This document shows, piece by piece, positions 1 through 46,548 of a stretch of DNA of 46,548 bases. Each line of letters starts with the position of its first letter. Within the stretch, counting starts at the first letter, position 1. The stretch comes from an uncultured Clostridia bacterium (lineage in GTDB: Bacteria > Bacillota > Clostridia > TANB77 > CAG-508): NCBI GenBank assembly GCA_944388745.1, contig CALXJZ010000003.1, positions 1 to 46,548 on the forward strand, given 5' to 3'. The position numbers and the translations under genes were made by a program. The notes under the pieces are model-generated. The model had not been told where the DNA came from, made no database searches, and worked only from the letters and a program-made list of their open reading frames with translations.

Positions 1-915
1 AGTGTTTCTGAATTGATAAAATTAACACTTAAGAAAACAGGATATACAAAGGCTTTAGAAGCGGAAAATACAATTGAGGCAGAAAATAGAATTGCAAACT
101 TAGATGAGTTATTAACAGTTGCAATTGAATTTGAAGAAGAATTTGCAGAAAATTCATTATCAGAATTTTTAGAAGGAATAACATTATCAAGTGATTTAGA
201 CAATATGGAGGAACAAGAAGATTCTGTTACATTAATGACATTACATAGTGCAAAAGGATTGGAATTCCCAGTAGTATTTTTAGTTGGTATGGAAGAAGGA
301 ATTTTTCCAGGATACCAATCTATGATGGATCCTCAAGAATTAGAAGAGGAAAGAAGATTATGCTATGTTGGAATTACTAGAGCAAAAGAAAACTTATTTT
401 TAACATGTAGTAAACAAAGAACAGTATTTGGTTCAACAAGTTATAACCCAGTATCTAGATTTTTAAATGAAATACCAGAAGAATTATTAGAAGGTTATCA
501 AGAAGCATTTGGAGAGCCAGATAATAACAAAAATCAAATGTTTAAAGATTCTAATTATACTTGGACATATGGTAGTAGAGATAATAAAAATAATAATGAA
601 AATAGTGCAATTAAGATATATAAAATTAATGAAAAAGAACCTGTTATGGCAGCAAGTAATAAAAATAGTGGTTTTGCATTTAGGACAGCAGAAAGTTTCT
701 TAAATAGTTTAGGTAAAAAATCTACTATGAATACAAATAAACAAGTAGATTTATCAAAATATGAAGCAGGTGTTAGAGTTTTTCATAAGAAATTTGGAGA
801 AGGTACAATTAATATGGTAGAGCCTGAAGGTGAAGATTTAAAAGTTGATATTAATTTTGATAAGGCTGGTCATAAGAGATTAATGGCTAAATATGCAAAT
901 TTGGAAATTATATAA
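1..915 (+). CDS. pcrA: ATP-dependent DNA helicase PcrA/UvrD, C-terminal part (5' truncated by window edge)
   Basis: The reading frame is open from base 1, so the gene begins upstream of the window; about 304 C-terminal residues are present. Superfamily 1 helicase motif V is visible (LMTLHSAKGLEFP, about residue 79) followed by motif VI (EEERRLCYVGITRAKENL, about residue 115), which carries the arginine finger. The last 50 residues (GVRVFHKKFGEGTI onward) form the small Tudor-like domain typical of PcrA rather than Rep or RecB. PcrA is a cytosolic 3'-5' helicase that acts in nucleotide excision repair, in clearing RNA polymerase and RecA from DNA, and in rolling-circle replication. The linker at residues 165-240 is Asn/Lys-rich and poorly conserved, as is usual for the family. 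The stop codon is followed directly by a GGGGAC-type repeat. Confidence 0.95.
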   Translation, partial: SVSELIKLTLKKTGYTKALEAENTIEAENRIANLDELLTVAIEFEEEFAENSLSEFLEGITLSSDLDNMEEQEDSVTLMTLHSAKGLEFPVVFLVGMEEGIFPGYQSMMDPQELEEERRLCYVGITRAKENLFLTCSKQRTVFGSTSYNPVSRFLNEIPEELLEGYQEAFGEPDNNKNQMFKDSNYTWTYGSRDNKNNNENSAIKIYKINEKEPVMAASNKNSGFAFRTAESFLNSLGKKSTMNTNKQVDLSKYEAGVRVFHKKFGEGTINMVEPEGEDLKVDINFDKAGHKRLMAKYANLEII

Positions 916-996
916 AATGTCCTTTTGGGGACGTTTCTGTTTGAGACATTTATGGAACAAAATCTAGGTAATACAAAAAATGTCCAAAGGGGGAAT
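916..996 (+). repeat. GGGGAC-family 3'-end repeat behind pcrA
   Basis: Starting one base after the pcrA stop, the spacer reads TGTCCTTTTGGGGACG and later TGTCCAAAGGGGGA, two related blocks that can pair partly across the spacer. The TTGGGGAC core matches the elements at the 3' ends of the giant surface gene, spoIIE, lemA and xth, and has the same orientation relative to the upstream gene. The last G-run is also the ribosome site of the next gene. Confidence 0.5.
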
Positions 997-999
997 ATT

Positions 1000-1572
1000 G
1001 TGAAAAAGATTGTTTTTGTTATTATTTCGATATTCATTATCATGGTAAATTTCGTAATAATGCTTTTTTATGGGAGATATTATCACAAGATATTTTTAAT
1101 ACCGATAATAGTTTTAATAGTTGTATCAATTATATTAAGATTAAAAGAAAAGAAGAAAATAGCATATATTATTATGATAATAGCAATTATTATGATAGGA
1201 ATAATTACAAATTATAGTTTTATCTTAAAAAAAGAGGCAGAAGAAGAACGAAAAGAAAGATTTAATTCTGTTGGATTCATGACTGATTCTGAAATAAACG
1301 TATTTAACGAACAGTTTACACCATATGAAGGAAAAGAAGTAAGAGGCATAATTGTTCGTGCTTTAATTTCAAAAGTTGTTAGCAATAATTTGAGCAATAC
1401 CGACTATGAAGTTATGCAAGTTACTATATCTGGGGTAGTAACATTAAATAAAGAAGACACGCAACTGCCTGAACAATTTGATGAAATTAAAATGGATAAA
1501 ACATATAATGTGAACATCATTTATAATAAATATGGAAAAGTAGAATCCATCCATATAGAAGAAAATCCATAA
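1000..1572 (+). CDS. small membrane protein of unknown function
   Basis: Family not recognised. The likely start is GTG at 1000, preceded by the strong ribosome site AAAGGGGGAA; the longer open frame back to 925 runs through the repeat element and lacks its own ribosome site. The 190-residue product opens with three hydrophobic segments (about residues 3-24, 31-48 and 54-75), followed by a charged linker (KKEAEEERKERF) and a soluble domain of about 105 residues that should lie on one face of the membrane. Nothing in the soluble part suggests an enzyme. It lies between pcrA and two spore-coat genes, but the spacing gives no clear operon link to either. Confidence 0.6.
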   Translation: MKKIVFVIISIFIIMVNFVIMLFYGRYYHKIFLIPIIVLIVVSIILRLKEKKKIAYIIMIIAIIMIGIITNYSFILKKEAEEERKERFNSVGFMTDSEINVFNEQFTPYEGKEVRGIIVRALISKVVSNNLSNTDYEVMQVTISGVVTLNKEDTQLPEQFDEIKMDKTYNVNIIYNKYGKVESIHIEENP

Positions 1573-1709
1573 TATAAGAAATTATGAGAAAGTGAAGTGA
1601 ACCCAAAATGTTAGACAAAAAGTTTAACAAAAAGGTTCATTTTTTTTGAATAAAATTGATAAAAATGGAAATAATGAAAAAAGAAATCAAAAAGAAAGGA
1701 ATGATTTAA

Positions 1710-1898
1710 ATGGCAGATTTAACACAAGCAGAATTACAACATCTAAGACATTTAATAGGTGCACATGAGACAGCATATCAAAAATTAAACACATATTCAG
1801 CACAAGCTGTGGACCCACAAATAAAGCAAATTTTTGCAAAGTCAGCACAAGATGCTTTAAACACAAAACAAAAATTAATGACATTTTTAAATAATTAA
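1710..1898 (+). CDS. spore coat protein-like small helical protein (CotF/YhcQ-type)
   Basis: A 62-residue, mostly helical protein. The motif LTQAELQHLRHLIGAHETAYQKL followed by DPQIKQIFAKSAQ resembles the N-terminal half of Coat F family proteins, in which two helices pair in a ferritin-like arrangement. The start at 1710 has the ribosome site AAAGGAATG 7-15 bases upstream. The next gene begins 19 bases after the stop and encodes the CotF-type partner, so the two are probably co-transcribed and may assemble together in the spore coat. The family assignment is by pattern recognition; a role in the coat is inferred from family and neighbour. Confidence 0.7.
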   Translation: MADLTQAELQHLRHLIGAHETAYQKLNTYSAQAVDPQIKQIFAKSAQDALNTKQKLMTFLNN

Positions 1899-1917
1899 GA
1901 AGGGAGAGAAAAGTATA

Positions 1918-2163
1918 ATGGATGAAAAAACAATGGTAAATGATATTTTAAGTAGTGTAAAATCAGATTTAACAGCATATCAAACAGCTATATCAGAATC
2001 TGAAAATATGAATTTAAGACAAACATTTCAACAAATTAGAAATAATGATGAAAGTTTTCAATATGAGTTATTTAAAATTGCTCAGACAAAAGGTTATTAT
2101 AAACCTGCACAAAAAGCAACAGTAACAGAAATTAATCAAGTAAAAACAGATTTACAACAATAA
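1918..2163 (+). CDS. spore coat protein, CotF family
   Basis: An 81-residue protein with the characteristic Coat F layout: an N-terminal helix (DILSSVKSDLTAYQTAISES), the LRQTFQQIRN segment, then FQYELFKIAQTKGYYKPAQ. The GYYKPA ending is a hallmark of clostridial CotF-like proteins. CotF-family proteins are structural components of the endospore coat or outer layers, made in the mother cell. The ribosome site GAAGGGAGAG precedes the ATG. The gene is followed at once by a strong bidirectional hairpin terminator, so this two-gene unit ends here. I saw no confident sporulation sigma-factor promoter upstream of the pair. Confidence 0.8.
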   Translation: MDEKTMVNDILSSVKSDLTAYQTAISESENMNLRQTFQQIRNNDESFQYELFKIAQTKGYYKPAQKATVTEINQVKTDLQQ

Positions 2164-2167
2164 GGTT

Positions 2168-2212
2168 AAAAAAGTATATTCACATTCTTATATAGAACGA
2201 ATATACTTTTTA
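2168..2212. terminator. bidirectional rho-independent terminator between cotF-like and rpn genes
   Basis: A perfect 13-bp inverted repeat (AAAAAGTATATTC at 2169-2181 pairs with GAATATACTTTTT at 2199-2211) with an A-run before it and a T-run after it. It serves the convergent genes on both strands. Confidence 0.85.
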
Positions 2213-2216
2213 AAAA

Positions 2217-3260
2217 TTATTTAATAAATTGTTCTTTTTTTAGTCCAGTTATTTTTAAAATGATATTTATATCTATTTTTTCTGATAGCATTTTTTTTGC
2301 GACATCAATTAAACTTTCTTGTCTGCCTTCACGTCTGCCTTTTTGTATACCTTTTTGCATACCTTCTTGTAAACCTTCTTCTATTGCTTTTTTTCTCATT
2401 TCTTCTGCTTCTTTTCTTAATACTTCATGAATATGTGACATAACCTCATTTCCTCCTTTTTCTTTTAATATTATTTCTTTTATTTTTTCTAGCTCTTCTT
2501 TTTTTAATCTATTTTCCCAAATATATCCTACTTCTCTTGCAAATTCTTTTCTCTCTTTTTCATTTGTTAGAGTTTTGGAAAACTTTTCTACAGTATTTAA
2601 TAGCTCTTCAGATGAATTTAATCGATCAATTACAGATATTCTTGCTATTGCTGTTCCTCTTTCTATTGCTTCTTCTACACTTCGTATATCAACTAAATTA
2701 TATCTAATGATTGAACTACTACCTTTGCGATGTTTAAATACTTCTTGAGATTCTTCTAGTCCTTTTTTTGCTGTCCATTTCGATGTTCCTGCATAAATTA
2801 CTATTGGTATAATAGTTGGTTGTCGCTTTTTATTTTTTTCGTCTTTTAAATTTTTCCTTGAATCCATGATTGCTAGGCTATAATCTGCCATTCGAAATGG
2901 CATATTTTCATCTACTTTTGTTTGATGTTCAATTAGAAAGAAAACTTCTTTACCTTTTAATTTGTATACAATATCTGCTATTCTTTCTTCAAATTTATTT
3001 GTTATATAATGTGTTTCATATTTTTCTAAATTTTCTGACCTAATTTTTTCTTCAGGATCTAATTCCTGATTTATTAATTTAGCTACTTCTTCTTTATTAT
3101 TTAATATTTGTCTAAATAGTTTATCATGTTTATGATGTTTATACTGCTTTTTTACATTATCTAGTATGTAATCTTCACTTACATCATTTAAAACGTATGT
3201 TATATTTTGATTTACAAAAATTACTAAATCTAAATAATCTTTCATTGTATAATATTCCAA
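2217..3260 (-). CDS. Rpn family recombination-promoting nuclease / putative transposase (PD-(D/E)XK)
   Basis: The 347-residue protein matches the Rpn (transposase_31) pattern: HDKLFRQIL near residue 43, then a nuclease core with IADIVYKLKGKEVFFLIEHQ near residues 92-112 (Asp and Glu-x-Gln as candidate metal ligands) and MPFRMADYSLAIM. Rpn proteins are DNA endonucleases that stimulate RecA-independent recombination; many occur as scattered paralogues, and some may take part in phage defence. The C-terminus is a run of charged G-E/K-G repeats (EGLQEGMQKGIQKGRREG), also typical of the family, then a short helical tail. The likely start is TTG at 3260 with ribosome site AAAGGA 10 bases upstream; the in-frame ATG five codons later is too far from that site. 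It is an isolated single gene, convergent with the coat genes. Confidence 0.8.
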   Translation of the reverse strand: MEYYTMKDYLDLVIFVNQNITYVLNDVSEDYILDNVKKQYKHHKHDKLFRQILNNKEEVAKLINQELDPEEKIRSENLEKYETHYITNKFEERIADIVYKLKGKEVFFLIEHQTKVDENMPFRMADYSLAIMDSRKNLKDEKNKKRQPTIIPIVIYAGTSKWTAKKGLEESQEVFKHRKGSSSIIRYNLVDIRSVEEAIERGTAIARISVIDRLNSSEELLNTVEKFSKTLTNEKERKEFAREVGYIWENRLKKEELEKIKEIILKEKGGNEVMSHIHEVLRKEAEEMRKKAIEEGLQEGMQKGIQKGRREGRQESLIDVAKKMLSEKIDINIILKITGLKKEQFIK

Positions 3261-3542
3261 TATTTATACATCCTTTATTGTAATTCATTCGCACTATAAA
3301 ATCAAAGTTTATTTAATAGTAAAAATACTGTTTTTATTAATATAATCTATGTAATTCTTTTTTTTTCACCTCTTTTCATTATTTTTCTTTGTTTTTAATT
3401 TTTTGGAAATTATAGATTTAAATATTTAGCAAAAAATTTAGTTTTAGAAAGAAATTTGAAAAAATTATATCCAAATATTATCATATTTTGTTATGATATG
3501 CAATAATATTTGTAAAAAATTATGTAACTTTTCGTCGCATTT

Positions 3543-3551
3543 TTCGACAAA
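3543..3551 (-). promoter_or_regulatory. candidate Spo0A box (TTTGTCGAA)
   Basis: TTCGACAAA on the plus strand is the exact reverse complement of the Spo0A consensus TTTGTCGAA, extended by a further T-run. It lies about 170 bp upstream of the M23 gene promoter. The location suggests control by the sporulation master regulator, but a single 9-bp match in AT-rich DNA can occur by chance. Confidence 0.5.
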
Positions 3552-3717
3552 ATATTGTTTGATAATATTAGAGGCTTCAATAAAAACAAAGACGAACATC
3601 AAATAGTAATGCTGATAATTTTGAAACGAATAAAAGAAAAAAAGAGATAAAACGAAAAAAAAAGAGATAAACGAAAAAAAACAAAAAAAACTTAGGGAAA
3701 ATAAGGATGCATTATCT

Positions 3718-3746
3718 TTGCAAAAAAATAAATGTTACAATATTAT
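3718..3746 (+). promoter_or_regulatory. sigma-A-like promoter of the M23 peptidase gene
   Basis: TTGCAA at 3718-3723, a 17-base spacer, then TATTAT at 3741-3746. Transcription would start near 3753, giving a leader of about 50 bases before the ATG at 3803. Confidence 0.55.
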
Positions 3747-3802
3747 TACAATAATCGGCATGTAGTTTAAAGAACTAAATTACAAAGGAGAGATTGAATA
3801 TC

Positions 3803-4828
3803 ATGTTCAAAAAGATTTTGGTACACACAAGAAAGGGTATTAAATTCATAATATTATTTATGATAGCGGCTTTTTTAATTGTAGGAGCTATTACTTTTTT
3901 GTATAAGCCAACATATAGTGTATTTATAAATGGAGAGCAGGTTGGATATACAGAAAACCGTTCAGAATTACAGCACAAAATAAATGATTATGTTGAAAAA
4001 GGCGATGGAACAAATGAAAATGTGGCATTTGTGCAAGTAAATAATATGCCAGAATATAAATTGTGTTTATTAAAAAAGAATATTGTAGCAAATGATGATG
4101 AAATATTTGAAAATATAAAATCACAAGGAGTTACATATTATAGATATTATGCTATATTAGATAATCAAGAAGAAAAACTTTATGTTTCTAATTTTGAAGA
4201 TGCAGAAAATGTAGTAAATTCATTAAAAGAAAAAGATAGTGCAAATGTTGAAACTATTTCTATTGTAGAAAAATATGAAACAGAATTAAAAGATTTAGTT
4301 TCTTCTGAAGAAGCCATTTCAAAATTATATGTAGAAAAACCACAGGTTGTTAAAGTAGCTACAACATCTTCAGGAAGGTCAAGTAGTGTTTATCAAGCAA
4401 CAGGAACAGTAAATACAAAAACGACTACTTCAAGTGGAAAAGTTAGTTTAGGAATATCACTAATTAAGCCAGTATCTGGAACAATATCATCTAGATTTGG
4501 TTCACGAAGTAGTGTTAGAAGTTCAGCTCATACAGGTTTAGATATAGCTGCACCATCAGGAACAGCAGTTAAAGCTGCTGCATCAGGTACAGTGACGTTT
4601 TCAGGATATAAAGGTTCATATGGAAATTTAATAGTAATTAGTCATGGAAATGGTGTACAAACATATTATGGACATTGTAGTAAATTATATGTTGCAGCTG
4701 GTACACAAGTATCACAAGGTCAAACAATTGCAGCAGTTGGTTCTACTGGAAATTCAACTGGACCACATTTACATTTAGAAATACGTGTTAATGGGATTGC
4801 GTATAATCCACAAAACTACTTATATTAA
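3803..4828 (+). CDS. membrane-anchored M23 family metallopeptidase (LytM-type endopeptidase)
   Basis: A 341-residue protein. An N-terminal hydrophobic segment (about residues 14-36) anchors it, followed by an extracytoplasmic domain (residues 40-180), a Ser/Thr-rich linker, and a C-terminal M23 domain (about 215-341). The zinc ligands are present: His and Asp in AHTGLDIAAPSGT, and the HLHLE motif in GPHLHLEIR. It should therefore be active, cutting peptide cross-bridges in the wall, unlike degenerate LytM proteins. I chose the ATG at 3803, 12 bases after AAAGGAG; the TTG at 3794 is too close to the ribosome site. A monocistronic unit with its own promoter and terminator, plus an upstream 0A box. 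A SpoIIQ-like sporulation role is possible, but the intact zinc site and long linker argue as much for general wall turnover. Confidence 0.85.
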   Translation: MFKKILVHTRKGIKFIILFMIAAFLIVGAITFLYKPTYSVFINGEQVGYTENRSELQHKINDYVEKGDGTNENVAFVQVNNMPEYKLCLLKKNIVANDDEIFENIKSQGVTYYRYYAILDNQEEKLYVSNFEDAENVVNSLKEKDSANVETISIVEKYETELKDLVSSEEAISKLYVEKPQVVKVATTSSGRSSSVYQATGTVNTKTTTSSGKVSLGISLIKPVSGTISSRFGSRSSVRSSAHTGLDIAAPSGTAVKAAASGTVTFSGYKGSYGNLIVISHGNGVQTYYGHCSKLYVAAGTQVSQGQTIAAVGSTGNSTGPHLHLEIRVNGIAYNPQNYLY

Positions 4829-4857
4829 TTCGTTGAAAAATAATTAAAATTTTATCT

Positions 4858-4908
4858 ACGCTATATTAAACAAGGTATTGAATACCTTTTGATATAGCGT
4901 TATTTTTA
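4858..4908 (+). terminator. rho-independent terminator of the M23 gene, overlapping the 3' end of mecA
   Basis: Two nested stems: ACGCTATAT (4858-4866) with ATATAGCGT (4892-4900), and AAGGTATT (4872-4879) with AATACCTT (4881-4888), followed by TTATTTTTA. Most of the hairpin lies inside the last codons of the convergent mecA gene, so the mecA C-terminus is encoded by terminator DNA. Confidence 0.8.
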
Positions 4909-5516
4909 ATATAAATTGTTGCATGTTCAGTCAATTTGTATTCAAAATTAGTTGAAAAATTTTGAAATTTTGCAAATTCAGATAATATGTTAAAAATCTT
5001 ATTTATGTATTTATCTTTAAAATTAATATCTTTAAAAATCAAGAAAAACTTATTTTGGTAATTATAAAGAACAATCTTTTTTGCTAATTTGTCAATATTC
5101 AAATTTTCAATTTTAGATATACTGTTACAAAAATCGCAAAAATAATCAAAATTATCAAGCTCATAAACAGCATTTTTTAAAGAAGGTGTATTAGTTTTTC
5201 TTTTTACAATTAATTTTCTTTTAGAACTGTTATTTAAAACATCGCCTGTATTAATAGAATTACTTTCAGTAGAAGAGTATTTTGTAATTGTAAAAGCTAC
5301 AACATCTTCTAAGGTAGAAAATGCTTCTATCAATAATTTACAACCTTCTGTGTGAAAGTCAACTTCTTTTTCAGCTTTTTGAAGAATATCTAAAAAAAGA
5401 TTTTGTGAATTCATAATATTGTCAAAAAATGTATGTATATCATTTGTGTTTTTTTCTATGTCTTGTATATTCATAATAATTCTGATTTTATTTTCTGTTA
5501 ATTTTTCAATTTTCAT
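4866..5516 (-). CDS. mecA: adaptor protein MecA (ClpC adaptor, negative regulator of competence)
   Basis: The 216-residue product has the MecA plan: an N-terminal substrate-binding segment beginning MKIEKLTENKIRI, an acidic/polar middle, and a C-terminal ClpC-binding alpha/beta domain. The motif LQKAEKEVDFHTEGCKLLIEA at about residues 45-65 matches the conserved part of the N-terminal domain. In Bacillus, MecA delivers ComK and other substrates to the ClpCP protease; in clostridia it probably has a more general adaptor role. The start has the ribosome site AGGAGG seven bases upstream and a recognisable promoter. The gene is transcribed alone and convergently with the M23 gene, and its last 12 codons overlap that gene's terminator. 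Confidence 0.85.
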   Translation of the reverse strand: MKIEKLTENKIRIIMNIQDIEKNTNDIHTFFDNIMNSQNLFLDILQKAEKEVDFHTEGCKLLIEAFSTLEDVVAFTITKYSSTESNSINTGDVLNNSSKRKLIVKRKTNTPSLKNAVYELDNFDYFCDFCNSISKIENLNIDKLAKKIVLYNYQNKFFLIFKDINFKDKYINKIFNILSEFAKFQNFSTNFEYKLTEHATIYIKNNAISKGIQYLV

Positions 5517-5830
5517 ATAGTAGGCCTCCTAATATCTATAATTATATTATACTACTAATATCATTATATGAAAAGGAGTAAATTTTGGTAAAAACTATAA
5601 AGACATGAAAAAATTTTTATGTCTTTATCCTGTGTTTCTTAACAGAACTTTAAAAAACTATATTTTTATTGACTTTACCATAGTTTATTGTTAAAATTGA
5701 AATGTAAAAAATATTATGATAATAAATTTAAGAATGCTTTTTCTACAAAACAATTTATTATTTTCTTCATGGAAATTGTAAAGAATAATAAAGTATAAAA
5801 ATATAACAAAATGAGGAGTAATTGATAATT
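5517..5830. other. 314-bp divergent intergenic region with an orphan hairpin
   Basis: Contains the mecA promoter and, at 5597-5628, a nearly perfect 32-base palindrome (ATAAAGACAT pairs with ATGTCTTTAT around an A5-T5 centre). No gene on either strand ends here, so it is not an obvious terminator; it may insulate the divergent promoters or bind a dimeric regulator. Nothing else was recognised. Confidence 0.5.
5546..5574 (-). promoter_or_regulatory. mecA promoter
   Basis: On the minus strand: TTTTCA (4 of 6 to consensus) as -35, a 17-base spacer, and TATAAT as -10 (plus-strand positions 5546-5551). It lies about 30 bases upstream of the mecA ATG. Confidence 0.6.
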
Positions 5831-6745
5831 ATGCTAATACTATATCCAATCATTATTCCTATAATTATGTGTCTGATTCTAGGAATAATTGCATTTATTT
5901 ATAAAAATATAAGAAATGAAAAATATTTACGAGAAACATATAGTGATATTGATTTTTTAAGTAGAGAAATTTCTACACAAATGCCACCATCTATTGTTGG
6001 ATATCTTTTCGAACAAAAAGTAAAATATAAACACTTAGTTGCTGATATTATGGATTTATATGCTATGAAGGTCATTAACATAAAGAAACAAGGAAATAAC
6101 ACTTTGACAATAGAATCTATTGAAAATGAAAATGCAAAAAAAATAACAAGCGAAAGTCAACAATATATATTAAATACACTAGTTAATAAAGATGACAACT
6201 GTCTATTTGATTATACAGAGTGGAAAAAATTAGTAATAAAAGAATATAAAGAAAATAACTGGACAAAAAAAATTGAAACAATGAATGCAATAATAATAAC
6301 AATAATTGTTTTAGCGTTTTCAATTATTGGAGGAATAATAGGATGGAATAGTGAAGGTGGTGAAAATGCAGGATTAGCTAGTGTAGGGGTATTAGCAGGG
6401 TTTGTCATTTCAGTATTTGAAATTTGTTTCTATATAGCATTTATAGAAATTCAAAAAGAAAATGGAATATTTCTAAATAAAGAAGGAAAAGAAGAATTAA
6501 AAAAGTGGATAAAACTAAAAAATTTTATGGAAAATTATACTTTATTAAAAGATAGAGATATAGAAGAAATTGTAATATATGAAAGATATATTCCATATGC
6601 GATATCATTAGGAGTTAATGTAAAATATAAAAATACTATGTTTGATATTTTTGAGGAAGAAGAATTTAAAAGTATAATAAAAGATAAAAGTATAAAAAAT
6701 ATTTTTGAGAGATATGGTATTGGTCAAGAAGAACATTTTTGGTAA
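5831..6745 (+). CDS. DUF2207-like membrane protein, lacking the usual N-terminal domain
   Basis: The 304-residue protein has an N-terminal membrane segment (about 1-24), then the hallmark of the C-terminal half of DUF2207 proteins: MPPSIVGYLFEQKVKYKHLVADIMDLYAMKVINI (read as two parts, residues 52-85). Two central membrane segments follow (about 155-175 and 188-210), then a charged tail with LKKWIKLKNFMENYT and IPYAISLGV. Standard family members are about 550-600 residues, with a signal peptide and a large extracellular domain that are absent here. I placed the start at ATG 5831, 12 bases after GAGGAG; the TTG at 5822 is only three bases from it. Function is unknown for the family. It is a single gene with no obvious partner. 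Confidence 0.65.
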   Translation: MLILYPIIIPIIMCLILGIIAFIYKNIRNEKYLRETYSDIDFLSREISTQMPPSIVGYLFEQKVKYKHLVADIMDLYAMKVINIKKQGNNTLTIESIENENAKKITSESQQYILNTLVNKDDNCLFDYTEWKKLVIKEYKENNWTKKIETMNAIIITIIVLAFSIIGGIIGWNSEGGENAGLASVGVLAGFVISVFEICFYIAFIEIQKENGIFLNKEGKEELKKWIKLKNFMENYTLLKDRDIEEIVIYERYIPYAISLGVNVKYKNTMFDIFEEEEFKSIIKDKSIKNIFERYGIGQEEHFW

Positions 6746-6880
6746 TCTTCATAATTGTTTCTTCTTTTTTTATATTTTTTGCAATTTTTCTTATTCATAG
6801 TTGTACTGTTTATTATATCTGAAATTTTTTTATGCCTTTATCATGTTTGGTAAATTTAATATGAATTTATTGTAATATAC

Positions 6881-6909
6881 TTGAAAAATTTGCTAATTCA
6901 ATATATAAT
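6881..6909 (+). promoter_or_regulatory. promoter of the DUF4321-radC-mre-min operon
   Basis: TTGAAA at 6881-6886, exactly 17 bases, TATAAT at 6904-6909. The leader to the first gene is about 80 bases and contains a small CAAT/ATTG stem near 6960. Confidence 0.75.
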
Positions 6910-6997
6910 AGCAAAGAGTTAAAAAAGAAATATCCGTAGCAAAAGATTGAAAAATAATTACAATTTTGGATTGTGAGTTAAGGAAGGAATGATTAAT

Positions 6998-7255
6998 ATG
7001 GCAACTAAAGAAAAAAATGTATGGATTTTATTAATATTTATTTTATCAGGACTAGTAGTTGGGGGACTACTGGGACAATTAGCATCAAATGTAAGCTGGT
7101 TATCATGGCTATCATATAGCCAAAGTTTTGGATTAGAAAATCCGGTAGTTTTAGATTTAAGTGTTGTAGAATTAACATTTGCACTTATGTTTAGAATTAA
7201 TATAGCTAGCATTATAGGTATGATACTTGCAATATTTATTTATAAAAAAATCTAA
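6998..7255 (+). CDS. DUF4321 family small membrane protein
   Basis: An 85-residue protein with two membrane segments (about residues 8-28 and 62-83) and a GG-rich first helix (SGLVVGGLLGQL), matching the DUF4321 pattern. Such genes commonly stand just ahead of radC-mreB in clostridia, as here. I prefer the ATG at 6998 because AAGGAAGG lies about 10 bases upstream of it, whereas it abuts the earlier ATG at 6989. First gene of the shape-determination operon. No biochemical role is known; the conserved context suggests a link with wall elongation. Confidence 0.75.
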   Translation: MATKEKNVWILLIFILSGLVVGGLLGQLASNVSWLSWLSYSQSFGLENPVVLDLSVVELTFALMFRINIASIIGMILAIFIYKKI

Positions 7256-7299
7256 TAAAAAGTAGGGGCAATTAAAAACGAGGAAGGAATGACTATAAT

Positions 7300-8055
7300 T
7301 TGTCAATAACAATAAAACAATTGCCAGAAACAGAAAGACCATATGAGAAATTAGAATTATATGGAGAATCAACATTATCAAATGCTGAATTATTAGCGAT
7401 AATTATAAAAACAGGAACAAAAGAAGAGACATCAGTGCAACTTGCACAAAAAATATTGAATTTGAATGATACTAAACAAGAAGGACTTAACTTTTTGAAG
7501 AATATAACTATTGAAGAATTAACTCAAATAAAAGGCATAGGAAAAATAAAGGCAATACAATTAAAGGCAATAGGCGAACTTGCAATAAGAATGTCAAAGC
7601 CAGTAAATTATAAAAGAGTTATTGTAAGAGAGCCAAAAGATATTGTAAATGTCATAATGGAAGAATTAAGATTTCAAAAAAGAGAAGTTGCAAAAATTGT
7701 TATACTAAATGAGAAAAATGAAATACTGAAAATTAAAGATTTGTCATTTGGAGGGACAAGCTATGTTAATATTTCAATAAAAGAAATATTAGTTGAACCA
7801 ATAAAGATGAAAGCATCTAAAATTATATTGGTACACAATCATCCAACAGGGGATTCTACACCAAGTGATACAGATGTGAAATTCACATATAATCTTTATG
7901 ATTTAGGACAAATTTTAGGAATACAACTATTAGACCATATAGTAATAGGAGTAGATACTTATACAAGTATTTTTTCACAAATAGTGGAAAGTATGCCTGA
8001 TACAAATGAAAAGGAAAACATGACAGAAAGTAAAAAAAGAAAGGATAAGCGATAA
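7300..8055 (+). CDS. radC: RadC family protein (JAB/MPN domain)
   Basis: A 251-residue protein. An N-terminal helix-hairpin-helix region (ITIEELTQIKGIGKIKAIQLKA, about 67-90) precedes the C-terminal JAB-type metal-binding domain. The metal motif is HNHPTGDSTPSDTD (about 170-183), i.e. the expected His-x-His...Asp set. RadC was named as a DNA-repair protein, but its biochemical role remains unsettled. The start is TTG at 7300 with AGGAAGG 12 bases upstream; the ATG at 7289 is out of frame. It is followed by mreB only two bases after the stop, and the mreB ribosome site is inside the radC end, so the two are translationally linked. The last 20 residues are a Lys/Arg-rich extension. Confidence 0.9.
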   Translation: MSITIKQLPETERPYEKLELYGESTLSNAELLAIIIKTGTKEETSVQLAQKILNLNDTKQEGLNFLKNITIEELTQIKGIGKIKAIQLKAIGELAIRMSKPVNYKRVIVREPKDIVNVIMEELRFQKREVAKIVILNEKNEILKIKDLSFGGTSYVNISIKEILVEPIKMKASKIILVHNHPTGDSTPSDTDVKFTYNLYDLGQILGIQLLDHIVIGVDTYTSIFSQIVESMPDTNEKENMTESKKRKDKR

Positions 8056-8057
8056 TT

Positions 8058-9089
8058 ATGAAACTTTTTACATTTGGATCAAAAGATATAGGAATTGATT
8101 TAGGAACAGCAAATATCTTAGTTACAGTTAAAGGAAAAGGAATAGTTTTAAAAGAGCCTTCAGTTGTAGCAATAGATAGAAAAACTGGAAATATATTAGC
8201 AACAGGAAATGAAGCAAAAGAAATGTTGGGAAGAACGCCAGAACAAATAAAAGCAGTAAGACCATTGAAAGATGGAGTTATTGCAGATTTTACTGCTACA
8301 CAATTAATGCTTAAAAACCTAATAGAAAAAGTAGGAAAAAGATACAATGTTGGAAAACCTAGAGTTGTAGTAGGTGTACCTTCAGGAATTACAGAAGTTG
8401 AGGAAAGAGCAGTAGAAGAATCAGTAATTCAAGCAGGAGCAAAAGAAGTATATTTAATAGAAGAACCAATGGCAGCTGCTATTGGAGCATCATTAGATGT
8501 TGGAGAACCAAGTGGAAGCATTATTGTTGATATTGGTGGAGGAACAACAGAGGTAGCGGTTATTTCTTTAGGAGGAATAGTTGTAAGCCATTCTTTACGT
8601 GTTGCTGGTGACGAATTAGATGAAGATATAGTTAACTTTGTTAAAAAGGAAGAAAATTTAGCAATTGGAGAAACAACAGCTGAACAAATAAAAATGCAAA
8701 TAGGTTGTGCGATGCCACTTATGACAGAAATGTCAATGGAAGTAAGAGGAAGAGATTTAGCAGACGGATTACCTAGAACAGTTACAGTTACATCTACACA
8801 AATAGAAGAAGCAATGAAAGAATCTATCGGAAAAATTGTAGAAATAGTTAAATTAACATTAGAAAAAACACCACCTGAACTTGCATCAGATATTATGGAA
8901 AAAGGAATTGTGCTAGCTGGTGGGGGAGCATTAATAAAAAATCTAGATAAATTATTGAGTTTAGAAACAGGGATGCCAGTATATGTCGCAGAAGAACCAT
9001 TAGATTGTGTGGTTAGAGGAACAGGAAAAACTTTAGAGGATTTAGAAAGATTAAAAACTGTTTTAATTAATGCAAGAAAAAGAAAATAA
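8058..9089 (+). CDS. mreB: rod shape-determining protein MreB
   Basis: A 343-residue actin homologue of normal length. The actin-fold nucleotide site is complete: phosphate 1 at GIDLGTANILV (about residues 11-21), phosphate 2 at VDIGGGTTEVAV (about 156-167) and the adenosine loop at GIVLAGGGALIKNL (about 284-297). It forms membrane-bound filaments that organise the elongasome (MreC, MreD, RodA, PBP2) along the side wall. Operon position radC-mreB-mreC-mreD-mrdA-minC is the classical Firmicute arrangement. The gap to mreC is 95 bases and contains no clear terminator. Confidence 0.97.
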   Translation: MKLFTFGSKDIGIDLGTANILVTVKGKGIVLKEPSVVAIDRKTGNILATGNEAKEMLGRTPEQIKAVRPLKDGVIADFTATQLMLKNLIEKVGKRYNVGKPRVVVGVPSGITEVEERAVEESVIQAGAKEVYLIEEPMAAAIGASLDVGEPSGSIIVDIGGGTTEVAVISLGGIVVSHSLRVAGDELDEDIVNFVKKEENLAIGETTAEQIKMQIGCAMPLMTEMSMEVRGRDLADGLPRTVTVTSTQIEEAMKESIGKIVEIVKLTLEKTPPELASDIMEKGIVLAGGGALIKNLDKLLSLETGMPVYVAEEPLDCVVRGTGKTLEDLERLKTVLINARKRK

Positions 9090-9184
9090 ACAAAAAAGCT
9101 AAACTATTATAATAAATAATGTTTTGCACCTTGTTGTCGCAACCTTTGATTGTAAAAGAAAAATGAAAGATTGAGAGGTAAAAA

Positions 9185-10000
9185 ATGTATAGAAATAAAA
9201 AAGCAGGAACTGTTGGAATTATAATTACTATTATTATTTTAATATTGATTGTTATTTTTTCAAATGGAGAAAGTAATACTGCATTTTTTGAAAATGCAGC
9301 TAGTAATCTAGTTATGCCTATTCAAAATGGTTTGACTTATTTGAAAAATAAAATAAGTGGTAATAATACATTTTTTACAGATATAAATAATTTACAAGCA
9401 GAAAATGAAGAGTTAAAACAAAAAAATAGCGAGTTAGAGCAATCTTTAAGAGAATTAGAAAATATAAAAACAGAAAATGAAACATTAAAAGAATATTTGA
9501 ATCTAACTGAAAAATATGGAGAATATAATACAGTTCCAGGATATGTTATAAATAAAGATATAAGTAATTATTCAAAGACAATAGTAATTAATTTAGGAAC
9601 AGATGATGGAGTAGCAGAAAATATGACTGTTATAGCAGACCAGGGATTAGTTGGATATGTCGTATCTGTTACAGACACAACAGCAAAAGTGCAAACAATA
9701 ATTGATACGGCAAGTTCAGTTAGCTGTATCATGAGCTCAAATGATGAAAGTATAGTATGCAAAGGGACAATGGATGATGATTCTTCATTAAGAGCAATGT
9801 ATATTCCAACTGATAGTAATATTGCACAAGGGGAAAGTATAGAGACATCAGGTTTGGGTGGAATTTATCCAAAAGGAATACATGTTGGAACAGTAGAAAG
9901 AGTAACAAATACTCAAAATTTGACAGATAGATATGCAATAGTGAAGACAGCAGTTGATTTTGATAAGTTGAATACGGTCTTAGTTATAACAAACCAATAA
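9185..10000 (+). CDS. mreC: rod shape-determining protein MreC
   Basis: A 271-residue protein with one N-terminal membrane segment (about 9-28), an extracytoplasmic coiled coil (about 70-110; LQAENEELKQKNSELEQSL), and the paired beta-barrel core with GYVINKDISNYSKTIVINLG and DDGVAENMTVIADQGLVGYV. MreC dimerises through the coiled coil and activates PBP2 in the elongasome. The ATG follows GAGAGGTAAAAA. Downstream is a 24-bp outer-stem palindrome before mreD, which could modulate the relative expression of the two genes. Confidence 0.95.
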   Translation: MYRNKKAGTVGIIITIIILILIVIFSNGESNTAFFENAASNLVMPIQNGLTYLKNKISGNNTFFTDINNLQAENEELKQKNSELEQSLRELENIKTENETLKEYLNLTEKYGEYNTVPGYVINKDISNYSKTIVINLGTDDGVAENMTVIADQGLVGYVVSVTDTTAKVQTIIDTASSVSCIMSSNDESIVCKGTMDDDSSLRAMYIPTDSNIAQGESIETSGLGGIYPKGIHVGTVERVTNTQNLTDRYAIVKTAVDFDKLNTVLVITNQ

Positions 10001-10008
10001 ATGAATGA

Positions 10009-10132
10009 GCTGATGATATATTTATATATTTTTCCGTAATCCCCATTCAAGAAAATGTAATTCACATACGTTCAAACATTTTCTAGAAAGGTCCCCCCAA
10101 TATACTTCAAAATATATAAATATATCATCAGC
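10009..10132. repeat. nested palindrome in the mreC-mreD spacer
   Basis: Perfect 24-base outer arms (10009-10032 and 10109-10132, beginning GCTGATGATATA) enclose an inner stem (TTC-x-AGAAAATGT with its complement, ending at 10084 or shortly after) around a 17-base loop, plus C-rich stretches (TCCCC, CCCCCC). As RNA it would form a long hairpin with an internal bubble and apical stem-loop. No T-tract follows, so it is not a standard terminator. Confidence 0.8.
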
Positions 10133-10203
10133 AAATAAAAGAATATAGTTTTTGTAAGTTAAATAGCAAACTAAACGAAGTAAAAGTGAAAGAGGTGAAC
10201 CAA

Positions 10204-10737
10204 GTGAAAAAATTAGTTATTAATATATTTTTGATTTTAACAATTTTTATTATCTATTTTTTGCAATCTAATTTTTTTACTTGGTTTAATATTGCAGGAA
10301 TAATGCCAAATTTATTTGTTGTTATAGTTTTGTTTATAGGGTTATTTGCAAGTAAAACTATGGGAACAATTTATGGAATAGTTATTGGACTTATATTAGA
10401 TTTATTATTTGGCAGAAGTGTTGGGATTCAGGCAGTTTCTTTGGGGCTAATTGGATTTTTAGCAGGAATATTTGATAAAAACTTTTCTAAAGATAGCAGA
10501 ATGACAATTATGCTTATGGTTTTAAGTTCAACAGTAATTGTTGAAGTATTAAATTATTTGTTTAAATACATGTTTGAAGGAATTAGTGTAGAAGTATTCA
10601 ATTTTGTTAAAATTTTAATTTTAGAAGTTATATTTAATTTATTATTAACGATTATATTATATCCATTAATTCGAAAATTTGGATATGATATAGAAAATGA
10701 ATATAAAGGTAATAAAATATTGACTAGGTATTTTTAA
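10204..10737 (+). CDS. mreD: rod shape-determining protein MreD
   Basis: A 177-residue, very hydrophobic protein with five or six predicted membrane helices and the MreD feature FVVIVLFIGLFASKTMGTIYGIVIGLILDLLFG (split around residues 38-70), in which GLILDLL is characteristic. It is the membrane scaffold of the elongasome and binds MreC. I chose GTG at 10204, six bases after AGAGGTG, rather than the GTG at 10186, which precedes the ribosome site. The gene ends 15 bases before mrdA. Confidence 0.9.
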   Translation: MKKLVINIFLILTIFIIYFLQSNFFTWFNIAGIMPNLFVVIVLFIGLFASKTMGTIYGIVIGLILDLLFGRSVGIQAVSLGLIGFLAGIFDKNFSKDSRMTIMLMVLSSTVIVEVLNYLFKYMFEGISVEVFNFVKILILEVIFNLLLTIILYPLIRKFGYDIENEYKGNKILTRYF

Positions 10738-10752
10738 AAGGCAGGTGATAAT

Positions 10753-12888
10753 TTGGTAAGCATTAAAAGAGGGACTACTAGAAAAGTAGCAAAAAAAGCA
10801 AATACAAATCTAAGATTTAATATAATAACAGTATTAATATATATTGTAGGAATTATTTTAATTGCTAGATTATTCGACTTGCAAATAGTTCACGGTGCAG
10901 AATATAGAGAACAATCAAATACAAGATTAACAAGGGAAAGTACAATTGAGGCAGCAAGAGGTTCGATATTAGATAGAAGTGGCCAAGAATTAGTTACATC
11001 AGATGCACAATTTTCTTTGGAAATGTATAAAACTAAAGTAGATGACCAGACATTAAATCAAGACATATTAAATATGGTACAAGTATTAGAAAAATACGGT
11101 TGTTCATATTCTGATGATTTTCCAGTAAATACTGACACATTTGAATATACAATTTCAGGAGATGAACTGCTAGACTGGAAAGAAGATTATGATATAGATG
11201 AGGATATGACAGCTGAACAGGCTTTTTATGAATTTAAAGATAAATATGAAATACAAAATACTGATATCCAAGAGATTAGAAAAATAATTGCAATAAGATA
11301 TTTGATATCACAAAAAGGATATAGTAGCACGAGAGCTGTTACAATTTCAGAAAATATACCAAGAGAAGCGGTTGCAGAATTTAGTGAGAGTTCATCTAAA
11401 TTTGCGGGTATAAATATAGTTGTTAAACCTGTTAGAAAATACACTTCTGGAACTTTAGCGTCACATATTTTAGGATATGCAGCACAAATAAGTTCAGAAG
11501 AATATGAAACGAGAAAGGAATATTATTCTCAAAATGATATAATTGGAAAAACGGGAATAGAATATGTTTTTGAAGAATATCTAAAAGGAAAAAATGGAAC
11601 AAAACAAATTGATATGGCGGTTGATGGTTCTACAACTGCTGAATATATAGCAGAAGAAGCTATTAAAGGTTCAGACATAGTTCTAACAATAGATGCAAAT
11701 TTACAAAGAGTTACGGAAGAAGCATTAAAAGCAAATATTGAAAAAATAAGAAATGGTGGATTCGGACAAAGATTTGATACAAATGCAGGAGCTTGTGTTG
11801 TAATGAATGTAAATACAGGGGAAGTACTTGCAATGGCAAGTTATCCAGATTATAACCCTGCAGATTTCGTCGGAGGAATAAGTACAGAAAATTGGAATAA
11901 TTATACAAATAATGAAGCAAAACCACTTGTAAATAAAGCTGTACAAAATTCATATTCACCAGGTTCTACTTTCAAGATGATTACAGCAATAGCAGGATTA
12001 GAGTCTGGAACAATAACTACCACAACAAAAATTAATGATACTGGTGTGTATAGAAAATATAGTGATTATCAACCAAGATGCTGGTATTTTAGTGATTATG
12101 GTAGAGGACATGGATGGCTTGATGTTGCAGGTGCAATTGAAAAATCATGTAACTATTTCTTCTATCAAACTGCTGATAATATGGGAATTGACACTTTAGT
12201 AAAATATGCTAAATATTTTGGTTTAGGAACAAAAACTGGTATAGAATTGCAAAGTGAAACTGCAGGACAATTGGCAAGCAGAGAAACAAAACAAAAATTA
12301 CATCCAGATGATCCAACTTGGTATCCAGCAGACTCATTACAAGCTGCAATTGGACAAAACGATAATGAATTTAGTCCATTGCAAATGGCGAAATATATAA
12401 GTATGCTTGCAAATGGTGGTAAACAAATAGATGTAAGTATAGTAAAAACAATTAGAAATTCAGATGGTTCAGAAGAGTCAAAAGAAGAAATTAATAATTT
12501 TGTGAATCAAAAATTAGGAATTGAAGAAACTGAAACTGAAGATATAACAATTGACCAAAATAATTTAAATGCGGTATTATCAGGAATGCAATCAGTAACT
12601 GGTGATTCTGGAGGAACTGCATATGTAAGATTTAGAGATTTTAACATAAGTGTTGGAGGAAAGACAGGTTCTGCTGAAGCCCCAAATGACAAAGTTCATG
12701 CATGGTTTGTTGGATTTGCACCATTTGAAAATCCTGAGATAGCAATAGTTGTTATGGTTGAAAATGGTGGACATGGAAATTATACAGCAGAGGTTGTAAG
12801 AGATATAATGGAAGAGTATTTTGGAATGAATACACAAGATATTCAAGAAGATATGACAGCTGAGCCATACACACAGAGTTTAAATTAG
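10753..12888 (+). CDS. mrdA: penicillin-binding protein 2 (class B transpeptidase of the elongasome)
   Basis: A 711-residue class B PBP. The membrane anchor is at about residues 25-43, followed by a dimerisation/pedestal domain containing ARGSILDRSGQELV (about 69-82) and the transpeptidase domain from about 310. All three active-site motifs are present: STFK in YSPGSTFKM (about 400), SCN near 472, and KTGSAE near 638. It cross-links peptidoglycan during elongation together with RodA, which is not in this window. The TTG start at 10753 has AGGTGAT five bases upstream. The stop codon is the first base pair set of a large palindrome that fills the gap to minC. Confidence 0.95.
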   Translation: MVSIKRGTTRKVAKKANTNLRFNIITVLIYIVGIILIARLFDLQIVHGAEYREQSNTRLTRESTIEAARGSILDRSGQELVTSDAQFSLEMYKTKVDDQTLNQDILNMVQVLEKYGCSYSDDFPVNTDTFEYTISGDELLDWKEDYDIDEDMTAEQAFYEFKDKYEIQNTDIQEIRKIIAIRYLISQKGYSSTRAVTISENIPREAVAEFSESSSKFAGINIVVKPVRKYTSGTLASHILGYAAQISSEEYETRKEYYSQNDIIGKTGIEYVFEEYLKGKNGTKQIDMAVDGSTTAEYIAEEAIKGSDIVLTIDANLQRVTEEALKANIEKIRNGGFGQRFDTNAGACVVMNVNTGEVLAMASYPDYNPADFVGGISTENWNNYTNNEAKPLVNKAVQNSYSPGSTFKMITAIAGLESGTITTTTKINDTGVYRKYSDYQPRCWYFSDYGRGHGWLDVAGAIEKSCNYFFYQTADNMGIDTLVKYAKYFGLGTKTGIELQSETAGQLASRETKQKLHPDDPTWYPADSLQAAIGQNDNEFSPLQMAKYISMLANGGKQIDVSIVKTIRNSDGSEESKEEINNFVNQKLGIEETETEDITIDQNNLNAVLSGMQSVTGDSGGTAYVRFRDFNISVGGKTGSAEAPNDKVHAWFVGFAPFENPEIAIVVMVENGGHGNYTAEVVRDIMEEYFGMNTQDIQEDMTAEPYTQSLN

Positions 12889-13119
12889 TTGCAATTTATA
12901 GTTTATAAAATGTTGATATGTTAATTTTTTATAAATTTTTCGGTTCAATACGAAAATATAATAATTTCTAAAATAATTTTATGGCACCCTTTCACGGCAA
13001 GCGTGAACATTTTCCATAAAATTATTTAAGAAATTCTAAAGTTTCTTTAATCACATTCAAAATTTATTCAATATTAACATACCAACATTAAGTGAAATAA
13101 CTTGACTGTAAATTGCAAC
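12888..13119. repeat. large triple-nested palindrome in the mrdA-minC spacer
   Basis: Three concentric inverted repeats: outer (12888-12902 with 13105-13119, 14 of 15 complementary, GTTGCAATTTA core), middle (12909-12925 with 13073-13089, 16 of 17) and inner (12963-12984 with 13014-13035, 21 of 22). The centre is CACGGCAAGCGTG, itself a small hairpin. The whole spacer therefore folds into one extended hairpin of about 230 bases. No coding potential and no T-tract. Confidence 0.85.
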
Positions 13120-13148
13120 AAATAATAAATGAAAAGAGGAAGGTTGAA

Positions 13149-13760
13149 ATGAAACATTGTGTTAGTATTAATTTAAGAAAAAATGAAATTATAATAAAAT
13201 TGGATGATAATGCAACACAAAGGGAAATAGTAGAAAACTTAAGAAGAAAATTGCCTGAATTAAAAAAATTGTATAAGGATGAAAAAACACCAATTACAGT
13301 TACAGGAAAAGTATTGAAAAATAGAGAAATAGACGAAATACAAGCATTGATAAAAGATAAAATTGATGTGGAAATTGATTTTGATATGCCGAAAAGTTTA
13401 GGGTTATCAAGTATAAAGAAAACTTTTGAAAAAGAAATCGCAATTTCTGAAACTAAATTCCATAGAGGTTCATTACGTTCAGGTCAAAAGCTTGAATCAG
13501 ATGGAAGTTTAGTAATATTGGGAGATGTTAATTCAGGAGCAGAGGTAATGGCATCTGATAATATTGTTGTATTAGGTGCATTAAGAGGATTAGCACATGC
13601 AGGAGCAAAAGGAAATAAACAAGCTATAATTGCAGCAGGTTTAATAGATACGGTTCAAATTAGAATAGCAAATATAGTAAGAGAAATAGACAGAGATGAA
13701 GAACCTTTGCATAAACAAGCTTATGTAAGTGTTATAGATGATAAAATAGTAATTGAATAA
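13149..13760 (+). CDS. minC: septum site-determining protein MinC
   Basis: A 203-residue MinC of near-normal length. The N-terminal FtsZ-interacting domain (about 1-95) leads into the C-terminal beta-helix with the typical turns RSGQ (near 118), GDVNSGAEVMASDNIVVLG (near 129-147) and RGLAHAGAKG. It blocks FtsZ assembly away from midcell when recruited by MinD. I placed the start at ATG 13149, five bases after AGGAAGG; the upstream in-frame TTG lies in the palindrome. MinD, which normally follows directly, is absent here: the next genes are convergent and unrelated. minC is the last gene of the operon in this genome. Confidence 0.9.
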   Translation: MKHCVSINLRKNEIIIKLDDNATQREIVENLRRKLPELKKLYKDEKTPITVTGKVLKNREIDEIQALIKDKIDVEIDFDMPKSLGLSSIKKTFEKEIAISETKFHRGSLRSGQKLESDGSLVILGDVNSGAEVMASDNIVVLGALRGLAHAGAKGNKQAIIAAGLIDTVQIRIANIVREIDRDEEPLHKQAYVSVIDDKIVIE

Positions 13761-13778
13761 TAAGGGGTTAATGAATAG

Positions 13779-14156
13779 TTAACTCAAAAGCAACATAATT
13801 AAAGCTAAAAATAGTGTGTAATCTTTGACACCTTCTTGATATAGAAAAAATAATAGACCAAGGATAATAATATCATCTAGATAAAGTGAAATACCCAATA
13901 TTTCAATAATTGGTTCATCACTATCCATATCAAATGGATTTTGAAAGTGGATAGGGCCGAAACCAGAATATCTAGATGATTTATTTTCTTTATTTTCGGT
14001 GCGATTTGTTTCAATATTATTATCGTTAGTTAAGTCAGAGATATTATTGCTTGTATCAAAATCAAGTGATTCTTTACTAATGCTTTTATTATAGTTATTT
14101 CTTGCATAATATCTATTCATATTATAAGGATATTGATAAAAAGGAAAAATAGGCAT
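13779..14156 (-). CDS. conserved small protein with C-terminal hydrophobic hairpin, unknown function
   Basis: A 125-residue protein. The first 80 residues are Asn/Asp/Ser-rich and probably disordered; the conserved part is the C-terminus, DEPIIEILGISLYLDDIIILGLLFFLYQEGVKDYTLFLALIMLLLS, read in two halves, which forms two membrane-seeking helices. I recall similar short C-terminal modules in spore-forming clostridia but cannot name the family. Its ATG overlaps the stop codon of the upstream gene by one base (TAATG), so translation is coupled. Spore-related function is a guess from taxonomic recall only. Confidence 0.6.
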   Translation of the reverse strand: MPIFPFYQYPYNMNRYYARNNYNKSISKESLDFDTSNNISDLTNDNNIETNRTENKENKSSRYSGFGPIHFQNPFDMDSDEPIIEILGISLYLDDIIILGLLFFLYQEGVKDYTLFLALIMLLLS

Positions 14157-14650
14157 TACTTAGGACTCTCCTTATTATTTAGATTGTCAGAATTATTTAT
14201 ATTAATATCAGAAATATTTTCTGAATTTCTATTATTTTGATTATGACTATTGTTATCATTATTAAATAATCCTGTAATTTGAGCTATATTAAGTAAATTT
14301 GCATATTGATCAACCTTTTCTCTTCTACTTTCTCTAAGATAAGGTTTAAGAGAATGAAGTAAGTTGCTACTAGGATTATTTGAATTGTTCATTTTGTCCA
14401 TTACAGATTTCATTTTCATAATAGTATTCATATCTATGTTACTAAAATCAAAAGAATTAGTTGAATTTTCAGTATTATTTGAAGCATTATTAGAATTGTT
14501 TTGACTATTGTTATTATTGTTATTCATCATAGAAGAAAAATTTTGTATCATTTCAGGTGGAATTTGTGAAATTACATCATTTAATTCACCTTTATTCATC
14601 ATATCTTTTAATTTATTAATTGTATTTTCATCAAAATTCATATTATTCAA
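14156..14650 (-). CDS. Asn-rich protein of unknown function, coupled to the downstream membrane protein
   Basis: About 164 residues. An N-terminal helix (ENTINKLKDMMNKGELNDVI) is followed by a long Asn-rich low-complexity run, a conserved-looking module LHSLKPYLRESRREKVDQYANLLNIAQI (read in two parts, about residues 108-135), then another Asn-rich tail. The KPYL-RREKVDQ-A module resembles a motif in uncharacterised proteins of spore-forming Firmicutes. The ribosome site AGAGGTGA favours the TTG at 14650; the ATG three codons later is also possible. It shares one base with the next gene. The gene pair is divergent from the giant surface-protein gene. Confidence 0.55.
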   Translation of the reverse strand: MNNMNFDENTINKLKDMMNKGELNDVISQIPPEMIQNFSSMMNNNNNNSQNNSNNASNNTENSTNSFDFSNIDMNTIMKMKSVMDKMNNSNNPSSNLLHSLKPYLRESRREKVDQYANLLNIAQITGLFNNDNNSHNQNNRNSENISDININNSDNLNNKESPK

Positions 14651-14763
14651 AAAAATCACCTCTTATATAAATATATTCTTTTTCAAATAATCTATGTTTA
14701 TTATATGAAATAATAAAGAAAATGTTAATAAACATAAAAACTTAAAAAATAATGGTAAAACTG

Positions 14764-14792
14764 TTGAAAAAACTGGAAAAATGCGATATAAT
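14764..14792 (+). promoter_or_regulatory. promoter of the surface-protein operon
   Basis: TTGAAA at 14764-14769, 17-base spacer, TATAAT at 14787-14792. The leader is short, about 40 bases, and ends in AAAGGAGG. Confidence 0.75.
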
Positions 14793-14837
14793 ATGTAATA
14801 GGTGGGAAAATGTAAAAAAATAAAGGAGGCTATCATT

Positions 14838-17800
14838 ATGAAAAATAGAATATTAAAAATAGCAACAATTATTATGCTAATAATGACTTTAACAGTAACA
14901 AATTTCATATTTGTAGGGTCAAGTCTTATTAGTTATGCGGCAAATGCATTAGAAACTAACCATAAAAATGTCGAGTTTAATGCATATTTTACAGATGGAA
15001 ATAATCAAGAAATATCTTCAGTAGACATGTCAAATATGGAAGATATCTATTTAAATATGCAAATAGAAGTAAAAAATGAAGGATATTTTAATGGTAAAAT
15101 TACAATAGAAGATAGTAATTTTACTTTAAAAAGTACAGACAGTAACTATGTAAATAATATAGAAGGAAATGCAATTACTTTAAATCAGATAAATGCTAAT
15201 ACAAAAGCAGAGATTAAAGTAAATGTAGGACTAAATAAAGATGAAATATTTAACATAGATAATTTATCAAAAACCAATCTAATTAATTTAGAAGGAAATT
15301 ATTATGATAGCACTGAAAAAGATATAAATATTAAAGCTGAAAGAGAACTTAAATTAGATTTAGTGGAGAATTATACATCTGATAATGTTTCAGACAGTAT
15401 AGAAATAATTACAAATAAAATAACTTCAGTTGACGGTGAAGAAAAAAGAGTTATTCAATTACTTTGGAATGTTGGATTAAAAGAAAATAACTATCCAATG
15501 AAAGAATTAGAAGCAAATATAACAGTTCCAACAATTGATGGTAAAAGGGCAGAAGTTACAAAAGTTGTAGATTTTAATGAAATGACATATTATGATTATA
15601 CATATGATGGTTCAAATGTAACTTTTAAATTCACAAACAAACCATCTGATAATAATGAAATTCGTTGGAAACTAGACGGAACTGAAAAAATAGTATTAAC
15701 ATATATTTATGATAGTGATGTAGAAATAAATAGTCAAGAAATAATAGCAGAACAAAAAATAAAATTATATGATGATAAAGAATTATCATATACACAAAAT
15801 ATTATTTTAGATAATGAAGAAAAAGATAATATTGTAACTATAACTTCAGCGCCAGAACAACAAAGTATGTATAAAGGAAAATTATATGCTGGTTTAGAAA
15901 AAGAATATGTTATAAATACAAGTATTAATATTAATTTTGCCAAAGCAATTATTGGTGGTATAACACTTCAAGAAAGTACAAATCAAAATGTAATAAGAGA
16001 TGTATATACAAGAACAGTAGTTTCAAAAGACCAATTTGATGAACTATTTGGACAAACAGGAGAAATAACAATTTATGATGAAAATAGTCAAGTTATTGGT
16101 AGAATTACTAATTCAACTCCAATAGATGAAAATAGAAATATAGTAATTACATATAGTACAGAGCCAACAGCAATAAGATTAGAAACATCAATACCAATTG
16201 CAGAAGGAACATTAAAAATTAAAAATTATAAAAAATTAGTTTCAAACAGTTCAAGTAATATAGCTGAATTAGGACAAATCGGATACATTTCTGAGGTTGG
16301 TTATAATAACAACAAAATAGGACAAGTAGAAAATAGTATTGATTTACAAGAAACAACAACTCAAAGTAAATTTGAAATTGATAAAAGTACTTTATCAACA
16401 ATAGCAGATAATTCTGTGGAAATGAGAGCTACATTATTAACAAATAATGAACAATATGATTTATATCAAAATCCTGTATTTAGATTTGAATTACCAGAAC
16501 AGGTAGAAAATATTGAAATTACAGGTGTAGAACTTTTATATGAAAATGAATTAGAAGTAGCAAATTATACTATTGATGGTAGAAATATTATAGTTACATT
16601 AGAAGGTAAGCAAACAGATTATAAAGAAACGGCTGTTGAAGGAGCAATATTAGTTATTAATGCTAATATAGCAGTAAATAAAAAAGCTCCAACAACTGAT
16701 ACAGCTATAACAATGTATTATGAAAATGAAAATGCTCATTCATATGTAGATGGTACAAGTATAGGAAGTGAAACACAAGATATTAAAATAGTAGCACCAA
16801 AAGACTTAACAATAATTAATAGTATACCAGAAATTTCATTAGAGACTACTGGGCAAGATGAAAATGCAAGTGTAAATTTAATTACGCAAGATGTACCAAA
16901 ACAATTAGAAATACATTCAGAGATAATAAACACAACTGAAAGTAGAATGAATAATGTAAGAATACTTGGAACATTATTAACAGATAGTAGCAAAAATAAT
17001 TTAGGAATTCAGATTGTAGATGGTTTGCAAATATCTAATAGAGCAGATATAACGATTTATTATACAGAAAATGAAAATGCTACAAATGATTTAAATAGTG
17101 TAGATAATGGATGGAGTAAAGAATTTACTCAAAATGCTAAAAAATATTTGGTAATTATAGACCAATTAGAAACTGGAGAAAGTATTGAAATCTCATATAA
17201 TGTACAAATTCCAGAAACATTAGAATATAACAAAAAAGCAGAAGAATATTATAGTGTAAGTTATGTAAGTGGAGAAACATCAGTGGAAAATACATTGAGT
17301 TCATCAATAATTACATTAGAAACAGGAATTGGACCAAAATTAGAAGCAAAATTATCTGCAACAATTGGTGGAAAAGAAATTACTCAAAATGTAAAAAATG
17401 GAGAAGTAATACAATATAATATAGAGGTTTCAAATACAGGTTCTGAAAATATAGATAATATTGAAGTAATAGGCCAAGTTCCAGATGGTACAACAATGGT
17501 AGTACCAGAAGAAGATTACGAATATACAGGAGCTTCATATTATGAAGAATTACAAGATAGAGAATATAAAACAACAATCGAAAATATTGAACCAGGAGAT
17601 GTAAAAACAGTAACATATGAAGTAAGAGTAAATTCAGATACACCTGAAGGAACTAAATTAGAGAATAAGTTACAAGTTGCATTTAATGGGGTAACTTCAG
17701 AAACAGAAGCTCATGTATTAACAACTGAAAAAGGAAATTTAAGAGTAACAGTAAAAAGAGTTACAGATAGAAGTGTAGATTTATATACAGCAGGTGTAGT

Positions 17801-19673
17801 TCAATACTTTGCAATTATAGAAAACATTTCAGATGAAGAACAAACAGATGTAAAAGTACATACAAATTTCTCTAACAATTTAGAACCACAAAGAGTAACT
17901 TTAATTTCTGGAATGGGTGAAGAAAATGAAGAAATTTATAGAGTAGGGGCAGATGAAGATACATCAAGTTCATATACTCAAAATGATGAAGAGATAACAG
18001 AAACAGTTGATGATGGTATTACATCAGAAGATTTAGAATATAGTGATGAAATGAATATAGGAACAATAGCAGCAGGAGAAACAAAAGTATTGAGTTATGA
18101 CATGTTAATAACTAAAACAGAAGAAAATGCAATTAATTTCTCAGTTGTAGTAGATGATGGTGAAAAAGAATATAACTCAAATGCATTATCAGATGAGGTA
18201 AAAGACTTTGCTATTGATTTAAGTATGGAAGATAAAACAGGAACACAAAATGTAAAATCAGGAGATGTAATAACTTATAGTATTAAAGTTAAAAATGAGA
18301 CAAATACACAAACTAAAGACTTAATAATAAGAGATAATATTCCAACTCAATTAACAATTCAAAGAATTTTAATAAATGGAGAAGAATATGAAATCTCTGA
18401 TACAAATAATTTAGAAATACCTATTGATATAGAGGCAAATGGAGAAACTGAAATTGAAATACAAGCAGTAGTTAATTATTCAGAAGGAAGAGTACAATCA
18501 GAAGCAATTACAAATGTAGCCACTGCTGAAGTATATGGAGAAACAATAGCAACTACGTCAGAAATTACACATATTATTTTGGCAAATGATAATTCAGGAG
18601 AAGGCGGAAGCGGAAATGGTCAAAATGATGTAGAAGATAATGATGTAGCAACAGGAACTAGCACAATATCTGGACTTGCTTGGTATGATGAAAATGGCAA
18701 TGGTAGAAAAGATGATTCAGAACAGTTATTACGTGGAATAAAAGTAAAATTATTAAATGTTGAGACAAATAATATAGTAAAAGATACTTCAGGAAACGAA
18801 TTAGAAGCTACAACAAATGAAAATGGTGTATATGTACTAGATAAAATAGGAAACGGCAGATATATAGCAATATTTGAATATGACAATTCTCAATATACTT
18901 TAACAAGATATAAAGCAACTGATGTACCTGAAAACCAAAATTCAGATGTTTTAATGAATAATTTAACAATAAATGGTGAAAATGAACAAGTTGCTTCAAC
19001 AGATATTTTAGAAATAAATAATGATAATATTTCAAATATTAACATTGGTTTAGCTTTATTACAAAATTATGATTTAAAACTAGATAAATATGTAAGTAGA
19101 ATAGTTATGCAAAATAGCAGTGGAACAACAGTTAGAGAATATCAAGATGAAACAATGGCTAAAGCAGAGTTAGATGCAAAACAAATAAATGGAACAACAG
19201 TTATAGTAGAGTATCAGATTAAAGTAACAAATGTTGGAGAAGTAACGGGATATGTTAGAAAAATAGCAGATTATATACCAAGTGATATGACATTTAATTC
19301 AGAACTTAATAAAGACTGGTATCAAACAGGAGATACAGTATATACATCAATTTTATCTAATGAGCCAATAGCAGCAGGAGAAACAAAAACAGTTACATTA
19401 ACATTAGTAAAAACGATGACAGAAAATAGTACTGGACGTATGAACAATAGGGCAGAAATTGCAGAGGATTATAATGATTTAGGACTTTCAGATATTAATT
19501 CTACACCAGGAAATCAAGTGTCAGGTGAAAATGACATGGGAAGTGCAGATGTTATTCTAAGTATTAGAACAGGTGGAGCTTTATATATAAGTATTGCTGT
19601 TGCAATTTTAGTAATACTAGTAATTACAGGATTTGTGATTTGGAAAAAAAGAAATCACATTAAAGAAATATAA
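14838..19673 (+). CDS. giant cell-surface protein with DUF11-like repeats and an SdrD B-like domain, C-terminal membrane anchor
   Basis: A 1611-residue protein. The start is ATG 14838, eight bases after AAAGGAGG. A signal peptide (about 1-35, ending near SYAA) precedes a long series of immunoglobulin-like beta domains. DUF11/conserved-repeat modules are recognisable near residues 837-900 (NVKNGEVIQYNIEVSNTG) and 1127-1190 (NVKSGDVITYSIKVKN). An SdrD B-like domain with a calcium-type loop (WYDENGNGRKDDSEQ) lies near 1275-1370, followed by a module beginning YDLKLDKYVSR at about 1411. The end is a hydrophobic segment (about 1580-1602) plus WKKRNHIKEI. There is no LPxTG-like motif, so it is held by the membrane helix rather than by sortase. 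It is 21 bases upstream of the next surface gene and surely co-transcribed. Probably an adhesin or surface stalk; the ligand is unknown. Confidence 0.8.
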   Translation: MKNRILKIATIIMLIMTLTVTNFIFVGSSLISYAANALETNHKNVEFNAYFTDGNNQEISSVDMSNMEDIYLNMQIEVKNEGYFNGKITIEDSNFTLKSTDSNYVNNIEGNAITLNQINANTKAEIKVNVGLNKDEIFNIDNLSKTNLINLEGNYYDSTEKDINIKAERELKLDLVENYTSDNVSDSIEIITNKITSVDGEEKRVIQLLWNVGLKENNYPMKELEANITVPTIDGKRAEVTKVVDFNEMTYYDYTYDGSNVTFKFTNKPSDNNEIRWKLDGTEKIVLTYIYDSDVEINSQEIIAEQKIKLYDDKELSYTQNIILDNEEKDNIVTITSAPEQQSMYKGKLYAGLEKEYVINTSININFAKAIIGGITLQESTNQNVIRDVYTRTVVSKDQFDELFGQTGEITIYDENSQVIGRITNSTPIDENRNIVITYSTEPTAIRLETSIPIAEGTLKIKNYKKLVSNSSSNIAELGQIGYISEVGYNNNKIGQVENSIDLQETTTQSKFEIDKSTLSTIADNSVEMRATLLTNNEQYDLYQNPVFRFELPEQVENIEITGVELLYENELEVANYTIDGRNIIVTLEGKQTDYKETAVEGAILVINANIAVNKKAPTTDTAITMYYENENAHSYVDGTSIGSETQDIKIVAPKDLTIINSIPEISLETTGQDENASVNLITQDVPKQLEIHSEIINTTESRMNNVRILGTLLTDSSKNNLGIQIVDGLQISNRADITIYYTENENATNDLNSVDNGWSKEFTQNAKKYLVIIDQLETGESIEISYNVQIPETLEYNKKAEEYYSVSYVSGETSVENTLSSSIITLETGIGPKLEAKLSATIGGKEITQNVKNGEVIQYNIEVSNTGSENIDNIEVIGQVPDGTTMVVPEEDYEYTGASYYEELQDREYKTTIENIEPGDVKTVTYEVRVNSDTPEGTKLENKLQVAFNGVTSETEAHVLTTEKGNLRVTVKRVTDRSVDLYTAGVVQYFAIIENISDEEQTDVKVHTNFSNNLEPQRVTLISGMGEENEEIYRVGADEDTSSSYTQNDEEITETVDDGITSEDLEYSDEMNIGTIAAGETKVLSYDMLITKTEENAINFSVVVDDGEKEYNSNALSDEVKDFAIDLSMEDKTGTQNVKSGDVITYSIKVKNETNTQTKDLIIRDNIPTQLTIQRILINGEEYEISDTNNLEIPIDIEANGETEIEIQAVVNYSEGRVQSEAITNVATAEVYGETIATTSEITHIILANDNSGEGGSGNGQNDVEDNDVATGTSTISGLAWYDENGNGRKDDSEQLLRGIKVKLLNVETNNIVKDTSGNELEATTNENGVYVLDKIGNGRYIAIFEYDNSQYTLTRYKATDVPENQNSDVLMNNLTINGENEQVASTDILEINNDNISNINIGLALLQNYDLKLDKYVSRIVMQNSSGTTVREYQDETMAKAELDAKQINGTTVIVEYQIKVTNVGEVTGYVRKIADYIPSDMTFNSELNKDWYQTGDTVYTSILSNEPIAAGETKTVTLTLVKTMTENSTGRMNNRAEIAEDYNDLGLSDINSTPGNQVSGENDMGSADVILSIRTGGALYISIAVAILVILVITGFVIWKKRNHIKEI

Positions 19674-19694
19674 TGGGAAAGGAGGAAGAGAGCA

Positions 19695-22600
19695 ATGAAT
19701 AGAATGATTAACAAAACTAAAAAGATAGTTTTAACAATAATAGCAATGGTCTTTGGAGTATTAAGTTTTACTACCGTAAGTTCAGCATATTATGTAGGCC
19801 AACGATTAAGTGTTTCATATTGGCAATATATGAGTAATTCTAATATATATTGTGTTGAGCATGGGCAAGCATTAAGAAATACTGTTTCATATAAAATCAT
19901 ATCTGAAATTGATATAAATGGTAAAACATCAACAGATTATACTGGAAAACAAATTACACATAATGATAATGCGAAACTTGCATATATATTATCAGGAGAT
20001 AATGGAAGTAATAAAAGTACAGGACCAGTAGCAAATGGAATATGGAACTTCATGTATACATGGATGCAAAGTGTAGGTCAACATCATGCAGGCTTATATA
20101 AAGGATTCGTAAGTAATACTAAAGGAAATAGTAGTTATCTAAATTCAGCAGCAAATAATTATGCTAATAATCTAGGTGATGCTAAAATTACTGATAATAC
20201 AAATAAAAATAATATTCAAGTAAAAGCTTATCAAAGAAACGGACACGATTATTTAAGAATTGGACCATTTAATTGGACTTTCTCTGGAACTATTACAGGA
20301 GTTACAGCTCTTGACCAAAATAACAATGGTATAAAAGGAATGATATATAGTAGTTTCAATGGAAATAGTGAATACTGGTATAATGTAAATCAGATTAAAT
20401 CAGGAAGAGATTTTTATATATCAATTCCAGCAGATGGAAATGTAACTCGAATAACTCAGATTTCAGCAACTGCTAGTATAGATGTTAAAGGTGTAAAAAT
20501 ATGGTTTTTGGAAGCAAACAATGGATATATGCAAAACTTAATTATCAGAGAACCACATACAGGAAAAGATGAAATTACAACACCATTTGATTATGATATA
20601 CCTATTCAAGGAAACTTAAGAGTAATAAAAGTAAATGAAGATAACCATGAAATTAGATTACAAGGAGTTGGTTTCTATATCCAACATAAACAAACTGGAA
20701 AATATGTACATCAAGATTCAAATGGTAATATTTCATATGTGGATTCAAGAGAACAAGCAACAGAATTTGTAACAGATTCTAATGGAGAGATTTTAATTAG
20801 AAACTTGATTGTCGGTACATATGTAGCATATGAAACTAAAAATCCTAATTATGGATATGAAATTATAAAAGATGGGCAAGAACAACAAATAGCAGTTGAT
20901 AAAACAACAGACTTTGTTATAGGAAATAAACAAATATATGTTAAATTATCTGGATTTGTATGGGTTGATAAACAAGCTGAAAAACAATGGATAAGAAATG
21001 ACTTATATCATGATGATGAATTTGATATAAATGATATTTTATTAAATGGTATAACTGTACGACTAAAAGATAGAACAACAGGTGAAACTGTAAAAGAAAT
21101 GGTAACAGGAGAAAATTCAGATTTAGGTGATGGACAATACTTGTTTACAGATGTATTGATTGAAAAATTATCTGATTACTATATTGAATTTGAATATGAC
21201 GGATTAACATATACAAATGTAGTACCACACTTATATGATGAAAATGGAAATGATTTACCAAATGGTTCTAAATCGGCAGAAAGTGCAGAAGATAGAGATG
21301 CATTTAATAGAGGATTTAGTGTAGTAGAGGGAAGAACACAAACAACTGGATATACACTTGATGAAAATGGTAATGAAAAACATCAATTGACATACAACTA
21401 TGATTCAACAGAGCATAAATCAACATTAATTAACAATGGACAATATCCAATAACAGCAAATACAGATGTTACGGAATATATAATAAGGGAACATTATACA
21501 GTCGGACAAGAAGAGATAAAATATATTAATTTAGGTTTATATGAAAGAGAACAGCCAGATTTAGCAATAGCTAAGGATATTGAAAATGTAAGAGTTACAG
21601 TAAATGGATATGAACATACATATGAATATGCACAAAGATTTAACCATCCAGAAAATTATGGTGGAGAAGGATTTAATGTAGGTGTTAAATTTGGAGAAAA
21701 ATATGCAGCTGAGCCATATACAAGAGCAATTTATGAAGCAGATTATGAATATGTAAATGAAAATGACCCAAGTAAAGAACTAAAAGTATATATTACGTAT
21801 AAAATAGCAATGAAAAATGAATCAACTAATTTAATTGCTCAAATAAATAGTATTGTAGATTATTATGACAGCAGATATAGTATTATTGGAGTAGGTACAG
21901 GTGTAGATGAAAGAGGCAATATAACTGGTGGACTTGAATATACAGAGGGAACTTATAATGATAATTACAAGAAAGTTGTAATTAATAATAATACTAGAAT
22001 AGACCCATTAACAAGTACATTAGATTCAAATGAAGGAAATGTATATGTACAATTTGAATTAAATAGAGAAGCAGTAATAAATGTATTAAATGGACAAGAA
22101 ACTCTAGATAATGTAGTTGAAATTAATTCATATTCAATATTTGATATCAATGGAAATATATATGCAGGTATAGATAAAGATTCTAATCCAGGAACTACTA
22201 ACCCTGAAAATAAAGCAACATATGAAGATGATACAGATGCAGCATTATCATTAAGATTAGAAGTTGCAGACGCAAGGGAAATGACAGGTAAAGTATTTGA
22301 AGATGAACCAGTAGCAGAAAGTGGAGAAGATGTATCTGGAGTTATGACAGGAAAAGTAAGACAAGGTAGTGGAATTTACGAAGATGGTGAAACTGGAATT
22401 GCAGGAGTAGAAGTTACATTAACAGAAAATACAGGAAGCGGAAAAGTATATAATGCAACAACAGATGCAAATGGTGATTTCTATATAAGTGGATATATAC
22501 CAGGAGACTATACATTAACATATACTTGGGGAGATCAAACTTATACAGTACAAAACTATAAAGGTACAGTGTATAATGCTGATAGAGATCAAAATAATAA

Positions 22601-23672
22601 AGAATGGTATAAGCAAGATGTTGATATACGTTATACAGATGCTTTAGATGATTATGAATTAAGACAAGCAATAGATGCAGAATTAACACATATAGAAAAT
22701 AGTACACAGACAACGATTGACAAGATGAATTCTATGACTCCAACTATGGGAATAGGTGTAGAATATGACACAACAACAACTGCATCAACAGGAGATAGAT
22801 ACACATATCAAATAAGAAACATAGACTTTGGTATTATAGAAAGGGCTAAACAAGATATATCAATTAATAAAAGAGTAAAAACATTAAAAGTTACATTAGC
22901 TAATGGACAAGTAGTAAATAATATTACAATAGAAGATGATGGAAGCATAACAGGAGATAAAAGTAATATTACTTATATGCCACCATCAGACATGACACAA
23001 CCTGCTAATGGATTTATAAGAGTAGAGCTAGATAATGAAGTAATGCAAGGGGCAACATTAGAAGTAGGATATGAATTTGTAGTGACAAATAATAGCGAAT
23101 TAGATTATTTATCAGAAAGATTCTATAAATATGGAATTGTAGAAGGAAATGTAGTAACAATTAATGCAACTGGAATTATAGACTATCTAGATAAGGATTG
23201 GGCTTTTGATAGTGAAACTAATACACAATGGCAAATAAAAACATTAGATGAAGTAAAAGACCTATTACAAGAGGAAGTTTATCAAACAGAGACTTCAACA
23301 ATTGATGATAAAACAATTCTTTATACTGATAGTTTAAAAGATGCACAAATTGAACCTACTCAATCTGAAAGTATAATGTTAAATGTATCAAAAATCTTAA
23401 CAACAAGTGAAGATATATCTTTAGATAATGAAACTGAAATTGTAGAAGTAGACAAAACAGGAGGATCAGATTTAGTATCTACACCAGGTAACTATATACC
23501 AGGTACAGGCCATACAGAATCAGATGATGATATGGCAGAAACGGTTATAGTTACACCAGCAACAGGAGATAACTTATCATATATTCTACCAATTTCAATT
23601 GGAATAATTGCATTATTAGTAATAGGTGTAGGAGTTATAGTTATAAAGAAAAAAGCATTAGGAAATAATTAA
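19695..23672 (+). CDS. giant surface protein with thioester-like N-terminal domain, SpaA/Cna-B repeats and PxTG-type sorting signal
   Basis: A 1325-residue protein with ribosome site AAAGGAGG. The signal peptide ends near residue 31 (VSSA). The mature N-terminus has NIYCVEHGQ (Cys53) and later AKLAYILSG and GIWNFMYTW (about 94-122), resembling a Cys-Gln thioester domain, but the position expected to be Gln is Ala113. Prealbumin-like (SpaA/Cna-B/SdrD-B) domains follow at about 306-390, 416-510 and 862-957, with Gly-Tyr and E-T-K patterns of isopeptide-forming domains. The C-terminus has TPATG (1287-1291), a hydrophobic stretch and IKKK, a sortase-type signal. Second gene of the operon; a hairpin terminator follows. 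The second half of the next gene is a paralogue of this protein. Likely a wall-linked adhesin; substrate unknown. Confidence 0.8.
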   Translation: MNRMINKTKKIVLTIIAMVFGVLSFTTVSSAYYVGQRLSVSYWQYMSNSNIYCVEHGQALRNTVSYKIISEIDINGKTSTDYTGKQITHNDNAKLAYILSGDNGSNKSTGPVANGIWNFMYTWMQSVGQHHAGLYKGFVSNTKGNSSYLNSAANNYANNLGDAKITDNTNKNNIQVKAYQRNGHDYLRIGPFNWTFSGTITGVTALDQNNNGIKGMIYSSFNGNSEYWYNVNQIKSGRDFYISIPADGNVTRITQISATASIDVKGVKIWFLEANNGYMQNLIIREPHTGKDEITTPFDYDIPIQGNLRVIKVNEDNHEIRLQGVGFYIQHKQTGKYVHQDSNGNISYVDSREQATEFVTDSNGEILIRNLIVGTYVAYETKNPNYGYEIIKDGQEQQIAVDKTTDFVIGNKQIYVKLSGFVWVDKQAEKQWIRNDLYHDDEFDINDILLNGITVRLKDRTTGETVKEMVTGENSDLGDGQYLFTDVLIEKLSDYYIEFEYDGLTYTNVVPHLYDENGNDLPNGSKSAESAEDRDAFNRGFSVVEGRTQTTGYTLDENGNEKHQLTYNYDSTEHKSTLINNGQYPITANTDVTEYIIREHYTVGQEEIKYINLGLYEREQPDLAIAKDIENVRVTVNGYEHTYEYAQRFNHPENYGGEGFNVGVKFGEKYAAEPYTRAIYEADYEYVNENDPSKELKVYITYKIAMKNESTNLIAQINSIVDYYDSRYSIIGVGTGVDERGNITGGLEYTEGTYNDNYKKVVINNNTRIDPLTSTLDSNEGNVYVQFELNREAVINVLNGQETLDNVVEINSYSIFDINGNIYAGIDKDSNPGTTNPENKATYEDDTDAALSLRLEVADAREMTGKVFEDEPVAESGEDVSGVMTGKVRQGSGIYEDGETGIAGVEVTLTENTGSGKVYNATTDANGDFYISGYIPGDYTLTYTWGDQTYTVQNYKGTVYNADRDQNNKEWYKQDVDIRYTDALDDYELRQAIDAELTHIENSTQTTIDKMNSMTPTMGIGVEYDTTTTASTGDRYTYQIRNIDFGIIERAKQDISINKRVKTLKVTLANGQVVNNITIEDDGSITGDKSNITYMPPSDMTQPANGFIRVELDNEVMQGATLEVGYEFVVTNNSELDYLSERFYKYGIVEGNVVTINATGIIDYLDKDWAFDSETNTQWQIKTLDEVKDLLQEEVYQTETSTIDDKTILYTDSLKDAQIEPTQSESIMLNVSKILTTSEDISLDNETEIVEVDKTGGSDLVSTPGNYIPGTGHTESDDDMAETVIVTPATGDNLSYILPISIGIIALLVIGVGVIVIKKKALGNN

Positions 23673-23720
23673 TTTGCTACTAATAATATAACAATTAGCA
23701 AAGTGACAAAAAACGATAAA

Positions 23721-23766
23721 AATAATAGTATAAGATAATATATTTTCTTATACTATTATTTTTTTA
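23721..23766 (+). terminator. rho-independent terminator of the two-gene surface-protein operon
   Basis: AATAATAGTATAAGA pairs with the complementary TCTTATACTATTATT across a short AT loop, followed directly by a T7 run. Confidence 0.85.
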
Positions 23767-23963
23767 TTGCATGAAAAATGATTTAGAAAAGATGTATTTT
23801 AATTATCCCTAGTGTTTTAGAAATGTAATAAAAAATTATAATAACAAATGTTACAAATATTACAAAAATGTAAAATAAATATAAAATTGAGACATAAAAA
23901 AGCATGAAATGACTTTCCGTAGAAGATATTTAGCCTCAAAAAATTTTTTGGAAAAAATTGATA

Positions 23964-23992
23964 TTGATTTAATTTTCAATAATAGCTAAGAT
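23964..23992 (+). promoter_or_regulatory. candidate promoter of the 2799-aa surface-protein gene
   Basis: TTGATT, 17-base spacer, TAAGAT (4 of 6 to consensus), about 36 bases before the ATG. Several other AT-rich candidates exist nearby. Confidence 0.35.
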
Positions 23993-24028
23993 ATAAATAA
24001 AGAAAAATATATCTTATGGAGGAAGATT

Positions 24029-27000
24029 ATGAAGGGAAGAGTTTTTAAAACGGCAATTGTATTTCTGTTGATATTTACTATATTATTGAGTCATGCAGCA
24101 GTTTTAGCAGAAGAAGTGGTAAATAATATAGAAGAAAAAGCAAAAGCTTTAATCGAAGTATCAATTAGTAAATATAATAATTTTAATATAGAAGAAAGGA
24201 AAGGTACTCTTTTACAATTCAATGTAAAAACAGGAATTGAATATGCAGAAGGCCAAGATTATGGTGCAATTAAAAAGACTACAACATTAGTAGATATTCC
24301 TGAATTAAATGGACAGTTACCTGAAAGAGTAGAAGTAATTGCTCAGAGTACTAAAGCTACTAATGGGCAAACTAGTAATATACAAGGCAATTATTCATAT
24401 GATAAAGAACAAGGAATATTGCAACTAATTGCTAGTAATGAGGGTGAGGAACCATATAATCAATATGATAGTTCATCAAGAGATGAATATGAAGTCATAT
24501 GTGTTTATGGAGAAAATGCGTATACAGAGCAAAATGAAGAACGAATTATTGAAATAAAGGCTGTAGTTAGTGAAGATTTATATAATGAAGAAATAGGAAG
24601 TGTGACACAAACAGTAACTCTACCACAAAATTTAACTGAAAATATAGGTAGTATTATTTCTTCAGATATAAGAACAGAAAACATTTATGATGGTTATATT
24701 AAATCAAATACGGCTCATAATACTGATTATCAAACTGCATATAAAGAATCTATGAATTTACTAATTAGTTATAAGGATATAGGAGAAAAAATAGTAATAG
24801 ATCAAAGTAATAGTTGGCAAGATGAAAATGAACAAAACTTGGATAATGTCGATAATGTTATTTATACAAGTACCCAAATAAGTAAACAAGATATGATAGG
24901 TATCTTAGGTGAAGAAGGAACTATAAAAGTATTAGCACAAGATGGAAGCATTATACAAGAAATAAATAAAGATACAGAAGAAGCTCAAGAAGGTATTATA
25001 GAGATAATATATCCAGAAAATACAGAAAATATAAAACTTGAATTTTCTAAACCAATTAAAGAAGGTATTATTAGATTACAAAATAATAAAATCATCAAAA
25101 GTAGTGTAACTAGTTTAAATGCAAAAAGAATAGTTACTAATGAAAGTATATCTTTATCAAATGGAGAAGTAATTGAAAACGCACAAAAAATTACAGAAAT
25201 ACAAAATGCAAAATCTAGTGTAAATCTTCAAATTGATAATAATGGTTTAGGAAATGGAGTTACTAATAATGTCGTTTTAACTGCAACTTTGAAATCAGAT
25301 AGTAGTGAATACAATTTATTTAGAAATCCAGTTTTAAGAATTACATTGCCAGCAGAAGTAGAAAAGGTTGTATTAGGTGATGTTTCTATATTATATGGAA
25401 ATGCTCTTAATATTGTGGAAAGTAATGTGGTTGACAATAGTGAAGGAAATAAAGAAATTGTTATTCAATTAGATGGAGAACAAACATCATATAATACTGA
25501 TAATATTAATGCAGGAGCTAATATTGTAATTCCAGCAAATATTGTATTAAAAAGTGATATTTCTTCAACACAATCTGTTATTAAAGCAAGTTATACAAAT
25601 GAAGTAGTATCTAGAAATGGCTATATTACAGAAGAAGGAAATTGTGATGATATTCCAATTGATATTGTTAATACTGTAGCTAGTGAAGGAAAAAATCAAG
25701 AAGAAGAAGTTTTATCATCAGATGCAAATCAGGATATACAAAATACAAATCAAAATACACAAACTTCAAATCAAGAAATTCAAGGCCAAGGAATTGAATT
25801 AGAAGTATATGCACAAGTTGGAGATAAGAGATTAGAAAATGGAGATAACATACATACAAGTGAAATTATAAAATATGTTGTAAGTGTTACAAATACAACT
25901 GATACTACAATGAATAATGTGCAAATTAATTGTCAAATACCAGAAAACACAGTATATGCAACAGTTGATATTGGAACATATACTCAAGAAGCTTATGATT
26001 ATATTGAAAATCCTGATTTAAAAGAATATAGGTTTGTTGCCGAGACATTAGAACCAGGGCAAACTAGAACAGGATTTTATGAGATTGTAGTTAAAGATTT
26101 AGCAGATAGTGAAAATGAAAAACAAATTAGTAATACAGTTTCAGTTAGTATTGGCAATACAGAATATGCAAGTACTACATTAGAAAATACATTAATAAAA
26201 TCAGATTTAGATGTATATTTGAAATCATATATTGCTAGAGATTTAAAAAATGGTTTTTCTTACTATTTAGATATTACTAATTTAACAGATCAAACTATAA
26301 ATGATGTAAAAGTAGAATCTACTGAATTTCAAAAGGAAATGAACATATTAGATGCTTATTATTATACAGATAGTGAATTAGCACTTCAAAAATTTGGAAC
26401 ATATGAAAATGGTAAGTTAGAGGGAGTAATTTCATCTATCGAACCAAATGAAACGATAACAATTGAAATTGTAGTAGAAGCATATAATTTTGATGATAAT
26501 GTAAATGAAGTTCCATTAACAATGTCTGTAAAATCATATACTGATGAAAATGATATATATTATTCAAATGAAAATAGGAGATCTGCATATCCAACATATG
26601 TAACAGTAAAAATGTCTTCTGATAGAGAAGGAGAAGAAGTTAGATATGGAGAAGAAGTTACATATATATTAGAGATAACAAATGAGTCAAAGATAAGAGC
26701 AAATGTTCATGTGTATGATTATTTACCAGAATATCTTGAACCTGTTTCTCTTGAGTATGAAAGATATATTATTGAAGATGATGGCTTTGGGGATACTATG
26801 TATGATATAGAAGCTGAGGCAAATATTGGTTATGAACTAGAAAAAGTAGAAAGAGATCTTTCACTAATTATTGAGGATCAGGCAAATATAGATGAATATT
26901 TAGAAATTCCAGCAGGAAAAACTGTTACAATGACAATTAAAGCAACAACAGTTGATACAAATGAGACAGTGCAAGTTTCTAATTATGCAACTGCGGAAAA

Positions 27001-30000
27001 AACAGAAGAGGATGAAAATATAGGAATAAAAACTGTTACTTCAAATATTGTTAATTTCACTTTATTAGCAGCATATGAAGATGAGGAAGATCCTAATACT
27101 GGTAATAGTGGTCAAAGCGGAAATGGAAATAATAATAATGGAGGAACAACTGCTGAACCTCATTCTATTTCAGGTGTTGCTTGGTTAGATGCTAATAGAG
27201 ATGGAAAAAGAGATAGTTCAGAGCAATTAATGAGTGGAATAGAAGTTAAATTATATGATGCAAGTACACAGACTATTGCACAAAATGAAAATGGAGAAAC
27301 TTTAAGAACAACAACAAATTCTCAAGGAGCATATGAGTTTAATAATATACAAAACGGAAATTATTGGGTATTATTTGAATATGATACAGGTAATTATTCA
27401 TTAACTTCTTATCAAAAGAGCGGAGTTTCAGCTACATTAAATTCTGATGTTATAGCAAAATCTGTATCAATAGATGGAATAGAAAAAAACGTCGGAATGA
27501 CTGATACTATAACTATTGCAGATAATGGCTTATCTAATATTGATATGGGGTTAGTAACTAATAATAAGTTTGACTTAAAATTAGATAAATATATTAGTCA
27601 AGTTGTTGTAGAAACATCAAGTGGAACTAAGACATATAATTATCAAAACACACAATTTACAAAAGTTGATATAAAATCAAGAGAAATTGCAAACAGTAGA
27701 ATAACTGTTGAATATACTATTGTTATAACAAATGAAGGAGATATAGAAGGATATGCTAGCCAAATTGTAGACTATATTCCAGAAGGATTTACATTTGATG
27801 CGAGTCAAAATAAAACTTGGCTAAAAAATGAAAATGGAGATTTAGTTAATAGTAGTTTATCAGGAGAATTTATACAACCTGGTGAATCAAAACAATTAAC
27901 TTTAACATTAAATAAAAACTTAGATGAAGACTCAACAGGAAGTGTTATTAATGTAGCAGAAATAGGGCAAAGCAGAACAGCAAATAATTTGTCAGATATT
28001 GATTCTATAGGTGGAAATAGAAATTCATCAGAAGATGATTATTCACAAGCAGAGTTATTAATTTCTATTGAAACAGGTGCTTTAACATATACAATAATTA
28101 CAATTTTGGCAATTGGAATATTGACATTAATTATATTAATTATTAAAGGCAAAATAAAAATAAAACCATTTAAAAATAATAAAATTAAAAATATATTTAG
28201 TATATTTATGATTACAGGAGTTTTAGGAATTGTATTATCATCAGATGTATATGGATTTAGTGTTAAATGGTCAGCAGGTGATTATTTCACAGGAAGTAAT
28301 GATGTAAAATATGTTTGTGGACATACAGGTTGGCATATGTGTGCTACTAGTAACCATTATTACAATGGAACTGCATCTCAAATAAATGTAGAAAATTCTA
28401 CAGGTGATCCAGTAACATTGAAAACATTAACTCTAACAGAAAATGATAGTTCAGTTGATGTTGTAGCATTAAATGATACCTATAATTTAGTTGGACCTTA
28501 TAAAATAAGAAGTAATTGTGCAGACTCATATATAAGTGCTATTAATATACAGTATACACAAAATGGCCAAGCAAAGAAATCAACTAATACAAATCTTATT
28601 GTAGATCCAAAAGGAAATAAAATGGATTTAGATATGACTCAAAATAGAGACTATACTTTTTATATTAAAGTAAGTAGTAGTGTAGAAAAAATAAATAGTC
28701 TAAAGCTTACAGTTACTACAAAAGATGCAGTAAGAATTAGAACTACAACAACATATAAACTGAAATATATGTGTACTGGTCTTGAGGATGGTAGACATGA
28801 AAATGCTTCAGGAGGACTATCTACAACAGCAAAAGTAGAAACTACTCAACCAATGGTAACTTATAAGGAATATAGCGAATATGATGACGACTACAAAGAT
28901 GCTTCAAAAAATGTTTCATTTGGTTCAGTAGAAATTAAAGGTAGAATTACAATAAATAAAACAGATCCAGATACCGATGGAAATGGTAAAGCTTTAGAAG
29001 GAATAGGATTTACTTTAAGAATGACTTCAGGAAAATATGAAGGTTATTATGTATCAGCAGATAAAAATGGAAATGCAGTATATAATAGAGAGGAAACAAC
29101 ATTAATTACTGATAAAAATGGTAAAATTGCGATTAATTTATTAGAACAAGGTACATATGAATTGATAGAAACAGTAAATCCATATTATGGATATGAAGAA
29201 TTACCAAAAGTTATTAACAGTAATTTAACTATCAAAAATGGAAGTAACACTACATTAAATATTGAAAATGAAAGAAAATATATTAAAATTTCAGGATATG
29301 CATGGGAAGATATTGCTTGGGAAGTAGGAAAAACAGAAGATGCAAACCAATTATACAAAAATGTTGCAGATGATATTAATGATAAATTACTAGAAAATAT
29401 TACTGTTAGATTAAGAGACAACGAAGGAAATATAGTACAATTTAAAGATGAAGATGGAAATTTGGTAGATGAAACTGTAACAGATTCTAATGGTAAATAT
29501 ACTATGGTAGATGTATCAATAGACGATTTGGATAAATATTATATAGAATTCTCATATAATGGTATGGCATATGAATCAGTAAATATTATAGATATAGCTA
29601 ATCCTAATGGAACAGAAGCTATCGAGGGAGATAATAGGACAATATTTAATGAAAATTTTGCTCAGATAACAGCTGGTCAATCAAATGATAGTGGTGGAAC
29701 AAAAATAAATGATATACAATATAATACTGAAGATTATAAGAGCACAATTAATTATGAGGGTGAATATTTATACGGATACAGTGATGAGCAAATTGAAGAA
29801 GTTGCACCATATACAGGAATTACTTTAGAGGACTATAAAACATATTATCCAGTAAATGGAGTAGCTGATAAGTATATAACTTCATCTACTACATATAATG
29901 CATATACATCAGTAGGACAATCAGGATATTTATCAGATATAATAAGTGCAGATGAAATAAGAGAAAATGGAATAACTGAAATAGGAAGTACATTTGAAGA

Positions 30001-32428
30001 AGGTATAAACTTAGGATTAAAGAAAAGAGAAAGACCAGATTTATCAGTAGTAAAAGATGTAGAAAGTGCAAAAGTAAGTATAGTTGGAACACAACACGTG
30101 TATAAATATGGTGATAGATTTAACCAAGACTTATGGGAAGAAAATAGTAATGGAGTAAGTGGACATGATTTAGATCCACAAGTAAAATTTGAAGAAAAAT
30201 ATGCCGAAATGACGTATTCTAGACCATTATATCCATCAGATGTTTATTACGATGGAACAGATGACGAAGAAATTCGTGTAGAAATGACATATAAAATAGC
30301 AGTGAAAAATAATTCAACAAACTTAGGTGCAAATATTTATGAATTAGATGATTACTTTGATTCTAAATATAACTTAGTAGCAATAGGAACAGATATAAAT
30401 GCAGATGGAAGTATAATGGAAGGAACTGAAATTGTAGATTATACAGATGTAACAGAGGTTAATAGTGAATACAAGAAAGTAACAATTGGTGGAAATAATA
30501 GAGCTATCTTAGAATTAGGACCTCAACAAGAAGGATTTGTTTATGTAATACTTGAAGTAAATAAAGATAATATAATAGATATTGTTGAGTCAGAAGATAA
30601 TGAATATGCTAAATTAGACAATATATCAGAAATCAAAACATATGGTATAACAAAAACTAATGATAATGGTGAAAGTAAAGTATTTGCAGGAATTGACAAA
30701 GATTCTCAACCAGGAAATACAGATGTAAATGATAGAACAACTTGGGAAGATGATACAGATAAAGCACCTGGAATATTACTAATACTACAACAATTAAGAA
30801 CAGTAAATGGAAAAGTATTCTTAGATACAGATGAAACTTCTTTAGATGCAGGTAGTAGAGTACATACAGGAATAGCAAGACAAGGAAATGGACAATATGA
30901 TGATGATGAACAAGGAATACAAAATGTAAAAGTAACATTAGTTGATACTGAAGGAAATGTGGCACAAGTATATAGTGAAGATACTGAAACATATGAGGAT
31001 GCAGTGACTTATACTAATGAAAATGGAGAATATACAATTGATGGATTTATACCAGGAGAATATCAAATACAGTATACTTGGGGAGGTAATATAGACGGAA
31101 ATGGAATTAACTCAACATATACCCTAGATACAGGTGATGAACAAATTGTTAATGTACAAAATTATAAAAGTACAGTTGTAGATGAAACTGTATGGAATGC
31201 AAAAGGAACAGAAAAAGAATGGTATAAAGATAGCTTTAAACAAAATTATCCAGGATTAGAATGGAATACTGAAACAAATACGGAGATTCGAGCATCAGAT
31301 GCAGTAGATGATTATAACACAAGACTTAATATAGATTCAGAGATAGGTGATATGACTTATGCTGAAAAACAAAAATTGGAAAATACATATGATCCAAGTA
31401 GTACAGCAGATAAATATACAAATACACAAATGAATTCAACTACACAAAGTTTTGATGTTTATATTGAACTTAATGATACTGAAGATGTAAGAGATAATAT
31501 AACAGAACAAGGAACTATATCAGCAAGTGAAATTACTAGTGTGGATTTTGGAATAATAGAAAGATCAAGACAAATATTACAATTAGATAAAGAGATAACA
31601 TCAGTAAAAATTACTTTAGCAAATTCAAATGTTATAGTAAATGCTCAATTAGAAAATGGCCAATTAATAAATAATGCACAATATGTAACAGTAATGCCAC
31701 CTTCAAACGCAAATAATGGACAAGTTAAGGTTGAAATAGATCAAGAATTAATACAAGGAGCAACACTTGATATAGAATATGCTTTAAAAGTAACAAATAT
31801 TAGTGAGTTAGATTATCAAACACCTGAATTCTATATGTATGGTATTGGACATGGAGAAATTGAATCATCACTTATAACATTACAACCTTCATTAATAATA
31901 GACTATATAGATAACAACATGTCAACAGAAAGTGAAGACCATGAAAATTGGACTGTAGTCGCACAAGCTGATAGAGCTGATTACTTGTATGATGAAAATA
32001 GTAATCCAGATGGATTATTATCAAAGGACTTAGAAAGTACATTAAATAGCACAATTAAAATAATAACAACAGATCAACTAAAAGATGATGTATTAAAACC
32101 AATAGGAAATGATAGTGAAACAAGTACAACGGCATTATTAAGTGCACATAAATTATTATCAAATAATGATGAAACATTCTTAGAAAATAATGCAGAGATT
32201 ATAGTAGTCAAGAAAAATAATGGTGGACCAGTAATAACTACAATACCAGGAAATTATGAACCAGGTAATACTTATACATCAGAGGAAGACGATTCAGAAG
32301 CACCAGGAGTAACCATTGTACCACCAACAGGACAAACAACAAATACTGTTTCATACATTATAATAGCAATAAGCTCACTTGCAATAATAGTAGCAGGAAT
32401 AATCTTAATTAAGAAATTCGTGATTTAG
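24029..32428 (+). CDS. 2799-aa surface protein: head-to-tail fusion of two adhesin types in one ORF
   Basis: The ATG has ribosome site GGAGGAA. The first half (1-1373) parallels the 1611-aa protein upstream: signal peptide (1-28), beta repeats, DUF11-like module near 591-650, SdrD B-like domain near 1046-1140 (WLDANRDGKRDSSEQ), FDLKLDKYIS near 1181, and a membrane segment at 1350-1373. A basic loop (KGKIKIKPFKNNK) follows, then a second hydrophobic segment (1389-1410, ending SSDVYG) that looks like the signal peptide of the 1325-aa protein. The second half parallels that protein: a Cys-containing module near 1428, a SpaA-like domain near 1639, ISGYAWEDIAW near 1752, an SdrD-like domain near 2259, and VPPTG (2764-2768), hydrophobic tail, IKKFVI. 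Topology should place both halves outside the cell with a short cytoplasmic loop between. A frameshift-free open frame of 8.4 kb argues that the fusion is real and maintained. The stop codon lies within a GGGAC-type repeat. Confidence 0.8.
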   Translation: MKGRVFKTAIVFLLIFTILLSHAAVLAEEVVNNIEEKAKALIEVSISKYNNFNIEERKGTLLQFNVKTGIEYAEGQDYGAIKKTTTLVDIPELNGQLPERVEVIAQSTKATNGQTSNIQGNYSYDKEQGILQLIASNEGEEPYNQYDSSSRDEYEVICVYGENAYTEQNEERIIEIKAVVSEDLYNEEIGSVTQTVTLPQNLTENIGSIISSDIRTENIYDGYIKSNTAHNTDYQTAYKESMNLLISYKDIGEKIVIDQSNSWQDENEQNLDNVDNVIYTSTQISKQDMIGILGEEGTIKVLAQDGSIIQEINKDTEEAQEGIIEIIYPENTENIKLEFSKPIKEGIIRLQNNKIIKSSVTSLNAKRIVTNESISLSNGEVIENAQKITEIQNAKSSVNLQIDNNGLGNGVTNNVVLTATLKSDSSEYNLFRNPVLRITLPAEVEKVVLGDVSILYGNALNIVESNVVDNSEGNKEIVIQLDGEQTSYNTDNINAGANIVIPANIVLKSDISSTQSVIKASYTNEVVSRNGYITEEGNCDDIPIDIVNTVASEGKNQEEEVLSSDANQDIQNTNQNTQTSNQEIQGQGIELEVYAQVGDKRLENGDNIHTSEIIKYVVSVTNTTDTTMNNVQINCQIPENTVYATVDIGTYTQEAYDYIENPDLKEYRFVAETLEPGQTRTGFYEIVVKDLADSENEKQISNTVSVSIGNTEYASTTLENTLIKSDLDVYLKSYIARDLKNGFSYYLDITNLTDQTINDVKVESTEFQKEMNILDAYYYTDSELALQKFGTYENGKLEGVISSIEPNETITIEIVVEAYNFDDNVNEVPLTMSVKSYTDENDIYYSNENRRSAYPTYVTVKMSSDREGEEVRYGEEVTYILEITNESKIRANVHVYDYLPEYLEPVSLEYERYIIEDDGFGDTMYDIEAEANIGYELEKVERDLSLIIEDQANIDEYLEIPAGKTVTMTIKATTVDTNETVQVSNYATAEKTEEDENIGIKTVTSNIVNFTLLAAYEDEEDPNTGNSGQSGNGNNNNGGTTAEPHSISGVAWLDANRDGKRDSSEQLMSGIEVKLYDASTQTIAQNENGETLRTTTNSQGAYEFNNIQNGNYWVLFEYDTGNYSLTSYQKSGVSATLNSDVIAKSVSIDGIEKNVGMTDTITIADNGLSNIDMGLVTNNKFDLKLDKYISQVVVETSSGTKTYNYQNTQFTKVDIKSREIANSRITVEYTIVITNEGDIEGYASQIVDYIPEGFTFDASQNKTWLKNENGDLVNSSLSGEFIQPGESKQLTLTLNKNLDEDSTGSVINVAEIGQSRTANNLSDIDSIGGNRNSSEDDYSQAELLISIETGALTYTIITILAIGILTLIILIIKGKIKIKPFKNNKIKNIFSIFMITGVLGIVLSSDVYGFSVKWSAGDYFTGSNDVKYVCGHTGWHMCATSNHYYNGTASQINVENSTGDPVTLKTLTLTENDSSVDVVALNDTYNLVGPYKIRSNCADSYISAINIQYTQNGQAKKSTNTNLIVDPKGNKMDLDMTQNRDYTFYIKVSSSVEKINSLKLTVTTKDAVRIRTTTTYKLKYMCTGLEDGRHENASGGLSTTAKVETTQPMVTYKEYSEYDDDYKDASKNVSFGSVEIKGRITINKTDPDTDGNGKALEGIGFTLRMTSGKYEGYYVSADKNGNAVYNREETTLITDKNGKIAINLLEQGTYELIETVNPYYGYEELPKVINSNLTIKNGSNTTLNIENERKYIKISGYAWEDIAWEVGKTEDANQLYKNVADDINDKLLENITVRLRDNEGNIVQFKDEDGNLVDETVTDSNGKYTMVDVSIDDLDKYYIEFSYNGMAYESVNIIDIANPNGTEAIEGDNRTIFNENFAQITAGQSNDSGGTKINDIQYNTEDYKSTINYEGEYLYGYSDEQIEEVAPYTGITLEDYKTYYPVNGVADKYITSSTTYNAYTSVGQSGYLSDIISADEIRENGITEIGSTFEEGINLGLKKRERPDLSVVKDVESAKVSIVGTQHVYKYGDRFNQDLWEENSNGVSGHDLDPQVKFEEKYAEMTYSRPLYPSDVYYDGTDDEEIRVEMTYKIAVKNNSTNLGANIYELDDYFDSKYNLVAIGTDINADGSIMEGTEIVDYTDVTEVNSEYKKVTIGGNNRAILELGPQQEGFVYVILEVNKDNIIDIVESEDNEYAKLDNISEIKTYGITKTNDNGESKVFAGIDKDSQPGNTDVNDRTTWEDDTDKAPGILLILQQLRTVNGKVFLDTDETSLDAGSRVHTGIARQGNGQYDDDEQGIQNVKVTLVDTEGNVAQVYSEDTETYEDAVTYTNENGEYTIDGFIPGEYQIQYTWGGNIDGNGINSTYTLDTGDEQIVNVQNYKSTVVDETVWNAKGTEKEWYKDSFKQNYPGLEWNTETNTEIRASDAVDDYNTRLNIDSEIGDMTYAEKQKLENTYDPSSTADKYTNTQMNSTTQSFDVYIELNDTEDVRDNITEQGTISASEITSVDFGIIERSRQILQLDKEITSVKITLANSNVIVNAQLENGQLINNAQYVTVMPPSNANNGQVKVEIDQELIQGATLDIEYALKVTNISELDYQTPEFYMYGIGHGEIESSLITLQPSLIIDYIDNNMSTESEDHENWTVVAQADRADYLYDENSNPDGLLSKDLESTLNSTIKIITTDQLKDDVLKPIGNDSETSTTALLSAHKLLSNNDETFLENNAEIIVVKKNNGGPVITTIPGNYEPGNTYTSEEDDSEAPGVTIVPPTGQTTNTVSYIIIAISSLAIIVAGIILIKKFVI

Positions 32429-32495
32429 GGACGTGCCAAATTGTTTCAAAATGAAACGAAAGGGACAGACCTAGGACAATTGAAATAACCATCTT
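32424..32495 (+). repeat. GGGAC-family 3'-end repeat overlapping the stop of the 2799-aa gene
   Basis: TTTAGGGACGTGCC supplies the TAG stop codon. A small hairpin (GTTTCA-AAA-TGAAAC) and GGGACAGACC follow. Same orientation relative to its gene as the copies at spoIIE, lemA, pcrA and xth. Confidence 0.6.
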
Positions 32496-32514
32496 AGTAA
32501 AGGGATAATAAAAT

Positions 32515-32550
32515 AAAAAGCTATTGAAATAATTTTCAGTAGCTTTTTCT
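32515..32550 (+). terminator. rho-independent terminator of the 2799-aa gene
   Basis: AAAAAGCTATTGAAA pairs with TTTCAGTAGCTTTTT (one G-U pair) around a 4-base loop, then TTTTTCT. Confidence 0.8.
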
Positions 32551-32559
32551 ATTGCTTTT

Positions 32560-32568
32560 TTCGACAAG
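32560..32568 (-). promoter_or_regulatory. candidate Spo0A box upstream of spoIIE
   Basis: Plus-strand TTCGACAAG is the reverse complement of CTTGTCGAA, 8 of 9 to the Spo0A consensus with the full TGTCGAA core. In Bacillus, spoIIE is directly activated by Spo0A. Here the box lies about 170 bp before the start, rather far but compatible with a long leader. Confidence 0.5.
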
Positions 32569-32739
32569 ATGTAATAAAATAAAAAACGTAAAAAGAGTAA
32601 ATAAAAGAAATAAAGGAAAACCTCTTAAAAAAACCTAAAAAAATGTAAAGAACTTTTTTGAATTAGATTACCAAAAAAGACAAAAACCACAAAGGACAAG
32701 TAGTAAAATAAGCTTATTAAAAACAAAGAGGTGGTAAGG

Positions 32740-35187
32740 ATGTTTCAAAATATGGATGGAAATGCAATAAATGTAAATGAAGGAAAAAAGGATATAAAAA
32801 GCGGAGTAAATATTTTTTCAAATGTATTTACAAAGAAAAACATATTAATATATATAGTATCATTATTAGTATCATTAGTAAGTATAGGATGGGACTTTTC
32901 AGTATTTAGCATTAGTTTATTAGGAGCTTGTTTAAGTTCATCTGTACCTGTACTTGGAATCGTACTAATTTCATTAGTAGGAAATGGTATTAAATTTGGA
33001 GTAGGAGGAGCATTAGAATACTTTTTAACAACATTAGTTCTAGTAATCTCTCTTTTCATATTTAAACCAAGATATAACGAAAATGAAAGAAATGAAAAAA
33101 TAAGAATAGGGAAAAATATATTTTTAGCAACAATCATAATACAAATTGCAAAATATGCAATTTCAGGATTTACACTTTATGATATATTATCAGGGATAAC
33201 AGTTTCAATAATTGCAATGGTATTCTACAAAATATTTGTAAATTCTATTGTAGTGTTACAAGATTTTAGACAAAAAAGAGCATTTTCGATCGAAGAATTA
33301 ATGGGAGCAAGTTTATTACTTGCGATTTCCGTAGGAGCATTTGGAGATTTTAACATAGTAGGATTTAATATTAGAAATATCTTAAGCATATTTATAGTAA
33401 TGGCATTAGGATGGAAAAATGGAATTCTAGTTGGGACAACCTCAGGAGTAACAATAGGAGTTACTTTAGGAGTAATAACAGGTTCAGAACCAATTATGAT
33501 AGCAGCATATGCAATATCAGGAATGCTTGCAGGAATATTTAATAAATTAGGAAAAATTGGAGTAATAATAGGATTTGCACTAGGGAATGTATTGCTTGCA
33601 TATGTTTCAAATGGATATACTGTAGAACTAATATATTTTAAAGAAATATTAGTTGCATCAATTGGATTACTTTTATTACCAAAAAATTTCCAAATAGATT
33701 TAGAAGAATTTATAGGAAATTCAAAATTTTTACCAGTTGTGCCAAATGGAGCGCTAAATAAAAGCAAGGAAGTTGCAGAAAACTTAACACATGTATCGGA
33801 TGCAATAAAAGAAATGGCAACATCATATAGAGGAAATATCGAAGATACAAGTGATGTAGAAATAAAAGAAAAAAATAAAGAAATATTTATGACAGAATTA
33901 TTAAATAATTTAGAGGCATATAAAGATAATATGTTATATGATGACATAGCAAATCCAGAAAGTGAAATCACAAAAAAGATATTTGAATATCTATTAGATA
34001 AACAAGAAATAGATAGAAAAGCATTGCTACAAATATTTGCAGATTGTAATAGCTATGTTGTAGGATTTGATGATAAAGAAGTTAGTCAATATTTAGAAGA
34101 TAATATATCTCAAATGGTTACATTAATAAATATTTCATATAAAGTTAGCAAAAATGACTTTATATGGAGAAAAAAGATAGAACAAAATCAAAAAAATATA
34201 GGAAACCAATTAACAGCGATGTCAAAAGCCATAGAAAAAATGGCAAAAGGAATGAAACAAGAAATACAAGAAGAAGCAAGCGGAAAAAATGATAATTATC
34301 AAAAAGAAACAATAAAAATCACAGAACTTTTAAAACAAAAAGATATACAAGTAGAAGAAATATTAATACAAAAACAAGATAGATTTTTCGTTACAATATA
34401 TGCAAAAGAAATTTTAGAAACAGCAAAAATAGAACTAATTGAAAAGCTATTAACAAAGAGTTTAGTAGAAAAAATAGTATTAAATGACGAAACAAGTGTT
34501 GGAACAAAATACACATTTTTATCAGACGATAAATTTGAAATGGCAATTGGAAATAGTATGGCAACAAAATCAAAAAGTGAGATATCAGGAGATAGCATAT
34601 TAAATATAAGACTAAAAGATGGAAAATACCTTGTTGCAATAAGTGATGGGATGGGAACAGGAAATCAAGCTAAAAAAAGCAGTACACAAGCATTAAAAAT
34701 GTTAGAAAACTTACTATTGTCTGGCTTTGATAAAAAAACATCATTAGACTTAATAAACTCATCATTAATAAATCAAGATAATGAAGTATTTGCAACACTA
34801 GACATAGCAATTTTAGACTTATATAAAGGAAACATAGAATTTATAAAAAGTGGAGCATGTCCAACATACATAAAAAACAATAAAAGAGTACAAATAATAA
34901 AAGCAAACTCATTACCAACAGGAATAATAGAAAAAGGAAACATACAAACATTTGACTATGATATAAACTCAGGAGATATTCTATTAATGTGTACAGACGG
35001 AGTATTAGACGCAAACATAGAATACAAAAATAAGGATCTATGGTTAAAATACTTATTAGAAGACATAGAAACAACAAATACAGGGAAAATAGCAGATTTA
35101 ATATTAAATGAAGCAATAGACAATAACTTTGGAGTAATAAAAGACGACATGAGCATAATAGTATGCAAATTTAAAAAGAGGGATTAG
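32740..35187 (+). CDS. spoIIE: stage II sporulation protein E (SpoIIE), PP2C-type phosphatase
   Basis: An 815-residue protein, the usual SpoIIE length. The first 330 residues contain about ten membrane helices, the middle (about 330-580) is a helical regulatory/FtsZ-interacting region, and the last 220 form a PP2C phosphatase. Metal-binding aspartates are in SDGMGTGNQ (near 636), CTDGVLD (near 752) and KDDMSIIVC (near 802). SpoIIE sits at the asymmetric septum and dephosphorylates SpoIIAA, releasing sigma-F in the forespore. The start is ATG 32740 just after AAAGAGGTGG. The gene is a marker of true endospore formation. The genes often found next to it (tilS, hpt, ftsH) are absent; a WG-repeat gene follows instead. 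Its TAG stop lies inside a repeat element. Confidence 0.93.
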   Translation: MFQNMDGNAINVNEGKKDIKSGVNIFSNVFTKKNILIYIVSLLVSLVSIGWDFSVFSISLLGACLSSSVPVLGIVLISLVGNGIKFGVGGALEYFLTTLVLVISLFIFKPRYNENERNEKIRIGKNIFLATIIIQIAKYAISGFTLYDILSGITVSIIAMVFYKIFVNSIVVLQDFRQKRAFSIEELMGASLLLAISVGAFGDFNIVGFNIRNILSIFIVMALGWKNGILVGTTSGVTIGVTLGVITGSEPIMIAAYAISGMLAGIFNKLGKIGVIIGFALGNVLLAYVSNGYTVELIYFKEILVASIGLLLLPKNFQIDLEEFIGNSKFLPVVPNGALNKSKEVAENLTHVSDAIKEMATSYRGNIEDTSDVEIKEKNKEIFMTELLNNLEAYKDNMLYDDIANPESEITKKIFEYLLDKQEIDRKALLQIFADCNSYVVGFDDKEVSQYLEDNISQMVTLINISYKVSKNDFIWRKKIEQNQKNIGNQLTAMSKAIEKMAKGMKQEIQEEASGKNDNYQKETIKITELLKQKDIQVEEILIQKQDRFFVTIYAKEILETAKIELIEKLLTKSLVEKIVLNDETSVGTKYTFLSDDKFEMAIGNSMATKSKSEISGDSILNIRLKDGKYLVAISDGMGTGNQAKKSSTQALKMLENLLLSGFDKKTSLDLINSSLINQDNEVFATLDIAILDLYKGNIEFIKSGACPTYIKNNKRVQIIKANSLPTGIIEKGNIQTFDYDINSGDILLMCTDGVLDANIEYKNKDLWLKYLLEDIETTNTGKIADLILNEAIDNNFGVIKDDMSIIVCKFKKRD

Positions 35188-35235
35188 GGGACGGTCCTAA
35201 AAATCCCTCTTTTTAGGGATTTAGGGACGGACCTT
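35179..35235 (+). repeat. 57-bp GGGGACGG repeat, copy 1, overlapping the spoIIE stop
   Basis: It runs from AGGGATTAGGGGACGGTCC to TAGGGACGGACCTT. The reverse complement at 40599-40655 is the same element with only a few differences. The TAG stop of spoIIE is inside the repeat. Confidence 0.85.
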
Positions 35236-35250
35236 AAATCCCTGCTTTTT
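35215..35250 (+). terminator. terminator of spoIIE formed by the repeat
   Basis: AGGGATTT (35215-35222) pairs with AAATCCCT (35236-35243), followed by GCTTTTT. The same AGGGATTT can instead pair with an earlier AAATCCCT (35201-35208), so two mutually exclusive stems are possible. Confidence 0.6.
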
Positions 35251-35319
35251 GAATTTTATTCTTTGCTATTATAAAATAGTATAAAATTTATTTCATTATT
35301 CTAAATGTTTTAGAAAATA

Positions 35320-35348
35320 TTGTTTTTTATACTAAAATATAGTAAAAT
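35320..35348 (+). promoter_or_regulatory. candidate promoter of the WG-repeat gene
   Basis: TTGTTT, 17-base spacer, TAAAAT, about 64 bases before the TTG start. Confidence 0.45.
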
Positions 35349-35411
35349 AAAGATGTTAAAAAATAAAAATTAATAGATTTAAAGATTATAAATAAATATA
35401 GGAGGACAATT

Positions 35412-36932
35412 TTGAGCAGAGGAAAGAGATACGAAGAACCAAAACTAAATTTAAAAAAAGTTTTTGCAGTAATAATAGCATTTGTAGTATTAATAATGTT
35501 TATATTCATGATAAGAGGGTTATTTGCAAGAGATGGAGAGCAAACAAGAATAACAAGTAAGGACTATTTTGCAGCATTTCAAAATAATAAGTGGGGAATA
35601 ATTGATTCCACTGGAGCAGTAGTTATAGACCCATCATATCAGGAAATGATGGTAGTTCCAAATAGCAAAAAAGACGTATTTTTGTGTACTTTTGATGTGA
35701 ATTATGAAACAGGAGAATATAGTACAAAGGCTTTAAATAGTAAAAATGAAGAAATATTCACACAATATAATCAAATAGAGCCATTACAAGTAGTTGATAG
35801 AAATGGACAAGTAAGTTATATAAGTAATGTTCTAAAAGTACAAAAAGACGGTAAATACGGGCTTATAGATTTAGACGGAAATGAGTTGCAACCTTGTCAA
35901 TATGATTCAATTTCAACTCTTGAAGGAAAACAAGATGTAATAAAGGTGCAAAAGGATGGAAAGTTTGGACTTTTAGATGTTCAAGGAAAAGAAATAATAT
36001 CAGCACAATATACTGATATTAGAACATTAAAAGCTGATGATACAACAAATTATTTAGTTCAAAATGAAGAAGGAAAATATGGAATTGTAGGAAATAATAA
36101 TCAAGTGATTTTAGAACCAAATTATGATGAAATAAAAGATGTTTATACAACTAATTATTATGTTGTACAACAAGGTGAAACAGAAAAATTAATTAAAAAA
36201 GATGGTACAGATGTTTTAACAACTGGATTTGATGAAATTACAGGAATATTAAAAAATGAAGAAAATGGTGTAATATTTAAGCAAGGCGAAAAATATGGAA
36301 TTATGAATATGTCAGGAGAAGTTACGTTAAATCCAACATATGATGATTTAAAAGAGGCTAAAACAGGAATATTTATAGCTGAAAAAGACGAAAAATATGG
36401 AATAATAGATTTGATAGGTGCTGAAAAATTAGGATTTACATATCAGAGCTTAAATTATTATGAAAAAGCAGATTTGTATGTAGGAGAGGACGAAAACTTT
36501 AATAATTCAATAATTAATGGAAACTTTGAAGTGAAACAAACAGGTATCTTAATTGATGTTGATGAAGAAGAAGGTTATTTTGAATTAAGACAAGATGATG
36601 AAAACAAATATTATGATTTTTCATTTAATGAGAAAAAAGAATCAGATATATTTAAAACTCGTACATTATTTTTGAGTAAAAAAGATGGAAAATATGGTTT
36701 TGTTGATAAATCTGGAAATGTTGTTGTAGATTATATTTATGATGATGCAACTTCACAAAATAATTTTGGGTATGCGGCAGTAAAGAAAGACGGAAAATGG
36801 GGCAGTATTGATGATAAAGGCACAGTAATTCAAGAGCCTATTTATAATTTAGATGATTATTTGACAATTGATTTTATAGGTAGATGGCATTATGGAAAGG
36901 ATATTAATATGAATTACTACAACCAATTGTGA
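35412..36932 (+). CDS. membrane-anchored WG-repeat (beta-propeller-like) protein
   Basis: A 506-residue protein with an N-terminal membrane segment (about 17-36) and a large extracytoplasmic region made of WG repeats. Repeats are visible as NKWGIIDSTGAVVIDPSY, GKYGLIDLDGNEL, GKFGLLDVQGKEI, EKYGIMNMSGEV, EKYGIIDLIGAEK, GKYGFVDKSGNVV and GKWGSIDDKGTVI, roughly every 40-60 residues. Such repeats form solenoid or propeller-like surfaces used for binding; no enzymatic motif is present. The start is TTG at 35412, six bases after AGGAGG; no in-frame ATG lies near. It stands between spoIIE and an unknown gene, with its own candidate promoter. The cellular role is unknown. Confidence 0.8.
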   Translation: MSRGKRYEEPKLNLKKVFAVIIAFVVLIMFIFMIRGLFARDGEQTRITSKDYFAAFQNNKWGIIDSTGAVVIDPSYQEMMVVPNSKKDVFLCTFDVNYETGEYSTKALNSKNEEIFTQYNQIEPLQVVDRNGQVSYISNVLKVQKDGKYGLIDLDGNELQPCQYDSISTLEGKQDVIKVQKDGKFGLLDVQGKEIISAQYTDIRTLKADDTTNYLVQNEEGKYGIVGNNNQVILEPNYDEIKDVYTTNYYVVQQGETEKLIKKDGTDVLTTGFDEITGILKNEENGVIFKQGEKYGIMNMSGEVTLNPTYDDLKEAKTGIFIAEKDEKYGIIDLIGAEKLGFTYQSLNYYEKADLYVGEDENFNNSIINGNFEVKQTGILIDVDEEEGYFELRQDDENKYYDFSFNEKKESDIFKTRTLFLSKKDGKYGFVDKSGNVVVDYIYDDATSQNNFGYAAVKKDGKWGSIDDKGTVIQEPIYNLDDYLTIDFIGRWHYGKDINMNYYNQL

Positions 36933-36934
36933 AC

Positions 36935-37056
36935 GTTAGAAAATAATTAAAATTTTGGCTGTGTCAAACTTCATTTGAAATTTAATCAACGTACAAATAG
37001 TACGCCTCATAAATTTCAAACTTGTTTTCCTTGCCAAAATTTAATTCTTTTCCAAC
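36935..37056. repeat. nested palindrome downstream of the WG-repeat gene
   Basis: Outer arms 36935-36959 and 37033-37056 (GTTrGAAAA...TTTTGGC type, a few mismatches) enclose a perfect 11-base inner stem (TTTGAAATTTA at 36974-36984, TAAATTTCAAA at 37010-37020) and a central GTAC-AAATA-GTAC. It has the same overall architecture as the palindromes at mreC/mreD and mrdA/minC, but a different sequence. Confidence 0.75.
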
Positions 37057-37113
37057 TTAGTAAATTATGGATAATAATTACAATAATAAAAAGCGAAAGA
37101 AAAGGTGATTTAT

Positions 37114-38346
37114 ATGGAACTAAAGACGAACTACCAATATACATATTTTATTCATCCATTTATAATAAAAAATGGACAATATCAAAAATACATTTTAAAA
37201 ATGCTAAAAGATGAAAATTGTAAATTAAAAATCTTTCAAAAAGAAAAAGATTTTAAAATGTATAAATACTTTTTACCTAAGACAAGAGAATTCTTATTTT
37301 CAAGTTTTAGCATGAGTAATGAAAAGGTAAAACAATTAGAAGAGCTACCAATTGAAACAAGAGCAGCGCTTTTAGCGAAATATCAATGTAATATATTTGA
37401 ATATCATTTAAAAAAAGATATTCAAGCTAAAGTGCAGGACAAGTCAGGAATATTCTTCAAGATACATAAGATTGAGGTTATATGTTTTCAAACAGGAATA
37501 GAGTTTTTAGTAATGAAAACTACTTTAGAGGAATATGAAAAATTTTCGAATGTATTAAATTTTAACTACAAATTTAGAAATATTAATAATGAATTATCTG
37601 ACTTAGAAAATTACGATAATATCTCAATACAAACAGATAGTTTTGCAACTGCACAAAGCTTTAGAGATGTTGTAAGAAAGATTACAGGCGGAAAATCTGA
37701 AGCATTAAAATTGAATATAGATACAGAAAGATTTTTAACATATTCATATGTTTGTGTAGATCAAGAAGCATGGAATTCTAGTACGCAATTTGAGAATATT
37801 CAATATTATTTCAATAAATATGCAAATATATTGCCAGCAGACAATAGTAGAGAGCTAGATAGTGATAAAGTAGAGACATTTTCAAAGTGGAAATATGCGA
37901 AATTAGGATTAACTAAGCTAGGAATGACTTTATTTTCTTCAACAAGTGATATGAATAATTATACGATTCTTCCAGAGGAATATGAAAATCAATATTTTTA
38001 TACATATATTATTAATTTGTATAAGAAAATATATTTAAAGAAACTTGAAAATGATTTTAAAAATAGAAATAATATAAAAAGAACAAGAAAAAAATTTATT
38101 GAGTTTACTAAAAAAATGTGGATTCAAGAAATAACAGATGATGAAACAGGGACATTATTAAATCACAAATTACAAGAAGTATTTGAATTAGAAAAATTAT
38201 ATGCAGAAGTAAAAAATAAATATGATGTGTTATATAAAGAATTAAATATTGAAAGAAATAGAAATTCATTAATAATAATTTCTGTAATATTGGTGATTTC
38301 ATTAATACTTAATATTTTAAATTTTGTAGTTTTAACAAAAAAATAG
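37114..38346 (+). CDS. uncharacterised tail-anchored protein
   Basis: Family not identified, although the sequence looks like a conserved clostridial protein. The 410-residue product starts at ATG 37114, six bases after AAAGGTG. An N-terminal alpha/beta domain (about 1-170; FIHPFIIKNGQY, FFKIHKIEVICFQTG) leads to a second domain with LNIDTERFLTYSYVCVDQ and WKYAKLGLTKLGMTLFSSTSD, then helical segments with a coiled coil (about 335-380) and a single C-terminal membrane helix (about 385-405) ending LTKK. The layout of soluble domain, long helices and C-terminal membrane segment recalls CorA-type proteins, but the GMN signature is absent, so a magnesium channel is not supported. The bulk should face the cytoplasm. 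Confidence 0.6.
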   Translation: MELKTNYQYTYFIHPFIIKNGQYQKYILKMLKDENCKLKIFQKEKDFKMYKYFLPKTREFLFSSFSMSNEKVKQLEELPIETRAALLAKYQCNIFEYHLKKDIQAKVQDKSGIFFKIHKIEVICFQTGIEFLVMKTTLEEYEKFSNVLNFNYKFRNINNELSDLENYDNISIQTDSFATAQSFRDVVRKITGGKSEALKLNIDTERFLTYSYVCVDQEAWNSSTQFENIQYYFNKYANILPADNSRELDSDKVETFSKWKYAKLGLTKLGMTLFSSTSDMNNYTILPEEYENQYFYTYIINLYKKIYLKKLENDFKNRNNIKRTRKKFIEFTKKMWIQEITDDETGTLLNHKLQEVFELEKLYAEVKNKYDVLYKELNIERNRNSLIIISVILVISLILNILNFVVLTKK

Positions 38347-38433
38347 GTTATAAAAAGTATGAATATATTAATTAGATATTGAAATTTGAAGAGTTTCATA
38401 AAAGTGAAGCTCTTTCAATAAGGAGAATAAGAA

Positions 38434-38802
38434 ATGCAGATAACTTGTGGAACAGATATAATTGAAATAGAAAGAATAAAAGAAAGTATAGAAGATTTAG
38501 GAGAAAAGTTTCTAAATAGAATTTATACACAAAAAGAAATTGAATATTGTGAAAGCAAGAAAGGTCAAAAATATCAGCATTATGCTGCTAGATTTGCAGC
38601 AAAAGAGGCAATATTTAAAGCAATTTCAAAAGAACTAAATGATAAGTATGAAATAGGTTGGAAAGACATGGAGATTTTAAATGATAAGCAGGGAAGACCA
38701 CAAGTTAAAATTAGGGGAGTTCAAAAAGAGAATATAGATATTAGCATATCGCATTGTAAGGAGTATGCTGTAGCAATGGTAGTAATGCTTGTTGAAAAAT
38801 AA
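38434..38802 (+). CDS. acpS: holo-[acyl-carrier-protein] synthase
   Basis: A 122-residue protein, the normal length. Conserved motifs are GTDIIEIERI (about residues 6-15) and RFAAKEAIFKAI (about 48-59), which hold the magnesium and CoA ligands, plus DISISHCKEYAVAMV near the end. It transfers 4'-phosphopantetheine from CoA to acyl carrier protein for fatty-acid synthesis. The ribosome site AAGGAGAA precedes the ATG, and a small stem (38389-38413) upstream may end the previous transcript. tatD follows after 26 bases, probably co-transcribed. Confidence 0.95.
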   Translation: MQITCGTDIIEIERIKESIEDLGEKFLNRIYTQKEIEYCESKKGQKYQHYAARFAAKEAIFKAISKELNDKYEIGWKDMEILNDKQGRPQVKIRGVQKENIDISISHCKEYAVAMVVMLVEK

Positions 38803-38828
38803 TTACAATTGAAGGAAAGAAGGTTAGT

Positions 38829-39614
38829 ATGGAATTTTTTGATAGTCATGCACATTTAGATGATGAGAGATTTGATGGAGATAGAGAAGAAATCATAGAA
38901 AAAATAAGGATGAGTGGAGTTACAAGGCTAATAAGTGCAGGATATAGTTTGGAAGGTTCGAAAAAGGCAGTAGAATTATCAAAAAAATATGATTTTATTT
39001 ATGCAACATGTGGTATTTCACCAAATGATATTCCACAAACTGAAGAAGAATTGTGGAAAAACATAAGCGAAATAAAGCGAATTGCAATAGATGATTCAAA
39101 GGTTGTTGCAATTGGTGAAATAGGTTTAGATTATTATTGGGAAAAAGATATGCAAAGAAGAGAATTGCAACAAAAAGCTTTTATTAAACAAATTGAATTA
39201 GCAAATGAACTGCAATTGCCGATAGTAATTCATACAAGAGAAGCAGTAATGGATACACTTCAAATATTAAAAGAGAATGAAGTTTTGAAAAAGGGAGTAT
39301 TTCATTGCTGTCCATTAAATAGAGAACTTGTAAAGGAAGCATTGAAATTGGGATTTTATATATCATTTGCAGGACCAATAACTTTTAAAAACTCAAAAAA
39401 TGCATCTGAAATAATAGAAATGGTACCAAATGATAAAGTGTTAATAGAAACAGATAGTCCATATCTTTCGCCAGAACCATTAAGAGGAAAAAGAAATGAT
39501 TCTAGAAATGTAAAATTTATGGCGCAAAAAATAGCGGAAGTTAAAAAAATGCCACTTGAAGAAGTGGCAAAAATTACATATGATAATGCGATGAGCCTAA
39601 TTCAAATTTCTTAA
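38829..39614 (+). CDS. tatD: TatD family metal-dependent hydrolase (DNase)
   Basis: A 261-residue TIM-barrel hydrolase. Metal ligands are visible: HAHLD (His7 and His9), GEIGLDYYW (Glu near 97), VIHTREA (His near 134), FHCCP (His near 159) and ETDSPYLSP (Asp near 208). TatD enzymes are 3'-5' exonucleases or deoxyribonucleases acting on single-stranded or damaged DNA. The stop codon overlaps the 3' end of the convergent htpX gene by 18 bases, leaving no room for a conventional terminator between them. Confidence 0.93.
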   Translation: MEFFDSHAHLDDERFDGDREEIIEKIRMSGVTRLISAGYSLEGSKKAVELSKKYDFIYATCGISPNDIPQTEEELWKNISEIKRIAIDDSKVVAIGEIGLDYYWEKDMQRRELQQKAFIKQIELANELQLPIVIHTREAVMDTLQILKENEVLKKGVFHCCPLNRELVKEALKLGFYISFAGPITFKNSKNASEIIEMVPNDKVLIETDSPYLSPEPLRGKRNDSRNVKFMAQKIAEVKKMPLEEVAKITYDNAMSLIQIS

Positions 39615-40499
39615 GGCTTCGATTCTATCTTCTATGCTTGGGTGAGTAGACCAAATGCTAGAAGATTTTTTCTTACCTTCTTTAGTGTTTTTCTTAAATG
39701 GATTTACAATATACATATTAGCAGTTGCGCTATTTGCAGTTTGTAATTGATTTTCATCTGCGTCAAGTTTTTGTAAAGCTGAAATTAATCCTTCTGGATT
39801 TCTAGTAAATTCTACTGCTGTACTATCAGCTAAAAATTCTCTTTTTCTAGATAAAGCGAGTTGCATTAAAGAACCAAATATAGGTGATAAAATTAAGAAA
39901 ATAAGTCCAATTAACATTAAAATACTATTTCCTTTATTATCACTATCTCTATCTCCCATTCCTCCCCAGAATAAAAATCTAGAGAATAAATCTGATAACA
40001 TTACAATAAATCCTACCATAACAGAAACTACGCAACTTAAAAGAATATCATAATTTTTAATATGACTCAATTCATGAGCAAGAACACCTTCTAATTCGTA
40101 GTAATCTAATTTTTCTAATAATCCAGTTGTGACACAAACTACTGCATTTTTAGGATTTCTACCTGTTGCAAATGCATTTGGCTGAGGGTCATCAACTACA
40201 TACAATCTAGGTTTGTATTCTAGACCAGATGCAACCATTAAAGAATCAAGAATATTTACCAATTTTAAATCTTCTTCTTTAGTTGCTGGTCTAGCTCTAT
40301 TAACTGAAAGTACAATTTTATCGCTATAATAATATGAGCCCCAAGCTGTTGCAATTGAGAATACTAAAGCAATTACAATTGATAAACTTCCTAATCTTAA
40401 TGCATGACAAATATAATATACAATTAATGTTATAACAATTATAAAAATTGCTACAATTATTCCGGATTCTATTTTGTTTTTCTTTATACTTCTAAACAT
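39597..40499 (-). CDS. htpX: HtpX-like M48 family membrane metalloprotease
   Basis: A 300-residue protein with two N-terminal membrane helices (about 12-32 and 36-56), the zinc motif HELSH in VLAHELSHIKN (about 142-152), two more membrane helices (about 155-178 and 192-215), and the third zinc ligand in REFLADSTAVEF (about 224). It degrades misfolded membrane proteins; in many Firmicutes the gene pairs with lemA, as it does here. The ribosome site GAAAGGAAAG lies about 11 bases before the ATG. It is downstream of lemA, separated by a repeat and hairpin, so some read-through is expected. Confidence 0.92.
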   Translation of the reverse strand: MFRSIKKNKIESGIIVAIFIIVITLIVYYICHALRLGSLSIVIALVFSIATAWGSYYYSDKIVLSVNRARPATKEEDLKLVNILDSLMVASGLEYKPRLYVVDDPQPNAFATGRNPKNAVVCVTTGLLEKLDYYELEGVLAHELSHIKNYDILLSCVVSVMVGFIVMLSDLFSRFLFWGGMGDRDSDNKGNSILMLIGLIFLILSPIFGSLMQLALSRKREFLADSTAVEFTRNPEGLISALQKLDADENQLQTANSATANMYIVNPFKKNTKEGKKKSSSIWSTHPSIEDRIEALRNLN

Positions 40500-40555
40500 T
40501 TTATAAATTGCTTTCCTTTCATTATATTAATACATTAATAAGAATTTTATTAAAT

Positions 40556-40598
40556 AAGAGACATCTTTAATAGATAAAGAATGTCCCTCTTTTGTTTG
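40556..40598 (-). terminator. imperfect hairpin between lemA and htpX
   Basis: AAGAGACAT-CTTTA pairs with TAAAG-ATGTCCCTCTT with small bulges, just downstream of repeat copy 2 in the direction of lemA. It has only a weak T-tract, so it may attenuate rather than stop transcription. Confidence 0.4.
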
Positions 40599-40655
40599 AA
40601 GGTCCGTCCCTAAATCCCTAATAACAGGGATTTTAAGGACCGTCCCCTAATCCCT
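40599..40655 (-). repeat. 57-bp GGGGACGG repeat, copy 2, just after the lemA stop
   Basis: Reverse complement of the 35179-35235 element. It begins four bases after the lemA TAG, in the sense orientation of lemA: AGGGATTAGGGGACGGTCC comes first in the transcript. Confidence 0.85.
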
Positions 40656-40659
40656 TTTT

Positions 40660-41211
40660 CTAAAAACTTACTTTTACATTTTTTCTAGCTTCATCGCTAT
40701 CAGCAGTGAATAATTCACGAGCTTTGAATTTGAATATGTTTGCGATTATATTAGAAGGGAAAACTTCTAATTTTGTGTTATACATTGTTACAGTATCATT
40801 GTAAAATTGCCTTGAAAAAGATATTTTATTTTCTGTATTTCTTAATTCTTCTGATAATTCTGAGAAGTTTTGATTAGCTTTTAAATCTGGATAGTTTTCT
40901 GCAACAGCCATAATTGTTTTTAAAGCAGTTGATAATTCACTATCTAAATTTGCTTTTTCAGCTACAGTTTGTGTTTCTGACCAAGAACTTCTTAGATTAG
41001 TAATTTTTTCAAATGTTTCTTTTTCATGTGTCATATAGCCTTTTACTGTTTCAACAAAATTTGGTATTAAATCAAATCTTCTTTGTAATTGTACATCGAT
41101 TTGACTCCAAGCATTGTCTACTTTTATTCTTGCTTGAATTAAACTGTTGTACATAGCAATTACTGCAATAGCTAGAATAACTACAATAGCTAATATTATC
41201 CAACCAATCAT
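40660..41211 (-). CDS. lemA: LemA family protein
   Basis: A 183-residue protein of standard length: an N-terminal membrane segment (about 3-22), then the LemA signature YNSLIQARIKVDNAWSQIDVQLQRR (read from about 21) and RFDLIPNFVETVKGYMTHEKE, a long helical bundle, and a C-terminal segment with FPSNIIANIFKFKARELF. LemA proteins are membrane-bound helical scaffolds; their function is not defined, but they recur next to M48 proteases. The ribosome site GGAGGAAAAATC precedes the ATG. First gene of the lemA-htpX unit. Confidence 0.93.
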   Translation of the reverse strand: MIGWIILAIVVILAIAVIAMYNSLIQARIKVDNAWSQIDVQLQRRFDLIPNFVETVKGYMTHEKETFEKITNLRSSWSETQTVAEKANLDSELSTALKTIMAVAENYPDLKANQNFSELSEELRNTENKISFSRQFYNDTVTMYNTKLEVFPSNIIANIFKFKARELFTADSDEARKNVKVSF

Positions 41212-41410
41212 GATTTTTCCTCCAATCTATTCTATATTTATTATTATATACAAAATTATGATAACATATTAATTTTTTTTATACAATATTTATGTGAAAA
41301 TTTAGTGAAGATTCTGTAATAAATGAGAAATCAAATGCATAAAATAATATAAAGCAAAAATACATCTTTGTTTAAGGACAAAGCATTTTGCGACGAAAAA
41401 ATATCAAAAT

Positions 41411-41439
41411 TTGACAAAAAAAGAAAAAAATAGTATAAT
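41411..41439 (+). promoter_or_regulatory. consensus promoter of the G5/3D gene
   Basis: TTGACA at 41411-41416, exactly 17 bases, TATAAT at 41434-41439: 12 of 12 to the sigma-A consensus. The 5' leader is under 30 bases and contains AAAGGAGG. Confidence 0.9.
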
Positions 41440-41473
41440 ATACTTGTTGCCAAAAAGGAGGTAATTAATTTAT

Positions 41474-42406
41474 ATGAAAAAAGAAGAAAAAGCTTCAATT
41501 TCTATAATGAAAATCATCTGTATAAGTATAATTCTAATCCTAATATCAGGGATAGGAGTTATGGCAGTAAATACACAATTAAGTGATGTTAAGATAGTAC
41601 TTCAAAATGGATATGAAATGACAGCATTAACATCAAAAACAAAAGTATCAGACATATTAGAAGAAAATAATATAATTTTAGAAGATAGTCAAAAAACAAT
41701 ACCAGACTTAGATAGTGAAATTGCAGCAGGAGAAACAATAAAAATAACAGATAAATCATATAACGAAGTACAAATAGCAAAAATTTCAGAAGATGGTGTA
41801 GAAACATCATTAGACCAATTATTGGAAAATTATGCACCAGTTACTGAAAAAATAGTTGTAGAACAAGTAACAATACCTTATGAAACAGTTACAAAAAATA
41901 CAACAAATGAAACTACAGGAACAACAAATAAAGTTTTACAACAAGGGAAAGATGGTTTAAAAGAAGTAACTTACAAAGTTAAATATCAAAATGATGTAGA
42001 AATTGAAAAAACAGTAATATCTGAAGTAGTTATAACAGAACCGGTTGATAGAATAGTTCAAGTTCAAAAAGTTCAAACATCAAGGTCATCAGCATTACCA
42101 AGAACATCTTCAACATCTACTACAGGAGGAACAACTTATAAAATAACAGCATATTGTCCATGTAGCAAGTGTTGTGGAAAAGCAACTGGAAGAACAGCTT
42201 CAGGAACAACAGCAACAGCTGGAAGGACTGTTGCAGCATCAAGTAAATTCGCATTTGGTACAAAATTAAATATAGGAGGTCACATCTATACTGTTGAAGA
42301 TAGAGGTGGCGCAGTAAATGGTAACAAAATAGACATATTTGTTAATACACACGCAGAAGCTCTTCAATGGGGAGTTAGATATATGACAGTAAGTGTAGTT
42401 AACTAA
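41474..42406 (+). CDS. YabE-like wall-associated protein: DUF348, G5 and 3D domains
   Basis: A 310-residue exported protein. An N-terminal hydrophobic segment (about 11-32) is followed by a ubiquitin-like DUF348 domain (about 38-100; SDVKIVLQNGYEMTALTSKT), a G5 domain (about 125-200; EKIVVEQVTIPYETV ending ITEPVDRIVQ), a Ser/Thr linker, and a C-terminal 3D domain (about 223-310). The 3D domain has its conserved aspartates in VEDRGGAVNGNKIDIFV and a Cys-rich start, YCPCSKCCGKATG. This layout matches YabE/Rpf-like enzymes that cleave the glycan strands of peptidoglycan and act in spore outgrowth or wall turnover. It has a perfect consensus promoter and a strong terminator, so it is probably well expressed in growth. 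Confidence 0.88.
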   Translation: MKKEEKASISIMKIICISIILILISGIGVMAVNTQLSDVKIVLQNGYEMTALTSKTKVSDILEENNIILEDSQKTIPDLDSEIAAGETIKITDKSYNEVQIAKISEDGVETSLDQLLENYAPVTEKIVVEQVTIPYETVTKNTTNETTGTTNKVLQQGKDGLKEVTYKVKYQNDVEIEKTVISEVVITEPVDRIVQVQKVQTSRSSALPRTSSTSTTGGTTYKITAYCPCSKCCGKATGRTASGTTATAGRTVAASSKFAFGTKLNIGGHIYTVEDRGGAVNGNKIDIFVNTHAEALQWGVRYMTVSVVN

Positions 42407-42419
42407 AATAATTGAGAAT

Positions 42420-42464
42420 AAAATGCTCACATTTCAAGTTTTATCTTGAAATATGAGCATTTTT
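42420..42464 (+). terminator. terminator of the G5/3D gene
   Basis: AAAATGCTCA-x-ATTTCAAG pairs with CTTGAAAT-x-TGAGCATTTT (one mismatch) followed by T5. Confidence 0.88.
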
Positions 42465-42474
42465 AGACTATAAT
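42446..42474 (+). promoter_or_regulatory. promoter of xth, with its -35 inside the preceding terminator stem
   Basis: TTGAAA at 42446-42451, 17-base spacer, TATAAT at 42469-42474. The -35 box and much of the spacer are the right arm of the upstream terminator. Confidence 0.65.
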
Positions 42475-42510
42475 ATAAAAGTATTGTAAAGAAAAATTTA
42501 GGAAAAAATA

Positions 42511-42555
42511 ATGAATAAAAAAATAATGAATAAAAAAATAATGAATAAAAAAATA
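42511..42555 (+). repeat. 15-bp tandem repeat, three copies, in the xth leader
   Basis: Three exact copies of ATGAATAAAAAAATA. They fall in the predicted 5' leader of xth and probably arose by polymerase slippage. Confidence 0.9.
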
Positions 42556-42618
42556 AAGATTTATATATAAAAGAATTATTTGAAAAAGAAAATTTATAAA
42601 TATAGAAAGGAATGAAAA

Positions 42619-43389
42619 ATGAAACTAATCTCATGGAATGTAAATGGAATAAGAGCATGTGTAAATAAAGGATTCAAAGAATTCTTTAAAGAAATAAATG
42701 CAGACATATTTTGTATACAAGAAACAAAATGTCAAGAAGGGCAAATAGAATTAGAATTTGAGGGATATAAAAGTTTTTGGAATAGTGCTGAAAGAAAAGG
42801 ATACTCAGGAACAGCAATCTTCACAAAAATAAATCCATTATCAGTTAGATATGGAATTGGAATAGAAGAACATGATAAAGAAGGAAGAGTTATAACACTA
42901 GAATTCGAAGATTTCTATATGGTAAATATTTATACACCAAACTCAAAAAGAGAATTAGAAAGATTAGATTATAGACAAATATGGGAGGATGAAATAAGAA
43001 AATATTTATTAAAATTAAACGAAACAAAACCTGTAATAATGTGTGGTGATTTAAATGTAGCACATGAAGAAATAGACTTGAAAAATCCAAAAACAAATAG
43101 AGGAAATGCAGGATTTACAGATGAAGAAAGAGCAAAAATGACAGAACTATTAAATGCAGGATTTGTAGATAGTTTCCGTTATCTATATCCAGACAAAGAA
43201 GGACAATATAGTTGGTGGTCATATATGGGAAAAGCAAGAGAAAAGAATGTAGGATGGAGAATTGACTATTTTATAGTATCAAAAGATATAAAAGACAGAA
43301 TAAAAGAAGCAACAATTTATCCAGAAGTTATGGGAAGCGACCATTGTCCAGTTGGACTTGTGGTCAGTTTGGGGACAGGTTCGGACTGA
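42619..43389 (+). CDS. xth: exodeoxyribonuclease III / AP endonuclease
   Basis: A 256-residue member of the ExoIII family. Motifs: SWNVNGIRA (Asn7), IQETKCQ (Glu near 34, metal ligand), YTPNSKRELERLDYR (Tyr near 106), CGDLNVAHEEIDL (Asp and Asn near 142-144), and GWRIDYFIVS with GSDHCPVGL (Asp and His near 242). It cuts DNA at abasic sites in base-excision repair and trims 3' ends. The ATG follows AGAAAGG by eight bases. The last eight residues (SLGTGSD and stop) are encoded within a GGGGAC repeat/hairpin that reaches past the stop, extending the normal end of the protein slightly. Confidence 0.95.
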   Translation: MKLISWNVNGIRACVNKGFKEFFKEINADIFCIQETKCQEGQIELEFEGYKSFWNSAERKGYSGTAIFTKINPLSVRYGIGIEEHDKEGRVITLEFEDFYMVNIYTPNSKRELERLDYRQIWEDEIRKYLLKLNETKPVIMCGDLNVAHEEIDLKNPKTNRGNAGFTDEERAKMTELLNAGFVDSFRYLYPDKEGQYSWWSYMGKAREKNVGWRIDYFIVSKDIKDRIKEATIYPEVMGSDHCPVGLVVSLGTGSD

Positions 43390-43396
43390 CCATTTT
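43361..43396 (+). repeat. GGGGAC-family repeat / hairpin over the xth stop codon
   Basis: TGGTCAGT (43361-43368) and ACTGACCA (43385-43392) form a perfect 8-bp stem enclosing TTGGGGACAGGTTC, followed by TTTTA. It may act as the xth terminator. The GGGGAC core has the sense orientation seen at the other gene ends. Confidence 0.65.
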
Positions 43397-43422
43397 ATTA
43401 AAATGAAAGGATTGAAAATCTT

Positions 43423-44559
43423 ATGGAGAAAATAAAAAATGATTGGAAAAAGTGGTTATATTGGTTTTTGTTGGGATTTGCAATAATTGTAGTATATAAC
43501 ATCTTTAATAATTTTGATGAAGTAATGGGAGTATTAGGAAGATTTTTTGATATAGTAGCTCCATTTATAGCTGGTATCTTTATAGCATATTTGTTATATA
43601 TGCCATGTAGAAAAATAGAAAGATTTTTTTCAAAGTCTAAGTCAAAATTTGTAAAGAAACGAGCAAGAGTTTTAAGCATAATAACTGTTTATTTAATAGT
43701 TCTATTAATAATTGCAGTTTTAATAGGAGTTATATTACCTGTTGTTATAGAAAGTGTAACAGACTTTTTAAACAATATTCAAAATTATTATGAAACAGCA
43801 ATTGATAGATACAATGCTTTACCAGAAGATTCAATATTAAAAAGTGATATGGTAAATGATGCAATTCAGAGTATACAACATATAGATATTAAACAATATT
43901 TCCAAATGGATAAGATAATAGGCTATGTAATGACAGCTGTTCAAGCAGTTACTGGTATTGTTGATATATTTGTCACATTAATTGTTTCTATATACATATT
44001 AGCAGAAAGAACAAAAATTATAGCATTTTTGAAAAGAGTTGCTTCCGCTATGTTCAAAGAAAGAACATACAAAAATGTAAATAAATATTTTAATAATTCA
44101 AATGAAATATTTTTTAAATTTATTGCTAGTCAATTTTTAGATGCAGTAGTAGTTGGAACTTTAATTACAATCGCATTAACAATCATGGGAGTTAGATATG
44201 CTCCATTACTTGGATTCTTTATAGGATTATTTAATATGATTCCTTTTGTTGGTGCAATAATTGCAACTGTAATTTCAGCGTTGATTACTTTAATTACAGG
44301 GGGACTTAGTCAAGCTATATGGATGCTTATTGTAACTATTGTGTTGCAACAAATTGATGCAAATATAATTAATCCTAAAATTGTAGGTCAATCATTGAAG
44401 ATTAGTCCATTATTAGTTTTATTTGCAGTAACTGTTGGGGGAGCATATTTTGGAATATTGGGAATGTTTTTAGCTGTTCCTGTAATTGCAGTAATACGAA
44501 TACTAATAGATGACTATTTAAGATATAGATTAGCAATCAAGAAAAAAAGTTTAAAATAG
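43423..44559 (+). CDS. AI-2E family transporter (permease)
   Basis: A 378-residue polytopic membrane protein of normal length. Hydrophobic segments lie near residues 13-31, 45-66, 86-110, 160-190, 235-262, 265-295, 300-325 and 335-362, the usual eight. Family features include the N-terminal FIAGIFIAYLLY, GFFIGLFNMIPFVGAI (about 266-281) and NPKIVGQSLKISPLLVLFAVTVGGAYFGILGMFLAVP near the end (read in parts). Members export small molecules or act as sodium/proton antiporters; the name AI-2E comes from E. coli TqsA and does not prove a quorum-sensing role. Substrate unknown. AAAGGA lies about 11 bases before the ATG. Confidence 0.88.
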   Translation: MEKIKNDWKKWLYWFLLGFAIIVVYNIFNNFDEVMGVLGRFFDIVAPFIAGIFIAYLLYMPCRKIERFFSKSKSKFVKKRARVLSIITVYLIVLLIIAVLIGVILPVVIESVTDFLNNIQNYYETAIDRYNALPEDSILKSDMVNDAIQSIQHIDIKQYFQMDKIIGYVMTAVQAVTGIVDIFVTLIVSIYILAERTKIIAFLKRVASAMFKERTYKNVNKYFNNSNEIFFKFIASQFLDAVVVGTLITIALTIMGVRYAPLLGFFIGLFNMIPFVGAIIATVISALITLITGGLSQAIWMLIVTIVLQQIDANIINPKIVGQSLKISPLLVLFAVTVGGAYFGILGMFLAVPVIAVIRILIDDYLRYRLAIKKKSLK

Positions 44560-44634
44560 TAATGAAATTGTATTCATTTAGAGTGAAATGATATTTATAT
44601 TTGACTGAATAAAAATTTTATTTTACGTAAAGTG

Positions 44635-44663
44635 TTGATTTTGTTATAAAAATGTAATATAAT
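44635..44663 (+). promoter_or_regulatory. promoter of the thioester-domain surface gene
   Basis: TTGATT, 17-base spacer, TATAAT at 44658-44663, giving a leader of about 165 bases. No known riboswitch was recognised in the leader. Confidence 0.6.
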
Positions 44664-44837
44664 TGTAATGTAAATATTAATTTGTTTTAATATTCTTTAA
44701 AACTTATATCCGTAAGAGAATAGAAAGTAGCTGAAAATCCATTATAAAAAATGGTAAAAAATCCTATTGACTAGAAGTAAAATAAGTGACAAAATATATA
44801 AGAAGGATTATATCAATAACAAAAAGGAGAGAAAACT

Positions 44838-46548
44838 ATGAAATTGAAAAAAGTATTAGTAGTTATTGTATTAGCGATTGCTTTTATGCTTAATGTTTTA
44901 TTATATTCAAATGTAGTTTATGCAGCAACAGCCAGTACACCAATGTATTTAGGAATTACTGAATTAAAAATGGATAGTGGAATGGGATATGCAATAGGAG
45001 ATCCAGGTACAGGAAGTACAACAAGCACAGCTGCAAAAATATGGAATATTGTAAAATATAGTACAGCTTCATCTAATGATCCAACTGAGGCAAATATTTA
45101 TTGTGTAAAATCAGGGGTTGGTTTTCAAAATACAAATGAAAGAGCGACTTATGATATTTTTTATGATATGAAGTCTCAAAAAAGTGAAATTCAAGAACAA
45201 AATGAAGTATTAAGAGGATTAGTAGAAGGAACTATAGAATTAGATGATGGAACAACTATAAGCCAATATAGTGCTATACTTGCTTCATTAGATTTATTTT
45301 ATTATAGCAAGACATCTTCTGAAGAAGATCGAGCAGCTTTATTGCAGGCAGCACAAGTTCCTACTTATACATATAATTTAACTGATGATGATATAGAAGC
45401 TGTTCAACAAGCAGCATTATGGTATTTTACAAATTATGGAGAAGATAATGGGAAATTTGATCAAACTTCAAAATCTGGATGGTTAAATTATACAACAAAT
45501 GGAACTAGCTATACAAGTTTAGGGGATTATAATATAGGAACGAGGGAAGGACAACAAAGAGAAGAACAAGCACAAATTTTATATAATTATTTAGTTAGAA
45601 CAGCTATAAAAAATGCACCTAAATATGACAATGTTGGAACACAATCAACAGGTGCACCTGCACAAGTAAATACAACAAGAATAGATTATGAGGAAAGTAA
45701 TGGTAATTATATTATAGGACCAATTAATATTTCAGAAAATGCAAGTAATCCATCTTCATATACTATTGATTTTGTTGTTGAAGAAGCAGGAATAGAGACA
45801 TCTGATTATAAATTATTAGATAGTAACCAATCAGAAGTATCTCAAGGAACAACAGTAAAAGATTTAGTAGGACAAAATTTCTATATTTCTGTACCTAATA
45901 CTGTAAATATTGGAGATATTAGTGTTAATATAACTATTAATTATAGTAATACGAAATTAACATTATGGGTATCAAGTACAAATAATGGAGAACAACCAGT
46001 AGTAATACCAGAAAAAGAAAATGTGTCAGTACCAACTGAATTAACTATTACACAACATGATGACAGAGAATTTGACTTAGCATTAAGAAAATACATTACT
46101 GAAGTAAATGGAGTGGAATTAACAGGAGCAAATGTTAGAGTTCCAAATATTGACGAATCAACATTAGCTTCAGGTACAACTGCTACATATAAACACAAAA
46201 AAGACCCAGTTCTTATAGAATCAGGTGATGTAGTAACTTATAGAATTACAATATACAATGAAGGAGAAAAGTCTGGTAGAGCAACAAAAATAGTAGACCA
46301 ATTACCAGAAGGATTAGCATTTTCTCAAGTTGTAAGTGGAAACTTTGAATTAGATAGTTATGATGAAGAGACTAATAGATTGAGTTTAAAGAGAAGTGAT
46401 AGTAACACAGAAAATTTAGACCCATATACAGAAGGAAATTTAGACTCAGAAACTATAGAAATAGAATGTACAGTAACAGCAACACCAGATACTCAAAATT
46501 CAACAATATTAACAAATGTTGCATGGATTTCAGAAGAATATGATGCAG
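44838..46548 (+). CDS. surface adhesin with Cys-Gln thioester domain and DUF11-like repeats (3' truncated by window edge)
   Basis: The frame is open from the ATG at 44838 (ribosome site AAAGGAG) to the window end: 570 residues so far, with no stop. A signal peptide (about 1-30, ending VVYAA) precedes an N-terminal domain with IYCVKSG (Cys89) and AVQQAALWYFTNY (Gln191, Trp195). This is the [YFL]C and Q-x-A-[IVL]-W pair that forms the internal thioester in TED adhesins, a reactive group that couples covalently to host surface amines. Two beta-sandwich segments follow (about 270-390), then FDLALRKYITEVNG (about 413) and a DUF11-like repeat (ESGDVVTYRITIYNEG). The FDL-L-KYI element also occurs in the two large proteins upstream, showing shared ancestry. 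The C-terminal anchor is outside the window. Confidence 0.85.
   Translation, partial: MKLKKVLVVIVLAIAFMLNVLLYSNVVYAATASTPMYLGITELKMDSGMGYAIGDPGTGSTTSTAAKIWNIVKYSTASSNDPTEANIYCVKSGVGFQNTNERATYDIFYDMKSQKSEIQEQNEVLRGLVEGTIELDDGTTISQYSAILASLDLFYYSKTSSEEDRAALLQAAQVPTYTYNLTDDDIEAVQQAALWYFTNYGEDNGKFDQTSKSGWLNYTTNGTSYTSLGDYNIGTREGQQREEQAQILYNYLVRTAIKNAPKYDNVGTQSTGAPAQVNTTRIDYEESNGNYIIGPINISENASNPSSYTIDFVVEEAGIETSDYKLLDSNQSEVSQGTTVKDLVGQNFYISVPNTVNIGDISVNITINYSNTKLTLWVSSTNNGEQPVVIPEKENVSVPTELTITQHDDREFDLALRKYITEVNGVELTGANVRVPNIDESTLASGTTATYKHKKDPVLIESGDVVTYRITIYNEGEKSGRATKIVDQLPEGLAFSQVVSGNFELDSYDEETNRLSLKRSDSNTENLDPYTEGNLDSETIEIECTVTATPDTQNSTILTNVAWISEEYDA

Follow-up and report, generated by a model that had tools for sequence, protein, structure and literature searches.

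Sortase-anchored surface proteins of the SdrD and SpaA type in Gram-positive bacteria are composed of a signal peptide, a stalk of SdrD_B, DUF11, or SpaA domains, and a C-terminal PxTG motif followed by a helix and a basic tail. The open reading frame (ORF) analyzed here has the same parts and lies in a 46,548-nucleotide stretch of an uncultured Clostridia bacterium (contig CALXJZ010000003.1 of assembly GCA_944388745.1; this whole stretch is called the window below). Unlike SdrD- and SpaA-type proteins, it comprises two such proteins in frame, here called A and B, and has an anchor and a further signal peptide midway along the chain. The arrangement occurs in a group of uncultured, gut-type Clostridia.

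Animal viruses are the textbook case of polyproteins divided by signal peptidase, with the host enzyme cutting glycoprotein polyproteins at internal signal peptides. The arrangement proposed here is similar, with a stop-transfer helix, a short cytoplasmic loop, an internal signal peptide, and a signal peptidase cut. In contrast to the viral polyproteins, it concerns a bacterial surface pair that has a split two-gene form in relatives, and no sequence relation is claimed. In Clostridioides difficile, the S-layer pre-protein SlpA is described as being cut by Cwp84 into LMW and HMW subunits (PMC7445750). The window ORF would likewise give two surface subunits from one surface pre-protein. Whereas SlpA is processed by a cell-surface cysteine protease (PMC7445750), the internal anchor and signal peptide of the window ORF point to signal peptidase, and no cell-wall-binding repeats as in SlpA-type precursors are among its Pfam matches at E 0.01. 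The surface-protein modules themselves are known, while narrow searches of the open-access literature found no bacterial precedent for such a surface polyprotein arrangement.

We consider it fairly probable that the ORF product is a secreted surface polyprotein divided by signal peptidase, and one gene may well yield two surface proteins. If so, the split sister genes at the same chromosomal site would offer a natural before-and-after comparison of an operon with a polyprotein, and the fused gene would be a carrier into which surface-protein partners are swapped and a source of matched surface-protein pairs from one frame.

Two paralogous halves in one frame

The ORF has the position and size given in the initial annotation and zero internal stops (Table 1). 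The same annotation described its halves as paralogues of the two preceding genes in the same order, and the alignments bear this out. Residues 1-1385 align with the upstream A protein (P0002) at a local score of 1116 (mean 169 and maximum 245 for 30 shuffles), and the C-terminal half aligns with the upstream B protein (P0003) at a score of 1519 (mean 91, maximum 125), both far above the swapped pairings (N-terminal half with B, 210, shuffle maximum 121; C-terminal half with A, 207, shuffle maximum 163). Since the swapped pairings also exceed their shuffles, the A-type and B-type proteins are themselves weakly alike. In BLASTP, the N-terminal half matches A with 42% identity over residues 1046-1347 (E 1e-61), and the C-terminal half matches B with 35% over residues 1634-2768 (E 2e-150). 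For residues 1410-1630 the sole BLAST match to the B protein has E 3.1; this head of B varies across the family.

Table 1. Coordinates of the fused gene, its predicted parts, and neighboring genes in the window
Feature	Positions	Strand	Basis or remark
Fused A-B ORF, 2799 aa	24029..32428	+	No internal stop
N-terminal signal peptide with probable cleavage behind AVLA (residue 27)	24029..24109	+	Sequence; predicted cut site
SdrD B-like domain of the A half (residues 1047-1159)	27167..27505	+	Pfam, E 3e-20 for the whole protein
DUF11 domain of the A half (residues 1223-1320)	27695..27988	+	Pfam
SIETG, end of the A module before the anchor helix (residues 1346-1350)	28064..28078	+	xxTG motif, model
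Internal anchor helix TM1 (residues 1351-1372)	28079..28144	+	AlphaFold helix, hydrophobic sequence
Basic loop (residues 1373-1388)	28145..28192	+	Sequence
Former B signal peptide inside the chain, with a possible signal peptidase I site ending at VYG (G1409)	28193..28255	+	Sequence, model; low matrix score
Variable head of the B half (residues 1410-1637)	28256..28939	+	Only an E 3.1 match to P0003
SpaA (prealbumin-like) domain (residues 1638-1748)	28940..29272	+	Pfam, E 6e-17 for the whole protein
Probable recombination zone (residues about 1760-1836)	29306..29534	+	Crossover of identity profiles, L155/L193
PPTG resembling a sorting signal, ahead of the last helix (residues 2765-2768)	32321..32332	+	Sequence
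Paralogue A, separate gene, 1611 aa	14838..19673	+	Sequence similarity
Paralogue B, separate gene, 1325 aa, in the frame of A, 21 bases past the A stop	19695..23672	+	Similarity
spoIIE, right-hand neighbor of the pair site	32731..35187	+	SpoIIE_N and SpoIIE domains

Pfam places SdrD_B and DUF11 domains in the N-terminal half and a SpaA domain in the C-terminal half. The sole NCBIfam family above its own cut-off is a DUF11-type repeat, and zero sequence relatives of the window protein (P0001) were found in the PDB at E 0.001. The chain has a hydrophobic start with AVLA at residues 24-27, as read by eye, and ends with PPTG, a hydrophobic stretch, and a KK tail; a PxTG motif is present within the last 60 residues of 138 of the 169 B C-ends. 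The genome contains six sortase genes above the Pfam cut-off, as well as one full-length and two partial signal peptidase matches. Another DUF11 protein, truncated by the window end, is encoded at 44838-46547 and has a weak match to the thioester domain TED below the cut-off.

At the join of the two halves, the initial annotation had noted an anchor helix of the A type, then a basic loop and a former signal peptide. All three are seen in the sequence, with helices in the AlphaFold model. The modeled helices span residues 1351-1372 and 1384-1403, the second with pLDDT of about 54-79 per block of ten. The limits first drawn were 1350-1373 for the anchor and 1389-1410 for the signal peptide. The preceding SIETG terminates a beta strand in the model. 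A-module ends usually consist of S, G, or A, then I or V, any residue, and T-G, and xxTG stands ahead of a hydrophobic stretch in all 76 fused and all 77 split A ends of the joint set described below; the usual sortase-motif proline is found in 0 of these 153, though T-G precedes the helix in 153 of 153. The A end may be a second sorting signal, with the T-G in its favor and the missing proline and the position at a strand end against it. The linker of the fused set has a median net charge of +5 (range 0 to 7). The internal hydrophobic segment has a median hydropathy of 2.75 in fused genes (lowest 2.23) and 3.22 in split ones. A fold search with the junction model gave nine matches at E<=0.001 (best 2.9e-4), all to Ig-like or other beta-sandwich chains and nothing specific, with query-normalised TM-scores of at most 0.29 among the 50 rows listed.

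Distribution and origin of the fused genes

Matches were found in 57 of the 58 genomes drawn from the genus, the window genome included. Sampling with less bias, from the window and 60 regions of 46 among the 56 other genomes with matches, gave 85 A ends, of which 69 had a separate B frame, nine were fused, and seven lay at edges or alone. Two of the 69 split-called ends (L036 and L085) and three of the seven others (L066, L083, and L087) resemble fused genes in continuing past the junction, after which they meet a stop, a frame shift, or the region edge. In summary, nine of the 85 A ends are clearly fused, and five more are of the fused type, interrupted or edge-cut; L066 and L083 are intact in longer stretches (L150 and L133, respectively). 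The frame ends are more than 60 bases apart in 13 of the 69 split-called pairs.

Of the 210 genomes in the genus, 208 contain matches to a profile of the fused junction; split A genes make up many of the listed rows. Further fused genes were added from the best of these listed matches, hence the composition of the joint set of 153 distinct A ends, 76 fused-type from 63 genomes and 77 split-type from 46 genomes, is not a frequency. Split and fused versions, both expected in related genomes under the fusion proposal, are thus present side by side, and 15 genomes hold A ends of both types.

Both modules are contained in a single ORF in 58 of the 76 fused-type cases, from 53 sampled genomes of the genus. 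This bears on the possibility that the window ORF is an assembly error or a pseudogene, as might be suspected from the state of the source assembly (96 contigs, 87% complete) and from the remaining 18 fused-type ORFs without an in-frame B module, of which 12 end in a stop and six leave the stretch. The same in-frame state in 58 ORFs of 53 genomes makes an assembly error very unlikely, and the window ORF is open across 2799 codons; we give this explanation next to no weight. It is also opposed by the dN/dS values for the window gene and the fused gene L155 of another species, which are 0.19, 0.32, and 0.39 in the three compared parts. At the junction dN/dS is 0.19 for this pair. Over 39 close pairs the junction values range from 0.10 to 1.48, with one undefined, and the linker is therefore not under strong constraint everywhere.

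In a draw of 117 genomes of the family, some of them from this genus, matches were found in 113 genomes and in 38 of 39 genera. Among 20 stretches from 16 of these genomes, picked for long frames, 15 of the 16 A ends are split, which suggests that the two-gene form is likely the older one. The sole fused copy from another genus, L207, has a junction sequence identical to that of L190 from this genus; its relation to L190 and L180 may reflect a recent transfer or a misplaced contig. The open frame of 24,382 aa reported for L205 and L206 (G304:C5) crosses masked bases (N) and gives no support to a giant gene.

Fused and split pairs share one chromosomal place, upstream of spoIIE. The loci contain 53 SpoIIE-like frames, of which 23 directly follow a fused gene and 30 follow a B frame that has no A module. 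The intact split cases number fewer than 30, since four loci with a SpoIIE-like frame in two pieces are counted twice, L092 and L195 (both 55,672 bases) are probably one contig, and what L135 and L187 contribute are fragments of B, about 360 aa long, that follow interrupted fused genes. The split B genes of L193, L194, L092, and L039, which are among the sisters of the C-terminal stalk of the window ORF, precede spoIIE as the window gene does. In L193 (9923-19711 of CAMLUO010000004.1, uncultured Clostridium sp.), A and B at this site are split yet in frame, with just a stop and one codon between A and the ATG of B. The pair-adjacent SpoIIE-like frame is in two pieces in L035, L059, L135, and L187. 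In the window, the A-B pairs are located between a radC-mreB-PBP cell-shape cluster (7300-12888) and spoIIE.

The fused A modules have an old common origin in one or very few events, one being the simplest account. On a tree of 146 A modules, built without the last 25 residues and thus without most of the anchor, the fused/split label changes twice, compared with a mean of 48.8 for shuffled labels. The second change is L036-9622, whose A module lies within the fused clade and ends after the anchor; the next B frame follows 589 bases on and begins without a signal peptide. In a tree of 57 rows, all fused rows and this interrupted L036 copy are on one side of a branch with support 90, below the 95 mark, and a clade of the fused rows without the L036 copy is rejected (p 4e-5). 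Adding 16 rows from other genera raises the number of label changes to three and places two split A genes from those genera, L209 (on a long branch) and L211, on the fused side.

The initial annotation derived the window ORF from a local duplication of the adjacent pair with loss of the intergenic stop and start. This step would be easy, as the upstream A and B genes share one frame at a distance of 21 bases, and L193 has an even shorter spacer. The trees speak against it. The grouping of the fused A modules indicates an old fusion and not a stop loss in the adjacent pair. The N-terminal half clusters with other fused genes, apart from P0002. Its sister is L155 (79% identity over the A module), and the C-terminal stalk is sister to split B genes of other species; in global alignments the halves are just 31% and 39% identical to the neighboring genes. 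A recent local fusion is thus highly improbable, and the window copy appears to have arisen from the old fusion and recombination rather than as a fresh duplicate of its neighbors. An in-frame bias of split pairs was considered as a hint of stop readthrough and rejected, with 17 of 65 and 17 of 56 pairs in frame, near one third; pairs from other genera were omitted from this count because their loci had been picked for long read-through frames.

Exchange of B partners

In the B modules, fused and split genes intermix, which means that A carriers and B partners were exchanged. A tree of 148 B rows, obtained with some long-branch warnings after leaving out 25 of 173 rows of unknown state, contains 27 fused/split changes, 25 of them forced by well-supported branches. 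On a tree of 38 B rows the label changes 13 times (shuffled mean 12.9), so the fused label is no more clustered than by chance, and a single fused clade is rejected (p 2e-102). Divergent B heads also occur behind similar A ends within one genome. The two fused-type genes of L152 have A ends 84% identical and B heads at dN 0.67, and the two copies of L186, one of them interrupted, share 88% identity in the A ends, with dN 0.95 between the B heads.

The identity profile shows the window ORF to be itself a mosaic of a fused-lineage front and a split-B-type stalk, with a probable crossover zone (Table 1). Over residues 1-1400 it is 57-80% identical to the fused gene L155 per 100 residues. Over residues 1836-2510 the identity per 75 residues is 60-88% with the split B gene of L193 and 28-63% with L155, and from residue 2511 to the end both are equally near (51-61%). 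Matches to the nearest split B proteins start at residues 1628-1638 (E cut-off 1e-5).

Translation and predicted processing at the junction

A start codon with a Shine-Dalgarno match ahead of the B signal peptide is present in 61 of 65 split genes and in one of 76 fused genes, L137, where the start is TTG; 12 of the 77 split A ends were left out as having no B ORF within reach. If translation of B began anew at its own start within the fused frame, the fusion would be only apparent, and some in-frame ATG does occur between the anchor and the signal-peptide core in 55 of the 76 fused copies. The near absence of Shine-Dalgarno starts in fused genes indicates that the second half is made by reading through. 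A separate B product from fused genes is hardly to be expected, and we regard this explanation as quite improbable.

For the chain made by reading through, we propose the following sequence of events. The first signal peptide would export the A half, a repeat-rich stalk, until the internal helix after SIETG halts transfer and leaves the basic loop in the cytoplasm. The former B signal peptide would then restart export, and signal peptidase I would cut behind it, leaving A anchored via a helix hairpin and B free to be sorted to the wall by sortase via its PPTG end. A presumable benefit would be the supply of both proteins in fixed 1:1 amounts at one place.

A site obeying the signal-peptidase rule is found in the internal segment of 72 of the 76 fused genes (the exceptions are L177, L178, L183, and L188), and none of 1000 shuffles reached this number (mean 56.0). 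Among 29 fused representatives below 60% identity, 27 have a rule site, as matched by one of 1000 shuffles, and so have 63 of the 65 split B signal peptides. Unrelated membrane segments of polytopic proteins also pass in 227 of 331 cases (one of 332 was dropped, and the membrane side is uncontrolled in this set). As the rule is this loose, a matrix trained on split B signal peptides is the better test. Its median score is 3.27 for fused segments, 5.74 for held-out split signal peptides, 0.24 for shuffles, and -1.95 for the 331 control membrane segments. The fused segments exceed the controls (p 1e-26) and the shuffles (p 9e-18), the excess persists in the 29 representatives with near copies removed (p 2e-8), and they score lower than the held-out split signal peptides (p 6e-4). 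These scores argue that the cut sites are real as a feature of the family, yet weaker than those of stand-alone B proteins.

An uncut chain would carry both stalks outside, with the former signal peptide serving as the second membrane helix of an internal hairpin. Consistent with such a chain are the four fused copies without a rule site, the lower scores of fused segments relative to split signal peptides, the passing of the rule by most ordinary membrane segments, and the score of the window site, which resembles shuffles. The matrix excess over shuffles and controls, which also holds in the representatives, counts against it, and we consider it less probable than cutting. Of the two options in the initial annotation, a chain looping twice through the membrane and a cut by signal peptidase (after SSDVYG in the window protein), the cut is thus favored for the family. 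For the window protein it is less sure, as its own segment, with VYG ending at residue 1409, scores at percentile 39 among shuffles, 75 among control membrane segments, and 9 among fused segments.

Returning to processing by signal peptidase, we see about an even chance for the wider proposal of a lineage of surface polyproteins, in which an old fused A carrier, occurring in many species of one genus, would acquire different B partners through recombination behind the junction, with their release by this enzyme.

In three genomes (L085, L173, and L175), fused-type genes end 71-76 residues past the A module, shortly behind the internal signal peptide. The junction sequences of L085 and L173 are nearly alike. 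These early ends could reflect decay or some kind of switching.
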